Part shown: in pieces, positions 1 through 64,000 of the stretch | How the letters are laid out: each line of letters starts with the position of its first letter | How positions within the stretch are numbered: position 1 is the first letter of the stretch | Assembly: GCA_015680905.1 (NCBI GenBank) | Contig: CM027379.1 | Coordinates: forward strand, 101,235,001-101,299,000 | DNA: 64,000 bases | Direction of reading: 5' to 3' | From: Coptis chinensis | Lineage: Eukaryota; Streptophyta; Magnoliopsida; Ranunculales; Ranunculaceae | Translations under genes and position numbers: made by a program | Notes under the pieces: generated by a model | The model's input: only the letters and a program-made list of their open reading frames with translations | Databases searched by the model: none | Told to the model about the DNA's origin: nothing

Positions 1-264
1 GTTAGTTCATGTGCTTGTGCTATTGAGATAAATGAATGTGATAAGAATTACCAAATGCTAGACCGGCGGGTGAGTTTTGTCTTGGTGTGTTATGCATTCT
101 TCTTCTGTGTGTATGGTTTCCCTTTGCTCTCAACTTAAACATTCTTTCGATGCTTGCTTGTTTTGCCTTTAGTTTTTTGGAGATATCAATTTAGTTCTGC
201 ACTGTAAAATAAATTAGTCAATAAAATAAATATATACAAACTAATATGGCATGCTCTCTATAGG

Positions 265-498
265 ATGGCTGGCTCCTCGTGCTACTATGAATGTTATTGT
301 GCTATGAATAATGGAGATCAGCTTATGAAGGCCTCACAATATAATATACGAGGAATAAGCAACGAAAACTCATCAGATGAAGCATTCGAGAGATGGAGAA
401 AGCTTTGTGGATTTGTTATGAATCCTAAGCGTAGGTTTCGTTTCACTACCAATCTTTCCAAACGTTATGAAGCTCAGGCTATGTGTCAAACCAATCAG
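265..498 (+). pseudogene. ACA-type Ca2+-ATPase first-exon fragment
   Basis: This exon encodes the N-terminal autoinhibitory, calmodulin-binding region of a type IIB (ACA1/ACA2-like) calcium pump. Residues 36-78 carry the family signature: SSDEAFERWRKLCGF, then NPKRRFRF, then NLSKRYEA, ending at TNQ. In known ACA1/ACA2 genes an intron follows TNQ, and here TNQ is directly followed by a GT donor at 499. The splice site is therefore preserved, which points to a copy of genomic DNA and not a retrocopy. Residues 1-30 are unlike the family and may be spurious; an AG precedes the ATG. No transporter exons follow; SABATH sequence appears 740 bp later. The intact protein would be about 1,000 residues with 10 membrane segments, so this is a non-functional fragment unless fused to something outside the visible frame. 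Confidence 0.8.
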
Positions 499-1235
499 GT
501 TGTTACATTTCCTACGTTGTCTCGTTTGTAAAATTTGTGCATGTTGATTTTTTCTTCTCCGGAACTTTCTCTACACAAGTCACTTTAATTTTTTTCTTAT
601 GATGTGACAATAAAATTTGGATTCTCTAATTTTTTGAACAAAAAATCAATGTGAGTTGGGGTTCGGAATGGAATTTTTATTCAATTGTAATTGAGGATAT
701 AGGTTTATCTATTTATTTATAGTTTGAGGACCCGTAGTTTTAGGAGTTGACTCAGTTCTAGGACTATTATTTCCATTAATAAGGATATGGTAATTGGTCA
801 GACTACAATAAAGACACTTATTAGCTTCCTTGTTCTAATCCATGACGTCTATTATACAGGATGGACGTAGAATAACCGGAAATAAACGGTGAAAGTTTAA
901 TAAGATAGAAATGAAATTGAGATTAATATTGTTCCATTTTTATTTTTTCACAAGTAAGTCGATCAATTCCATTCTTTATTTTCAGGCTCAAAGTAAGAAT
1001 TGAGATGAAAGAGGAGAAAGAGTAAACCCCCCTTTCAGGACTTGGTATCAACTATGTGGTAAGGTCATCGAGCCTCCACCGACTTCGAAGCCTACCTCAG
1101 TGAGGCAGCCTTGAAGGAAGGCTAGAAGAGCTGAAGCATTTCAAAGTGGAATACCTGTTGTGCACTAATGTGACTGTACTAATGTGCAGTTAGTTGGAGC
1201 AAGATGTTCATCTGCATATGTAACGACCTACATGG
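499..1235. other. Spacer between gene fragments
   Basis: AT-rich sequence after the calcium-pump exon, with no coding homology I recognise. The first part probably is retained intron. It contains the first copy (834-886) of a roughly 53-bp repeat that recurs at 2618-2670. Confidence 0.5.
834..886 (+). repeat. 53-bp direct repeat, copy 1
   Basis: Begins TCTAATCCATGACGTCTATT and recurs at 2618-2670 with a few substitutions. The pair brackets the SABATH and seipin fragments. Confidence 0.7.
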
Positions 1236-1655
1236 GTATTCAGTGGAATACAGAGAGGGGCAATGGATGGTGCCAAGGGAATGATAAGAGAAGCGATTGG
1301 AGAGAAGCTTCATGTTTCTTCTTCCTCTCCATCAAACACAATTATTTATATTGCAGACTTGGGATGTTCAGTAGGACATAATACACTCCTTGCAATACAG
1401 ACCATAGTAGAAGCCATAGAATGCAAATTTCAATCGCAAGGCCTTAGCCCTCAAACCCTTGAGTTTCAAGTATTCTTTAGTGATCAAGTCTCAGATGACT
1501 TCAACAAACTCTTCACTTCCCTTTCTCCCAAAAGACAATATTTTGCAGTAGCAGTACCCGGTTATTTTTACTCTCGCCTTTTTCCCAAGTCTCTCCATTT
1601 TATTTACTATTCATATTCACTTCAATGGCTCTCGAAAGTACCAAAAGAAATCTAA
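1236..1655 (+). pseudogene. SABATH carboxyl methyltransferase fragment
   Basis: The SABATH family transfers methyl groups from S-adenosylmethionine to small carboxylic acids such as salicylate, jasmonate and loganate. The open frame from 1263 begins MDGAKGMIREAIGEKL, then shows SAM-binding motif I as IADLGCSVGHNTL (about residues 29-41), then FSDQVSDDFNKLF and a VPGYFYSRLFPKSLHF segment corresponding to the usual VPGSFYGRLFP region, ending at QWLSKVPKEI. The usual N-terminal residues (MNGGDGxxSY) are missing, and traces of that region at 1236-1262 are one base out of frame. The frame stops after PKEI; the C-terminal two thirds of the roughly 360-residue enzyme are absent. It is a truncated, frameshifted copy. 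Confidence 0.85.
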
Positions 1656-1788
1656 TGAAACAAATCAAGGACGCTATGATTAGTGCTACTGGATTCTTAC
1701 AATGTTGAATGTGCCCAATCTAACTGCATATGTTGATGCATTGCGAGGTATGGTTTCAGACTAAAGTTTTCTGGACTAAAGTTTTCTT

Positions 1789-2480
1789 TTGAAGTTGGTG
1801 GTGAGGTTTTGTTGGGGATTTTTCTGGTCAGCTTATGTGTGTTTCTTGTTGTTTGGTTTGCTAGTATTGGGATTCCTTATAGGTGGTGTTACAATGTACT
1901 ACCTTGATGAAGAACCGATTCACATAACAGAGAACCTGAACTTCGATTATACCAAGAGTGTTATTTCCATCATCATGTCTTGCCCAAGCGTGTCATGTGG
2001 CTTGAACTGTAAAGAGAATATTGAACTTGAAAAATATGTAGGATCGCGTGTTATAGCTCCTAATTAGAATTTGAATCTTGCTATTTCATTGAAGTTGCCG
2101 GAGTACAATCAGAATCTTGGAGATTCCAGGTATATACATTTGCTTCACTTTAAAAAATGTTAGATGTTTTACGTTCTATGTGTAGTGATTCTGTTGTATG
2201 CCTGTAGATCTAAGTTTTACGTGCTTTTCGTGCTTATGCTAGTTTCGTTGTCTTCCTGCATTCCATCATGTTGGGAACACCTTTCCTTGGAAAGACTGCA
2301 AAGGACCCTTCTCAAAACTTTGGTTCTTTGATCCTTAATTGTACACCATGGTTGTTCATTATATATGTGTGTCTGACTTAATGACTTATCGAACAATGTT
2401 GTGTGTATAGGTTAAGGTGGACCTCTTGTCGACTGATGGTGAAGTTACTGCCAGTCCAAGCTATCCATGTTGATCTAAAT
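1789..2480 (+). pseudogene. Seipin (SEIPIN2/3-like) fragment
   Basis: Seipins are ER membrane proteins that shape lipid droplets. The first piece (1789-2067) encodes a hydrophobic segment (about residues 10-36), then MYYLDEEPIHITENLNFDYT, then CPSVSCGLNCKENIELEKYVGSRVIAPN, matching the start of the plant seipin luminal domain. An in-frame TAG at 2065-2067 replaces the residue after PN; beyond it the same frame continues NLNLAISLKLPEYNQNLGDS to a GT donor near 2129. A second exon lies at about 2411-2480 (VKVDLLSTDGEVTASPSYPC), as expected for the next seipin exon. Introns are retained. The nonsense codon and missing C-terminus make it a pseudogene fragment, in the same orientation as the two fragments before it. 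Confidence 0.8.
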
Positions 2481-2617
2481 CGAATACATCATCGCTTAGT
2501 CTGTTGATCTAAATAATGATTTTGTCTACACAGTGGGTGTTAGCGACTATTTTTATATATTAAATACGGTGGCATATAAACAGGTATGTACAATTGACTA
2601 TCTAATCTTCGAAATAA

Positions 2618-2670
2618 TCTAATCCATGACGTCTATTATATAGGATGGATGTAGAAGAACTGGAAATAAA
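2618..2670 (+). repeat. 53-bp direct repeat, copy 2
   Basis: Second copy of the sequence at 834-886; lies 50 bp upstream of the solo LTR. Confidence 0.7.
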
Positions 2671-2724
2671 ACATAGAAGATATCTTCCTTTCAGAAAAAA
2701 AAAATCACAGGTAAGTCTGGTAAG

Positions 2725-3375
2725 TGTTAGAATAGTTGTATGAACACAAAGACAACTAAAAGTAGAAACGAGAAGAAGCGAGAGCAATGAAGAAACAAGG
2801 ACATCGATGAATCGGGAATAACCAAGGCGCGGATTAGGTCAGTCCTTAAGGAAAGATTTAAGCCTTCCAATGGTGAAAGTAAAGACAACGATTGGCGTCT
2901 TCCTCCACGAGGATTCAATGGTTAACGAAAGAACCGACTTTGCACTAGAACAGACTACCCTCTAGAACGACAATATAACTCTCTCGGCGGCCGAAGAAGA
3001 AGACAAGAAGAAAAATTTGGTTTGAGTTTTCTGTTTCTCTGAGTTGAGTTTCTGATCAAGTCTATACCTCTATGGACTCACAGTCCTATTTATAGAGGTT
3101 AGTTTGGTCTCCTAAACAGATAAGGAAGAGAGACCAACTCCTAATAGAACACCGAAACTTAATGCTGAAGAAAAAAGCAAAACAAGTTTAGGCAATTGGT
3201 CAAACCACTACCCACAACAGTAAGCCCAAGCCCAGGCCCGAACCCTACCCGATGTGGTGGATAACCAATGTGGGACTATCTACTATGCACTAAAGTGGAG
3301 AGAACACATATGGTTCATCTCCTCCACTTTGCACACACTTACAAGTATTTCGAAATACACTTAGAGATTCCAACA
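2725..3375 (+). mobile_element. Solo LTR, 651 bp, TSD GTAAG
   Basis: Starts TGTTAGAAT and ends ATTCCAACA, so the ends are short inverted repeats with the TG...CA termini of an LTR. It is flanked on both sides by GTAAG (2720-2724 and 3376-3380), a perfect 5-bp target duplication. It contains a promoter-like stretch with TATTTATAGAG near 3090-3100. No internal retrotransposon sequence or second LTR is present, so it is best read as the product of LTR-LTR recombination. Orientation cannot be fixed from the termini alone; plus is assumed from the TATA-like box. Confidence 0.85.
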
Positions 3376-3641
3376 GTAAGTACAATCATACACCTTACAT
3401 AATTGTACAAACATAGAAGTGTGGTATAATGTTGTTGATTTGCAGATACATGGATGAATAGATAATGAGGAAAAGAGAAAAAGAAGAGATAATACCTTTC
3501 AATGAATCAACAGGAAGAACGTAGAAAATGAAGATGAGTAGGAAGAACGTAGATGGTAATGGAAAAAAAAAATAGTAATCAGAAGATGAACAGGACGATG
3601 AGTAGGAAAAATTATGTTTAATATAGAAGAGAACTACACCA

Positions 3642-3846
3642 TTCAATTGCTAATAGAATTTGTTATCTATTTGTCATACATAGATTCGATTGCTAATAGA
3701 ATTTCTTTCTTATTTGTCATCCATCGCAGGAAGAAACTTTTGTTTTCTTGACAGACAGGTTCTCTGTTCGTCAAAATTGTTCGCTCGTAGGAAGGAACTT
3801 TTGTTTTTATGAAAGACAGGTTCTCTGTTCGTTAAAATTGTTCGCC
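3642..3846 (+). repeat. Two adjacent tandem duplications
   Basis: A 43-bp unit containing ATTGCTAATAGAATTT is present twice (about 3642-3684 and 3685-3727). It is followed directly by a 60-bp unit containing ACAGGTTCTCTGTTCG, also present twice (about 3727-3786 and 3787-3846). Copies differ by a few bases. No gene is involved. Confidence 0.75.
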
Positions 3847-4653
3847 TAAATAGTTTCCTATCAGAAGTTGTTTTCGTACATTCAAAACAATTGGGATTTG
3901 TAGTAGTTTCCTTAGTTGTATACAACACTATCAGAAACCCACGTTAATACGAATTGGGTTTTCTATTGCCTCGTGAAAAGTCTATAGAGTTTTAGTGGAG
4001 AGATGAGTCTACGGGGACAGTTTTAGTAGATCCACGTGGGAGAGCTCTGTTATAAGAAATTGCCACCTAGGATTGTGATTGTCCACCTCAGAAGTACTCT
4101 GCTTTAATATAGAGAGAGCTGATAGTAGTTGTGATAACATATAATGTTTATCTCAAACTGTAACCTTCTTATCAGTTATCTAGACGGGGACATTTTACAT
4201 TCGGAGCTGCACGACGCAACACGTTAAAGTTGGTTGTTTACATGCATTCCTCTTAAAGTAACTGGAAACGTGTCCCTCTCTAAATTTGGTTTCTTTCTAG
4301 TTTCTGGTTGTTGTTGTTATATGTATCGACCTTCAATTCAGAATTTAATAGTAAAAAAGCGCCAAAATAACATTTTAATTGTGTGGAATTTATTAAACCA
4401 ACCTGTAATCTATTTCAATGACCAAATTACCCTTAAACTTAATGAAGTACGCTAAACCCAGCTGGTCGAATTTGGAGTGGTATTGCATTTGGTTTTTTCG
4501 TGGAAGAAATTTATCATAACGAACAATACCACTATTGGACATTTCCACCACATCTGCAGTGGACGTGCCACTTTCTGTTCATGGACTGACATATAGACTG
4601 AAAGGTTACGTATTTAGGAGATTATGACCATTGTTATGTCCCGAATCATACCC
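3847..4653. other. Non-coding flank of PIF element
   Basis: No coding homology. On the minus strand, around 4115 down to 4060, the sequence CTCTATATTAAAGCAGAGTA resembles Helitron left ends, but no partner end was found. Confidence 0.35.
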
Positions 4654-4789
4654 TTAGAGCATTTGCAATGCAGGTGAAAGTTTTCCCTCCCTTATTCACA
4701 GCCACCTCATCACTTATTCACCCTCTTTTCACCAAAACGGTGAAAAACAAGGTGAAGCTGTGCAATGCAAAGGTGAATAAAATATTTCG

Positions 4790-4885
4790 GACGGAATGTT
4801 AGATTCCGTCTTGAGGTTTTTGATTGAGACGGAATGTAACATCCCGTCTGGTATTTTATAACGAGACGGAATGTAACATCCCGTC
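4790..4885. repeat. Palindrome block, left (3 copies)
   Basis: Three 21-bp imperfect palindromes of the form GACGG-N11-CCGTC at 4790-4810, 4828-4848 and 4865-4885. The first has perfect 8-base arms (GACGGAAT/ATTCCGTC). The other two read GACGGAATGTAACATCCCGT plus C. Their position just inside the TIR suggests binding sites for the transposase or the Myb-like protein (inference). Confidence 0.85.
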
Positions 4886-4976
4886 TGATGACTCAATATG
4901 AACAGACGCGAACAGACTCCATTTTTACTTCCTTCCCAGCCAAAATTGCAATTTTCTAGCCTCCATTAACAAGCTT

Positions 4977-7410
4977 TTGACACAAACTTCCATTCCTAAT
5001 GACTTCTCTACCCCAAATGCATCCCCACCAACCTCACCACATAAAGAGCATTCCCGATGGTTTGGAAATGTCAAAATTTCCAAAAAAAAGGGCAAAAATG
5101 ATCGTCATCAAGAACGCGTAATGTGGGCGAGGAGGACGAAATTGAACTTGGGTTCAATTTTCCACCGCGTTGTGAAATCGAGGAACACCAACCATTAGCG
5201 TCAATATCGGTCCGACACGTAGCAAATCGAGTGGCGGAGTCTCAAGTAAGTTTTTGATTTTTTTTATGTTAATTATTATTATTTATATTAGTTTATATCA
5301 AGTTTGTTGTTGTGTAATTAGTTTGAATTTGTCGCATTGTTTTAAAAAAAATAGTTGTAATTATATCGTATTACGTGTTGGTTGAATGTAGGAAGTACAC
5401 CTATGGAAAGTGCGTTGTGCACTTTCAAATGTTGTGTCGTGGTGGCGTTGTATAAAATCAAAAACGGATCCTAATTTTGTCATGGTTACCGACATTATAT
5501 CCGCCACACCATTTGAGAACTTGTTGAATTCTAATTTGGGACAAAATGATCAAGCGTTGTTGTTTGGGATAGTTGAGCGGTGGTGGCAAAATACCCACAC
5601 ATTCCATTTCCCATGGGGTGAGCTTGGGATTACCCCTCTTGATTTCACAATGCTCACGGGTATCCCAATTAGTTATAGAGATGTCGTTCCTTTTGATGAA
5701 ACTTTAGAGGTTTTTACTACGGCGATGAGTTTCTTTGAAGGTTTTGATTTGGTTGAAAATGATGAGCAAGACGGGTTTTTGAGATTATCGGTTGAGCAGT
5801 TTAAGAAAGGAGCTATAAATATGAGTTGGTTTACTTCGAGATATTTGAATAGACTCAAGGAGAAGCCAAAAGACTATCATATTGGTGAGGAGTCGATCCA
5901 CGAGTATGTACGTGCCTTCCTCTTCTACTTTGTTGGTGCGGTATTATTTGGATATGCTGATAGTTATTTATGTATCGGGTGGATGGCCGCTGTCTCAGAT
6001 GTAGAGAGGATGTGGGATTATGACTGGGGTCAATCCATCTTGACATACCTTTACCGCTGGCTAGACCTCGCAGTTGAGACGAAAGCCGCTAAAGGCAATT
6101 TGTGTGGCTTTCTTTGGATTATACCGATAAGTCTTATTTATTAAGTTATTGTTTCATTTCATTTATTTATCTAATTATTAATGTTGACATGTTTATATAT
6201 ATATTGTATTTTATCTATTGATGGCAGTATTGGTGGTACGAACATTTTCGTGTGATGCATCCTGTGTTGAAGAGGTTGGAAAAGGATGAGACTCATGACC
6301 TGATTCCACGTATTCAAGCATGGGGGCTTCATCGTAGGCAGAGGGGGTATGGGGACCTATTGCATAATATTCATAACACTCATCAGCAGATTGAGCTTTT
6401 AGGAGCTACCCAAATTGAATGGCAACCCTGGGCCGAGTCCTTCATCTTTCAGACCCCTTATGCGGATATTCCAGATGTTCCAGAGAACACTGAGTACCGT
6501 AGACTATCCTATATGTGTCATAGAGCAAGGTTTCTTTCTGGGCGAATGATACTTATAGGGTCGATCCAACACATGGTACCTTGGGGACAGATGTTGGCGG
6601 CAAGTATCTGGAGAGATTGTTATACCTTACCCACCACCCATAGATATGACAGCCTCGATATTCTTCTTGCTACTCCTTTCACACTATAGAGCAAACCCAA
6701 ATGAGTGGCGACGATCGGTTTTCATTTTACGGGGAGACTATGACTTATATTGGAAGAGGGTTGGTCGAGGTCTCTTGCTAGGTGTGCGTTATACGGGGCA
6801 CCAATTTTGAAGGGGTTACTACGGAGCATTGAGGCCCGACATTCATTTCGGGAGGAGTGGAGTTGCCACGCAGATCCACAACCCAAGGTGTTTCATGATA
6901 TTCAGATGCCATGAAAGAACTCCACGATATTTGATGATGATGACCTTTGGCACTCGAGCATGATTACTTCTCGGGGGCAAGATATGAGAATACCTATTCC
7001 ACCGGTAGATGCCGCAGATGGTAGCAGATTTGTGTCAAGATCTGAGTTTGAAGCAGTTAGCCGAGGTTAGTATGATTTGAATTTATTCATGATTTGTTAT
7101 TATTAGTATTCACTATAACCCATAACATGCATTTGTTTTGTTAAATAGGATGAAGTAAGGTCGGAGCTCCTTAACTACAGCTCTCTCAGTTATGCCATGC
7201 GTGAGTCCTTCATGGAGTCCTCTCGTCACAGTTTTGAGTACTTACAAGAAGAGCGAAATTGAACTTTGCAGCTTCAGAGACGTGTGCAAGAGTTGGAGAA
7301 TGCTGCAAGTGCCACACCTCAAGCTCAACCTCAACCAGAGAGGCGACAACGACGTAGGGGGGAGAGCTCTTCGACCGAGCCTTCTCGTAGGGGGAGGAGG
7401 TCTCAGTAGA
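4977..7410 (+). pseudogene. Plant mobile domain (MAIN-like) passenger gene, broken
   Basis: The PMD (PF10536 type) is found in the nuclear MAIN/MAIL1 and PP7-long-form proteins and in transposon-borne copies. Exon 1 ends HVANRVAESQ at 5245 with GTAAG donor. Exon 2 (5392-about 6122) carries the domain core: QALLFGIVERWWQNTHTFHF, PWGELGITPLDFTMLTGIPI, and later an AFLFYFVGAVLF helix. Exon 3 (6228-7065) begins YWWYEHFRVMHPV; exon 4 (7149-7410) ends in an Arg/Ser-rich tail after a coiled-coil-like LQLQRRVQELENAA. Lesions: exon 2 appears to end at ATAAGT where a GTAAGT donor is expected; one extra base near 6572 shifts the frame just before YLGDRCWRQ; a TGA sits at EERN* in exon 4; exon 1 has no clean start. 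The intron structure shows a genomic-type copy and not a retrocopy. Confidence 0.85.
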
Positions 7411-8233
7411 TATTTTTTTGTAGTTTGTAATAATTGTGCGCCATTACTTGTCTTATGGCGTTTGTGATTGTTGTTTGTAATGACTTTTTTATTAGCAGGT
7501 TTTTCTTTGATGAGTTTTGGATATGAATATGTCATTAAACAAAGGAGGTTATGTCCAATTTTTTTTAGAAATTACAAGTTAGTTTTTTTACCGAGTTTCT
7601 GTGTTAGACTTGGGTGTTGTTCATGATTGTTGTTTGTCTTATTTATTATTTTCAAAGTATATTAACAGGTTTTGGATATGAATATGTCAATAAAACAAAT
7701 GAGGTTATAGCAAAAAAAATTAAAAATTTATAAGTTCGTATGTTTCCAAAAATTTCACATTCGTTTCACTCATTTCCTGTCTTTGTTGAAATAGAAAATT
7801 TTGATGGAATATCACTCATTTTTGCAGGTGGTTTGGTTCTGACAGGTTCTGACATGAATAGTGTATGGGGATACTGAGACAGAATGTAACATCCCATCTA
7901 GTTTTTTTAGATCGAGACGGAATGTAACATCCCGTTTGGTTTTTAAGTCCTTCTCACTGCATCTTTTACTATTCCAAACATTGGAATTATGGATGGGGAT
8001 GGTGGCCCATTGAAATTATTGAGGGTACATTTGGATAGACATTTGGATACAATGTGTTGTCACTTGGAGAGTGAACAAAAATCTGATAAAATGTGTTGTC
8101 AATTGGTAAGTGGACCAAAATCGAAGTATCACATGTGACCTTACCTTTCATATTTCGTTTTACTCTTCTTTCTTTTAGATCAAACAAACAAACAACCATC
8201 TTCTTCCCCACAACCAAGCTAAAAATAGGAAAA
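7411..8233. other. Junction between passenger and transposase
   Basis: Non-coding. Holds a short repeat (AGGTTTTGGATATGAATATG-like sequence near 7497 and again near 7666) and the middle palindrome block at 7878-7936. I see no gene. Confidence 0.5.
7878..7936. repeat. Palindrome block, middle (2 copies)
   Basis: Two copies of the same 21-bp motif at 7878-7898 (degraded: GACAG...CCATC) and 7916-7936 (GACGG...CCGTT). Subterminal repeats are not expected here, 3.2 kb from the nearest end. Confidence 0.85.
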
Positions 8234-9735
8234 ATGTCTAGAGAAAAAAAAAATTGCATATAACCAAAGGTTATGGGGAGGATCTAGTAGTAACAATTCG
8301 TCTTCAGGTTTTACCGAGTCGTCTTCTGGTACTTCTGCTGAAGATGACTACATGGAAAGAGTAAGAGATGAGCATAATGATATGATGAGGCGAAGGAGGA
8401 GGAGGAGGTTGCAATTATTATTATCTACTGTTGGGGCATTAATGACTCAAGCAGCCATTGAAATTGAAGATGTGGATACAGACAAACGCGGTGGATTTGT
8501 GAAGGGCAGAGAGTACACGTTTAGAGATGGTGGTGATTTCAGTAAACAAAAGGTAATGAGGGATTACTTCACAACACCTTGTAGGTGGCCTCCTCATAAG
8601 TTTAGACGAAGGTACAGGATGACAAGAGAGCTTTTTATGTATATGTTGCATACTGTTGCATCATTCGACGATTACTTTAAAGACAAGGTGGATGCATTGG
8701 GTCGGCAAGCAATTTCTGGGTTACATAAGGGACTAGCTGCAGTTGCACAATTAGCAACTGGTTGTTCTTCTGATTCAACGGATGAGTATTTACAAATTGG
8801 AGATTCCACAGCAAATGTATCTATAAAGCGTTGGTACAAGACAATAATCACAGTGTTTGAGGAAGAGTACTTGAGACGACCAACTGAGGCAGACACTGCT
8901 AGGATATTAGCTGAAAATGCAGCAAGGGGTTTTCCATGAATGCTTGGATCAATCAACTGTATGCACTGGGTGTGGAAGAATTGTCCAAGTGGATGGGCTG
9001 GAACACATGTAGGGTACAAGAAGGAACCAACTTTGATACTTGAAGCCGTTGCAGACAAACATTGTTGGATCTGGCATTGCTTCTTAAAACTTTACGTGTT
9101 CGCGATAATGACATTAACATGCTTCATCGTTCTCATGTTTTAAATCATTAGAGCAAGGTGAGGCTCCGCTGTTGCATTTAATGTGAATGGTAATGACTAT
9201 GATATGGGATATTATCTTGCTGATGGTATTTACCCAAAATGGGGCACATTTGTTCAAGCCATTCGTTATCCAAGAAATAAGCATGAAAAGATCTTTACTC
9301 AACGTCAAGAAGCTGCAAGAAAGGATGTTGAAAGGACGTTGAAAGGACGTTTAGAGTTTTGCAGGCACGATGGCATATTGTTAAGGCTTCTGCGCATTGT
9401 CATAGTGTTGTTGTTCTTGGAGACATAATGAAGGCATGCATTATAATGCATAATATGATTGTTGAGAATGAACGTGAAAGTGGAGTTTGGAATTGGAAAG
9501 GTCGAGGAAAGAAACAATACCCGCTCTTTTCGGGGAAGATGATGGTTTTCATTTTGTCTATCAGATGATTGAAGCAAGAAATAAGATCAGAAATCAAGTT
9601 ACACATACTAATCTTCAAAAGGACTTAGTTGAACATGTTTTTAATTGAACTAGCATTGAAGAAACAGCAGATCCGGTACCAATTTATGATCCAAATTGGT
9701 CGGATCCAGATGAGGGAGAAGGAGGCAAAAATTAA
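8234..9735 (+). pseudogene. PIF/Harbinger DDE transposase, broken
   Basis: This is the DDE nuclease that cuts and joins Harbinger ends. The open part from 8352 contains the family's YFTTPCRWPPHKFRRRYRM and RWYKTIITVFEEEYLRRPT segments, then GFP*MLGSINCMHWVWKNCP with the first catalytic Asp position read as Asn (usual GSIDCMHW) and a TGA replacing Gly at 8937-8939. ILEAVAD follows. After a frameshift near 9083 comes NDINMLHRSH (second Asp region), then after another VNGNDYDMGYYLADGIYPKW, ARKDVER (catalytic Glu region), and QARWHIVK...ACIIMHNMIVENE. An 11-bp tandem duplication (GTTGAAAGGAC, about 9328-9349) causes another frameshift. An upstream ATG at 8234 joins the frame only if the A11 tract at 8244-8254 loses a base. 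At least four disabling changes are visible. Confidence 0.92.
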
Positions 9736-9762
9736 AATGGAAATGAAAGTGTATTTCCTATG

Positions 9763-10140
9763 TATTTCCTAACGTGAACTATTAAGTTCCAACGTATTTC
9801 CTATGTATTTCCTAATGTATTTCCTATGTAATTCCTAATGTATTTCCTATGTAATTCCTATAAGTTCTTATGTGTTTAATGAGTTGTGTTTTAATGAACT
9901 ATATTACAATGTATTTTAATTTTATTGGTAATTGTATTTCTATGAAAATAATTATATTGGACAGAACATACATAGTGCATTAATTAAAAAAACAGTTAGA
10001 TAAAAATACATAGTTCATTAATTAAAAATACAATGAAATTAAAATACATAGTGCATTAATTAAAAAGACAGTGAAATTAAAATACATAATGCATTAATTA
10101 AAATACATATTGCTTTAATTAAAATAAAATACTATATATT
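9763..10140. repeat. AT-rich short tandem repeats between converging genes
   Basis: From about 9763 to 9862, 12-14 bp units built on TATTTCCTATG and TAATTCCTAATG repeat. From about 9965 to 10130, a unit containing AAATACATAGTGCATTAATT repeats about four times. They lie in the 3' flank shared by the transposase and the Myb-like gene, which converge here. Confidence 0.75.
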
Positions 10141-10148
10141 ACATAAGC

Positions 10149-11274
10149 TTAGTTAGAGCTAGAACCACCTCTAGCCCTTGCCCATTCAGCACGTATTTCA
10201 GCTTGTTGTTGCTCGATTATAAAAGTGGTATCGGGATGGAGGACACTTGTATCGGTCGCTAAAATCTTAGCTTCATATTGCATCTTTTGAAGCCAATTTT
10301 TTTCCAATTGAACCTGATTTTTTTCTGCTTGAATCCAATTTTTTTCTTTTATTGCCATCACAGTTCTTTGACCATATACAAGTTCCCTTTCCCTAAGTTC
10401 TAAGCATTTTTGTGTTTCATTTGCATCCTGTGAAAATATATCCTCTAAACGTGTAAAGTAACCCTCCAACATACCAACTGATTTTTCTTGGTTCCTTTTG
10501 GAGTTGGCTTTCTTCGATCCAAGAGGACGCTCTATTTCTTGAGAACCCTCCAATTCAACTCCACCAACACTTGGTGAATTAGAAGTTGAATCTTCACTAT
10601 CATTTTTGCGACCTTTTCCCTTTGTGGGGCGGCTTAACCTTGCCTCAAAAACGTTACTCCACTTTGGATTATCCTTGAGTATAACGTAACAATGATCAAG
10701 TGAAAAAGCCGATTTTTCTTGTAGTTGGTACGTCATCCTTGCCTCGGACAACTAAAAAATAAAATGGTGGTAATTAGACTAAAATAATCACTAAGAGTAA
10801 GATAATTAAACTAAAATAATAATTAGACTAAGATAATAATTAGACTAAGACTAAAATGGAAATAATAAATACACTAAGACAATTAGACTAAGACGAAAAT
10901 AATTAGACTAAGACTAAGATAATCAATAAATTCCAAATTGACAACGTTATAATTACCCGGCTTTGTATTGTTGTACCACTTGCATGTCGAGCCTCCACCG
11001 CATTCACAATTGCAACAAACTTGTTCATCATTTTTGAAATATATTTCCACCTACCGCTAATTAAATCGGAAGACCTATCCGACCCACGTGCTTGATTGAA
11101 CTCGTTTGTTACACGATTCCAAAATCCTTTTGCATTTTGGAAAGCACCAATAATGGAGTCTTCACTAATTTTTATCCAAGCAAGACATAGAGCTTGATCA
11201 TCGGACATGCTAAAGTGAATTTTCACTTTTGCTTGAGTGCTACCACTTGCTTGAGATGCTTGAGTTGATGCCAT
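10149..11274 (-). CDS. PIF ORF1: Myb-like DNA-binding accessory protein
   Basis: Two exons on the minus strand: 11274-10957 and 10751-10149, joined by a GT-AG intron (donor GTAATT after ...TTIQSR, acceptor TTTTAG before LSEARM). The joined frame is open for 306 residues. Residues about 18-85 form the Myb/SANT-like trihelix seen in PIF ORF1 proteins (MSDDQALCLAWIKISEDSII, GFWNRVTNEFNQ, GRWKYISKMMNKF). Residues about 107-200 include QEKSAFSLDHCYVILKDNPK WSN and a basic linker (TKGKGRKN...KKANSKRNQ), and the C-terminus is a Gln/Lys/Glu-rich coiled coil. In this superfamily the accessory protein binds the element ends and brings the transposase to the nucleus. Unlike its partner it shows no stop or frameshift. 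Start chosen at the first ATG, 20 residues before the domain. Confidence 0.85.
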
Positions 11275-11450
11275 TTGATATTTTGTTTTTTTTAAGAACT
11301 GATTTTAAAGAAGAAGAAATATGATATATGATTGTTGGAAGTGTGAGTTGAAATGAAACAAATATTGTATATATACCAAAGTTTTTTATTTTGACCGTTT
11401 TTTACCGTTCTGACTTTCTGACCGTTGGTAAACTAGCCGTTAGGACTCCG

Positions 11451-11511
11451 GACGGGATGTTGGATTCCGTCTGGTGAGTTTTGTAATCCAGACGGAATCC
11501 AACATCCCATC
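11451..11511. repeat. Palindrome block, right (2 copies)
   Basis: 21-bp motifs at 11451-11471 (GACGGGATGTTGGATTCCGT plus C) and 11491-11511 (GACGG...CCATC), about 165 bp inside the right TIR, mirroring the left block. Confidence 0.85.
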
Positions 11512-12022
11512 CGAAGTTAACAAGTCAGTCACTATCTCGGTGGAAGGTTTCACCTTGTTTTGAACTGGGGAAAATAGTCACCGGGTTTTTCACCCCTGCA
11601 TTGCACAGCGTTTTTGGTCCCAACCCGGTGAAAAAAGTCACAAACCCCCCTTTTTTCCCTGCATTGCAAATGCTCTTAGAGCATCATCAAATCATTTCTA
11701 AATTTTGTTGTGACACCTCAGCGTTTTTTTTAATCAAAATTGTTAAAAACCCGTCAAGTACCAAAGCAAAATTTCTAAATTTGTTGTTTCGATTTTGCAC
11801 AACAAAAGTTGTCCGATCCCGTCCAGACAATTTTTTTTTATAAACGGCAAAAGTTGTCCCGTCCATCATTTCTCTCTATTTCTGTGGCGCCAAACCATTT
11901 TCAAGCCCATCGTTTCCCTCCATTTTCTACGCTATATATCAGATCAATCACAAGTAAAACATCCATATATTTTTCATTTATTCATCTCCTCTCATCAGTC
12001 ATAAACTTTCAATTATTTTGTC

Positions 12023-13193
12023 ATGAGTTCTAGTAGTCATAATAGCAATTGGTGCGAGTGTTGGTGTGCATGAACGGTTGGTGGTTGATTATTTTGCTGA
12101 TATACCAAATTATAAAGCATGTAAGTTTCATATGAGAAGACTACTTTTTAACCGTATATTGGAAGTTGTCACTAATTTTGATCCATATTTTAAGCCTTCT
12201 TGTGATGCTCTTGGTTTGCCTAGGGTTTCGGGTTTGGTGAAGATGACAACTGCAATACAGATACTTGTTTATGGCTGTCCAGCTGATTCAATAGATCACT
12301 GGATAAAACTTGCTGAGAGTACAACCCGATAATCACTTCATCATTTCTGCAATGCAGTTGTAAACTGTTTTGAAGAACAATACCTGAGAAGCCCAATGGA
12401 AGAAGATGTAATACGCTGCTGCTGCGAGGGAAGGTGAAGAAACGCGGTTGGCGGTATGTTGGGTAGTTTAATTTGTATGCATTGGGTATGAAAAAATTGT
12501 CCAACTGCGTGGCATGGAACTCATTTGGGCCATGCTAGAAAAACGATCGTGATTTTGGAAGCAGTTGTAGACCAGGAGCTATGGTTTTGGCACGTATACT
12601 TTGGAATGGCTGGATCGCGTAATGATATCTTAATGTGTTAGATAATTCTCATTTATTTGATAATTTAGTCAGAGGAACAGCTCCAGCTTGTGTTTATCAA
12701 GTTAATAACAATCCTTACAACATGGGCTACAACCTTGCTGATGGAATATATCGACCATGGGCTACACTGATTCAAACAATCTCATCTCCTGCTATTCCCA
12801 TGGATATTAACTTTGCAAAAGCGCAAGAAGTAGCTCGTAAAGATGTGGAACGTGGTTTTGGTGTTTTACAGGCTAGATTTGCAATTGTTAGCATGCCAGC
12901 TTGTCAGTGGGGACAGAGGAGCTCTATCTCGTATAATGAAAATATGTATTATACTTCACAATATGATTGTTGAGAATGAACGTAATGTACAACTTCCAAA
13001 GTGGAAACCACCTTCAGATGAACGGTTGCAGCATGAAGTTGAGATGTAGAGTAATGACCATCTGTTTGTGCAAAACATGGTAGCCAGGACATTAAATATT
13101 CGTTGTGGAACTACTAATCAACAATTGAAGAATGATCTGGTTGAACATCATTGGGCACATTATGGTGCACACCACAACCAAAGGAACAACTAA
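12023..13193 (+). pseudogene. Second Harbinger transposase, broken
   Basis: A degenerate DDE transposase. The N-terminal segment reads VVDYFADIPNYKACKFHMRR, RVSGLVKMTTAIQILVYGCP and SIDHWIKLAESTTR, then a stop. Other frames give VVNCFEEQYLRSPMEED, GGMLGSLICMHWV*KNCPTAW (Asp of the first catalytic motif lost, TGA inside), ILEAVVDQELWFWHVYFGMA, NLADGIYRPWATLIQTI, ARKDVERGFGVLQARFAIV and IILHNMIVENERN. The end LVEHHWAHYGAHHNQRNN is the usual C-terminus. At least three stops and several frameshifts are present. The initial MSSSSHN frame from 12023 stops early. Confidence 0.9.
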
Positions 13194-13453
13194 TAAGTTT
13201 GTTACCTATGTTTTTTAAGTGTGCTTTCTGTATTTTCTGTTAACTGTACTTTCATCAAGTTTGTTTTGTTTAAATAAGATTGTGATTTGTTGAATAAGAT
13301 TTACACATACTTGAAATTAAAAACGTTACAACATACTTGAAATTAAAAACATTATAACTAAAAATCATCATCTTCATATTATTCATTTTCATCCCTCAGA
13401 AATGGATTGGGAGAGCGTGCTCACCTACCACGAGACTGCCTAACACTGTTTGT

Positions 13454-14542
13454 TTATCCAGAAAAAGAAAAATGCCCAAACTGTTGAGAAGGATGAGTAT
13501 GAATGTATGGATTAGGAGGGGTTGGAATGTATGGAGTAGAAGAGGTTGGATAATGAGGAATAGAAGGAGCAGCAGGAATACCTTGTTCTTGTTCAACCCA
13601 CTTACGATAGATAGCTGCTTGCTTAGCTTCCCAAAATGTCAGTTGAATACCGCTAAACTTGCTTAGATCAAGCATCATAATATCTTGTTCTTTTTGTGCT
13701 TCAAGCATCAATATTTCGTTTTCTTTTTCCTTTTTCATTGAGAGGAACATTTGTCGTTTTAGCTCTGTTTGTTCTTGCAGATATTTTGCAGTTGTAAGTT
13801 GATTGTCTCTGACCTCCTCCAGAGTTTGTACCATTTGGTGCGCAATTTCATCAGCATCTATTTTCTTAAACTTTCTTCCTTTTGGCCGTTTTTCTGATTC
13901 AGGCACTTCCCTCGATGGTTGACTTTCTTTATCTAACGAAATATTGGCTATTCCAATATTGTTCACGATGGATCCACCACTGATGCCACCACTAACATCA
14001 CTACTAGAAGTGGTTCTCTGCTTTTTTGAACTACTATCACTTCTAGCTTTGATAGAAGTGATTCCATTTTGGAGTTAAAATTAAAATCCAATAACAATGC
14101 TCAAATTTAAATGGTTCATTTTGAACAATTGAAAAAATAGTACGAGCTCGTGACATTGTATCATCCGTATTAATACCACTAGCATTCATTCTCAATTGTT
14201 GATCATAATAACCTTGAAATAAACTTACCGCATGTTAGATTATGTGAAAACGCGCTTGAACCGATCCACCAGTTCGTAGTTGCCCTACATGACCAAACTG
14301 GCTCATACGCTTGCTAATTTCATCAGCAATTTTCTCAAAGAAAAAACATGTCTATTTTGGCCCGTTCCAACAACTGCATCTTCTGAAACAAAAATCCAAC
14401 TATGACATAAAATTTCATCTTCTACGGCTGTGAATTTTTTTAAACGACCTTGAACATAGATATGTTGGCTATTTTCTTGGCTTTGGTTTTCACTATTTCT
14501 ACCACCTCTATTTTCTCTATCTCTAGACCTTTGTAAAGACAT
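13454..14542 (-). pseudogene. Second PIF ORF1 Myb-like gene, broken
   Basis: The start is at the ATG at 14542 (MSLQRSRDRENRGG). The Myb-like start KFTAVEDEILCHSWIFVSED is followed by a frameshift near 14350. Traces of the ARFHII...RARTIF...EPFKFEHCYWIL region occur in shifted frames at 14060-14290. The C-terminal part is open at 13966-13454: a basic KRPKGRKFKK stretch, a long Glu/Lys/Met coiled coil (EIAHQMVQTLEEV ... MKKEKENEILMLEAQKEQD) and a Pro/Tyr-rich tail. Divergent from the ORF1 of the first element. Confidence 0.8.
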
Positions 14543-15010
14543 TTTGTGAGTTTGGTGAAGAATAAAAGAAGAAAGAAGATGTGAATTGGTAAAAAAATTA
14601 GTTAAGCAATTATGCAATATATATAGGTCCAGTCCAACGGAACTAAATATAGCCATTAATTCCAATGGTACAAAATCGAGCCGTTTCAATTTTTTTATTA
14701 AAAAAAATGATGGACGACAAAACTTGTCCCGTGCAAGTCATTTCTATATTTCTGACTAATTTGGTTTCGGATTTGACAATTGTTAAAATAAAATCTGTAT
14801 TTTGGCAGCGCGTTGGGAACGAAAATTGCCAAATTTTTTGTCAACTGTCACATTAGAAATCAATTTTAACAATGCGTTGATGATACTCTAAGGGGTGTTT
14901 TATAATAAGTGTTGAAATGTGGGATTGAATTATACCATTGAGATTAAATCTCATGAGGGAGATGACTAAGTCATGTTTACTAGTGAATTTAAAGTACAAT
15001 ATTTTCAGAA

Positions 15011-15216
15011 GCTTTGAGAGCTGATTCTGGGGATAATCCACATGAATTAATGAGGCGATCTGCTGTGAAATTAGGGTATGAAATAATGGGCTTTGTAGTA
15101 GGCAGGAATCTAATGAGTGATGGGTTCTGCAACAAATTCAATTTGGTAATAGTTCTTGAATCTCTAACATTTATTAAAACACTTATGCAAACAAAGAAAT
15201 GAAATTTAAGGAACAT
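15011..15216 (-). pseudogene. mTERF N-terminal fragment
   Basis: Starts at the ATG at 15216 (MFLKFHFFVC), with an Arg/Leu/Ser-rich, acid-poor presequence typical of mitochondrial targeting, then LNLLQNPSLIRF, FTADRLINSCGLSPESALKAS, the conserved start of the plant mTERF cluster proteins. The frame leaves the family after residue about 70, and the rest of the gene is absent. A small LTR element begins directly upstream of its start codon at 15217. Confidence 0.85.
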
Positions 15217-15477
15217 TGATGTAGGAGTTGCGAAGCGTTAGCTCTCAAACAATCTAAAATAATCGATCTAGAATCGATAAAAGTCGATCTTTAACCAAGA
15301 GTCGATCCAATAGATTGAATAAACAAGAACCCACTCTCAAAACCCTACACTTAGCCTTATATAGGCGACCTAAAACATACCCAAAAATATAGACCAAAAC
15401 AAGGGCCCGAAACTACTGAAGGAAATAAACTCGTCATAAGATAACTCAGAGGGCGTGCACCCCTTTATTCCCTATCA
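15217..15477 (-). repeat. 3' LTR of small element
   Basis: 261-bp LTR with a TATATAGG promoter-like box. A partial copy of the first 166 bp occurs at 38985-39150, there also preceded by the same 28 bases of mTERF start sequence. Confidence 0.85.
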
Positions 15478-16203
15478 TTCTCCCCGTCTTGGAGGACATT
15501 CGTCCTCGAATGTTACTAGTGCAAAGACAGAAGAGGTGCAAAGACAGAAGATGAACAACAAAACAGAAGTCGTCCTCGAACTTTGCCACGATATTGACTA
15601 ACTTTCATAGTTTGACGAAAATAACTCGTGGTCACAACAACGCACACAAACAAATGTCCTCTGACAAGAAAGCAATGATTCTTCTCCATTACTAAATTTT
15701 CAAAGTTTTCGAGGAACGAATCTGCAAAACCTTTAAACAAACGCACAAAACCAACACAACCAAATCTTTCCTCCAAATTAGACAAACTCGGATCCACAAA
15801 ACACAAAACAGACAACTCGTCATCGTCAGGATAAACATCATAAACTGGTGGTAAATCTCAGTCGATAAACTCCTTTTTATCACCAACTTGATAATACATT
15901 CTCTCGTCAACAGACTCCTCATCAAACACAGGGGTTAAATCCCAATCAACAATATGCAATTTTTCCTCAACTTCAAAATTAAAAATAGTTTTTTTTTTTT
16001 TTAACCACATCAACAAAGTTCAAAGTTTTAGAACTTTTTACCTTCAATGCGGCTTCCATTGCTGGTGTCTAACGCTCATAAGATTGGTCAAGCTGCCGAG
16101 TAAAGGCGGTGACCTGGCGGGATAGCAATGCTACTTGCCTAAAAAGTTCGGTCATGTGCTCTTTATCATACATATCCAGTCTATAGCTGATTCTGATACC
16201 AAT

Positions 16204-16471
16204 TGATGTAGGAGTTGTGAAGCGTTAGTTCTCAAACAATCTAAAATAATCGATCTCTAACCGAGAATCGATAAAAGTCGAACTTTAATCAAGAGTCGAT
16301 CAAATAAATTGAATAAACAAGAACCCCCTCTCAAAACCCTACACTTAGCTTTATATAGGCAACCTAAACCATACCCGAAAATATGGACCAAAACAAGGGC
16401 CCAAAACTACCGAAGGAAATAAACTCGTCATAAGATAACTCACAGGGAGTGCGCCCCTTTATTCCCTATCA
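16204..16471 (-). repeat. 5' LTR of small element
   Basis: 268-bp LTR, differing from the partner by several substitutions and a small indel near 16256, so the insertion is not recent. Confidence 0.85.
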
Positions 16472-17650
16472 TTAATAATGTAGTATTAGCGTGATGCTGA
16501 GATATAAAATAGCTCACAAACAAAAACACAAAATAAAAAGCTCTCAACTCTCTAATCAATATTTTTAATAACCAAAAACTATTCTCTAATGAGGCGATTA
16601 CAATTATTTATAGCCTAAGAAAACATAACTCATCAAGAAACCCTAGTTTCCTAAACCTAATAAATAACTTACTAAACTTAATTAAATCCTTATTTTCGTC
16701 TATATTATTTATTCTATTTTTATATTGCTATATTGACCCTGAAAACACACTCTGATTAATAGAACTTGTCAAGTAACATTTCTATAAACTAAAATCCTCA
16801 TTTCCAAGCATCTAAAAGCTCCAATTATGTTATGCATTTACATCAAACATCTAGTAAATTTTCCATAAAAAAAAAAAAATAATAATAATAATAATAATTT
16901 ACAGATTTGGGGAGATGATTTGTTGATTTGAAGAACAGAATAACTCAACAGTGATATTCATGCTCTTTTAACCATGTCAAAAGAGAAAAATAACCCCAAC
17001 GCCAAAAGTCCCAAACCTTGGACATTCACAGATGACATACTTATATGCAACTGTTTAAACAGTTGCACAGTGCTATTCTTCCAACTAAACACCAGCAATT
17101 TAGACTCGGACCAAAGGATCATTTGACTAATTTAGGACGCCAGCTGAAAAGTGTGAGAAAAAGTATATAACATTGTAACATTTGCTGGAAAACTGCTTTC
17201 CACTCAGTTTAGCTTAAATGGAATGGAATGGAAACAATTTTTTAGGCTTACGCTGTCTACATTACTGAACCAAGGCATGTCTAGTCGTGCAATGTAGACT
17301 TGGATATAGAACTAGATTTCTATAAAGGATGTTCTTGGCTACAGCCTACATATTAAATTTCACCATGTATAATCAGAATATTAATAATTGTACTGATCTT
17401 CTTATCATCCCAGTATTGGCATACAGTGGTTCAATTAAGTCCACTAGAATTGCTTACGAAATCCACCCTAATCAATCTGACTGAAACCAAACCCCCAAGG
17501 CCCCATGGAAGGTAAACTGTTAAGGAATCAGAGGGTTGACAAGTTAGAAAAGGGCATCCATGGGCAAAGCTAAAGAATTACATTCTGATAGAAACATATC
17601 ATTGAGGCACATGTTTATGGAACCAAACTGAAAAAAATACCTGCATTGAT
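16472..17650. other. Non-coding spacer 3' of mTERF gene
   Basis: AT-rich, no coding homology. Holds an A13 run with a (TAA)n microsatellite at about 16866-16900. The last 50 bp match the sequence 3' of the mTERF gene at 42042, showing that the duplicated unit extends beyond the stop codon. Confidence 0.55.
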
Positions 17651-17658
17651 GTACCAAT

Positions 17659-18945
17659 CTACAATTCCTCAATCTCGGATCCTTGTCTCGAAGAAGCCTT
17701 CGAACCTTGAGTACCCATCTCACTTCGGTATCCCTCCAAGAGTTTGGGTTCCTCGTTATGAAACTTGATCACATACTTTTTCAAGAACACCTCTTCCGCT
17801 ACGCTTAATGCTCGGCCAATACAATTCCTACTTATCAGACCCTTTGAAAGAAGAATCAGAAGAACATAAGATCTAGGAATGAGTCTCTTTTCCAAGCTGA
17901 GAGTGATAGATAACGAGTTCCTGGAAAAATCATCTGGAGTCCAATGAAAGGTATTCATGAAAAAACCCAGTGCTGCATTGATCTTCTTCACTGACGCAGT
18001 CATAATGAAGGGTTGCTTCTTGAACACACAAAGAACCTCATCCTCTGACCAGCCAAAACTCTTATAAACCTCCAATTTTGTGTCCCATGTAGACTTCTTA
18101 GACCCAATAAGCACACGGAATCCAATAGTGAACATCTTACTTGAAGGACTAATACCCATTTTCCTGAGTTGTAACACGACTTCATTAAGCTTGTGGAGTT
18201 CAGAACATAGAGTTTGGGGATTTGCCACCATCAACATTGAGATATGTGATTTGGGAATACCATGATCTAGCAGGAGTGCAATGTTATGTGCCATTCTGCG
18301 TTGTACACCAGTGGACCACTTTAATCGATTAAGAATGACGGCAATGCCAACGTCAGTGGGAACAAAGCTTCTTAGGAAATTGATGATAGGGATGATTTGC
18401 TTCTCTAAGCTTGACTTCAAAATACTAGTGTCCTTAGAGATGAGTTTACCAAGATTGGGTCTTGAAATGCCAATGTTATTGAAATATTCAAGCTTTGGTT
18501 TCAAGGTTTTATCTGGAGAGGCTCGGAGAAGTCGAGGGAGGCTAGAGATGAGTTTTGAAATGTGGGCATCAGTGAAGCCATAGGATTTGAGAAGGGAGAC
18601 AACTGAGTCGGGTCTAGTTGTTGTCGGTTTCTTGAGAGCAACCTTTTTAAAAGCTATGAGAGCTGATTCTGGGCTTAAACCACATAAGTTTATAAGGTAA
18701 TCTACTGTGAAATTGATGCATTTGGAAGCTTTGAGAGCTGATTCTTGGGTTAAGCCACATGAGTTTCTAAGGTAATCCACGGTGACATTTGGTTTTGGAC
18801 TGAGACTAGAGATGAATCTGGTGGGTGCTGGGTTTGGAAGAAGCAAATAATAACAATTCAACAACGGGGTCGTGGTACTGATTCTTGAATTTCGAACAGT
18901 TCTGACTCTAGTTATAAGATTTCGACAAACAAAATGATTAAACAT
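17659..18945 (-). CDS. mTERF family protein, 428 aa
   Basis: An open single-exon gene. mTERFs are alpha-helical superhelix proteins that bind nucleic acid in mitochondria or chloroplasts and affect organelle transcription, splicing or translation. The Arg-rich, acid-poor N-terminus (MFNHFVCRNLITRVRTVRNS) fits mitochondrial import. Repeated helical mTERF motifs follow: VVSLLKSYGFTDAHISKLIS, YFNNIGISRPNLGKLISKD, LLDHGIPKSHISMLM, VYKSFGWSEDEVLCVFKKQP, RSYVLLILLSKGLISRNC. The C-terminus is KKYVIKF...GTQGSKASSRQGSEIEEL. Unlike its paralogues it has the module TVDYL-CGL-ESAL twice (residues about 53-78 and 79-104), making it 30 residues longer. Its flanks are closely similar to those of the gene at 42042-43238. 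Function of these tandem mTERFs is mostly unknown. Confidence 0.93.
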   Translation of the reverse strand: MFNHFVCRNLITRVRTVRNSRISTTTPLLNCYYLLLPNPAPTRFISSLSPKPNVTVDYLRNSCGLTQESALKASKCINFTVDYLINLCGLSPESALIAFKKVALKKPTTTRPDSVVSLLKSYGFTDAHISKLISSLPRLLRASPDKTLKPKLEYFNNIGISRPNLGKLISKDTSILKSSLEKQIIPIINFLRSFVPTDVGIAVILNRLKWSTGVQRRMAHNIALLLDHGIPKSHISMLMVANPQTLCSELHKLNEVVLQLRKMGISPSSKMFTIGFRVLIGSKKSTWDTKLEVYKSFGWSEDEVLCVFKKQPFIMTASVKKINAALGFFMNTFHWTPDDFSRNSLSITLSLEKRLIPRSYVLLILLSKGLISRNCIGRALSVAEEVFLKKYVIKFHNEEPKLLEGYRSEMGTQGSKASSRQGSEIEEL

Positions 18946-19282
18946 TGTAGAGAAAACAATCTATTAATTGGAACTTACAGATTAGTCAGTTGGAAAGAGG
19001 GAGAACAGCGCCTGCCTCCTTTGTTCACCCAAAACCCTGATGGCAAGGGCCTTATAGCGATACTTCCGATATATTTTGACCGATATCTCCTGATATCTCT
19101 AGTAAGGTTTTTCTTTTTACCTCAATAGCTTTCGAACCGTCCTAGTCTTAGGAATATGGTGCCGTTGTATTAAATTATTCTAAAAAAATATTCGAACTAT
19201 GCAAATCTATTTATAAGATATGAATATTATATTGGTCACTCATTAAAATTTCTTGCAATATGAAAATCACACTTCAGATAAA
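18946..19282. other. 5' flank of mTERF gene
   Basis: The first 80 bp upstream of the ATG are nearly identical to the flank of the 42042-43238 gene and contain GTAAGTTCC (18973-18981 on the minus strand), 33 nt upstream of the start. No gene. Confidence 0.6.
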
Positions 19283-19747
19283 TCTCTATTACTAGTATAT
19301 CTATAATGATCGTGGCCTCTTAAATTCATCCGGCACTTTTTCAGACGCATAATATCCTTGATGAATAATAAAATCAGATGCCTAGCTATTTATTAATGAT
19401 GACTACTTTGTCTTTTTATGTGTTTATAAATTTTCAGTACCGATATTGTCCTTAAATAAAACAATTGCTTAACACCTTCAAATAGGGCTAATCAGTCTTT
19501 TCTTGTGAGAGTATATTACAAAACCAAATCCACGCAATTCTCAATTTTACGCACTATAAATGCCATTTAATTAGCAATAATTGGATTATTTAATAAGAGG
19601 TTAAGAAAAGGAAAATTCTAATCAGAGAATAGGACCCGATTCTTTTCCCTTCTCTGTTTCTCATAAATTTTTTTTCAACTACTACTCTCATTCTATTGCA
19701 AACTATATTTTTGTCTTCCAAAGCGTGTGTTCCCATTCACTCAGAAA

Positions 19748-21870
19748 ATGGCAGACGTCGAACCAATAACCAGAGTAGTAAGATTTTTTTTTTATAAACT
19801 CTTTATTTCGGAATATAAATTTAGTCCAAACAAACTAACCCATTCGGGTTCAGGCATTTGTGGAGATTCATACCATTATCCCAGTACCAAGAAATGTTTC
19901 GGAAGTTTGCAAAAAATGGATTTGTTTACAACTTATATATCAATGCTTTGCTATTTGATGATCAAGACGATGGTTAAAAGCGTTGTTAATTGGTTTGATA
20001 TCCGACTCCACTTCTCGTGTTTGTATTAGTGGAAGGCATGTATGATGTATCGAATCATGGTGTAAATCTGTTTGATCTTTGCCCTTTATTATAATTTGCT
20101 TTTCTGCTTTTTTGTTCAAAGGCGTTATTCTTTCATTGCTTTTTGTTTATTCTAAGACTTAAGGCGGTGAATGAGTTTTATGAGTCCTTTATCTTGCCTC
20201 AAGTATCAAAGTTCTTGGACCCTTTGAATCCTCCATGGAAGCAATGGGTTGAAACATTGGATGGAAACACAAGCATTCGGATGAAGAGCTTGAAGAAGTC
20301 ATCGGGACGGCTTGGAAAACATGGAAATTGTATGGGGGCTTTCAAACTTTCTCTCCAGGTAAGTCTTTGTAAGGATTGTTTCATGTATAGGGTAGTATGC
20401 TCAGGAAATTGAATGCTTGTAAAATCATACGGAATTTTTTGTTTGTAGCACCAAAAGAAGACATACGACATACTTGTGAAGCAGCTTGGTGAAGAGGATT
20501 CAAGGACGCGGGATTCTCAGAACTGGATCAAGACATTTAAGATGTGTGATCTTTAATTAGGTAAAAGGACATCTTAAAGTTACAAGTGTTACCTTTTAAG
20601 TGCTATATTGGAGTTTGTCAATTAACAGAAAGCTGTTTGTTTCCCCCCTCACTTGGTTGATTTACCTTATACAGGCAACTGCACAAAAGCAAAAATGCAC
20701 GCAACCAATGTTGCTTGCTCAAAAGGCTTTTGATATATTGAAAGTACTTGCTGATTATTATTATCTTGATAAGACAGCTTCATATGAAAATTTTGAAAAT
20801 ATATGCGAGGTATTGAAGAAATGTATTTTGGATAGCAGGCCAATCCGGAGTTGATTCAAGCTTTCCAAGCTGCTGCAGCTAGAGGGTCTCGAAATGCTGG
20901 ATTAACAGCCAACAAACTCTTTGGTACATCAATAATGGGGTGTCAATGAATGGGCTGCCAGTGCTACATCAAAGGTTAGGAAGAAAGAGGCAGCAAAGGG
21001 CCTTCCTGGATGCCCACATGGTGTTCCAGTTTAAGTAGTGCCTCCACTCGCACAAATTCTCAATATCATCAATTCTGGGGTAACCGCAGAATCTCCGAGC
21101 AATGCAGAATCAGAGGAACCTAAGAACAAGACAGCTGGTCCTTCGGATAAGCAAGGTGATGTTAAAGAATATGGAGTTGTCACAGGTCGAGAAGATAAGG
21201 CTCCTGCTGGATTGGGCACTGGTTTAGCTTAATTGGATTCAAAGAAGCAGAAAACAAAATCGAAGTCAGCCCTCTCATTGGTAGGAGACAAAGCACTATC
21301 TATGAAGAACTAATAGGGTCATGCCATCAATGAGTTTTAGTTTTTACATCTTAAAAGTTTAAAGTAGATTAATGGATTGTTTTTTTTTTTTTTTTTTTTT
21401 TTTTCTAATTACCTCCATACTGATTTATAGTGCAATTCTAATGTGAGCTTTCTTAGATTTTCTGCTATTAAATGAGTTAATAGGTCTGCTGATTTGCTTT
21501 TTATATTATGTTTAGTAGGCGTCATTTTTCATGAACATTAGAGATCGAGTTGATATTGACACACTCAACAGTCATCCTTTGGATAATAGGAGACCCCATG
21601 TATTTGTTGTAATTGTATTAAGAAGTGTGAATGCCAACTCTGTCTTAGCTTACTCATTAATTATGTCAAGACCATCAATATACTTATTACATAAATCTCT
21701 CTTTCCTATGCAAAATCACTTGACAGGAATGCGAAACATCTAATTCTGAGGAGAGTGGACCAGGGGTGTGTTACGCAGAGATATTGGATAAGCTTACCAC
21801 AAGTAGAAGAGAACTTAAGCTGCGAAATTCAAGCTTTAATGAAGAGAGGCGCTTTCAGGTAGGAGTCTTT
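19748..21870 (+). pseudogene. Degenerate multi-exon gene, family not recognised
   Basis: Coding-like pieces separated by intron-like AT-rich DNA: MADVEPITRV at 19748; [20 protein letters not shown] and [11 protein letters not shown] (20143-20280), then one frameshift to [20 protein letters not shown] up to a donor near 20356; APKEDIRHTCEAAW at 20450; KAFDILKVLADYYYLDKTAS (20650-20850); a Lys/Glu/Ser-rich stretch at 21040-21232; and an exon ETSNSEESGPGVCYAEILDK at 21728-21858 bounded by AG and GT. Stops and frameshifts occur between and within pieces. I do not recognise the family and assign no function. The retained introns indicate genomic-DNA capture. Confidence 0.5.
21385..21405. repeat. 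Poly-T tract
   Basis: A run of more than 20 T within the degenerate gene interval; simple sequence without further sign of a LINE or SINE tail. Confidence 0.7.
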
Positions 21871-23125
21871 TATAGACTTTTTATGAGTGTGATATACTCA
21901 GTTGATCCCTCTGTCAATTTAATTTGTCAATGAATGCAATATTTCTTTGTGATTAGCCTAATGCGAAAAGGCATGTTTGATGTGTGTGGGCGTGCTTCCC
22001 TACAGCAGGTTTACCCAGAGGAAGAAGAGTCTACTGGAGAAAGGTTTTCTTCTCCACTTTCTTTTTGATTGTTATGTATATTATTTGTCGTATCTCAGTG
22101 TGTGCTGCTTAAAGGGTTTTTGCTTACGCTCTAAATTTGGTTTAAAATTCCATTCTTGGAACTTCAGACTTTTTTAAAACTTTTTGATCCGCAAGTCAAG
22201 CTTGCTCGCAATTCATTTCTAATTCTATAGAGATTTGAGGGGTGAGGTTCAGCATTTGTCTATAGAACATCTTATTGCACATTAGCTGAATTTGACGAAC
22301 CTGATCTAGATTCAAATTTAACTGTTAAAGCTTTATTGTGCAACATCACTTCAAGGATTCCTGTGGCGTGGTTTAGTCTGTCAATTATCAAAAAACTTAG
22401 TAAGTATAGATAGTCTATGGGGATCTTGAGCAAAAAAAGTTATTATTTGGGTATAATTAGTCATGTGAAGGACTAGATTTAGACATGGAAGAGCCTACTT
22501 CACTTGAAATAGATGGTGACAACTGAAAGAGCTATTCACTTATTTATAGGCAGGACAAAAGAGGTACTAACATCTGCGACATCTATCAATTAAGAGAACA
22601 AGAAGAGAAGGGATAGTTGTTGATTCCTCTTATATGAAACTCTTCTTACTAATCACTCAGGCCTCTGGTATCTGTTGCTGTTTTGAATGTTTTCATGGTG
22701 GCTACTCTGAAACTGTTGGAAACAAATTTCAAATCTTAGGTTCTTCCATGTCGGGTGATATTGTATGTTGAATGACATCTTAAAAAACACTCCACCTTTC
22801 TATGATTTCTTCACACTGTACAATTCAAAGATAGATACTCTTTAGTCTTTTACCGCTCTGAAGTTCAGTTTTGGGTCACAGATCATTTGGTTTATCCACA
22901 TAATTGGTTTGGAAAAAGTTTACTTTGCAAGAGAAACTTTGCTCAGCTTCACTTTCTTGGAAATGATCTATAAAGAGAAAATATTATGTTAAGGATACGA
23001 CTACTCATGATCTCTGAAATCAAGAGGAGTCAGCATATCACTTGGTGATAAAATGTGACTTTAACCCTCAATCTTCATTTTGTGGTTATATAGAGTTTTG
23101 TTCATTAGTTTCTACTGCATAATGC
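21871..23125. other. Non-coding stretch inside candidate Helitron
   Basis: AT-rich sequence with no open frame showing a recognisable family; may be captured intron. Confidence 0.4.
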
Positions 23126-23348
23126 CATGGTACGTACACACTCCCATAAAAAAAATTTGTGTGCTTTCTCTCAAAATTTGCTGCTTCCAAAAACCCCAAT
23201 TTGAAAATTAATAAAAAATGGCGAAGAAGAAGACTTGGTGTTTTACGGAACCCCAATTGAGCGTGAAGAAGATATAACAAGTTGAAAGAAGAAAGCAGTT
23301 GCTGAAGCTGCTGGTCAATTACGTGCCGTTGTACCCTGGCAACAAGAG
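23126..23348 (+). pseudogene. TGH: TOUGH (G-patch RNA-binding protein) 5' UTR and exon 1 fragment
   Basis: TGH is a nuclear G-patch protein that acts with the Dicer-like complex in plant microRNA processing. From the ATG at 23218 a frame displaced by two bases reads EEEDLVFYGTPIEREEDITS, a stop (TGA), then KKKAVAEAAGQLRAVVPWQQ-E, ending at a GT donor (23349). This matches the start of TGH (DEEDFVFHGTPIEREEE...) and its first splice site. The next exons are missing; a TPR gene begins 250 bp on. The sequence in front of the ATG (23126-23217) recurs at 26682-26777, also ending in an ATG. Confidence 0.75.
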
Positions 23349-23599
23349 GTATTTTTTTTTTCTCTTCAAATTCCGATTTAATTGTATGAACAGTTCTTTG
23401 TGATGTGTTTTTTTAATAAATTTGACTGAAGATTGGAACTCTGTTCAGCAAGGATGAAGTCATATTGATCACTGTTGAAACGGATGAACTCTGTTCAAGA
23501 CCTTTGTTCTACTGTTGAATTCGGCAAGTTAATGTCCTGAAGTCCCTTGCTCCAATCATTTTACATTAAAGAGGTTGAAAGTGAGTGGGGATGATTTCG

Positions 23600-25417
23600 A
23601 TACATTTTCTGAACCAGGTTGGTTTTCGAATTTAGACCATCTACTGAATTTTCAGATATAGGCGTTGTTTGTGAGGAATCTAGAAAGGATTGTAGTGGTT
23701 TGGTGAAAAAGTTGGTGGTTTTGAGAGGGAGAGCAGAAGACGCAAAGTCGGAAGATGACATGTTTGATGGGCATATGGCAATTGGCAAGGTTTTGTATGA
23801 GCTCCATTTGTTTATAGATGCTTTAATGAGTTTCAAGAGGTCTTGCGAGCTTCAACTAGAGAACTATAGACCGCATTTTCGTGCTGGGAATTGTTTGTAT
23901 ATTCTTGGGAAATGGGGAGAAGGAAAGGAGGAATTTCTGTTGGCATTAGAAGCAGCGCAAAGCGGTGGTAATCACTCATCTTACCTTCCTCCTCAAATTC
24001 ATGTTTATCTCAGAATTTCTCTAGAAGGGGGAGGTATGGCTTTAAGTGCTTGTGGGCATTATAGAGGGGATGTAGCTTTTTGACCAACTCATTTCAGGGC
24101 TATGAAGCTTTTAGGTCGTGCGGTTTCTGGAGTAGGGGAGTATAACGCACCTGAAAAGGCTTTGGCAAAGGCTATTTTCTTGAAGTCAGCTTATGCCGAT
24201 GCACGCTTTTAATCTAGGGTCGACTTCGCATGCAATCGAACAAGATGAGAGAGCCATTCAGGAGCTTCAGAAGGCAATTGATTTGAAGTCTGAGCTTATT
24301 GACACATTGTACAGTTTGGGTGGACTTTATATGAATATGGGGAGGTTTCAAAAAGCTTCCGAGATGTATACCAGGGTCCTAGCTATTTTGCCAAATCATT
24401 GGCGGGCACAGGGTAACAAAGCTGTAGCTTTGTTAGGGGCTAATGAGGTGAGGGAAGCGGAAAAAACCTTGAAAGAGGCTTTTAAGATGACTAACAGGGT
24501 TGAGTTGCATGATGCAATTGCTCATATGAAGCAAATGCAGAAGAAGCCTGCCAAGGGGAAGGATTTTGCTGTTGTGGAGCCATCAAATTTTAAGCGGGGG
24601 TATGAAGAGACTACAAGTAGGGAAGACTTGGCCAATGCCCTTTAGATCAGAGGCTCACCAGATTGGGTTTCTGCTATGTAGATTTCTTGATGAAGGAAAT
24701 AAGCGAAATGAAGGTTCCAGTTTCCTACGCTCGCACCGTTGGCCTTGAGAAATATGTCCGGGAGTCTGCACTGGAGGCAATCCTCCACAATCTACTTCAT
24801 TTTTTGAAGCCTGAAACGTTCCAAGGGGCTGTAAAAGCTATTAACAAGAGAGTTCTATCTGTATTGAATATTTGGGAATCAAGTAAGGTGGACTTCGGCA
24901 TGTTATGTGCTCTTCTTGCTCCCATTTGTAGTGGTCCCCCAGAGCAGCGCAAGCGGACAGTTTCAGATGCTCTCCTGTGGCGATATGTTGGTGAAGGTAG
25001 TTCAATGGTTAAGAAAGTAGATGCCATGAGATATATCGAATTGCTTAGAGCAATTTACCTTCCTTCTCAATCGACCAATAGAACGTCGGAATTTTATGGA
25101 GAAGTTGATGTTTCAACAGTTTCTTTTTCCAAGTTCCTGTAGATGTTTGATAATCCGGATTGTGGATTTGGGATCATGGACACCCTGGTGAATCTTGATA
25201 ATGGAGACACAATCCGTTATCGCTAACTTTTTTCTTGCTCGTCAGGTGCCACTACCTTATTATTGGGTCCTGCTTCAAGGAAACAAAATCTCACTTCAAT
25301 CTATGTAGTAAATTCTACAGTGAAGGGAAGGTGCCGTCTGCCATCAAGTCGGTTGAGTGTAGCTTCAAAGAGTATGGGAATGAGGCTGAAGCAATTAAAA
25401 TAAGTGCACTATCTTAA
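23600..25417 (+). pseudogene. Calcium-binding TPR protein (At1g05150-like), broken
   Basis: Successive frames cover the middle and C-terminal part of the plant EF-hand/TPR protein family of about 800 residues. 23619-24083 holds early TPRs (MAIGKVLYELHLFIDALMSF, FRAGNCLYILGKWGEGKEEF). After a stop, MKLLGRAVSGVGEYNAPEKA. 24193-24645 has classic TPRs (ELIDTLYSLGGLYMNMGRFQ, KASEMYTRVLAILPNHWRAQ, NKAVALLGANEVREAEKTLK). 24663-25142 has ETFQGAVKAINKRVLSVLN and the EF-hand-like DFGMLCALLAPICSG. 25235-25417 has a zinc-ribbon-like end (RCHYLIIGSCFKETKSHFNL). At least three stops or frameshifts interrupt it, and the N-terminal EF-hand region is absent. No introns are visible in the 1.8 kb. Confidence 0.85.
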
Positions 25418-26681
25418 ATTTGCATTCTAGAAGTAGCAGTCAGGGAGTTTCGTAAATACCCTGTGTATTAACCTACCAATTTATTCAACTGTGCAGTGTG
25501 CATTATAAATTTTTGTTTTGTTTGATCGTCATTTGTGCCCTTCTGTAAGAGGTATATCCTTGGAATAATATGTTATGTAGTCCCATCTTTTTATTGATAG
25601 CTCCAATATAGCTTCATCATTAGCAGTTCTGTTTGAAAATCAATGTAATATTCTGTGTGTCATGCTATTCGGTTATTAAATAGATTTGCTTGAGCTTATG
25701 TTAAACTTTTTAGACTTAGAGCATTTGCTCCTGAAAGATTCTCCTCTGCAAGATGCCTAGATCCTTCCGGGCAGCCTAGATCCTTGACACTAAATTCATG
25801 ACATTGAAACACTAAATTCTAGCACTGGTAGTCCTTATTTGGTCATCATGAACTAAGCCTTATTTGCAGCCACTTAATTATAATGACTTTTGATCTTATT
25901 CGATCAGTAGCTCATTTAACAGCGCTTAGACTGCTCCTGGTTTACATTTACATGATTAAAGGTTCAAGAACCAAGAAAATTGCCTCGCTACAAATCATTC
26001 CTTGTGTATGACATTCTGTTAAAGTTTACTCGCTCGCATTCTATCTAATGGAAGGAACATTCCAGGACGTCCAAGTTCTTCATGCCTTTGCTAATCTTGT
26101 GTAATCATGTGTACATGTAGTACACTTTACTGGTTCGCTGATGTGGAGTCTGCCTTGATGCCTTCGCAAGGGTACCCTTGTTTGAGTCGTGTTCAAACTA
26201 GAGATGAAATTGTACCAGTTCAGTGTACTGGACCTCAGCTGGTTTCTCTAGCACCAACAAAAGATGCGTCTATTGGAAGAGGTTTCCCTTCTGCTATTAA
26301 AACTCACATGGAGAGCCAACATAACGGGGGATAACTTATTGAAAACAATAACACATTTATGAACTCTCAGTCTGAAGTCCCCCCATCGGTGGGATAGAGT
26401 AAGCACACCGCAACTGGAGAGTGGGGCCTCTGTGCTACAAAACAAACCACAGGTATGAACATTTATTCAGATACTCATCTGTAAATCTCATTCATACTTG
26501 AATCTGTACATACCTTGCTTTATGCCTTTCTATAATTGTTTTTTATTTACTATACTTCATCTAAATCAATTAGCATGTTGTTAATCAAGAGTTCCCGAAG
26601 TTTCATATATTGTCACAACACGTGAGTAGAATCAGGTTTCCCGTTTAATTAGGTGGTCTAATAATTGTGAGTTCAAGACAC
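25418..26681. other. 3' flank of TPR pseudogene
   Basis: Mostly AT-rich. A short open stretch at 26107-26334 shows no recognisable family. I see no gene. Confidence 0.45.
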
Positions 26682-26783
26682 ACGTACGTACACACTCTCC
26701 TATAACAATTTATTGTGTGCTTTCTCTCAAAATATGCTAGCTTCCAAACACCCCAATTTGAAAATTAATAAAAAATGGCAAAG
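26682..26783 (+). repeat. Second copy of TGH-type leader
   Basis: Repeats 23126-23223 with about 15% difference, including TGTGCTTTCTCTCAAAAT and ATTAATAAAAAATGGC. The coding part of TGH is not continued here. The two copies flank the TPR pseudogene. Confidence 0.75.
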
Positions 26784-26826
26784 TAAAATTATGTTTACAC
26801 TTTTCGACAAGTTTTGTTTAACATCG

Positions 26827-26852
26827 CGTGCATAGCACGTGCATCTTGCTAG
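26827..26852 (+). other. Helitron 3' terminus
   Basis: A hairpin with a 5-bp stem (CGTGC/GCACG) and 3-nt loop, 9 nt spacer and terminal CTAG; the next base is T. This is the standard 3' end of plant Helitrons. Confidence 0.75.
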
Positions 26853-27039
26853 TAATAATAATAATAACACACTTTTATAAAACTCTTCGACTTCTTTTTG
26901 TTGTTTAATAATAGAAGTTTGATAAAAGTTTTGTGAGATTTCCCAATGAGATAAAATTCATATTGAATATACTTGAATAGCAAGTCATTCCCGATCATAT
27001 ACTTGTCAAGACATTCCCACTACACATAAAATAACGATG

Positions 27040-29885
27040 TTTTGAGATTAGTTCAATCCATTAGTATTTAATTTCTGATTTTCCGTTAAATATTTTTTGA
27101 GATTAGTTCATTGTATTTGTATCCAGTTTTCGATTTTCTATTAATTAATCTTTAAGGTTAGTTCAATACAATTAAATCAAGTTTCTGATTTCCCATTTTC
27201 CAATTTTCGTTAATTATTCTTTGAGGTTAGTTCCATGGATTTGCATCTAGTTTTGGATTGTCGGTAATAACTCTATGAAGTTAGATCAATGCATTTGCAT
27301 CCAATTTCCAATTTCCCATTAATTATTTTTTAAGTTAGTTCAATGCATTTGCATATAGTTTTCGATTTCCATCTAATTATTCTTTGACGTTAGTTTGATG
27401 CATTCGCATCTAGTTTTCGATTACACCTTAATGATTTTTTGAGATTAGTTCCATGCATTGGCATCTTGCTTCCGATTTGCCGTTAATTATTCCTTGGGGT
27501 TAGTTCTATTCATTTGCATCCAGTTTCTGATTTCATGTTAATTATTCTTTAAAGTTAGTTCCTTGTTGTTGTATCTAGTTTCCGATTTCTCGTTAATTAT
27601 TATTTAAGGTTAGTTCAATGCAATGTTGCATCCAGTTTTCAATTTCCCATTAATTATTTTTTGAGGTTAGTTTGATGCAGTTGCATCCACTTTCCAATTT
27701 CTTGTTATTTTTTCTTTGGGGTTAGTTTGATGCAGTTTCATGTTGTTTCCGATTACCCATTAATTACTCTTTGAGGTTAGTTTGATGCATTTATATCCAG
27801 TTTCCGAGTTCCCGTTAATTATTCTTTGAGGTTTGTTGAATTGCATCCAGTTTCCGATTGGCTATCAATTATTCTTTGAGATTAGTTCAATGCACTTACA
27901 TCCAGTTTCTAGTTTCCCGTTAATTATTCTTTGAGGTTAGTTCATTGCAGTGTTACATCCAATTTTCAATTTCCCGTTAATTATTTTATGAGGTTAATTA
28001 GTTCATTGTAGTGTGCATCCGGTTTCCGATTTATTGTTAATAATTTCTTTGAGGTTAGTTCGTTACATTTGCATCCAGTTTTCAAAATTTGTCCCACTAA
28101 TTATTTTTTGAGGTTTGCTCAATGCATTTGTATCAAATTTTTTATTTTTCGTTAATTATTCTTTAATGTTAGTCGATGCATTTGCATAGGGGTGGCAGTT
28201 TTGTACACGACTCGCTAACCCGACACTAATCCGACACGAAATTAGCGGGTTTGGGTTGGAAAAAAAGGCTTTTGGGTCATTTAAGGGTTGACCCACCAAA
28301 CCCGTCAAATAAATGGGTTGGGTTAGGGTCACACATGTTAACCCGGGTAACCCGTTAGTATACCCGATTAGTTTCCAGGTCCAATGGGTCGGGTCATCAA
28401 CCCGTGACCTGTATGACCTGTTTTAAGTCCTTAAACATATATGTTTCCGAATTTTATTAAATCTCATAATCCCAATTACCTAAAAGAAAATACTAAACAG
28501 AAAATGATCAACTAGATTTAGAAGGATAAGCCGGCAATTCAGCATATAGAATATTATAGATTCATTCAATAAAATATATTATCATGTACATTAACATTGA
28601 AGTCTCAATTATATAAAGAGAACAATAAAGCCGTCAAAGTCATAATAATATTTGCATTTATTTAATAATAGGTTTGCCCATGAGGTAGCAAAGTGGATAA
28701 ACTGGACATGCATGGTTGTTGTTTCTAGTTTGGTTATGTTTTTTGTTTGGCTAACAGGTTGTTTCACTTGTTTGGTTCAGGCGTTCAGCAGATGCATGTG
28801 CTTCAACAACTCTGTGCACTTTTGCAAGTTCTTTTATTATTTAGATTAATAAATATTCTTTATCCAAAAAAAAAAAAAATAGAACTTACGGGTTATCTGT
28901 TAACCCAATCCAAAATTGACCCGCTGGCTTAGCGGGTCACCCGTTAGATAACCCGTTACATATGCGGGTTGGGTTTGGGTTTGACAAACTTGACACGATT
29001 AGTAATTGGGTCGGGTTTGGGTTTGCTCTCCTAACACGTGACCCGAGTATGACACGACACGAACCCAACCCAACACGACCCATTGCCACCCCTACATTTG
29101 CATCCAATTTTCGATTTCCCATTAATTATTCTTTGAGGTTAGTTAGCTGGATTTGCATCCGGCCAGTTTCCAATGTCATGGTAATTATTCTTTGATTCAA
29201 TGTAGTTGTATCCAACTTCTAATTTTCAATTAATTATTCTTTGAGGTTAGTTAAATTCATTTGGATCCAGTTTCCAATTTCACGTCAATTATTCTTTGAG
29301 AATAGGTCGATGCATTTGCATCCAGTTTTTTATTTCCCGTTAATTATTTATTTGAGGTTAGTTAGTTTATGCAGTTGCATCTAGTTTTTTATTTTCCGTT
29401 AATTATTCTTTGATGTTAGTTCAATACATTTTTATCCAGTTTCTAATTTCTAGTTAATTAATTTTTCTTTGACGTTAGTTCAATGCAGTTGTATCAAGTT
29501 CCCGATTTTCCACTAATTATTCTTTGAGGTTAGTTCGATGCATTTGCATCAAGTTTTCGATTTTCCGTTAATTATTCTTTTAGGTTAGTTCAATGCAATG
29601 TTGTATCCAATTTTCGATTTCCTGTTAACTATTCTTTGAAGTTTGTTCAATGCATATCAAGTTTCTGATTTCACATTAATATTCTTTAATGTTGGTTCAA
29701 TGCGTTTGCATCCAGTTTTCCAATTTTGCGTTAATAACTCTTTGAGATTAGTTCGATGCATTTGCATCCAGTCTCATATTTCCATTTACCCTTTAATTAT
29801 TCTTGAGGTTAGTTCAATTCATTGCAGTGCTACATCCAGTTTCCAATTTCCTATTAATTATTCTTTGAGATTAGTTCGATGCACT
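27040..29885. repeat. 55-bp minisatellite, about 35 copies, split by a hAT element
   Basis: Degenerate tandem units of about 55 bp. The consensus runs CCGTTAATTATTCTTTGAGG, then TTAGTTCAATGCATTTGCAT, then CCAGTTTCCGATTTC. The array occupies about 27040-28186 and resumes at 29095-29885 after a 908-bp hAT insertion. Units vary by small indels and substitutions (for example TTCGATGCA versus TTCAATGCA), so the array is old. No coding frame or tRNA/rRNA feature is present. Confidence 0.9.
28187..29094. mobile_element. Non-autonomous hAT element, 908 bp, TSD CATTTGCA
   Basis: Ends TAGGGGTGGCA and TGCCACCCCTA are inverted repeats. The 8-bp duplication CATTTGCA flanks both sides (28179-28186, 29095-29102), diagnostic of hAT. 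The subterminal regions are rich in GACCC/GGGTC and GGGTTGGGTT motifs. No transposase is encoded. The target is the minisatellite unit itself. Confidence 0.92.
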
Positions 29886-30037
29886 TAGAAGGAAGACTTG
29901 TAGAAAGAAGACTTTTGAAATCAGCACAATACTTGTAAATTGAAGAACTCGAGTGGATAGTCAACAGCAGAAGTTTAAGAAATAAGCTATAAAAAGATGA
30001 GCACTAATTAATAGGAAAATCTCTTATTATTCTTTTT

Positions 30038-30915
30038 TTCGAAGTGTATAGATTAGGAAACATGAAACATAATTAATTGAGACTCTTAGCTCGGCAGTTT
30101 CTTTCTCCTATTTTATCTTAATCCCCCCTCTTAATGCTATCCTTTTGTGATATCCAACGACACAATATGATCAGTCCTTAGAAGAGGGATCAGTCACTTG
30201 CGATCAGAAACTTTATAAAGCCTATGCTGATCACTAAAGGTATTGCTAGTCCCTCTTGTTATTTTCTGAGTTCTGACGATATCCTTATCTTCACAAACTC
30301 GATCTTACAAAACTATCAAGAAGGTGTTGGTCAACTCATAAACAAAAGGCAAGCTACTTATGGATGGCATAACTACGAGCTGAAGAGGAGCAATATCACT
30401 TGAGTTGGGTGTTAAAAGAGGGTACCTCTCTCAAAAGTACCTAGGTGTACCTCTCTTTGAAGGCAAGCTAGGTTACCCGGGATGGTTTTGGCGATCTTCT
30501 TGACAATATAATTAATAATAGAGCCTACTATCCTTTCGTGGAGAAATATACTAAACAAAGTTGTATTAGTTAGTATACCTGTTCACAATCTTGCTGATTA
30601 CAAATGGCCACAAAGTCTAATTGAAGAAGCAGAAGGATCCATAAGGAATTTTCTCTAGTCTGACAATAATGAAGAAATAAAGAGAACAATAGGGAGCTGT
30701 TATGAAGTCTGAAGTTTAGTAATTGCTACAAACTCTTGGACCGAATGTATAGCTGTTAGATTAGGAAATCGTTAGTTGTTTCGAAGTGTATAGACTAGAA
30801 AACAGAAAACACAATTAATTAGGACTCTTGAAAAGAGATTTAGTATAAAAAGGAAACATAATTAATTGGGACTCTTGGTTCTGTAGTTTTTTTCTCCTAT
30901 TTTTTCTTAATCCCC
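30038..30915. repeat. Direct repeats flanking a LINE remnant
   Basis: A roughly 90-bp sequence starting TCGAAGTGTATAGA and ending CTCCTATTTTATCTTAATCC at 30038-30128 recurs at about 30780-30912, the second copy with an internal partial duplication of AAACATAATTAATTGGGACT. Confidence 0.65.
30200..30720 (+). mobile_element. LINE reverse-transcriptase remnant
   Basis: Degenerate frames resemble the C-terminal part of a plant non-LTR reverse transcriptase: SDDILIFTNS (the DD pair of the polymerase core), NYQEGVGQLINKRQATYGWH, then KYLGVPLFEGKLGYPG and VLVSIPVHNLADYKWPQSLI. Several frameshifts and stops; no ORF1, endonuclease or tail adjacent. Confidence 0.65.
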
Positions 30916-30953
30916 CTGCAGATGTGGACACCCTCATAGCACTCAAAAGGGGC

Positions 30954-30954
<1 letters not shown>

Positions 30955-31012
<58 letters not shown>

Positions 31013-31069
31013 GCGGACTAAAAATTTTTATATATATAATCTTTATATTTATATAATTTTTGGCGGAGA

Positions 31070-31160
<91 letters not shown>
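30955..31160. repeat. (TA)n microsatellites
   Basis: Two long TA-dinucleotide runs (about 30960-31007 and 31071-31157), separated by short TTTTGGCGGACTAAAA-type units that recur to about 31260. Confidence 0.9.
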
Positions 31161-31162
<2 letters not shown>

Positions 31163-31325
31163 GTAGACCAAAATATATATAACCTTTATATTTATATAAT
31201 TTTGGCAGACTAATCTAAATATATAATTTTGGCAGACTAAAATATATATAATCTTTATATATATATATAAAGATTATATCAAACCAAAATTTCGGCAATA
31301 GCTCAAATTACACGGTACTTTTACG

Positions 31326-31943
31326 GTGGCAGGTCATATTTAGGTCACGTGTTAGAAGAGCAAACCCAAACCCGACCCAATTACTAATCGTGTCGAGTTT
31401 GTCAATCCAAATTCAACCCACCTATATAACGGGTGACAAAACGGTCAATTTCGAATACGATTCACTTTTTTTTCCGATAATGACGGATCGGATTCACAGA
31501 TAACATGTATGCAAAATATTTATCACAATCTTATTTATCAAAAATATATATTAATTCTCAAAAACCATATATAATTCAATTACATATAAATGAAAATTGA
31601 ATAACAAAATATATTTTTATCGAATGAACCAATATGACGGTTAATCCGATCCTTCTCCTTTTAGTCGTTTATTTTAGGTAGTTGGGATGATGAGATCTTA
31701 AAAAATAAGGAAACTTATCTTAAAACAGGTTATACATGTCACAAGTTGATGGCACGACCCATTAGACCCAAAAACAAATTGGGCTTACTAACGGGTTACT
31801 CGGGTTAACATACCTAACCCAACCCATTTATTTGATGGATTCGGTGGATCAACCCTTAAATGACCCAAAAGCCTCTTTTTTTTCCAACCCGAACCTGCTA
31901 ATTTCGTGTCAGGTTAGTGGGTTGTGTACAAAGCTGCCACCGC
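31326..31943. mobile_element. Degenerate hAT element, reverse copy of the 28.2-kb type
   Basis: Internal sequence matches the 28187-29094 element in the opposite orientation (for example CACGTGTTAGAAGAGCAAAC and TTACTAATCGTGTCGAGTTT). Terminal repeats are eroded (ACGGTGGCAGG / GCTGCCACCG) and no target duplication remains, so it is older. Confidence 0.75.
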
Positions 31944-32109
31944 CAGACAGACAAACAGAGTTCAAGTCCAAATATTGTAATACGCTCACTCTTCCAAATC
32001 ACGATTTTATCTCCCTCTTACAAATCAAATTACAAGCCTCAAACTACGAAATCAGAGTGATCAGAAGTTCAGAACTAGCACTATCAGAAGAATTCAACAA
32101 CTTGATGTT

Positions 32110-32398
32110 TCACGAAAAAGAATTATAGGTTGCTAACAGAAACTAAAATAGCAAAACGTAGATTTCACATAGGTTTCCGTGTGTCCAATGCTAAACACAT
32201 TTATTAGCGAGAGCAACACATTAGGCGTAGTGCACTAGTAATTATTGTTTTCAAAAAGACCGTCAACACCAGTTAACCAAACCATATCCATGATGTAAAT
32301 TTTATGAACTCTAATGAATTGAAAATACTTACGACTAAAAAAATGTTGAGAAACACAAAAAAACATGCATCAATACTTCCCCTTCAAATACTTGAGAT

Positions 32399-32400
<2 letters not shown>
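32110..32400 (-). other. Orphan mTERF 3'-flank remnant
   Basis: Matches the spacers downstream of other mTERF units at 40743-41340 and 48081-48290: AGATTTCACATAGGT, TGTCCAATGCTAAACACA, and later GTTGAGAAACACAAAAA. No mTERF coding sequence lies next to it; the expected position now holds LINE and Ty3 sequence. Confidence 0.7.
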
Positions 32401-32401
<1 letters not shown>

Positions 32402-32429
<28 letters not shown>

Positions 32430-33950
32430 GATAAGTGATATTTATTGATTAGGATGAAAAAAGGAAAAAACAAAATACAGATGTACGTGAAAGAGAATCT
32501 CACTAACCCGGTACTACCGAATGAAAGATCACCACCTAAAGCCCTTTTAAAGCACTCCTTTAAAACAAAAACACCCCCTAAGCAACCCAAAAACAAGCTC
32601 CCAATTGACTACCCAATCCCTAACGAAAGTGAAACCGTAGACTATAAAAAATTTAAACCACATGGCAGTCTCCATTCTCCTTTTCCATAATGGGCTGATT
32701 GGTGACCAAATCAATCCCCAGTATGCCCAATCTCACACTCATTGCTGTTATTTCCATGTAATTCTCTGAAAAGTTTTTCAAGACTTGATCTTCCCATGCC
32801 AAATGATATCCCCAGAACCCCTACTAGTGGCACAACCATGTACCTGATCCAATCACGAGGGTCGTCAATGTTTTGATAAATAATACTCGCAATATCACCC
32901 ACATTACCTTCATTAAGATTTCCATTTCGCATCTCCTAAGAGCAATCATTCCCCATGATATTGTCATATGAGATAGCCTCTATCCCTCCTAGTTCCAATA
33001 TTTGATGGCTCCGTACCATCACTTCGTGACACATTAGCAAAATTAGCACCACCGCATAGCTTAGTCTCACCCATTCCTTCGATAGCCACCTCACCAACTT
33101 CCACGAAGCCCGGTAACATTAACATGTTATGCTCACTTGCCTCAAAGTCACTTGCAACGCCCATGTTTGCTCACCTTCACCCAGGTTTCCCCTCTAATTG
33201 TGTACTAAAACGGGAGTCTTTTGGACTGGTCCCATTTTCTATACCGCCAACAACCCATGACAGAGCAACATCACCCACAATTCTTGAGACTAGTTAAAAA
33301 AGATAGGGTTGTTTAGACTGCGCTTCACTTTCGATGTTCACCACAAAATCTGTTTCACTACCTCATTTAAGTAGTATAATCGATGTGCTCTCCTGTGGTT
33401 TACTACTTCTGGCTCTTGTCTCCAACTTATCTATCTTCTTCATCCATCTATGTCTCTGATAACTAAGCTCGTTGACTCTTGCGTGAAGATCTCTATAACT
33501 CTATTTTCTCTTTAATCTTGTTAACCAAAAAGTTCAATTTGTCTAAAAGAGCCCTAACACTATGGCCTAAAGATCCCAACATATCATTTTTATCTAGTCC
33601 ACAGCCCGGGCACTTCTATAGCCCCATTAGAAGAATGATCAGAACTTACCACTAATAAGTAAACCCATTACCATATTCGCATAGTCTTGAGTCTGGTCCT
33701 TTGCCATAGGCGGCCACGTCAACATCCAAACTAGTTTCATGTGGGCAAAATTCTTTGTCCCCTAAATCTCCAGCGTTTAACCCACGTACCATTCTACTTG
33801 AGCTTTTGACTATTATATGGAGTGATTTTTTGTTCACAGTGCCATTTGCTCCAAGTGCTCTAAGGGAAATTACATCCACACAAGTTTCAATTTTTCCATA
33901 AAATAGGGAGTGACACAATATTCTCTATAGAACTGTGATATTTTGTCCTT
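32402..33950 (-). mobile_element. 5'-truncated LINE-like element
   Basis: A run of about 30 T at 32402-32430 is the poly-A tail on the minus strand, preceded there by AATAAATATCACTTATC, a common plant LINE tail. Upstream on the minus strand are low-quality frames (61-90 residues at 33918-32711) resembling the Gly/Arg-rich spacer of LINE ORF1, with no intact RT. The right boundary is approximate and no target duplication was found. Confidence 0.5.
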
Positions 33951-34257
33951 TCCCCAATCATAAAATCCTCACAATAATAAAGAAAAAAATAGTACATAAT
34001 TTAACAAGTTGGAATCAATCAAAAGCCTCTAGAAAGTGTTCGTCTTCTTCAATGTAATATTTAGAAAACACATATTCACTTCAGTCATGTTATCTATTTG
34101 AAACTTGAAAGAGAAGAAATTGTAATAATATGTATCACTAAATATATTAAGTCTCAATTGCAAAGAATTTGCACTTGTGATATCAGAAAACTTAACTTTT
34201 GAAACTAGAGCCTTTCAGTAGAAAAACTTTAATTTGTTAATAATTGTTAGAAGAAGA

Positions 34258-35745
34258 TTGATAAGAGCCCAAAACTGTAGTTGTAACTACTTAATAATAT
34301 TACATTTAGACCAATTATGTTTATAATAAATAAGAATCAGTACTGTTTACGTGATTTTGTGTATTTCAGGTATTGGAGTTAAATATGTGAAAAAATATGT
34401 CACTTTTGCAAGAGAAAATAGCAAAGGTTGGTGGCTAAGAAGTTCTATGGTTGAAGCCCAAGTTTTAAGGAGAAAAAGTCTTTTTAAATCACAGTCAAAG
34501 CTGAAAAGTCAAAGTTAACGCGGGCAGAAATAGAGCAGAAAAGTCAACAGAACTTCGGCAGGTCGTATCTTTGGACTCAAATCTCAGAATTGGGCCTACT
34601 ATATGTCAAAATGACCGGCTCAGAAAGATATTTCTAACGGTCTAGGCCTTGATCCAATCAGAAAAGTAAAAGTGGACAAAAAGGCTATTACAATAATTTC
34701 CAATAGAAAAACCCTTTTTGAACTTCAGTAATTAGGTTTTGTTCTTAATTTAATGGCCCAAAACATAGCTCCAAAGCCCATGCACGAAATTGTAAACCTA
34801 GCCCTCTCCTATATAAAGATAACTAAGGTTAAACTCTATTCTCGAACCCTTCCATTAGATATAATATCAAGAACTTAGTTTTTTAATTCTTAGACATTCT
34901 CCAGTTTGATAATAAATTAGTCTTCTCTTTAGTCTAAACCTAATTATTGTTTTCTAGCCTAGCCACCATTAATTCAAGTCAAATTATCTTTAATAAAGTA
35001 GTTCTTCATTATATCTTCTTCTCTTTATTATTACGTTTATGATAGTCTAATGATTCATAACTAAACCTCCATTAGAAGGGTTTGATTAAAGCTAGCTTGA
35101 TGAAGACTTGATGTGTTAGTATAGAATAGTTGTGGTAAGATATTCCACTTTAGAAGGTAGTTAATTTACCATGAGAATGTGTTTCAATTGCCTCACATGC
35201 TAATTATTAGTTAGTAGAGATGCCATGAATAATTAGGAATTAAAAACACCTAACCTTTATGTGAAAACATAAAGATTAGAAATACTACAAAATCTACACT
35301 AGCATATTAAGAATTAATCAAGGTGGAATCAAATCCCCCTAATCTCTTCTTCTCATTCAAATCTTCTCGTTAAATTGCCATAGTATAATTTAGCATATCT
35401 TAATTAGTTAATTTCACCATATTAGTATAATTAAATTATTGCTCTCATTGGTATCGTAGAATTGTTTAAAGTAGATAAATTTACGTCTAAGCAACTAAGA
35501 GTGGAACAAATTCTGACTCCTATTTTATTATAAGATAATCGAGAGTAGAAACTTTGATATAAACCTAGAATAATATAATTTACTTATTCCTTGCATAATT
35601 AGTTAAGATATAGGTAAACGTCGATCTTATTTTCAATATTATCAAATGACGTCGCTGCTATCTTAGTTATGTTTAGATTCGTTTCCCTTCGTATTTTCGA
35701 TTCTACTAATATCCCACTTCACCCACCCACCTGATTGTTTGGTTC
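34258..35745 (+). mobile_element. Probable 5' LTR and leader of Ty3-type element
   Basis: Starts TGATAAGAGCCCAAAACTGT and contains a TATATAAAG promoter box near 34810; no gene. It immediately precedes the gag region. Boundaries are uncertain: no partner LTR is present to compare and no primer-binding site could be confirmed after CACTTCA at 35720. Confidence 0.45.
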
Positions 35746-35759
35746 TAACTGTGGTTGTT

Positions 35760-35925
35760 TTTTTTTCAGAAAAAAAAAATAAAAAAATAAAAAATAAAAA
35801 ATAAAAAAAATCGAACATTACCTTGAGCGCACCCGCGCCCTTATTATTCTATTTTTTTAGCGCGCCCGCCCTCTTGTTACTAATTTTTTTTTTTGAACAA
35901 TACCTTGAGCGCGCCCGCGCCTCTT
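35760..35925. repeat. A-rich tract and GC-rich short repeats in retroelement leader
   Basis: An A-rich run (35770-35810) is followed by two copies of ACCTTGAGCGC-CCCGCGCC (35820 and 35901) about 80 bp apart. Confidence 0.7.
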
Positions 35926-37285
35926 CTGAAGAAAGCCCGATTCATAGGTTAGTCACAGGCTCTCTTTGTGTTCAAGTTATTTTATTATTCAGTGTTCCAA
36001 ACTTCTTCAATACACTAAGATCGCGTATCAAAGACGCTATTCATACGCATAGCAAGGAGGCATTCAGGTACTCCTTTTTTCACTCCTTATCTCTTCTGTC
36101 ATAGGAGTTTTAATTGTAGTATATCAGGTTGTTGTTTGACTGCTGCTAGTGTTTTTTTTTCATATTGGCCTTGGCCTTGCATGAGATTAAGGTTCGGTAA
36201 GAGTAAACCATCTAACGTTATCTATCGTAAACGTCAACGCACACGCCTATCTAGAATACCACACACTACACCTACATCAATGGCTGAAGAAACAGAGACT
36301 CCTCTCTCTGATTTTTACAAAGCCCTAAATGATAGCCCTAAGTCATGCATCGTTCTTGCAGACCCAGTGGGGGATTTTCGAATTCCCCCGAATATATTTA
36401 ATTTGTTACCGGTTTTTCATGGGTTAGACCACGATAAGCCTTATCAGCATATGCAAAAGATAGAACAAGTTCTTACCACATTTCATCATCCTACCGTAGG
36501 TTCGGAACAAATTAAACTAAGGGTGTTTTCTTTCACCCTAGCCGATAAGGCGGTATCTTGGTTAACTGCCCAAATGCCTAATTCTGTAAACTCATGGGCC
36601 AAACTTGTTCAATTGTTCATGAAACAGTTTTATCCACCACTGAAGACAGATGAAATGTTTCAAAAGATTCATTTCTTCTGCCAAAATCCTCATGAATTAT
36701 TTTCAGAGGCTTGGAATCGTTTCACTGATATTCTCATTGAATGCCCGCATCATAACCTTGGGAAAGAAACGCTTGTTCGGGCCTTTTTCAAAGGGATTTT
36801 ACATCATCATAAAGAGGTTCTTGATATAATGACTAAGGGTAGTTTCCTTAGTAAAGGAGCTTTAGAGACTTATAGGTTTTTAGAAGATCAATCTAAGCGT
36901 AATAATAACTAGGGGAGGGGGGGGGGGTACCGATATATTCCGCTCCATTAATTCTTCTTCCACAGCCAAGGCTGCCAGTATGTTTGAGGTTAAAACTGAT
37001 CCCGAGCTTAGAACTCTAATCGAATCTCTCCCAAAAAAGGTAGAAGCCATTTATATACAACATAAGCCTACTCCTGTCATGAACATCAACTCTCTTCCAT
37101 GTAATTTCTGTTGCAGCCTTGAACATACCGACTCCTATTGTCCACTTCTCTATGAACAACTATCACAACCACCATCACAACCGGATAATGTTTGCTCCGT
37201 TAATAGCCTTCATATTCCTAACGCACCTTGGAGACAAAATCCCAACTTCAGTTTGGAGAAATAATCAACAAGTTACACTTCCGGG

Positions 37286-38111
37286 TAGGGGTGGGAATTT
37301 GGCCCTAACGACCCTAACCCGGCCCTGACCGACCCGACCCTAAGCCCTATAAAGCCCTCACAACTAAAGCCCTCATAGAGTTTAAGGCAGGGCTGACCCG
37401 TAAGGCCTTCTAGGGCAGAGCTAGGGCTAAGGTTCTGAAACATAGGCCCGACCCTAATTCAGCCCTAACCAAGCCCTAGTTATAGTTTTACATTTTCACT
37501 ATAAATACAAGTACTATAATTGTCCAACTCTTTGTTAAATATTTTAAATTAAAATAACATTGTCCTTTGTAATTTATCACTTACACCCAAAGGTACTTCC
37601 AATAACTCGTCTTATATAACAAAAACTTGTCAACTTATCTAACAGCCATGAAGAACAATGAGCACTAGCCTAATAAAAAAATAAGACTTTATTCCTTTGA
37701 TCATCAAATCAAAGTCTAGAACTTATTATTCTCAATTTATTTTCCCACTTACTTCTTATAAATTATATTTGTATTCACATCCAAGCCAAGTCTAGAACTA
37801 AAGGTTTCCATCCACACCATTAAAGTGAAATACATAACAGACATTTGTAACATAGAAACCAAAAAAACAACTTTTGTCTGAAAAATGGCATTTGTAAAAC
37901 GAAGAAAATATATAGGCCCGGCCCTAAAACCCGACCCTAAAGCCTTTAAAGAGGGCTTAGAGTAGGGTCAGGGCTTGAGATTTAGACTTGTGACCTGGTC
38001 CGACCCGACCCTATGCTGACTTTAGGGCCGGGCTGACCCGACCTTAATATCTAAAGGGCTTTTAAATGTTTAGGGCCGGGCTAGCCCGACCCGGCCCATT
38101 GCCCACCCCTA
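37286..38111. mobile_element. Non-autonomous hAT element, 826 bp, TSD CTTCCGGG
   Basis: Termini TAGGGGTGGGAATTTGG and (reverse complement of right) TAGGGGTGGGCAATGGG; the exact 8-bp duplication CTTCCGGG lies at 37278-37285 and 38112-38119. Subterminal DNA is rich in GACCC, GGCCC and GCCCTA. Non-coding. It inserted into the gag coding region, so it is younger than that retroelement. Confidence 0.92.
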
Positions 38112-38191
38112 CTTCCGGGGTTTAATAATCAAAATGTTAGGCCAGCAAACAACTACAACTCAGCTCCACAAAGACAAGGACAAGGACAAGG

Positions 38192-38232
38192 TAATAATAA
38201 TAATAATTATTATTATTATTATTATTATAATA
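38192..38232. repeat. TAA/TTA trinucleotide microsatellite inside gag
   Basis: (AAT)n followed directly by (ATT)n. In the gag frame it encodes five Asn and about seven Tyr between GQGQG and NRG. Confidence 0.85.
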
Positions 38233-38956
38233 GAGGTATCGTTTCGGTTAATAATAACTATCACAACCCACCTGTTAATAATCAACGTGAGATTGTTCCT
38301 GTCACACCACCTGTGGCCACTACACCTTCACAACCGGATCGTTTCAAAGCCTACATGCAAGCTAACCAACAGATTTTGCAATCCATACAATAGTTAACCC
38401 AAGAGAAAGCCCAATCGAAAGGTGTGTTTCCAGGTCAAGCTATACCAAATCCTAAAACGCCAAACACAACCTTTGAAGTAACCGGTAATACTAGTAATTA
38501 TAATTTTAACGTGGGTGAGTTAAATGTCATCACCACTCTCCGTTCTGGCAAAGTGGTTGATAACGCTGTAACTATGCCCATTACTACACCACTAGTGGTC
38601 GTTGAAAATGAAAAATTACTAGATACCGATATAGAAACTGAAAATCCTACTCCTGTGGAGGTACCAGTTAAACACAACCCAAGAGGAAAGTGGCCAAGGT
38701 TAGAACTTTTATTGATCCATATGCTAAATATATAGAGAAACCACCATTTTCCCAGAGACTAGCCATGTTAAACAAGGATACAAATTTTGACGAGATTAGA
38801 TAATTTTTTAAAAATCTAACGATAAACCTACCTTTTCTTGAAGCTATTAAAAAATTACCACAACATGCTAAGTTTCTAAAAGAGTTGTGCATTACCAGAC
38901 AGAAAACAAACATTTCAAAATACGCTTTTTTAACTGAACAATTTCCCACTCTATTT

Positions 38957-39150
38957 AAACAAAGAAATGAAATTTAAGGAACATTGATGTAGGAGTTGCA
39001 AAGCGTTAGCTCTCAAACAATTTAAAATAATCGATCTCTAACTGAGAATCGATAAAAGTCGATCTTTAACCAAGAGTCGATCAAATAAATTGAATAAACA
39101 AGAACCCCTCTCAAAACCCTACACTTAGCCTTATATAGGTAACCTAAAAC
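38957..39150 (-). pseudogene. mTERF start codon context plus LTR, chimeric remnant
   Basis: 38957-38984 equals 15189-15216 base for base (mTERF codons 1-9 including ATG), followed by 166 bp of the small element's LTR (38985-39150), as at 15217. To the left the sequence switches to Ty3 gag-pro in mid-frame. Best explained as the 5' end of an mTERF unit whose body has been lost. Confidence 0.8.
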
Positions 39151-39818
39151 TTAGTCAATTATCGAAATTTTGAAAATTATAAAAACTGGGATTCTTGTTC
39201 TTTTGATTTCTTCAAAAACCCGAAATAATCGATTGTATTATGAGATTCCGTTCGGAATCACAAACTCAAGGTTTAATCGATTGATACTCGGTAAAAACCT
39301 TCCAGGCTTAATGCAATTTCAAAGTGAACCTTTCAAGGCACAAACAAGTGTGAACCTTCCAAGGAACCACACGTTCAAGGAAATGCAATTTAAAAGTGAA
39401 CTATCATTTATTTTTCAATCATACAATCAGCATCAAACCCTATGTCCCTATCTTTAGGAAGCTTAGGAGCTCGATCATAATCATCAAGCATTGGGTAAGG
39501 GCTGATCGCGAAAGTTAAAACTGCAAAAATGTATATCAACCACAGAAGTCAATACTGTGAACAACAGATTAATAGGGTAATAATATATGAAAACAAAAAG
39601 ACCATATCTGCTCCCCCAAATCATCTCCTGACACAAATTCTATGAACTATGAGAAGTTAGTGGATATGCAGACCAAATGGAAATCCATAAAAACTGAAAC
39701 ATCATTAATCTGAGAGAAGTTAAATGCATTTGTTTACACAAACAACTAGAATACAGCTTAAGAAGCTTCAATGTTCATTAACTGCAATGTAAACAGACAA
39801 CAATTTCTTAATCTTACA
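39151..39818. other. Non-coding spacer
   Basis: Contains a short family of AACCTTCCAAGG/AACCTTTCAAGG motifs near 39290-39375. No gene recognised. Confidence 0.4.
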
Positions 39819-40400
39819 TCAATCTTTGGACCCAATACTGAAACCTTGAGTACACATCTTTTGTTGGTATGCCTTCAACAGTTCAGGAATCTCATGATGA
39901 TGATACTTTTGATTACATACTCCTAATCTTACCGCATTACCTACAACTTTCTTCGTCATCAAACCCTCAGATACCACAGTTTGAAGAACCTCTTCTTGGG
40001 AATATTCTCTTTTCTAAGCTATGTCCTAGAACGGTTGTATTGTTAGAAACATCAACTCGGTTCCAGTAAAAGCTATTCATCAAGAAATCAGACGCTGCAT
40101 TTAACTTCTTCACAGAACAGGACAAAATGCTAGGTTGCTTCATGAACGTAGAGACAACCTCATCTTCTGACAAGCCAAAACTCATAAAAAGTGCCAACTT
40201 CACTTCCCATAAAGGCTCCTTCATTGACACAAACACCTTCTGGCCATACAAGAACATTTTGCTTGAGCGAAAAACACACATTCTCTTGAGTTCCAATACA
40301 AAATTTGATGGAACTGTCAGATTTACAGAGTAGAGTTCCAAGGCTCGAAAATGTAAAATTTGAGATATACCATTTAAGCACACCATGATCACCAGTCTTC
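39819..40400 (-). pseudogene. mTERF C-terminal half, broken
   Basis: On the minus strand from about 40400: DHGVLKWYISN, then after a frameshift VLELKRMCVFRSSKMFLYGQ, LALFMSFGLSEDEVVSTFMK, DFLMNSFYWNRVDVSNNTTV, HSLEKRIFPR, and in another frame CNQKYHHHEIPELLKAYQQK ending at SIGSKD-stop. The N-terminal half is missing and at least two frameshifts are present. Confidence 0.85.
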
Positions 40401-40871
40401 GTCCATACCTTCCTTTTCATTGTCTTTTCATCTTCGTCTTTGTTACCATCTTCATCCTCCTCCTCCATAATGTCTCTTCCAGTGTCCACAAACCCATCAA
40501 GCCATCACCCTCAACAACTTATCAAAAAACCATAACAAAACATAATGGATAATTTTGTGTAAATTGGTTGACCTGCTCAAACTATAAAGTGAAAGTGATC
40601 ATAAATTCATAACAAACATTATAGAAGAAAAGGAAGAGTTTTAGTCATTCCAACGTAACAATCCAATGACAGACAATTTGACAAGGCGATGCCAAAATAA
40701 TTTGAAGAATTTATGTTTCATGAAGATGAAGTAAAATAGTATAAGGATTGCTCACTTAAATTTATCTGCAAAACTTAGATCTCACATAGGTGATACCCTG
40801 TCCAATGCTAAACACAACTGGCGAGTGACACGCTAGGCGCAAATGCACAATGCACAAATGATATTTGTTCT
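40401..40871. other. mTERF spacer
   Basis: The part from 40743 is the homologous 3'-flank block shared with 32127 and 48081. Confidence 0.6.
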
Positions 40872-40879
40872 CAAATAGA

Positions 40880-41146
40880 TAAGGGTGGAATTCGAGCTAA
40901 TCAAGCCGAGCTTTACTATGGTCAAGCTCGGCTTGTTTATTAAGCGAGCTTTGAAATAAGCTCAAACTTGGCTCATATATTATATGAACGAGCCCGAGTA
41001 GCTTGGTTATTTTACACTGCAAAGATGCTATTTGAGCTTATCAAGCCAAGCTTCATTAAGCTTGTTTGTTACACGAGCTATAATATAAGCTCAAGCTTGG
41101 CTCATTTACCTAAACGAACAAGCCCTCGGCTCAAATTCCACCCTTA
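40880..41146. mobile_element. hAT-type MITE, 267 bp, TSD CAAATAGA
   Basis: Inverted termini TAAGGGTGGAATTCGAGC and (reverse complement) TAAGGGTGGAATTTGAGC; exact 8-bp duplication CAAATAGA at 40872-40879 and 41147-41154. The interior is made of repeated GAGCT/AGCTC, AAGCTTG and GGCTCAT motifs. Non-coding. It inserted into the conserved mTERF spacer. Confidence 0.93.
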
Positions 41147-41154
41147 CAAATAGA

Positions 41155-42041
41155 ACATCATCACCTACCCCCAAACCATCTCCACGATCCGCATATTATG
41201 AACTCCAGTGAATTTACGACACTCAGGGCTCTAACCCTGTTCTAGTGACTAGTGAGAATGTAGAAAAATTGTTGAGAAGCACAAAAACTAAACATCGGTC
41301 TTGTCCCTCTGAACACTTGAGACCAAGATACGGCTTTGCATAGTCTAACTAGCTTAGCAGTTTAGTGAAAAACATGAAAAAATATTGAATTAAACTGTTA
41401 ATTTTCAAGAATTCGAACAAAAACTGATCTTAGATATGAATAGAACAAACACAACCTTGAGATAAACAAATTAGTCTATGTGGTTCCCTACTGTTTTAGT
41501 CCAATATACAAGTACTATCAGCCTTTCTGATAATTCCTTGTAACAATCAGGTAAAAGGCTAGTTCAAAGGACATATACCTACAGCTTAGGATGTAAAATA
41601 TGGAAGAGGAGAAGAATTCGTTGTTTTGTGATTGAGTGAAAGAAATGAGGACTGATGAAAATTAGAAAATAATAAACACATGCAGAGAAACAAAAGGCAG
41701 AAAGGCATCTAAACATCTTGTACGAGTGAGAACATTATGAAGACTTCCTACCCACACCTTATCACCATATATGAAGTTATGAACTAATTACCAAGCAGAA
41801 CAAATGATAAAGGAAATATTTCAGAGAGATTACTGGATCTATGCACCAAATATAATTCCCAGGTAACACCAGTTTAAGATGGGGAACATGGTTGTGAAAA
41901 TCAGTTCCAGGTGATTAAATTTTGAAACTCACTTCTGAGAAACATGAGATGATAGAAATACATATTATAGAGGCACATGTTTATGGAACTAATCAAACTT
42001 AAAAAGTATCTGCATTTCATCACCTACTTTGAAGTAACAAT
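41155..42041. other. mTERF spacer
   Basis: Non-coding; parts match 32344-32400 and 48220-48290 (3' flank block). The last 80 bp match the sequence 3' of the 17659 gene. Confidence 0.6.
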
Positions 42042-43238
42042 CTATAATTCCTCAATCTCAGATCCTTGTTTGGAAGAAGTCTTCGAACCTTGCGTACCCA
42101 TCTCACTTCGGTACCCCTCCAAGAGTTTGGGTTCCACGTGATGAAACTTGATGACGTACTTTGTCAAGAACACCTCTTCAGCTACTCTTAATGCTTGGCC
42201 AATACAATTCCTACTTATCAGACCCTTTGAGAGAAGAATCAGAAGAACATAGCATCTAGGAATGAGTCTCTTTTCCAAGCTGAAAGTGATAGATAATGGG
42301 TTCCTGGAAAAATCATCTGGAGCCCAATTAAGGGTATTCATGAAAAAATCCAGTGCTGCATTGATCTTCTTCACTGAAGCAGCCATAATGAGGGGTTGCT
42401 TCTTGAACACACAAAGAACCTCATCCTCTGACCAACCAAAACTCTTATAAACCTCCAATTTTGCGTCCCATGTAGACTTCTTAAACCCAATAAGCACACG
42501 GAATCCAATAGTGAACATCTTACCTGAAGGACTAAAACCCATTTTCTTGAGTTGTAACACGGCTTCATTAAGCTTGTGGAGTTCAAAACATAGAGTTTGG
42601 GGGTTCGCCACCATCAACATTGAGATATGTGATTTGGGAATACCATGATCTAGAAGGAGTGGAATGTTATGTACCATATTGCGTTGTATACTAGATGACC
42701 ACTTTAATCGATTAAGAATAACAGCAATGCCAACGTCAGTGGGAACAAAGCTTCTAAGGAAATTGATGGAAGGGACTATATGCTTCTCTAAGCTTTCCCT
42801 CAAGAAAAGTACGTCCTTATATATGAGTTTACCAAGATTGGGTCCTGAAATTCCAATGCTATTGTAATATTCAAGCTTTGGTATTAATCTATTCTCAGGA
42901 GAGGCTAGGAGAAGTCGTGGTTCGGTTGCGATGATTTTGGAAATGTGGGCATCCGTGAAACCATAGGATTTGAAGAGGGAGAGAACTGAGTCGGGTCTAG
43001 TTGTTGTGGATTTATCGAGCCCAATGTGTTTGGAAGCTTTGAGAGCTGATCCTGGGGTTAACCCACATGATTTTACGAGGTAATCCACGGTGAAATTTTG
43101 TTTTGGACTGAGACTAGAGATGAATCTGGGGGGATGGGTTTTGAAGAAGCAAAAATAATAACAATTCAACAACGGGGTTGAATTTCGAACAGTCCTGACT
43201 CTAGTTATAAGATTTCGACAAACAAAATGATTAAACAT
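42042..43238 (-). CDS. mTERF family protein, 398 aa
   Basis: An open single-exon gene, nearest paralogue of the 17659-18945 gene: same presequence (MFNHFVCRNLITRVRTVRNS), same C-terminus (GSEIEEL), and near-identical 5' flank for about 80 bp. It has one TVDYLVKSCGLTPGSALKAS module (residues about 53-75) where the paralogue has two. The mTERF motifs follow in order: SLFKSYGFTDAHISKIIATE, YYNSIGISGPNLGKLIYKD, LLDHGIPKSHISMLMVANPQ, VYKSFGWSEDEVLCVFKKQP, KGLISRNCIGQALRVAEEV. Predicted mitochondrial, organelle nucleic-acid binding. The start is the only ATG before the presequence. It is head-to-head with the RING-H2 gene, start codons 514 bp apart. Confidence 0.93.
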   Translation of the reverse strand: MFNHFVCRNLITRVRTVRNSTPLLNCYYFCFFKTHPPRFISSLSPKQNFTVDYLVKSCGLTPGSALKASKHIGLDKSTTTRPDSVLSLFKSYGFTDAHISKIIATEPRLLLASPENRLIPKLEYYNSIGISGPNLGKLIYKDVLFLRESLEKHIVPSINFLRSFVPTDVGIAVILNRLKWSSSIQRNMVHNIPLLLDHGIPKSHISMLMVANPQTLCFELHKLNEAVLQLKKMGFSPSGKMFTIGFRVLIGFKKSTWDAKLEVYKSFGWSEDEVLCVFKKQPLIMAASVKKINAALDFFMNTLNWAPDDFSRNPLSITFSLEKRLIPRCYVLLILLSKGLISRNCIGQALRVAEEVFLTKYVIKFHHVEPKLLEGYRSEMGTQGSKTSSKQGSEIEEL

Positions 43239-43752
43239 TGTAGAGAAAACAATCTATTAATTGGAACTTACAGATAAGTCAGTTGGAAAGAGGGAAAACA
43301 GCGCCTGCCTCCTTTCTTTAAAGTTTAAACAACCGAACTCAAACCCTGGTGGACAATATTTCGACCGATATTTTTATTAAGGTCTCTTTTACCTCAATAT
43401 ATCGAAACAAATTTCGGCAAACAAATTTCGGCAATGAAAAAAAATATACAAACTTGATGGTACTTTTACGGACAAAGTTCGGTTAAAAAAAAAATATACA
43501 TATTATGCCGTGGTGCTAAACTCCTTTCAAATACTATTTTCTCTCCTACATTTACAAAAATATCAAATTACCAATTGGACTCAACCTTACAAAATATCAA
43601 AAAAAAAAAAAAAATACACTTTTGCTACTAAAAAAACTTGGTTTCCTACTGAAAAATTAGATTAATTAACTTTTAGTAATCTATTGGATTAGTTATTTCT
43701 TCTTTGTCTATTCAAATTTTTGTTGATTCAACAAAAAAAAGAAAAAAACATC
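43239..43752. promoter_or_regulatory. Shared divergent intergenic region
   Basis: 514 bp separate the start codons of the minus-strand mTERF gene and the plus-strand RING gene, so it must hold promoters of both. The mTERF side carries GTAAGTTCC 33 nt from its ATG. An A-rich run lies at about 43600-43615. No core promoter element is convincing enough to name. Confidence 0.5.
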
Positions 43753-44463
43753 ATGTCTAGTGATCACCTGCCCGTCGAGCATTATAGGGTAAGGGTTGGA
43801 AAATATGGAGCAGTTTGGTGCGAACAGGATCATGTGGAGAACGTGAATGATTCATGTGTGATCATCAAAGTGGGCATAACCGTAGTAGACCAATGCACTA
43901 CAATTGATGGTCGTCTAATAGGCCCTGGATTGGTCCAGGGTCCTTTTGTTATAAACTCAGAGAGACTTCGATTCAGCTTCTTGCGTAAAAGTAATGTTGC
44001 TCAACACATTCCTCATCTCGGGTCTGTTCTTCAGTATTATCCTATTGAGGTATCTTTCCTAATCCAGCAATATATATCATGGATTTGTGAAGAAGCTGCA
44101 AACGCAATTGAGGGACTAAAACCTAGAGAATTTGTCATTGTTATTCCAATAGAAGTTACAAGGACAGTAATATGTGATGAGCAAGATGATCGGCTTCTGC
44201 AGTCTCTTTTGGAGTTGATGGAAGAAGCCAGTGGAAACAAACTAGTACCTGCGGCGCCATCTTCTGTTGAAACATTGAAGTCCAAGAAGTTTGACAAAAA
44301 AGACTCGAGGAGAGAACCATGTGCAGTTTGCTTGGATGAGTATTTGATAGGAGTCGACGTTACAGTAATGCCTTGCTCGCATATGTATCATAAGCACTGC
44401 ATTGAGCCCTGGTTAAAGAAGACAAATACTTGTCCTCTATGTCGCCTAGAGATGCCAACTTAA
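43753..44463 (+). CDS. RING-H2 E3 ubiquitin ligase, 236 aa
   Basis: A single-exon gene starting MSSDHLPVEHYRVRVGKYGA. The C-terminal RING-H2 finger (about residues 188-230) has CAVCLDEY, then MPCSHMYHKHC, then WLKKTNTCPLC: spacing CX2C-X14-CXHX2HX2C-X10-CX2C, all eight zinc ligands present. Such proteins recruit E2 enzymes and transfer ubiquitin to substrates. Residues 1-180 form no domain I recognise; they contain no membrane segment or signal peptide, so it is probably soluble. An in-frame codon run upstream (from 43720) lacks a better start. No lesion is visible. It is the only intact non-mTERF, non-transposon gene here; substrate unknown. Confidence 0.88.
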   Translation: MSSDHLPVEHYRVRVGKYGAVWCEQDHVENVNDSCVIIKVGITVVDQCTTIDGRLIGPGLVQGPFVINSERLRFSFLRKSNVAQHIPHLGSVLQYYPIEVSFLIQQYISWICEEAANAIEGLKPREFVIVIPIEVTRTVICDEQDDRLLQSLLELMEEASGNKLVPAAPSSVETLKSKKFDKKDSRREPCAVCLDEYLIGVDVTVMPCSHMYHKHCIEPWLKKTNTCPLCRLEMPT

Positions 44464-46069
44464 CTTTATTAGTATTCTGTGAATCATTGGACTACCATTC
44501 CGTGCTTTCACATATACACACGGATGATTTGGATCAAGATCTCTGTTTTTAACTTGTAACTTCTTCTATTGTGAATTCTATTTGTTTTTCCCTACCGAGC
44601 ATAATGGATTTCTTGCAAGCTTCCAACGCAGACGTCTGTGTTGTGGTTTACTTAAAAAATTGAGTTAATTGTTATAAGCATAAGTCGTAACGTGAAACTA
44701 AAGATTCAGTTTTTGTGATTGTCTGGTTCTTGGCATTTGATGAAATGTAAGGCACAATAAGTTTGAATTGTGAAAATTGTACTCATTTGCATGTAAAGTT
44801 GTGACTCAAAAGCCTAGAGTGATTTTTCTATTTGGGTAATTGTTGCTCAGTTGGAAAATTCGTAAAGATTTAATTAATGCAAGAAAGATATGGATTTTTG
44901 TGTTAACAACAAGAAAAGTATGACTAAACACAGTTTAATGCCTTGAAGGTGAGTTTGTATATCTATCTTATAGTCTTGAGTGACCATTCCCAGAAAATGT
45001 TTTTTTGTCAATTCTTATGGTCATTACTTTTGTTATGAGTTGCATTCTCACTGGTAAGAATGATGAATGGCATAAATGAGAAGAAAATGATTGGAAGAAA
45101 AAGAAAAAACAGAAGAAAATAATTGGAAGAAAGATAGCTCAAGTCAGTTGGGTGAAATCAAAAGGAGTAGAAGAGGTTCAGTATCTTGACTGATCAAGTC
45201 GAGAGTTTTGTGCAGTTAATCACCATCTCAGTTATAATTTGGAGAAATCATTCAACCCATCATACAATTTGGAGAAATGGTCCTTCACGCTGAGAAAAAG
45301 GACACTTAAGCTTCAGGAAGCTATTTCGGTGTCAATCCTTCTGTCCACAGCGCAAGTCCTTACTACCATCTGAGATTTTGAACCACAGCACTATACCAGA
45401 CTGCCTATTTTGAGGTGATACAAGCTTCGCATTTTTTTTTTCTTCTTCAGCTCTGCTGTCATCCCCGTCTTCCTCGAGGAGATTAAGTAATAAGCTATTT
45501 TGATAGTATGTTCTTTTCTTTTTAAACAATTTGCAAAAAACTCTCCCACTTTACTAAAATTAGAATTAGTGTACTAATATTTTTTATATTATTTTTTGGT
45601 GAAAACTAAAATTTAAAAAACGATATTTTCAAAAAATACTACGATGTTTGTGTTGTTGATTCACAGTATTATGAAAAGGACTTTTAAACTTATTCACAGA
45701 TGTGTGTTGTTGATTCACAGTATTACAAACTGACCACTTATTGAAATTGACAAGTGACATAGGGTCAAGAAAATTGATTTATTGGTTTGGAATTTCAGTG
45801 GATCATGAACACATACACAAAAGAAGTTGACCTGACAAACACAAGGCAGACTTCTCAAAGATGGTGCTCGTAATTAAAATTCAAAAGTTTCTTCCTGATA
45901 CCCAAATAGAGCAAGATAATCTCAGAAAAAAGTCAGATATGATGAGCGGCCAAACGGAAAACTTTTGAAGACACTGCATTATCATAATAACATATTACGG
46001 AGGCAAAAGTTTCTGCAAACAAGTGCCATGGAACTTGAGAAGTTCTTTATAAACTGTGAAGTACAAATT
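44464..46069. other. Intergenic region 3' of RING gene
   Basis: No family recognised. A 65-codon open frame at 45529-45332 (minus) is unsupported. A motif GTGTTGTTGATTCACAGTAT occurs twice near 45650 and 45705. Confidence 0.45.
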
Positions 46070-47266
46070 CTACAGTTTCTCAGTCTTACATCCATATTCC
46101 ATGGAGACAATGTGTAAACCTCGAGTCCCCATCTTTTGTTGGTATTCCTCAAGGAGTTCTCGTATCTCATGATGATGCTCAATCACATACTTCTTCAAGA
46201 AGATGTCTTCAGCTACTCTTAATGCCTTTCCAATACCATTCTTACCTATCAAGCCCCTTGAGAGCAGAGTTTGAAGTACATAACTTCTTGGTTTGACTCT
46301 CTTTACCAAGCTAAATGTTAAGACACTTGAGTTGTTAGAAACATCAAGTCGAGTCCAATTCAAGCTCTTCATAAGAAAATCTAATGCGGATCTTATTTTC
46401 TCCACTGAATATCGCATGAAGATGGGGTACTTCTTGAACATAGAGATAAATTCATCTTCGGACCAACCAAAACTCCTAAAAACCACCACCTTCGCTTCCC
46501 ATGTAGTCTTGTTAATTTGCAAACGGATACTTAGGCCTTCCATGAAAAATTTAGTGGAGGGACTAAATCCCATTTTCTTTATCTCCAACAGCAATTCATG
46601 AAAACGAGCAGATTTATTACACAAAGCTTGAGGGCTTGTCATCAAGGACATTGAGATATTGGATTCAGGGACACCATGGTATCGCAGGATGGCAATGTTC
46701 GGTCCCAATACCCTTTCTACATTATAGAGCACCCGAGCAACCCGACTAAGAATGATGGTGAATCTATCATCTGTGGGTGCGAGGTTCTTAAGGATATCGA
46801 CAGAAGGGACAATTCTCTTCTGTAAGCTTGATGTCAACAAATTTGAGTCCGTGGATAGGAGTTAACCAAGATTGGGTCCTGAAATGCCAATGTTACTGTA
46901 ATATTCAAGCTTGGGTTTCAAGGTTTTCTCCGGAGAGGCTAGGAGAAGTCGAGGGTCATAGGCAATGAGTTTTGAGATGTGGGCATCAGTGAAACCATAG
47001 GATTTGAAGAGAGACAGAACAGAATTAGGTTTAGTAATTGTGGATTTCTTGATAACAACTTTTTTGGAAGCTTTGAGAGCTGATTCTAAGGTTAACCCAC
47101 ACTTATTTATGAGGTAATCTACTGTGAAACTTGCTCTCTCCTCCTCATCATTGGGTTTTGGGAATCTGAATGGTGATGGTTTTTGGAACAAATACAAACA
47201 ATGGCTAACTTTCGGTCTTGAATCTCTAACAATATTTCTGCATACATAATGAAATTGATGGAACAT
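46070..47266 (-). pseudogene. mTERF gene with a single nonsense codon
   Basis: The frame runs 398 codons from the ATG at 47266 to the stop at 46070, interrupted only by TAA at 46862-46864 (codon 135). The paralogues have AAA (Lys) here: ISGPNLG-K-LI versus ISGPNLG-stop-LL. Otherwise complete: presequence MFHQFHYVCRNIVRDSRPKV, FTVDYLINKCGLTLESALKA, SLFKSYGFTDAHISKLIAYD, RYHGVPESNISMSLMTSPQA, VFRSFGWSEDEFISMFKKYP, RSYVLQTLLSRGLIGKNGIG, and end GCKTEKL. One A-to-T change would account for the loss, so the gene may be a recent pseudogene, polymorphic, or a sequencing error. GTAAGTT lies 30 nt upstream of the start. Confidence 0.88.
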
Positions 47267-48833
47267 TGTATAAAAGTAAGTTTAGTTGAAACTTACAAAA
47301 TAGGTTTCCATTCATATCTGTTCTTCATAATCCTCTCTCAAAATGTGAAAGTGAGCCCTAAACAAACCCAACGGGCAGAGGGACACACATGATTGATGGT
47401 TTTTAACCGGTGCTACCCTTCCAACTGAAGTAAACCGTCCGCAGCAATATCTCCAACTTGAATCTGCTTAATGCTCAAAGTTTCGCGCAGTGCTAGTTTG
47501 CAAATAGAACATAGAAGAACAAATGACTAGTCAGCCCCGTAATGGCATCACAGAATGTAGTGGAAATTGATAGAGCTTCTGTAAATGTAGATCATTCATG
47601 AAAAGCAATCGTTAGGAAGTTGTTATATAAAATTCAAGACAAATGTACATACAAACTGATAATCAAAACTCACAATTACAAGCACTTTCTTTCTTGAGAA
47701 ATGTCTATGAGAAGTCTGTTGAAGTATGCCTGCATTATGTTTCTGTTTCAAAATCATTATAACACCATTTGGCACTTTCCATAGTTTCATATTCTGATCC
47801 ATTTTGTGGCATATGGGTTCTCCCATGTTTTTCAACTCCTCAGTCAACTTTGGCAGTTGGCACCATACTACCATAGGAGTATATGACTCCATTGCAGTTG
47901 ATCTAATATGAACACTTCAGAAGCCAGTTAAATTCTCACAACATATATGGGTTGATAAGGACGATGGGATACTCACTACTTAGTGGAGTCTAAAAGTTGA
48001 GTTTGTCAAATAATTTCAGAACAAGCATTTTTAGAACAACTCAAAGAATAGACGTTTCACAAGAAGAGTTTTAGCACTATAAGGGTTGCTAGTATAAATG
48101 CAAATGTAGATCTCACATAGGTAATACCGTATGTCCAATGCTAGCCACAGTTAATAGTGCAAGTAACACAACCAGACCAACTCCAATGAATGGAAGCATC
48201 AACAAGGAAGCATCATAAGTTTGAGAACCACAAGAAGGAAGCATCAATTTTGTCCCGTTGAATAGTTTATACAGAGATACATCTTTGCCTATTTTAATGA
48301 GCCTAGAATTTCAATGTGAAGAATGAAACGTTAGATATTCAAGAATTCAATCAAATTCCAAGTCTGATCTACGATAGGAATAGAACGAACATGAATTTGA
48401 GTAATACCAGTAAGTCTATGTTATTTCAAACAGTTTCTGCTGAAAAGGAAAGGGAAATCACTGAAACTACATAAACTATAGAAACAATACGGCCAAACAC
48501 AAGTTCCACGAAACTTAAAACGACCGTCAGAAGTGATAGCATATGGCCAAAGTGCCAAACACAAGTTCTTTCAGCCTTTCAGCTGATTCCTTGTAACAAT
48601 CAGGTAAAAGGGCATATACCTTCAACCCAAGATGTAAAATATGGAAAAGAAAAAATACAGATACAGGCGAAGCAGACCAAATGAGAAATTAGTATATGGG
48701 CACACCAAAGACTAGAGTTTATGAAAAAAATTGATCACAACAACATATCACAAAGCCACATCTTTATGGAAAAAAGTATCATAGAACATAAGATGTTTAA
48801 TCTTTCAAACTGTTAACCTGTAAAGAAAACATT
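47267..48833. other. mTERF spacer
   Basis: 5' flank of the 46070-47266 gene and 3' flank of the 48834-49991 gene. The stretch 48081-48290 is the block shared with 32127 and 40743. An open stretch at 47892-47623 (minus; ESYTPMVVWCQLPKLTEEL) has no recognised family. Confidence 0.5.
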
Positions 48834-49991
48834 CTACAATTTCTCAGTCTTACTTCCATCTGTGGAGCCAATATGTACACCTTGAGTACCCATCATTCGT
48901 TGGTATGCTTCAAAGAGTTCAGGTATCTTATCACGATGCTTGATCACATATATCTTCAAGAACATGTCTTCAGATACTCTGAAAGCTTGACCCATACCGT
49001 CCTTACTTATTAGACCCTTTGAGAGCAGAGTTTGAATAACATAACTTCTTGGGATGATTCTCTTTTCCAAGCTAAATCCTATAACAGCTGCGTTTTTAGA
49101 AAAATCAGATCGAGTCCAATTCAGGCTCTTCATAAGAAAATCTATAGCTGATTTCAATTTCTCCACAGAATAGGCCATAACAGAGGGTTGCTTCCTGAAC
49201 ATAAAAATACACTCATCTTCGGACCACCCAAAACTCCTAAAAAACGCCACCTTCGCTTCCCATGTAGTCTTCTTTAAACCCAAAAGCACAAATAGGCCAT
49301 TTATAAACGTAGTGCTCAAGGGACTAAAACCCATTTTCTCAAGTTCTAATACTATTTCGTTAAAACGGTCAGATTTATGACACAGGAGATTAGGGCGAGT
49401 CATTATGGACTTTGATATATTGGATTCCGGCACACCATGGTGTCTCAGGATCGCAATGTTTGGTGCCATTAACATTTCTGCTTCATAGAGCACCCTACTC
49501 CCCTTCCTAAGAACAAAGCCAATGTTTTCATCTGTATGAACTAAGCTCCTAAGGAAATTAACTGAAGGAATAACCTGTTTCTCTAAACTTCTTGTCAAGA
49601 CACTTACATCAGACATCACAAATTTTCCAAGATGGGGTCCAGAAATGCCGAGGTCACTGAAAAATTTAAGCTTGGGCTGTAAAACTTGATCTGGATTGCG
49701 AAAGAGCAGTGAGGGGAGTGTTGTGATTATCTTTGAGATGTGGGTATCAGTGAAACCATAGGATTTCAGGAGGGAAAGAACCGAGTCAGGTTTAGCTGTT
49801 GTGGGTTTAAGTAGAATCTTTTTAATTAGAGCTGATTCTGGGGATAACCCACATGAGTTTATAAGGTAATCTAGTGTGGTATTTGAGTTTGAGATTGCAT
49901 TGGTAGATATGAATCTAATGAGTGATGGGTTTTGAAGCAATTGGCTAATATTTGTTATTAAACTACTTCTGCAAACAAAAAAATGGAACAT
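48834..49991 (-). CDS. mTERF family protein, 385 aa
   Basis: An open single-exon gene. Presequence MFHFFVCRSSLITNISQLLQ, then LDYLINSCGLSPESALIKKI, SLLKSYGFTDTHISKIITTL, FFSDLGISGPHLGKFVMSD, ILRHHGVPESNISKSIMTRP, FFRSFGWSEDECIFMFRKQP, DFLMKSLNWTRSDFSKNAAV, RSYVIQTLLSKGLISKDGMG and a GSKTEKL-type end (STDGSKTEKL). It is closer to the 46070-47266 gene than to the 17659/42042 pair, so the array contains at least two open subfamilies. Mitochondrial targeting is likely from the presequence. GTAAGTT is 37 nt upstream of the ATG. Confidence 0.93.
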   Translation of the reverse strand: MFHFFVCRSSLITNISQLLQNPSLIRFISTNAISNSNTTLDYLINSCGLSPESALIKKILLKPTTAKPDSVLSLLKSYGFTDTHISKIITTLPSLLFRNPDQVLQPKLKFFSDLGISGPHLGKFVMSDVSVLTRSLEKQVIPSVNFLRSLVHTDENIGFVLRKGSRVLYEAEMLMAPNIAILRHHGVPESNISKSIMTRPNLLCHKSDRFNEIVLELEKMGFSPLSTTFINGLFVLLGLKKTTWEAKVAFFRSFGWSEDECIFMFRKQPSVMAYSVEKLKSAIDFLMKSLNWTRSDFSKNAAVIGFSLEKRIIPRSYVIQTLLSKGLISKDGMGQAFRVSEDMFLKIYVIKHRDKIPELFEAYQRMMGTQGVHIGSTDGSKTEKL

Positions 49992-51050
49992 TATTGTATG
50001 TGATAATTGACGATAAAATTCAACTTACAAATTTTTGACGTTCCCTTAAAGTCTGATATGCATCATCTCTTGAAAATGTTATAAGAGCACAGCGGAACAA
50101 AACCTGTGAAAGAAAAACCCTAAACCCAACGGTCAAAAACGACATGCACTTGGTGCTACTCCATTACGACTGGGCTCCAAATAGCCCATCACTAACCCAA
50201 ACGTTTAATGCAAATCTGACCGTTCTCTTGTGCCTATTTGATGATTCTGATCCGTGAAATAACACGATCATCAACTCGTTGTGATCATAAAAGTTTGTTT
50301 AACTTTTAAACTGTTGCATCAGTTTAGGGAGATTCTGAATTTTTCATTCATTTGCATTTCCTTTTTGCACTTCTCATCCAAATGGGTAACTCCTAAGTCA
50401 AGCTTGGCACCATAAGATTATATATTTATATGGTCACTCAGAACCAGTTTAATTGTCATCTCAACATATAATCTATGAGAGGATCTGTTAATCCAACGTT
50501 TCGATGAATTATCTCCAAGTGAGTTTCTCAACTATGGAACCAACCACAATCTACACATACAGGCAGACAGACTGAATGACGGGCACCTAAGATATCATGC
50601 AGTTGTCCAAAACTACTGGGATTATAGCACTTAGACAAGAAAGAGACGCACCATGCTTAATGATTTATGCCGCTAAAATCTATATACTGGAAGAAGTTTT
50701 TTTTTGTTTTCCTCCAGTAAACTATATACTGGGAGAAGTACTTTGTGAAGTAAGTTCTATCTTGTAAGTACAAAATATAAGCGACGATCTCTCACTCCCA
50801 AATCTGGGCTCATTCCAAAGTTGAGTTGCTTAACAGTGAAACACAACCATCAACAGGCATAACATATGTCAAGATCCCTGCCCACCCCATAAAAAGGAGC
50901 CCTGTAGAAGTGTAAAGTTTAAACCATAACAGATGCCAGTCTAACACCAATTAGTGAAACATATCGACAAATCAACTCAAAGGGATACATAGAAAAGCAG
51001 TATAAAGATTGGTCTTACAGTACTCATGCCATTAAATTTGCCTTCATTAA
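49992..51050. other. 5' flank and spacer of mTERF gene
   Basis: Non-coding. Two nearly identical ACTATATACTGG-type segments occur near 50685 and 50725. No gene seen. Confidence 0.5.
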
Positions 51051-51221
51051 ACTAGCAAATAGGCACGCGCGTTGCGCCTGCAACTGCTAAGATGTATAAA
51101 ACCATGATATACTGCATAAGCCAAAGGGATAGTACCAATCATTGTGTAGAAATTCGATATTCAGAGGGCTCGCTAAAATTAATTGGAAACTCCAATTTTC
51201 CAAAAGTAAGTAAATTTGTAT

Positions 51222-51500
51222 GAGCAAGTCCAATGGAGAGATGCTAAATTGGGCTGCTAAAAGTGCCACATAGGCTTTTTAGCTTGCCGAGCTAAATTTG
51301 GCTCCCCAAAATCAAAAAACCAATCCTATCGCGTTTTATGTTTTGAAGTGCTAAACGATATGGACGGCATAGTTTCTGCCGTCCGTCCATTATTTTTTGA
51401 AATTTTTTTAGACAAATGGCATAGTTTCTGCCGTCCGTCGAAATTTAACACACGGACAGCAGAAACTATGTCGTCCGTCTCTCCGAACTTATTATAGCAG
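51222..51500. mobile_element. Truncated MITE-like segment with GACGG palindromes
   Basis: Begins GAGCAAGTCCAATGGAGAG, which resembles PIF/Harbinger-type MITE ends. It contains three copies of a GACGGCATAGTTTCTGCCGT-type motif at about 51360-51390, 51416-51441 and 51453-51478 (the last inverted). No matching right terminus was found, so the element is incomplete or misjudged. Confidence 0.45.
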
Positions 51501-52301
51501 CTGCTACCGAATGTCTTAATTTTGGCTGGGTTTATGGTATTTGATAGTATTGAATCAGTCAGAGCAATTTAAAAACACCCTTCTCAAGTAATTAATGTGA
51601 TGGTTATTTTATATGGATATAGATGGGACATAAACGTGTGGAGAGAAAACCAAGGCAGACTTTAGAAAGGAAAATTTGGAACTTAACTAACTGTTAAAGC
51701 ATGTCTGTTGTTCTAAAATGGAAGTGATTTCTTCTAATAAAATGATGACAAGATGTAGTCAGTTAAATAACAACATACAAAGTAGATTGCAGATGCATCT
51801 CAACATTGTGAAACTATTTACAACAAAAATCATCATTGAGCATTGCTCCTCAATATCAGTGGCAGAATGCTCTCTGTCAGTCGTTGTATCACGAATCATT
51901 TTGACTTTATGGTCCCTATAACCTTCAACATACCATAGACTCGTGACTCTCCAAAATTCCATTTCATATGGAAAAGCAAGCAGCAGGTGTACAACAACCT
52001 GATGGAGTTGATATATTAAGGAAACCCATAAGTTGGAAACTTGTGCCTATCCGAGACATTAGTTGTTGTTTCACATCAAAACCAACATGAACCAGCTGAC
52101 AACAGATACATGCTCAAATTTATCCTTGATTTTTTAGCACCCTAGCAATATTTGATCTTCTTAGAGCATAAATCATCACGCCAACCCCAGTACTCTGTAT
52201 ACAAAAACTCAACCACGTTACCATTTTGAATGCTTACATTAAGATGACATGTCACTGAGAGCCAAATGTATGCTGCAATGACTTAAAGTGAGAAACGATT
52301 A

Positions 52302-52464
52302 CCTGCACTCCTTGTTCTCTCTCAGATCATCGATACAAGCTTGGAAGATGAGGCACCCACTACAGTGTGGGATATTTTTCCTTTCGAAGATGTTAAACAA
52401 CAGGGACTTCTTAAGCTTCAAGTGAGATGTAGCACATACCACAAAATCATTTTTGAGTGTTTGC
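52302..52464 (-). other. Exon-like segment, family not recognised
   Basis: An open segment bounded on the minus strand by a TTTCCAG acceptor and a GTAATC donor, encoding TLKNDFVVCATSHLKLKKSL, LFNIFERKNIPHCSGCLIFQ, ACIDDLRENKEC. Another short open stretch, NENKLLLSRILLSFNE, ends at a GTGAGA donor near 52655. They may belong to a captured or real spliced gene. I assign no function. Confidence 0.35.
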
Positions 52465-52739
52465 TGGAAAGAGGAAATCCAAATAAGATAATATTCTTTA
52501 AAAGGAAGACACAGCCACAAACATTTGAGAGATAGAAATAAGAGTAAATAGAAGCACAGAAGTAGTATGTACTGAAGTTTAATTTCCCACTGAAATCTGT
52601 TGCAATACACCCCAATCGACCTATAGTAGTAAGAGATTTTGGATCCGTCTCTCACCTCATTAAAGGACAATAAGATCCTAGAAAGAAGCAACTTGTTTTC
52701 ATTCAATGTAATAGATCCTCTAGATAGGTTAGTAGTAGA

Positions 52740-55700
52740 TACTCTAGATGGGTTAATATCCTCTTGACCTTAATGCACCCGTTCATGAAGAAAATAAGAA
52801 TTGTGCTCGATGAATAAGGAGACTTCAGTGTCACACTTCTTTCTGCTACCTAGAATGGTGCATTGCACTATATTCAGGGAAGAATGGTTGAACAAAGATA
52901 TTCCACTGTGATGCTTTGCACATTATTAAGGGGGGGGGGCACAAAATAACACCAATGATATGATCATGGATATTTTTTAGTAGAAAAATTACACCACGTA
53001 ATCAATAATGAAGAAACCAAAACACAGAAAGAAATCAGAATAAAGTCAATGGATGTCTAAACATTACTTATAAAAAGGATCACACCCCCCAAATTGTACC
53101 ATCTAAGCGAAAGAAACGATAAAGAAAAATACATTCTCAAAATTTCTTATTTTTAAGTGTAAAAGCAATGAAACTGTGTAAGATACAAAGAAGAATAGAG
53201 AAACACGATTAAGATATCAAACACCTACACTTACCTGAAAAAATCTAAACTTAATTTAAGAGCAATTCAAAACTAACAAATGACCCGGAGACGCATAAAA
53301 AATATCCAACTCTGTTCAAGTATAATAAAATTATTTACAGCACAAATAACTTCCCAACAAATGCTTGTGGAAAGCGTCTTTGCTGACGAGGTTATGCTTT
53401 AAGCCTTTAAAGAGAAATGCTTACAGAAATTCAAGTAATGAAGTGTTTCAGCAATTTAACTTTAGGTACGAAGTTTATATTTTACCAATCTTCATTGGTA
53501 ATTATGTAAATAGGTATGATAAGTTACGGTAGTAGTAACTGGCGAAAGAAATTAATAAGCACGCAATGAAACTACAATTATTTATAGGGACTCTTATTTA
53601 TAAGGAACTCTGTCAGTACGGAACAAAAACGTAATCACTACTTTAGCACCATGGACAATGAAACACAGAATAAAACAATTGTCAAAAACCAAAGGTAATA
53701 ACGATTAATTTAGATAAACTATATGAAACTCGTTAACTAAAACAACAACCATGTGAATTGCATTTCAGAGAACAACACAAATGAAAACCCAATGAAGGAC
53801 CATAATCCAAATCAGACAAAGACGCAGAAAGAAGACATGGTTGAACCATGCACGCAATCTACCAAGCTGAACTTTAATTTATAGTAAAATACGAAGCATA
53901 GTATGTAGACCATATCTATGATGCTTTGTATTCATATAAATGCGTCGACTACAAATTGATGATGGTATGCATCAATGAAGAAAGAACGAGCAGTGAAAAA
54001 AAAGGAAAAAAAAATACCTTTGAGTTTAGGAACAACAGGTCTTGGATGCAATTTGGAAATCCAATATGATACCTGTTCATTCTCCCTGCAACCCATTCCA
54101 AATGTCAATAACCACACACAAAGAAAACATAAAAATAATTGGTAAGAATAAATAAAAGCAACCGTTTGATTCACATCAATTTAATCTATCGAAAAGTGTT
54201 CAAACTTAGAAGTTCAAAAGATAACCAAAACCATGACACCACCGCTCAAAACTTTGGTTCCTAAGGAAGAAGATGTGAAATATAAACAGAAAGAACAGAA
54301 GAAATTCGTATTCTATCCAATTACTTTCAGCGAATACATGGAGAAGAAGAAAAAGAAAAAATGCGTACCTGATGGTTCATGAGCTTGGCAATGTGTCAAT
54401 TTTGTCACGCCCAATGCTTATTTGAATTGGCGTTTCACTAATAATTAAAATAGAAACACCGATGATAACTTAGTGAAGTCTTCTCTCTATCGGTATTGAA
54501 GTACTATGGAGTCGAAAGCAAAACCCTTACTGTTTAACAAAAGCAAATATCAGAAATCGCTCAACCGAAAACGTGTCTTTCGAAATGAAAACCTGCAGAG
54601 ATTGAAAGCAAACCCTCTGTTTTTTTGTTTTTTTTTTCCCTTTTTTTGTCAATATAATAATAGGAGGGTGAATAATTTGGGAAAGTATGGCCGGAAACGG
54701 CGTCAGTTGAGGAAAAGGTAGTTTGTCTTTCGGATGTGCCTTTTCAACCGATATATTTGGGGGAATAAGTTTGGGCGAAATATAAGGCCAATAATTTTTT
54801 ATCCTAACTTGTTGAACCAAAAACGGTTATTTCAGGGAGTTCGCTTTCTTACTAGAATAGATGATGCAGATGTCACCAGTGAAGTAATTGTAGAACTAAA
54901 CACAATCAATGAACTATACTGAGCTCTACTGCTTCAGTACAGTTCCACGCTCTCAATCTTAGAATCCTTTTGCTACAATTCGTATTGCTAATTGTAGACA
55001 CTCATTAACATATGGACCTTAATGCTATAATAACTTCTCTTGATCAGGCTGACAAACAGTTTTGACAGTTCCCATTTGAACTCTGAACAAAATTGATGTC
55101 AGGTAACCGAGTTGAATCAACTCACATGCAGTTTGCATCAGTTATAAATTTTTCAAAAAGTATTGGGTTTGCTAGTTTTTTGAGAAGAAAAAGCTAATTT
55201 CTTACAAGTACTCAAAGGTATAGTAATATATATAAATGGCGCTCAAGTAGTAACGAGGTACAAGGATAAATCCAAGCTTCAGTTTGAGCAGAGTATATAT
55301 GGGCTTGCAGTATTGTTATGCACTTGCTTGACTCAGCTATGAAATGCTTCGTCTTACTATAATCAGCGTCTAAATAAATTAGAAATAAATAACAATAGAA
55401 GTAATAAACCAAGCCCTAGTATCTGACTCAAGCTCCTTTTACAAGCAACTACTATGCACTCTCCTTCCAATCAGGAAACACCACAACTATTTCACATGCC
55501 CTTAGACCAACTAATATAATGACTAGCCTTGCCAACTAATAGAATCCGTTATTGCTTACCCTTTGCTTGCCTTGCTGCCCTTCACCTACTTGGGATCTTC
55601 CCATCTACTGCAATTTGGAGCATTATAATGCATTACAATCAACATGCACTACTAGATATGATGCATTCGCTGAAAAGCAAGTGAACTTTTATTATTCCTT

Positions 55701-56629
55701 CAATAACTTCAGGATTTTAGCAGAGGAAGGAAAGTAGGAAGATAGGTACTCACCTTTGGTCCACAGCCAACGCTCTTCCAGAATCATTTGAACCACAAAC
55801 AACAAACAAATATGATATCAGCATCTGCTTATTTTAGAAGTGAATATATACCAACATCCTGACCTAGCTTTCTTTTGCAGATTAGCTGCCATCTTTCTCA
55901 AGGCGATGAATTAATCAGCTACAAGGTGTAAGCATTTGGGTAATTCCATGGCTTTGAATAGTGTGAGGTTAGTAAATTCACAGGGTGATATCTCATATGA
56001 TCAAATATGTCATATGGTCAAGAAGATTGACCTCTCAACAATTTGTAGTTTAATTCTGAAAACTTTCTGCCAGATACACTAAAGGCAACAGAAAAGTACC
56101 TTTGAGAGAATAGTCAACATGCTCACCAATCAAAAAAAAATCAGAAAAACTGTATTATTATAAACAATAATGATCCACATCCTCCTAATCAACGCTCACA
56201 ATCTTCTCAACCATTCTACCCATCACATAACACTGAGGTTTTGTTTCACTGTAATGCAGTAAGAAATTTTCTTATGAGATAACACTTATTTTGGGATGCA
56301 ATATATTTCGTAATTGAGTGACAGAACTGAGGATGGAGGAACCCAAACTTAATATTTAAATACCCAAAAACGAATATAAGGCAGAAACAAAATTCTAAAG
56401 ACAATCTTACCACACTTTTTCCCATAAATCCACCAAGCAGTAAATGAGATGTTAAATAACTATGAGAAGTAACAATAAAAGAAAAATAAGTGACAGTGAG
56501 AAGCTACCCAATATGCGCACCAATTGTAAAATTCCAAAGATTGCAAAATCACAACAACATACCAAAACGTCACAGGTTGGAAACAAGTAACATCAATCTG
56601 CAGAAGTTTCATTAACTGTGAAGCAGAAA
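52740..56629. other. Long non-coding stretch with isolated exon-like pieces
   Basis: Mostly AT-rich sequence. On the minus strand an exon-like piece at 54089-54017 (ENEQVSYWISKLHPRPVVPK, AG and GT bounded) and a donor at 54369 may form part of a spliced gene. A plus-strand piece at 55871-55919 (ISCHLSQGDELISYK) also has AG and GT borders. I cannot join them into a gene. A G10 run lies at 52930. Confidence 0.35.
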
Positions 56630-57804
56630 TTTTACAATTCTCAATCTTACGTCCACCTTCGAACTCAATATCTAAACCTTGAGTACACATCTTTCGTCGG
56701 TATGACTTCAACAGTTAGCTATCTCATTAAAAACACGTCTTCCGCTACTCTTTACGCTTGACCACACCACCTTTACTTCGCAGACCCTTTGATAGCTAAG
56801 TTTAAAGAACAACTTATTGGAATGATTCTCTTTACCAACCTTAGTGCTACAACACAAACTTATTAGGATGAACAGCTGGTGTCCAATTCAACGTCTATAT
56901 AGCAAAATCCACCAGTGGATTCATTTCCATCACCAGACACGCTACAAAAAAAGGCTGGTTCTTAAACAAAAAGATAACCACATCTACCCAGTAGCTAAAA
57001 CTCCCAAAAAAACAAAAACGCCAATCTGGCTTCTCATACACCCCTCTGCGCCGTCAAAAGATGATTTAGGCGTACCATGAAGTATCTACTACGCGGAAGA
57101 ACACCCAAACCCTTTATTATATCAAATACCAATTCCCTAAAATGGTCAGAGTTATAACAAAGATTTCGAGGGTTCCAAAACATCAACTGCGATATATGCT
57201 TTTCAGGACAACCACATTCTCTGAGAGTATTTATATTCTTTCCCATTACCCTTTCCGGCTCATGGAGTACCCAACTCCAACGAATAACAAGTGCCGTAAA
57301 TTGATTTTGATTTGGAAGAAAACTCCTAAGGTAATTAACCGAGGGTATAATATGGTCCTCCAAACTTCTATTAAAAACGCCTATATCATTGGAAACAAGT
57401 CTTCCAAGCTTGGGTCCAGAAATGCCAATTCCTTGGAAATACTCAAGTCTGGGTCTAATAATTTCATCAGGATCATAAAAAAGCACTGATGGGTATCTCC
57501 TTATAAGTAGTGAGATACTGGATTCCATAAAACCATGGGACTTAAACAGACATAGAACTTCATCTGGTGTAGCAGTGGAAGTGATTACAATGTGTTTGGA
57601 AACTTTGTGAGCTTCTCTTGGGGATAACCCGCATGAGTTCATAAGGTAAGATTGCGTACAAGTTGGTCTTCCCAGGACGAATTCTCGCCTTTTATATAAT
57701 GGCTCTTGTGTAAAATTACAGAAATGAACTTTTGTGGATGTTCTTGAATGTATAACAGATGTTAGTCTAGAAACTATATTTCTACCAAATAATTTATGGA
57801 ACAT
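56630..57804 (-). pseudogene. Divergent mTERF pseudogene
   Basis: An open N-terminal two thirds from the ATG at 57804: MFHKLFGRNIVSRLTSVIHS, SYLMNSCGLSPREAHKVSKH, VLCLFKSHGFMESSISLLIR, YFQGIGISGPKLGRLVSND, LRECGCPEKHISQLMFWNPR. The frame stops at 57034 after a frameshift. Degraded C-terminal sequence continues to about 56630 (TQGLDIEFEGGRKIEN). It is the most divergent member; GTAAGTT lies 45 nt upstream of its ATG. Confidence 0.88.
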
Positions 57805-58700
57805 TGTATTGTGTGTGAAAATGATGAAAAGGGTATTTTTGGAACTTACTGATTGAGCTCTGGGTCAGTAATCTTCGCTCCCCATTGTTCTACAGCCCTA
57901 ACTGCTTAAAATGAAAATGTATCGGTATTTTATTTATATTCCAGTTCAATTTTGGAAATTCGGAATTTTATTGATATTTAGCTCAGGGAAAGCTTGATAC
58001 CTCCTGGCTCCAGTGAAATATGACGGTCTGTCTGAGGGATTATACAGGTTGGCTGATATGCACATTAGAGGCACAAGGTAAATGCAAGTATGCAACTAGT
58101 ACTTGACACAAGGTAAATGCTGTACGCATTGTTGAATATCTAATGGAAGTTCTCTAGTGTGAATTGAACACTAGACCAGCATTAAACTTTCTCCAATAAG
58201 AAAAAATTTGAGCTTAAATTGTTGAATAGGTGAAAAAGATGTAGTAACATATTGCAGAACCAGAGTCTCCTAACTAAGTAATTTAAACTGAAAATTATTC
58301 TTGCACTGATCCTTGGATGCATCTTGAAAATATGTCAGTACTTACTTTACTGTAGTATGATTTCAATAGTTCAAATGTTTAATTACCTCATCTTGACACA
58401 TGATAAAAATTATTTCCAAGACGACCTCTGCGGCTACTATTAATTATCGAACAATTACACAGAACTGAAGAACTGAAGACCTTTCACAGTGCAACAGAAC
58501 TGAAGAACTGAATTGTAGATTCTAAGTCACTGAAGTGAAGTGTTTGATCATACAATCACACATATCTAACTCTAGTGACAGCTAGACACTGCATCTAACT
58601 CTAATGCAAGCTACACAATACAGCTGGACAAATCAACTACTTCAGCAGTTACAACTTACAACTGAATTCTGTAATTTTTGTTACAAAGAGTCACACGTAT
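57805..58700. other. mTERF spacer
   Basis: Non-coding. A motif TCTAACTCTA occurs twice near 58570-58605. No gene. Confidence 0.45.
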
Positions 58701-59777
58701 CACATGTTTGATTCTAGTAGAAAAATGGGATTAGATACTAGGGAGATTGCACTTACATTATCACACCAGATTGGTGAAGGGGCTTCGAGGAAAACATGTA
58801 AACTCTTTTTTAACAGAATTATAATTTAGAGTGGTAGGAGAGTCCATACACTGGCAACCTTAATTTACAGCATCAGAGAGATCATCTGGATTTTTCCATG
58901 TACAGTATTGCAATATACCAACACATAATGGTAAACTTAAAGGACATACTTAGAGGTGATCAAATTCTTAAACTTTCAATTTAGACCATGACCCACAGTG
59001 TAACAGCGAGGGTGTACTGTTAGGAAAAAGGGATATGAATACCTCTGACAAGTCGATGAGCCTCCCTTGGCAAAGCTAAGGAAATTGCAGTCTCAGAGAA
59101 ACATTTAACTTACCCATGTGTTTATGTGACCAACCAATTACCATCGACCTGAAAAATTGCCTAGATTACATTCTACAATTCCACCTCCTTAGATCCATCT
59201 TTGGAAGAATACTTGAACCTTGAGTACCCAACTTAATTCTGTACTCAAAGAGTTTGGGCTCCTCGTGCAGAAACTTGATCACATACTTAGCCAAAAACAC
59301 ATCTTCTGCTACTCTTAATGCCTGACCAATACCTTTATAACTTATTAGACCATTTGAGATAAGTATTTCAAGAACGTAACATCTTGGAAAGACTCTTTTC
59401 CAAGCTTAAATTAATAACAGTTGCGTTCCTGACAAAATCATCCCTAGTCCAATTCAGGTTATTCATGAAGAAATCCAATGCTAAATTCATCTTCTTCACT
59501 GAAACGGCCATTACGGAGGGATTTTTCTTGAACATGGAAATAACCTCATCTTCTGACCAGCCAAAACTCCTATAAACCTCCAATTTCAAGTCCCATATAG
59601 GCTTCTTCATCCCCACACGCACTTGTAATCCATTAACGAACACCATACTTGAAGGACTAAAACCCATATTCTTGAGTTCTAATACACTTGCGTTAAGCTT
59701 GTCCGATTGAAGACATAGAACTCGAGGGTTCCTGATAATCAATTTTGAGATCAAAGATTTAGGCATACCATGATCTT
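58701..59777. repeat. Segmental duplication, copy 1
   Basis: Colinear with 63361-63917. Includes the C-terminal part of the mTERF pseudogene and about 470 bp of its 3' flank. Copy 2 lacks about 437 bp of mTERF coding sequence (59246-59683). Confidence 0.85.
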
Positions 59778-59805
59778 GCAGGATGGCAACGTTTGAATAT
59801 AGACT
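59173..59805 (-). pseudogene. mTERF C-terminal half, broken
   Basis: Begins in mid-protein at about 59805 (SNVAILQDHGMPKS), then LISKLIIRNPRVLCLQSDKL, VYRSFGWSEDEVISMFKKNP, DFFMNNLNWTRDDFVRNATV, SLEKSL. A frameshift near 59395 shifts the remainder (ISNGLISYKGIGQALRVAED, KYVIKFLHEEPKLFEY) to a stop at 59173 (GSKEVEL). The N-terminal half is absent; sequence above 59805 is unrelated. Confidence 0.88.
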
Positions 59806-60870
59806 TCTACCTAAAAAAAAGCTTGAATATAGACACTAAAATTACAAAACTAAATCAGATAATCAAAGAAAAAAAAGAATCTCGCCAGATTTCGAGCCTT
59901 AAAGTTGCTATATCTGCACATGCGCACATGCACATAAGTGAATTACCTACAAAGGTGTATTCACCAAACCAGCCAAACAAATAGCTTCAGATGTAGCCTC
60001 TCCTTCTAGCTGCATAAGCATTAAGCTAATCGATTAAAGTGCATCTTAAATGTAAAATGTGCATCATCTTGCAAATACTCAAAGCAACCCATGCAGGAGA
60101 GTAAGAGAATTCATGAGAATAGTAACAAAAGAACCAAGACACATACATACGGGTAATCTACACAGACAAATGTTATCAAAAGAACCCCACTCTAACAGCA
60201 CAATTGCTAGCAAACAAGAATGAATATAAGTTCCACTAATCAAGTAGAGCCATATGCTACGGGATCCTTAGCACGAATAAACATCAACGACATGTAAAAT
60301 TGTTTACTATTTGTTTTCCACCGTCAAATAGCTAAAACTAAGTAGTGGTTTTATTTCTAACTGAAGCTAGAAACCTAAAATTCCACAAGGCAAAAAATAA
60401 TTCTTTTTTCTACATTTTTCAGTATACAAGGGAGTAAAGGAATGCACTGAATAACATTTGGAATTAGTGCCAAAGACATTATAAAGGAATAAAAGACAGT
60501 TAAAGCATCTCCCATTAATATAAACAAACACCATTCTTCATAAAACAAATAAATTAGCTTGGTAATATATAACAGCCACATATATCTTAATCAACACTTA
60601 AGAATACAAAATTCGCATATGAAAACTTCCCAATATTCAAAAGAGTATCAAACATCGAGCACCTCCTAGCATTATCTACCTTATATACACATTTATCTAG
60701 TTCAAATCCTATGTGGAAAGCCGCCTACTCAACGAGAATTATATTGTATGTTCTGTATTTCCAGTTAAACTTATACATAGTAAAACTAAAACCCATGTCA
60801 AGCTTATTTATGCAATAAAACGTATACATGAACAAGGCATTACATAAAGTATGCATTGAAAATATTTATA
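59806..60870. other. Non-coding spacer
   Basis: AT-rich, no recognised coding sequence. Confidence 0.5.
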
Positions 60871-60889
60871 TGGAAGGTGCATTCGACCA

Positions 60890-61200
60890 TACCTGAGAAG
60901 AACTAGAACCATGGGAGAACGGTGCATTTGAACCTTGCCAGATTTCATCATTGCTACATTCTTTTGCATTTCTCCATAAAGCAACTTCAAATCCTGGGAC
61001 CTCCCCCACAAGAGCTGATGTCATCTCCTTCTGCATTTTAAGTTGATTTGTTGCTAGAGCTGAAGCCTCAAGTCCTCTTCTACTAACTCCACTACCTAGG
61101 CCAAGAAAGCGAGTCTTGGTATAATGACCCAATAATTGTGCAACAGGATCATGATCCATATCCAACATAGTGCTTGAGGGATCACTGGCAGCAATTACCT
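60890..61200 (-). other. Exon-like segment, family not recognised
   Basis: An open frame on the minus strand ending at a GTATGG donor near 60891: MLDMDHDPVAQLLGHYTKTR, FLGLGSGVSRRGLEASALAT, NQLKMQKEMTSALVGEVPGF, ending FSHGSSSSQ. The GLGSG-type stretch faintly recalls proteins linked to plant En/Spm (CACTA) elements, but the match is too weak to call. No neighbouring exons could be joined. Confidence 0.35.
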
Positions 61201-63360
61201 TTATACGTACCTATATAACAAATAATTGGATTGGAGTTTCCTTTGTACATAATTGGATTGCAATTTCCTTTGTACATATAAAATCTCATGCAGTGCCTTT
61301 AATTGGAGTTGGTATGCATGTTAGGTCCTTATGAAGTGCATTGGATTGATAGGGCCTTGTGTACCAATGGTGCTAAAAATGATGATAGTATAAAACTTAT
61401 TGCAGGTCAAGCGATTCACTTAATAGTAAATGCATGTGCAAATAACATCTTTAGATGCTAATAGCCTAGATCTAAAATAAAACCAAATAGCAACACTGAA
61501 AGACATAAATGGTAAAAATGCAACCTGGAAGGTAAAAGTGCAACAGTCGAATGATATTACCATCTCAAAAGCAATTCTAGCTGAACCTTTTCTACCGGAT
61601 CTCTATCGTGCTTTCGCACATGCTCAGATTCAATGGCAATAATTAGAAACGAGCATGCAGATGAAAAGACTAAGTACCATACATAACATGCTCATATTCA
61701 GTAGCAATAATTAGAAACGAGCATGCATAAAAGACTAAGTACCATGCATACATAACATGCTCCGATTCAGAGGGATGCGTCACAATCTAGCTAAAACCAC
61801 ATAACCAATTTTAACATTTCAACTTTCAATAAGTCATGTGACATTCATAAGAAGTTTAGCTTGTAACCTATATAACCCCAATAAAAAAAAATCAAATGGA
61901 ATGCAAGCAATGAAATGTACCACTAAATTAACAAATGAAAGGGAAACATAAGAAGAAGAAATAAAGTATCATTTCTCCTTTATATTCAGCAAAGGAAAAC
62001 AGATGTGATAAAACGAGATTCCTTACAATTTTCTAACATCACTTCTATAACCCTTTTCGGAGGAGGTAATGTGGCAAGTGGAGCCAGAAAAAGCCACAAA
62101 AGAAGCACTTGGTTGTGAGCCTATAAAAACACAGTTAACGTAAAATTTGTTAAATTTTGAGAAATAGGAACATACACTTCCACAATCAGTTCTACATTAT
62201 TAAACTAGTGTCAAATAGAAACAAACAAACACGTAACATTCTAGAAACAATAAAACCATGAATCTCTACGGAGAAGTAACATGTTGTTCCTACAAATTAA
62301 ATTATCCTCGCATCTAAGGATTGACCGCGAAAACCACTAGTCCACTGGACACCATATATATTGTCGAAATAATTATGCAGTGAGCCCATTATTGAGTCGA
62401 AAAGATGAATTAGAAAACTACAAGTATGATTTAAATACATGTAAATGGGGCCAGTTATAACAAAGAACTTCAAGCAATGATATGAGAATATTCTTGTGGC
62501 TAGCAGACGTGTGAAATGAGATGTGCCAACGTTACAAGGCATGAGAGGCACATCTAAGGGTCACACTCACAGACACGAGGCATGCCTACGTATAATAAAA
62601 TTTGACATTCAAAATGGTTACAGGTATATTCTTGACTAAACATGTGTCTAATAAGACATACACGCCAAAATATGCTAAAAGCATGCATGAGAAGTGCAAG
62701 GGCATGCAATACAGTAAAATGTTTGGCTCAGAGGAGTACCAAGAGCAAATGCACTTATGTTTTTGGCTTTTTAGTCGACGCCTCGACCTCGGTGTAAGTG
62801 TAAGAATTTTTAGCGAGTAAATATAACTTATTATGATCAGAAATGACATTTATAGGTTTAGACAACCAACCTATAAAAATAAAAATCATGAAACAAACAA
62901 AGGACTCTGAATGAAACCATCTCATATCCTACCAAAGATAAGACCTTTAAACTAAATGTACTGTCATATCCTGCCACAGTATTCAAACCATCATTTAAAT
63001 GCTAGAACACTATATTGAAATAATTAGCCAATTACCAAAGATAAGACCTTTCACTAGGGTTAGGGTTAGTGAAAGAAAGAAAGAAATATTGAGCAGGGTA
63101 ATCAATTATTAGTGAAATATTGGTGGGCAAAAACAAGGGCAATCACCTTCTCTCTGAAAATCATCGACGATGGTCACCAAAACTGGAAGAGCACAAAATG
63201 TCTCGTCTCTAATTTGGGACGAAAACTTGTGTCCTTTAAGTCAACCCAAGTCAACCTAAAACTCAACTACGATGGCGTTCAAACAATTTAAGACAATACC
63301 TATTGTTCCTAATTTGATAGTCCCAAGAGTGTGTCCTAATTCTTGAATTCTGGTGTAGTG
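61201..63360. other. Non-coding spacer
   Basis: No recognised gene. A local duplication is present: CATGCTC(A/C)(G/T)ATTC-type sequence with AGTAGCAATAATTAGAAACG repeats at about 61615-61670 and 61688-61745. Confidence 0.45.
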
Positions 63361-63917
63361 CACATGTTTGATTCTAGTAGAAAAATGGGATTAGATACTA
63401 GGGAGATTGGTGAAGGGGGTTCGAGGAAAACATACCAACAAACTTAATTTAGAGTGGTAGGAGAGTCCATACACTGACAAACTTAATTTACAGCATCAGA
63501 GAGATCATCTGGATTTATTGCAATATACCAACAAGTTGATAGACAAAACACATAATGGTAAACTTAAAAGACATCAAATTCTTAAACTTTCTATTTAGAC
63601 CAAGACCCACATAGTGTAACAGCGAGGGTGTAGTGTTAGAAAAAAGAGATATGAATACCTCTGCAAGTCGCATTTAACTTACCCACGTGTTTATGTGACC
63701 AACCAATTACCATCGACCTGAAAAATTGCCTAGATTACATTCTACAATTCCACCTTCGGAAGAATACTTGAACCTTGAGTACCCAACTTAATTCTGTACT
63801 GCTCAAAGAGTTTGGGTTCTAATACACTTGCATTAAGCTTGTCCAATTGAAGACATAGAACTCGAGGGTTCCTGATAACCAATTTTGAGATCAAAGATTT
63901 AGGCATACCATGATCTT
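63361..63917. repeat. Segmental duplication, copy 2
   Basis: Starts CACATGTTTGATTCTAGTAG as at 58701 and tracks copy 1 with several deletions, the largest inside the mTERF coding region. Confidence 0.85.
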
Positions 63918-64000
63918 TCCCATTTTGTCCTGTAAATTAGTGGGACGATACAATTCTCTAAGCTTCTCACCAATAAATATGCGTCGTTAACCAAGATCGG
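63742..64000 (-). pseudogene. mTERF fragment running off the window
   Basis: On the minus strand, from the window edge: VNDAYLLVRSLENCIVPLI (middle of the protein), then a jump to the DHGMPKS region and SDKL segment, then directly to the C-terminal end near 63742. Two internal deletions are evident by comparison with the other members. The 5' part lies beyond 64000. Confidence 0.8.

Follow-up and report, generated by a model that had tools for sequence, protein, structure and literature searches.

A family of PIF/Harbinger transposons in the genome of Coptis chinensis carries a plant mobile domain (PMD) gene as standing cargo, which is mobilised together with the rest of the element. The copy found in the window (the whole 64,000-nucleotide stretch of DNA that was analysed) occupies positions 4657-11675 and is a long-form PIF/Harbinger element of ~7 kb containing three genes (PMD, transposase and ORF1), each of which is preceded by units of the same near-palindromic motif. 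The PMD gene was under purifying selection as a protein while the family spread, although this signal leans on deep-branching copies. The features of the window copy are listed below.

4654..4656, target site duplication TTA, left (sequence reading)
4657..4674, plus strand, left terminal inverted repeat (TIR), 18 bp (sequence reading; genome-wide 18-mer count)
4790..4885, first near-palindrome cluster, made of three GACGGAATGTAACATCCCGTC-type units and preceding the PMD gene
4999..7409, plus strand, PMD gene, decayed, four exons at about 4999-5245, 5392-6126, 6228-7065 and 7149-7409 (frames, GT/AG sites across copies; Pfam PMD)
5392..6126, plus strand, PMD exon 2, open; N-terminal half of Pfam PMD (Pfam E 4.3e-22; alignment)
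6228..7065, plus strand, PMD exon 3, frame broken in the window copy (Pfam; comparison with copies)
7149..7409, plus strand, PMD exon 4, encoding a C terminus rich in R and Q, with a single in-frame stop in the window copy (comparison with copies)
7878..7936, second near-palindrome cluster, made of two units and lying between the PMD and transposase genes
8234..9735, plus strand, Harbinger transposase gene (Plant_tran), frame broken; limits by eye (frames, Pfam)
10149..11274, minus strand, ORF1 gene (NAM-associated), two exons (frames, Pfam)
11451..11511, third near-palindrome cluster, made of two units with a strong hairpin and preceding the ORF1 gene
11658..11675, minus strand, right TIR (sequence reading)
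11676..11678, target site duplication TTA, right (sequence reading)

The termini and the transposase of the window element are those of PIF/Harbinger, and every part of the structure given in a preliminary description of this DNA (perfect 18-bp TIRs, TTA duplications, transposase and ORF1) was confirmed by sequence and Pfam. The short TIRs are identical at 18 of 18 bases and differ at the 19th, and they are flanked by a 3-bp duplication of the TTA/TNA type (TTA on both sides). The exact TIR 18-mer occurs at 523 sites in the 936-Mb genome (266 forward and 257 reverse), against none on either strand for the same pattern read backwards, and its abundance is therefore not due to chance. Exact 3-bp duplications (TAA, TTA, TCA) flank eight of the ten other copies having both TIRs, with one mismatch in copies L024 and L029. 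A DDE transposase of the Plant_tran/DDE_Tnp_4 kind is present both in the window, where Plant_tran matches 9162-9425 (E 5.8e-24), and in copy L013, where the frame is open and DDE_Tnp_4 is also matched (E 2.1e-90 and 5.2e-13 for matches of the two kinds). Exon 2 of ORF1 contains a NAM-associated match (10152-10751, minus strand, E 1.4e-13), whilst exon 1 has no Myb/SANT Pfam match up to E 0.1; by its architecture, ORF1 is presumably the Myb/trihelix-type partner.

The PMD gene lies between the left TIR and the transposase gene and shares the plus orientation of the latter, with ORF1 on the minus strand. Its exon borders were set by comparing reading frames and GT/AG sites between copies, and its start codon was placed by eye. 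Exon 2 matches Pfam PMD (PF10536) at 5392-6141 with 79.2 bits (E 4.3e-22; cut-off 34.9), and a weaker match in exon 3 (6222-6686, E 1.4e-4) reaches 21.7 bits, which alone is below that cut-off. Copies L105 and L106 score 74.6 and 47.9 bits, respectively, against the same profile. As had been described, the gene is decayed in this copy: exon 3 has a frameshift relative to other copies, exon 4 the in-frame stop, and intron 2 the donor AT, which recurs in four other copies, the donor being GT in 22 of 27 aligned copies (the window among them). The proposed class, MAIN/MAIL1/PP7-long-form, fared only in part: the domain itself is a PMD by Pfam, but at an identity of just 19-27%, over aligned length, to the other PMDs compared, it is no more than a candidate for that class, and partners shared with those PMDs cannot be assumed. 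PMDs that we take to be MAIN-like are 19-24% identical to that of the element. Structure prediction for exon 2 (15 sequences) gave a mean pLDDT of 58.6, too low for a fold search; a search of solved structures returned no matches, and none of four pattern matches in a scan of viral contigs was a relative.

The status of the PMD gene as cargo, previously made conditional on its recurrence at the same place and on selection, was surveyed in 29 other transposase copies of the same genome, 93-94% identical to the window transposase. PMD sequence is kept in all 29, nearly whole in 18 (exons 2 and 3 covered 93% or more), and wherever a left TIR could be read (15 copies, up to three mismatches) it lies between that TIR and the transposase. 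Among the 86 transposase matches listed genome-wide, 46 have a same-strand PMD match no more than 15 kb upstream, at a distance of 1.7-4.1 kb in 43 cases, and 40 have none among the matches listed. Random placement yields a mean of 0.11 such upstream matches and at most 2 (1000 trials), and the two control positions among the 86, downstream on the same strand and on the opposite strand, gave a single case each. The first 100 of the 523 TIR sites include 25 facing exact pairs, 13 spaced at 0.40-0.79 kb and 12 at 6.1-8.0 kb, with no class of ~4 kb that would correspond to a PMD-less element. Six of the 12 long pairs contain a PMD or a PMD-side left-end match among the matches listed; the other six are classed as long form by length only. 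Separate terminal repeats of the PMD segment were also looked for in five copies, and none of these has a TIR-like 18-mer (up to six mismatches) between the end of the PMD gene and the beginning of the transposase. The same five copies yielded no TIR-like remnant at the inner palindrome cluster that would mark it as the relic of a left end from before the PMD was gained. None of the 115 best PF10536 matches lies within 15 kb of the 149 best Harbinger matches (small-contig and second-exon rows left out), and thus the top-scoring PMDs of the genome are not beside its top-scoring Harbinger transposases. The suggestion that relatives of the window element would be the active version is partly upheld, in that copies are many and some have open frames (the transposase of L013), but most of the 29 are visibly broken.

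Near-palindromes form exactly three clusters in the window, a pattern seen in 0 of 100 shuffles, and all 11 full-length copies have one unit or more at every one of these three positions.

Selection was measured as an omega-like ratio from simple parsimony counts per branch rather than from a codon model. For PMD, this ratio is 0.57 on internal against 0.95 on terminal branches (p 6e-6), as compared with 0.64 against 1.26 for the transposase, 0.57 against 0.97 for ORF1 and internal ratios of 1.28-2.19 for non-coding controls. The purifying selection anticipated for PMD is therefore seen, but it is weaker when the four deep copies L105-L108 are omitted (internal 0.75, p 0.13; 0.75, p 0.18 when CpG sites are removed as well). 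The ratio nevertheless remains at 0.63 (p 0.016) for exons 2 and 3 alone, and is 0.66 (p 0.004) when L107, which has a confirmed transposase next to it, is the one deep copy retained. No constraint is seen in exon 4 (internal ratio 1.09), and ORF1 without CpG sites gives 0.64 (p 0.08). All branch-count p values are exploratory, as the counts were run after, and designed from, tests of shared against singleton variants and of fixed differences. The former (N/S) gave no signal for PMD, transposase or ORF1 and is uninformative, since the transposase and ORF1 controls are silent too. Fixed differences in PMD are not significant between subfamilies A and B and weakly so between A and C (32 N:22 S, p 0.011) and B and C (16:14, p 0.010), C comprising three copies.

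These observations led to a model, which we regard as evenly poised between right and wrong, of a high-copy three-gene PIF/Harbinger family whose palindromes co-regulate its genes and whose PMD acts on host silencing. The palindromes would serve as binding sites, and an element protein binding them would co-regulate all three genes. The PMD protein may then act on silencing in the nucleus, either as a mimic of MAIN/MAIL-type PMD complexes or by titrating them, and, with silencing countered, expression of transposase and ORF1 would become possible. An anti-silencing function of this kind has a precedent in proposals made for transposon-borne PMDs, whilst the host proteins MAIN and MAIL1 function in transposon silencing (passages of PMC5418596, PMC7156037 and PMC8616336). 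A fuller version, put forward tentatively and on balance expected to fail, holds that this is a PIF/Harbinger lineage in which PMD is a third core gene countering or hijacking MAIN/MAIL, with all genes on one palindromic operator as a self-contained regulon; PMD would then have been recruited by a DNA transposon independently of the MULE cases.

A second model proposes that PMD is a third transposition factor, which helps transposase and ORF1 to enter the nucleus, choose a target or undergo synapsis at the palindromes, and has no anti-silencing role. The same near-palindrome at both element ends and inside, a PMD constraint on internal branches resembling that of transposase and ORF1, and an R-rich PMD C terminus would suit such a factor. 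We nevertheless consider it doubtful, as the element proteins reported to be required for Harbinger transposition are two, ORF1 and transposase (in the part of PMC2836001 consulted), and four of four other Harbinger transposase loci have no PMD in about 4.4 kb upstream.

An alternative scenario is that PMD was acquired once by Pack-type transduplication and carried through a single burst with no function for the element. The presence of one family here, the neutral decay of present copies (the terminal ratio and the null shared/singleton test) and the weakness of selection once deep copies are omitted are in keeping with passive carriage. This scenario is improbable given the internal-branch constraint, the several copies with spliced, largely open PMD frames, the palindrome cluster preceding the PMD gene and the lack of any ~4-kb spacing among the 25 TIR pairs. 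In Pack-type elements a captured fragment replaces the element's own genes; here transposase and ORF1 both stand beside PMD. It is less probable still that the PMD is a host-conserved gene, genic or domesticated, with L105 and L106 as host loci to which the selection belongs. Exon 2 of both is free of stops in the reference frame with a strong third-position excess, and a transposase is absent from the expected place by L105. However, four stops interrupt exon 3 of L105, with RNase H-like sequence behind it (by eye), L107, from the same clade, has its transposase in place at 89%, and the selection signal persists with L107 only. Finally, although PMD is abundant in the genome (at least 139 matches; 117 scored of 3775 candidates), chance insertion or nesting of a separate PMD element in the window copy only is refuted by the copy survey, in which all 29 copies share the position of the PMD and the five scanned have no TIR-like 18-mer behind it, and by the genome-wide placement counts.

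The unfamiliarity of PMD as PIF/Harbinger cargo, noted at the outset, extends to the literature searched, which gave no report of it. PMD and Harbinger are both named, in separate contexts, in passages of PMC4583175, the gene classes listed in PMC3769310 include PF10536 and MULE-type transposases, and an apparent joint mention in PMC3946583 was rejected, 'pMD' in the text seen there being a cloning vector. The present element suggests that MULEs are not the sole DNA transposons to have recruited PMDs. Transposon-silencing PMDs are known from Arabidopsis and related PMDs are carried by transposons, the role of the latter now being testable. The number of full-length copies in this family, the clear arrangement of its three genes and the selection that can be measured in it make the question accessible in a simple cut-and-paste element.

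Several known systems share features with the Coptis element, among them two-gene PIF/Harbinger elements that we take to be Pong-like. The Medicago MtPH elements (PMC2213677) and those of the PHIS survey (PMC4482050), as far as the sections consulted describe them, have in common with it TIRs, a 3-bp TTA-type duplication, a DDE transposase, ORF1 and short non-coding derivatives; they encode transposase and ORF1, whereas the Coptis element adds a spliced PMD before the transposase and reaches ~7 kb. MULEs of grasses and Amborella that carry PMD-C are likewise DNA transposons with a PMD, for which an anti-silencing role has been speculated, but their PMD is fused to the MULE transposase and falls within PMD-C, in contrast to the separate four-exon gene found here in another superfamily (portions of PMC5418596). 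Ty3/Gypsy elements with PMD-A also encode a PMD, the carrier in that case being a retrotransposon (same portions), and PF10536 has been found in Gypsy consensuses of ten species (PMC9289625, in part). VANC of VANDAL21, described as a silencing suppressor in an excerpt of PMC8616336, is an accessory gene in a DNA transposon, as is the PMD of the Coptis element, a likeness drawn without a claim of homology.

The element occupying positions 4657-11675 is a PIF/Harbinger transposon with identical TIRs (18/18) and TTA duplications, and Pfam matches were obtained for all three of its genes, in agreement with the preliminary description of a Harbinger element carrying a plant mobile domain (PMD) gene. 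When copies are compared, their reading frames and splice junctions resolve the PMD gene into four exons, of which exon 2 matches the Pfam PMD profile at 4.3e-22 and exon 3 at 1.4e-4, a value below the cut-off when that exon is taken alone. The transposase gene matches Plant_tran (the L013 copy of this gene also matches DDE_Tnp_4) and ORF1 matches the NAM-associated domain. In this copy the PMD gene is decayed, with a frameshift in exon 3, a stop in exon 4 and an altered intron 2 donor. The PMD core motif, ERWW-TTHTFHFPWGELGIT, aligns to ERW-PETNTFHMPWGEMTIT in other PMDs of the genome, with which the element PMD shares 19-27% identity; one 41-residue stretch of L001 reaches 39%. The element and its neighbours are as follows.

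Features of the window
4657-11675: PIF/Harbinger element; left to right, PMD (+), transposase (+), ORF1 (-)
13454-14074, minus: second NAM-associated ORF (3.9e-6), ~2 kb beyond the element on its right side; it may represent the ORF1 of a different Harbinger element
17659-18960, 42042-43253, 46070-46861, 48834-50024, 57034-57864, 59368-59835 (minus): clustered ORFs of mTERF type, to the right of the element; the four tested all match Pfam mTERF, the other two are assigned by resemblance alone
27193-28187 and 29095-29883: a pair of diverged minisatellite arrays whose ~55 bp units resemble each other
36019-36912, plus: Retrotrans_gag ORF
36655-36758, minus: snoR71 match, above gathering score, overlapping the preceding ORF

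The PMD travels as part of the Harbinger element. A transposase DNA search of the 936-Mb genome (116 contigs, nine of them 85-125 Mb) scored 40 of 524 candidates, including the window, each at 91% or more, and 29 of the 39 non-window copies were read with 2.4 kb of additional upstream sequence. PMD sequence is retained in 29/29, with exons 2 and 3 covered to at least 93% in 18; in the other 11 the match starts inside the gene or is broken within the fetched stretch, L023 being the extreme case with the last portion of exon 4 alone. The left TIR (≤3 mismatches) is present in 15/29 copies and the PMD lies behind it in 15/15, whilst both TIRs were found in 10 of the 11 copies whose right end was also fetched, flanked by target duplications that are exact in 8/10 (TAA, TTA, TCA) and carry one mismatch in 2/10. 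As the PMD is in place within copies bearing TIRs and duplications, it moves as part of the element, and the earlier proposal that it is cargo is thus upheld.

Genome-wide counts extend this picture. The best 150 of 3319 PMD protein matches, at 73-100% identity, are taken here to be members of the family of the window element. A transposase protein search gave at least 87 rows, corresponding to 86 loci among the matches listed; at least 46 of these have a listed PMD match of the same orientation in the 15 kb upstream (random placement: 0.11 expected, maximum 2), 43 of them at 1.7-4.1 kb, and 40 have none among the matches listed. The exact TIR occurs 523 times, compared with 0 for a control. 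Among the first 100 of these sites there are 25 facing pairs, 13 at 404-786 bp and 12 at 6,088-7,975 bp, with none near the ~4 kb that an element with two genes would span. Among the matches listed, 3/12 long pairs contain a PMD match, 3 more match the left 584 bp, which extends into PMD exon 1, and the remaining 6 match neither. The shorter pairs suggest MITE-like derivatives; C1:1566386-1566856 (in genome G000) is an example of the ~0.49 kb facing pairs bearing the exact family TIR.

Around 4.4 kb upstream of six additional Plant_tran matches was also read. Two of these, L061 and L062, belong to the family of the window element and have the PMD, both being recovered by a home-made PMD profile; in the other four (L059, L060, L063 and L064; transposase identity 42-54%) neither tblastn nor this profile detected a PMD in that interval. 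To the extent that four loci allow a judgement, Harbinger elements of this genome therefore do not carry a PMD as a rule. Several other PMD groups are present (L002-L008, L086-L104), many with PF10536 scores far above the 79 bits of window exon 2, and 0/115 checked lie within 15 kb of the 149 top Harbinger matches.

Three units of a 21-bp near-palindrome of the GACGGAATGTAACATCCCGTC type (≤3 mismatches) stand before the PMD gene, with two more before each of the other genes, transposase and ORF1. At that threshold the motif is found nowhere else in the 64-kb window and in 0 of 100 shuffles. At least one unit persists at each of the three places in 11/11 full-length copies, including the window (≤5 mismatches), with a single unit left at the middle place in L020, L021, L024 and L028. 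Strong hairpins are formed by the first (z -6.1) and third (z -9.0) clusters and not by the middle one (z 0.0). These repeats are putative operators.

Purifying selection on the element PMD, for which a test was proposed in the preliminary description, finds support in branch-specific counts. A comparison of shared and singleton variants gave no signal, even for the transposase, because most differences reflect later decay. Changes were counted on trees by parsimony, separating the two phases as terminal and internal branches, and expressed as N:S over expectation with transitions weighted 3. For the PMD (35 copies) the ratio is 0.95 on terminal branches (1055 N:391 S) and 0.57 on internal branches (283:174; Fisher p 6e-6). 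The transposase (1.26 terminal, 0.64 internal, p 9e-4) and ORF1 (0.97, 0.57, p 0.02) were scored likewise, whilst three non-coding controls in a dummy frame gave internal values of 2.19, 2.00 and 1.28. With CpG sites removed the values are 0.57 for the PMD (p 4e-5), 0.68 for the transposase (p 8e-4), 0.64 for ORF1 (p 0.08) and 2.53 for one control. The weak point is the dependence on the deep-branching copies L105-L108, without which the PMD ratio rises to 0.75 (p 0.13); exons 2 and 3 only then give 0.63 (p 0.016), and retaining L107, where a transposase adjoins the PMD, with the other deep copies out gives 0.66 (p 0.004). Branch counts reveal no constraint on exon 4. In L105 (C9:25702080-25704110), exon 2 remains open with a strong third-position excess, and RNase H-like sequence was recognized by eye after exon 3.

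No paper describing a PMD within a Harbinger element was found in a search that lay outside Repbase and subscription journals, PMC4583175 mentioning both but in unrelated contexts, PMC3946583 using 'pMD' for a cloning vector and PMC3769310 giving PF10536 and MULE-type transposases as gene classes. Harbinger elements are reported to require two proteins of their own, ORF1 and transposase (PMC2836001). An anti-silencing role is the favoured reading of the element PMD, although in its full version it is a tentative one that may well prove incorrect. Harbinger elements are described as having a transposase plus ORF1 (PMC2213677, PMC4482050). PMDs are carried by Gypsy (PMC5418596, PMC9289625) and MULE elements (PMC9289625), PMD-C having been captured twice by MULEs, with an anti-silencing role speculated (PMC5418596), and TE-encoded PMDs have been considered as a means of counter-silencing (PMC7156037, PMC8616336).
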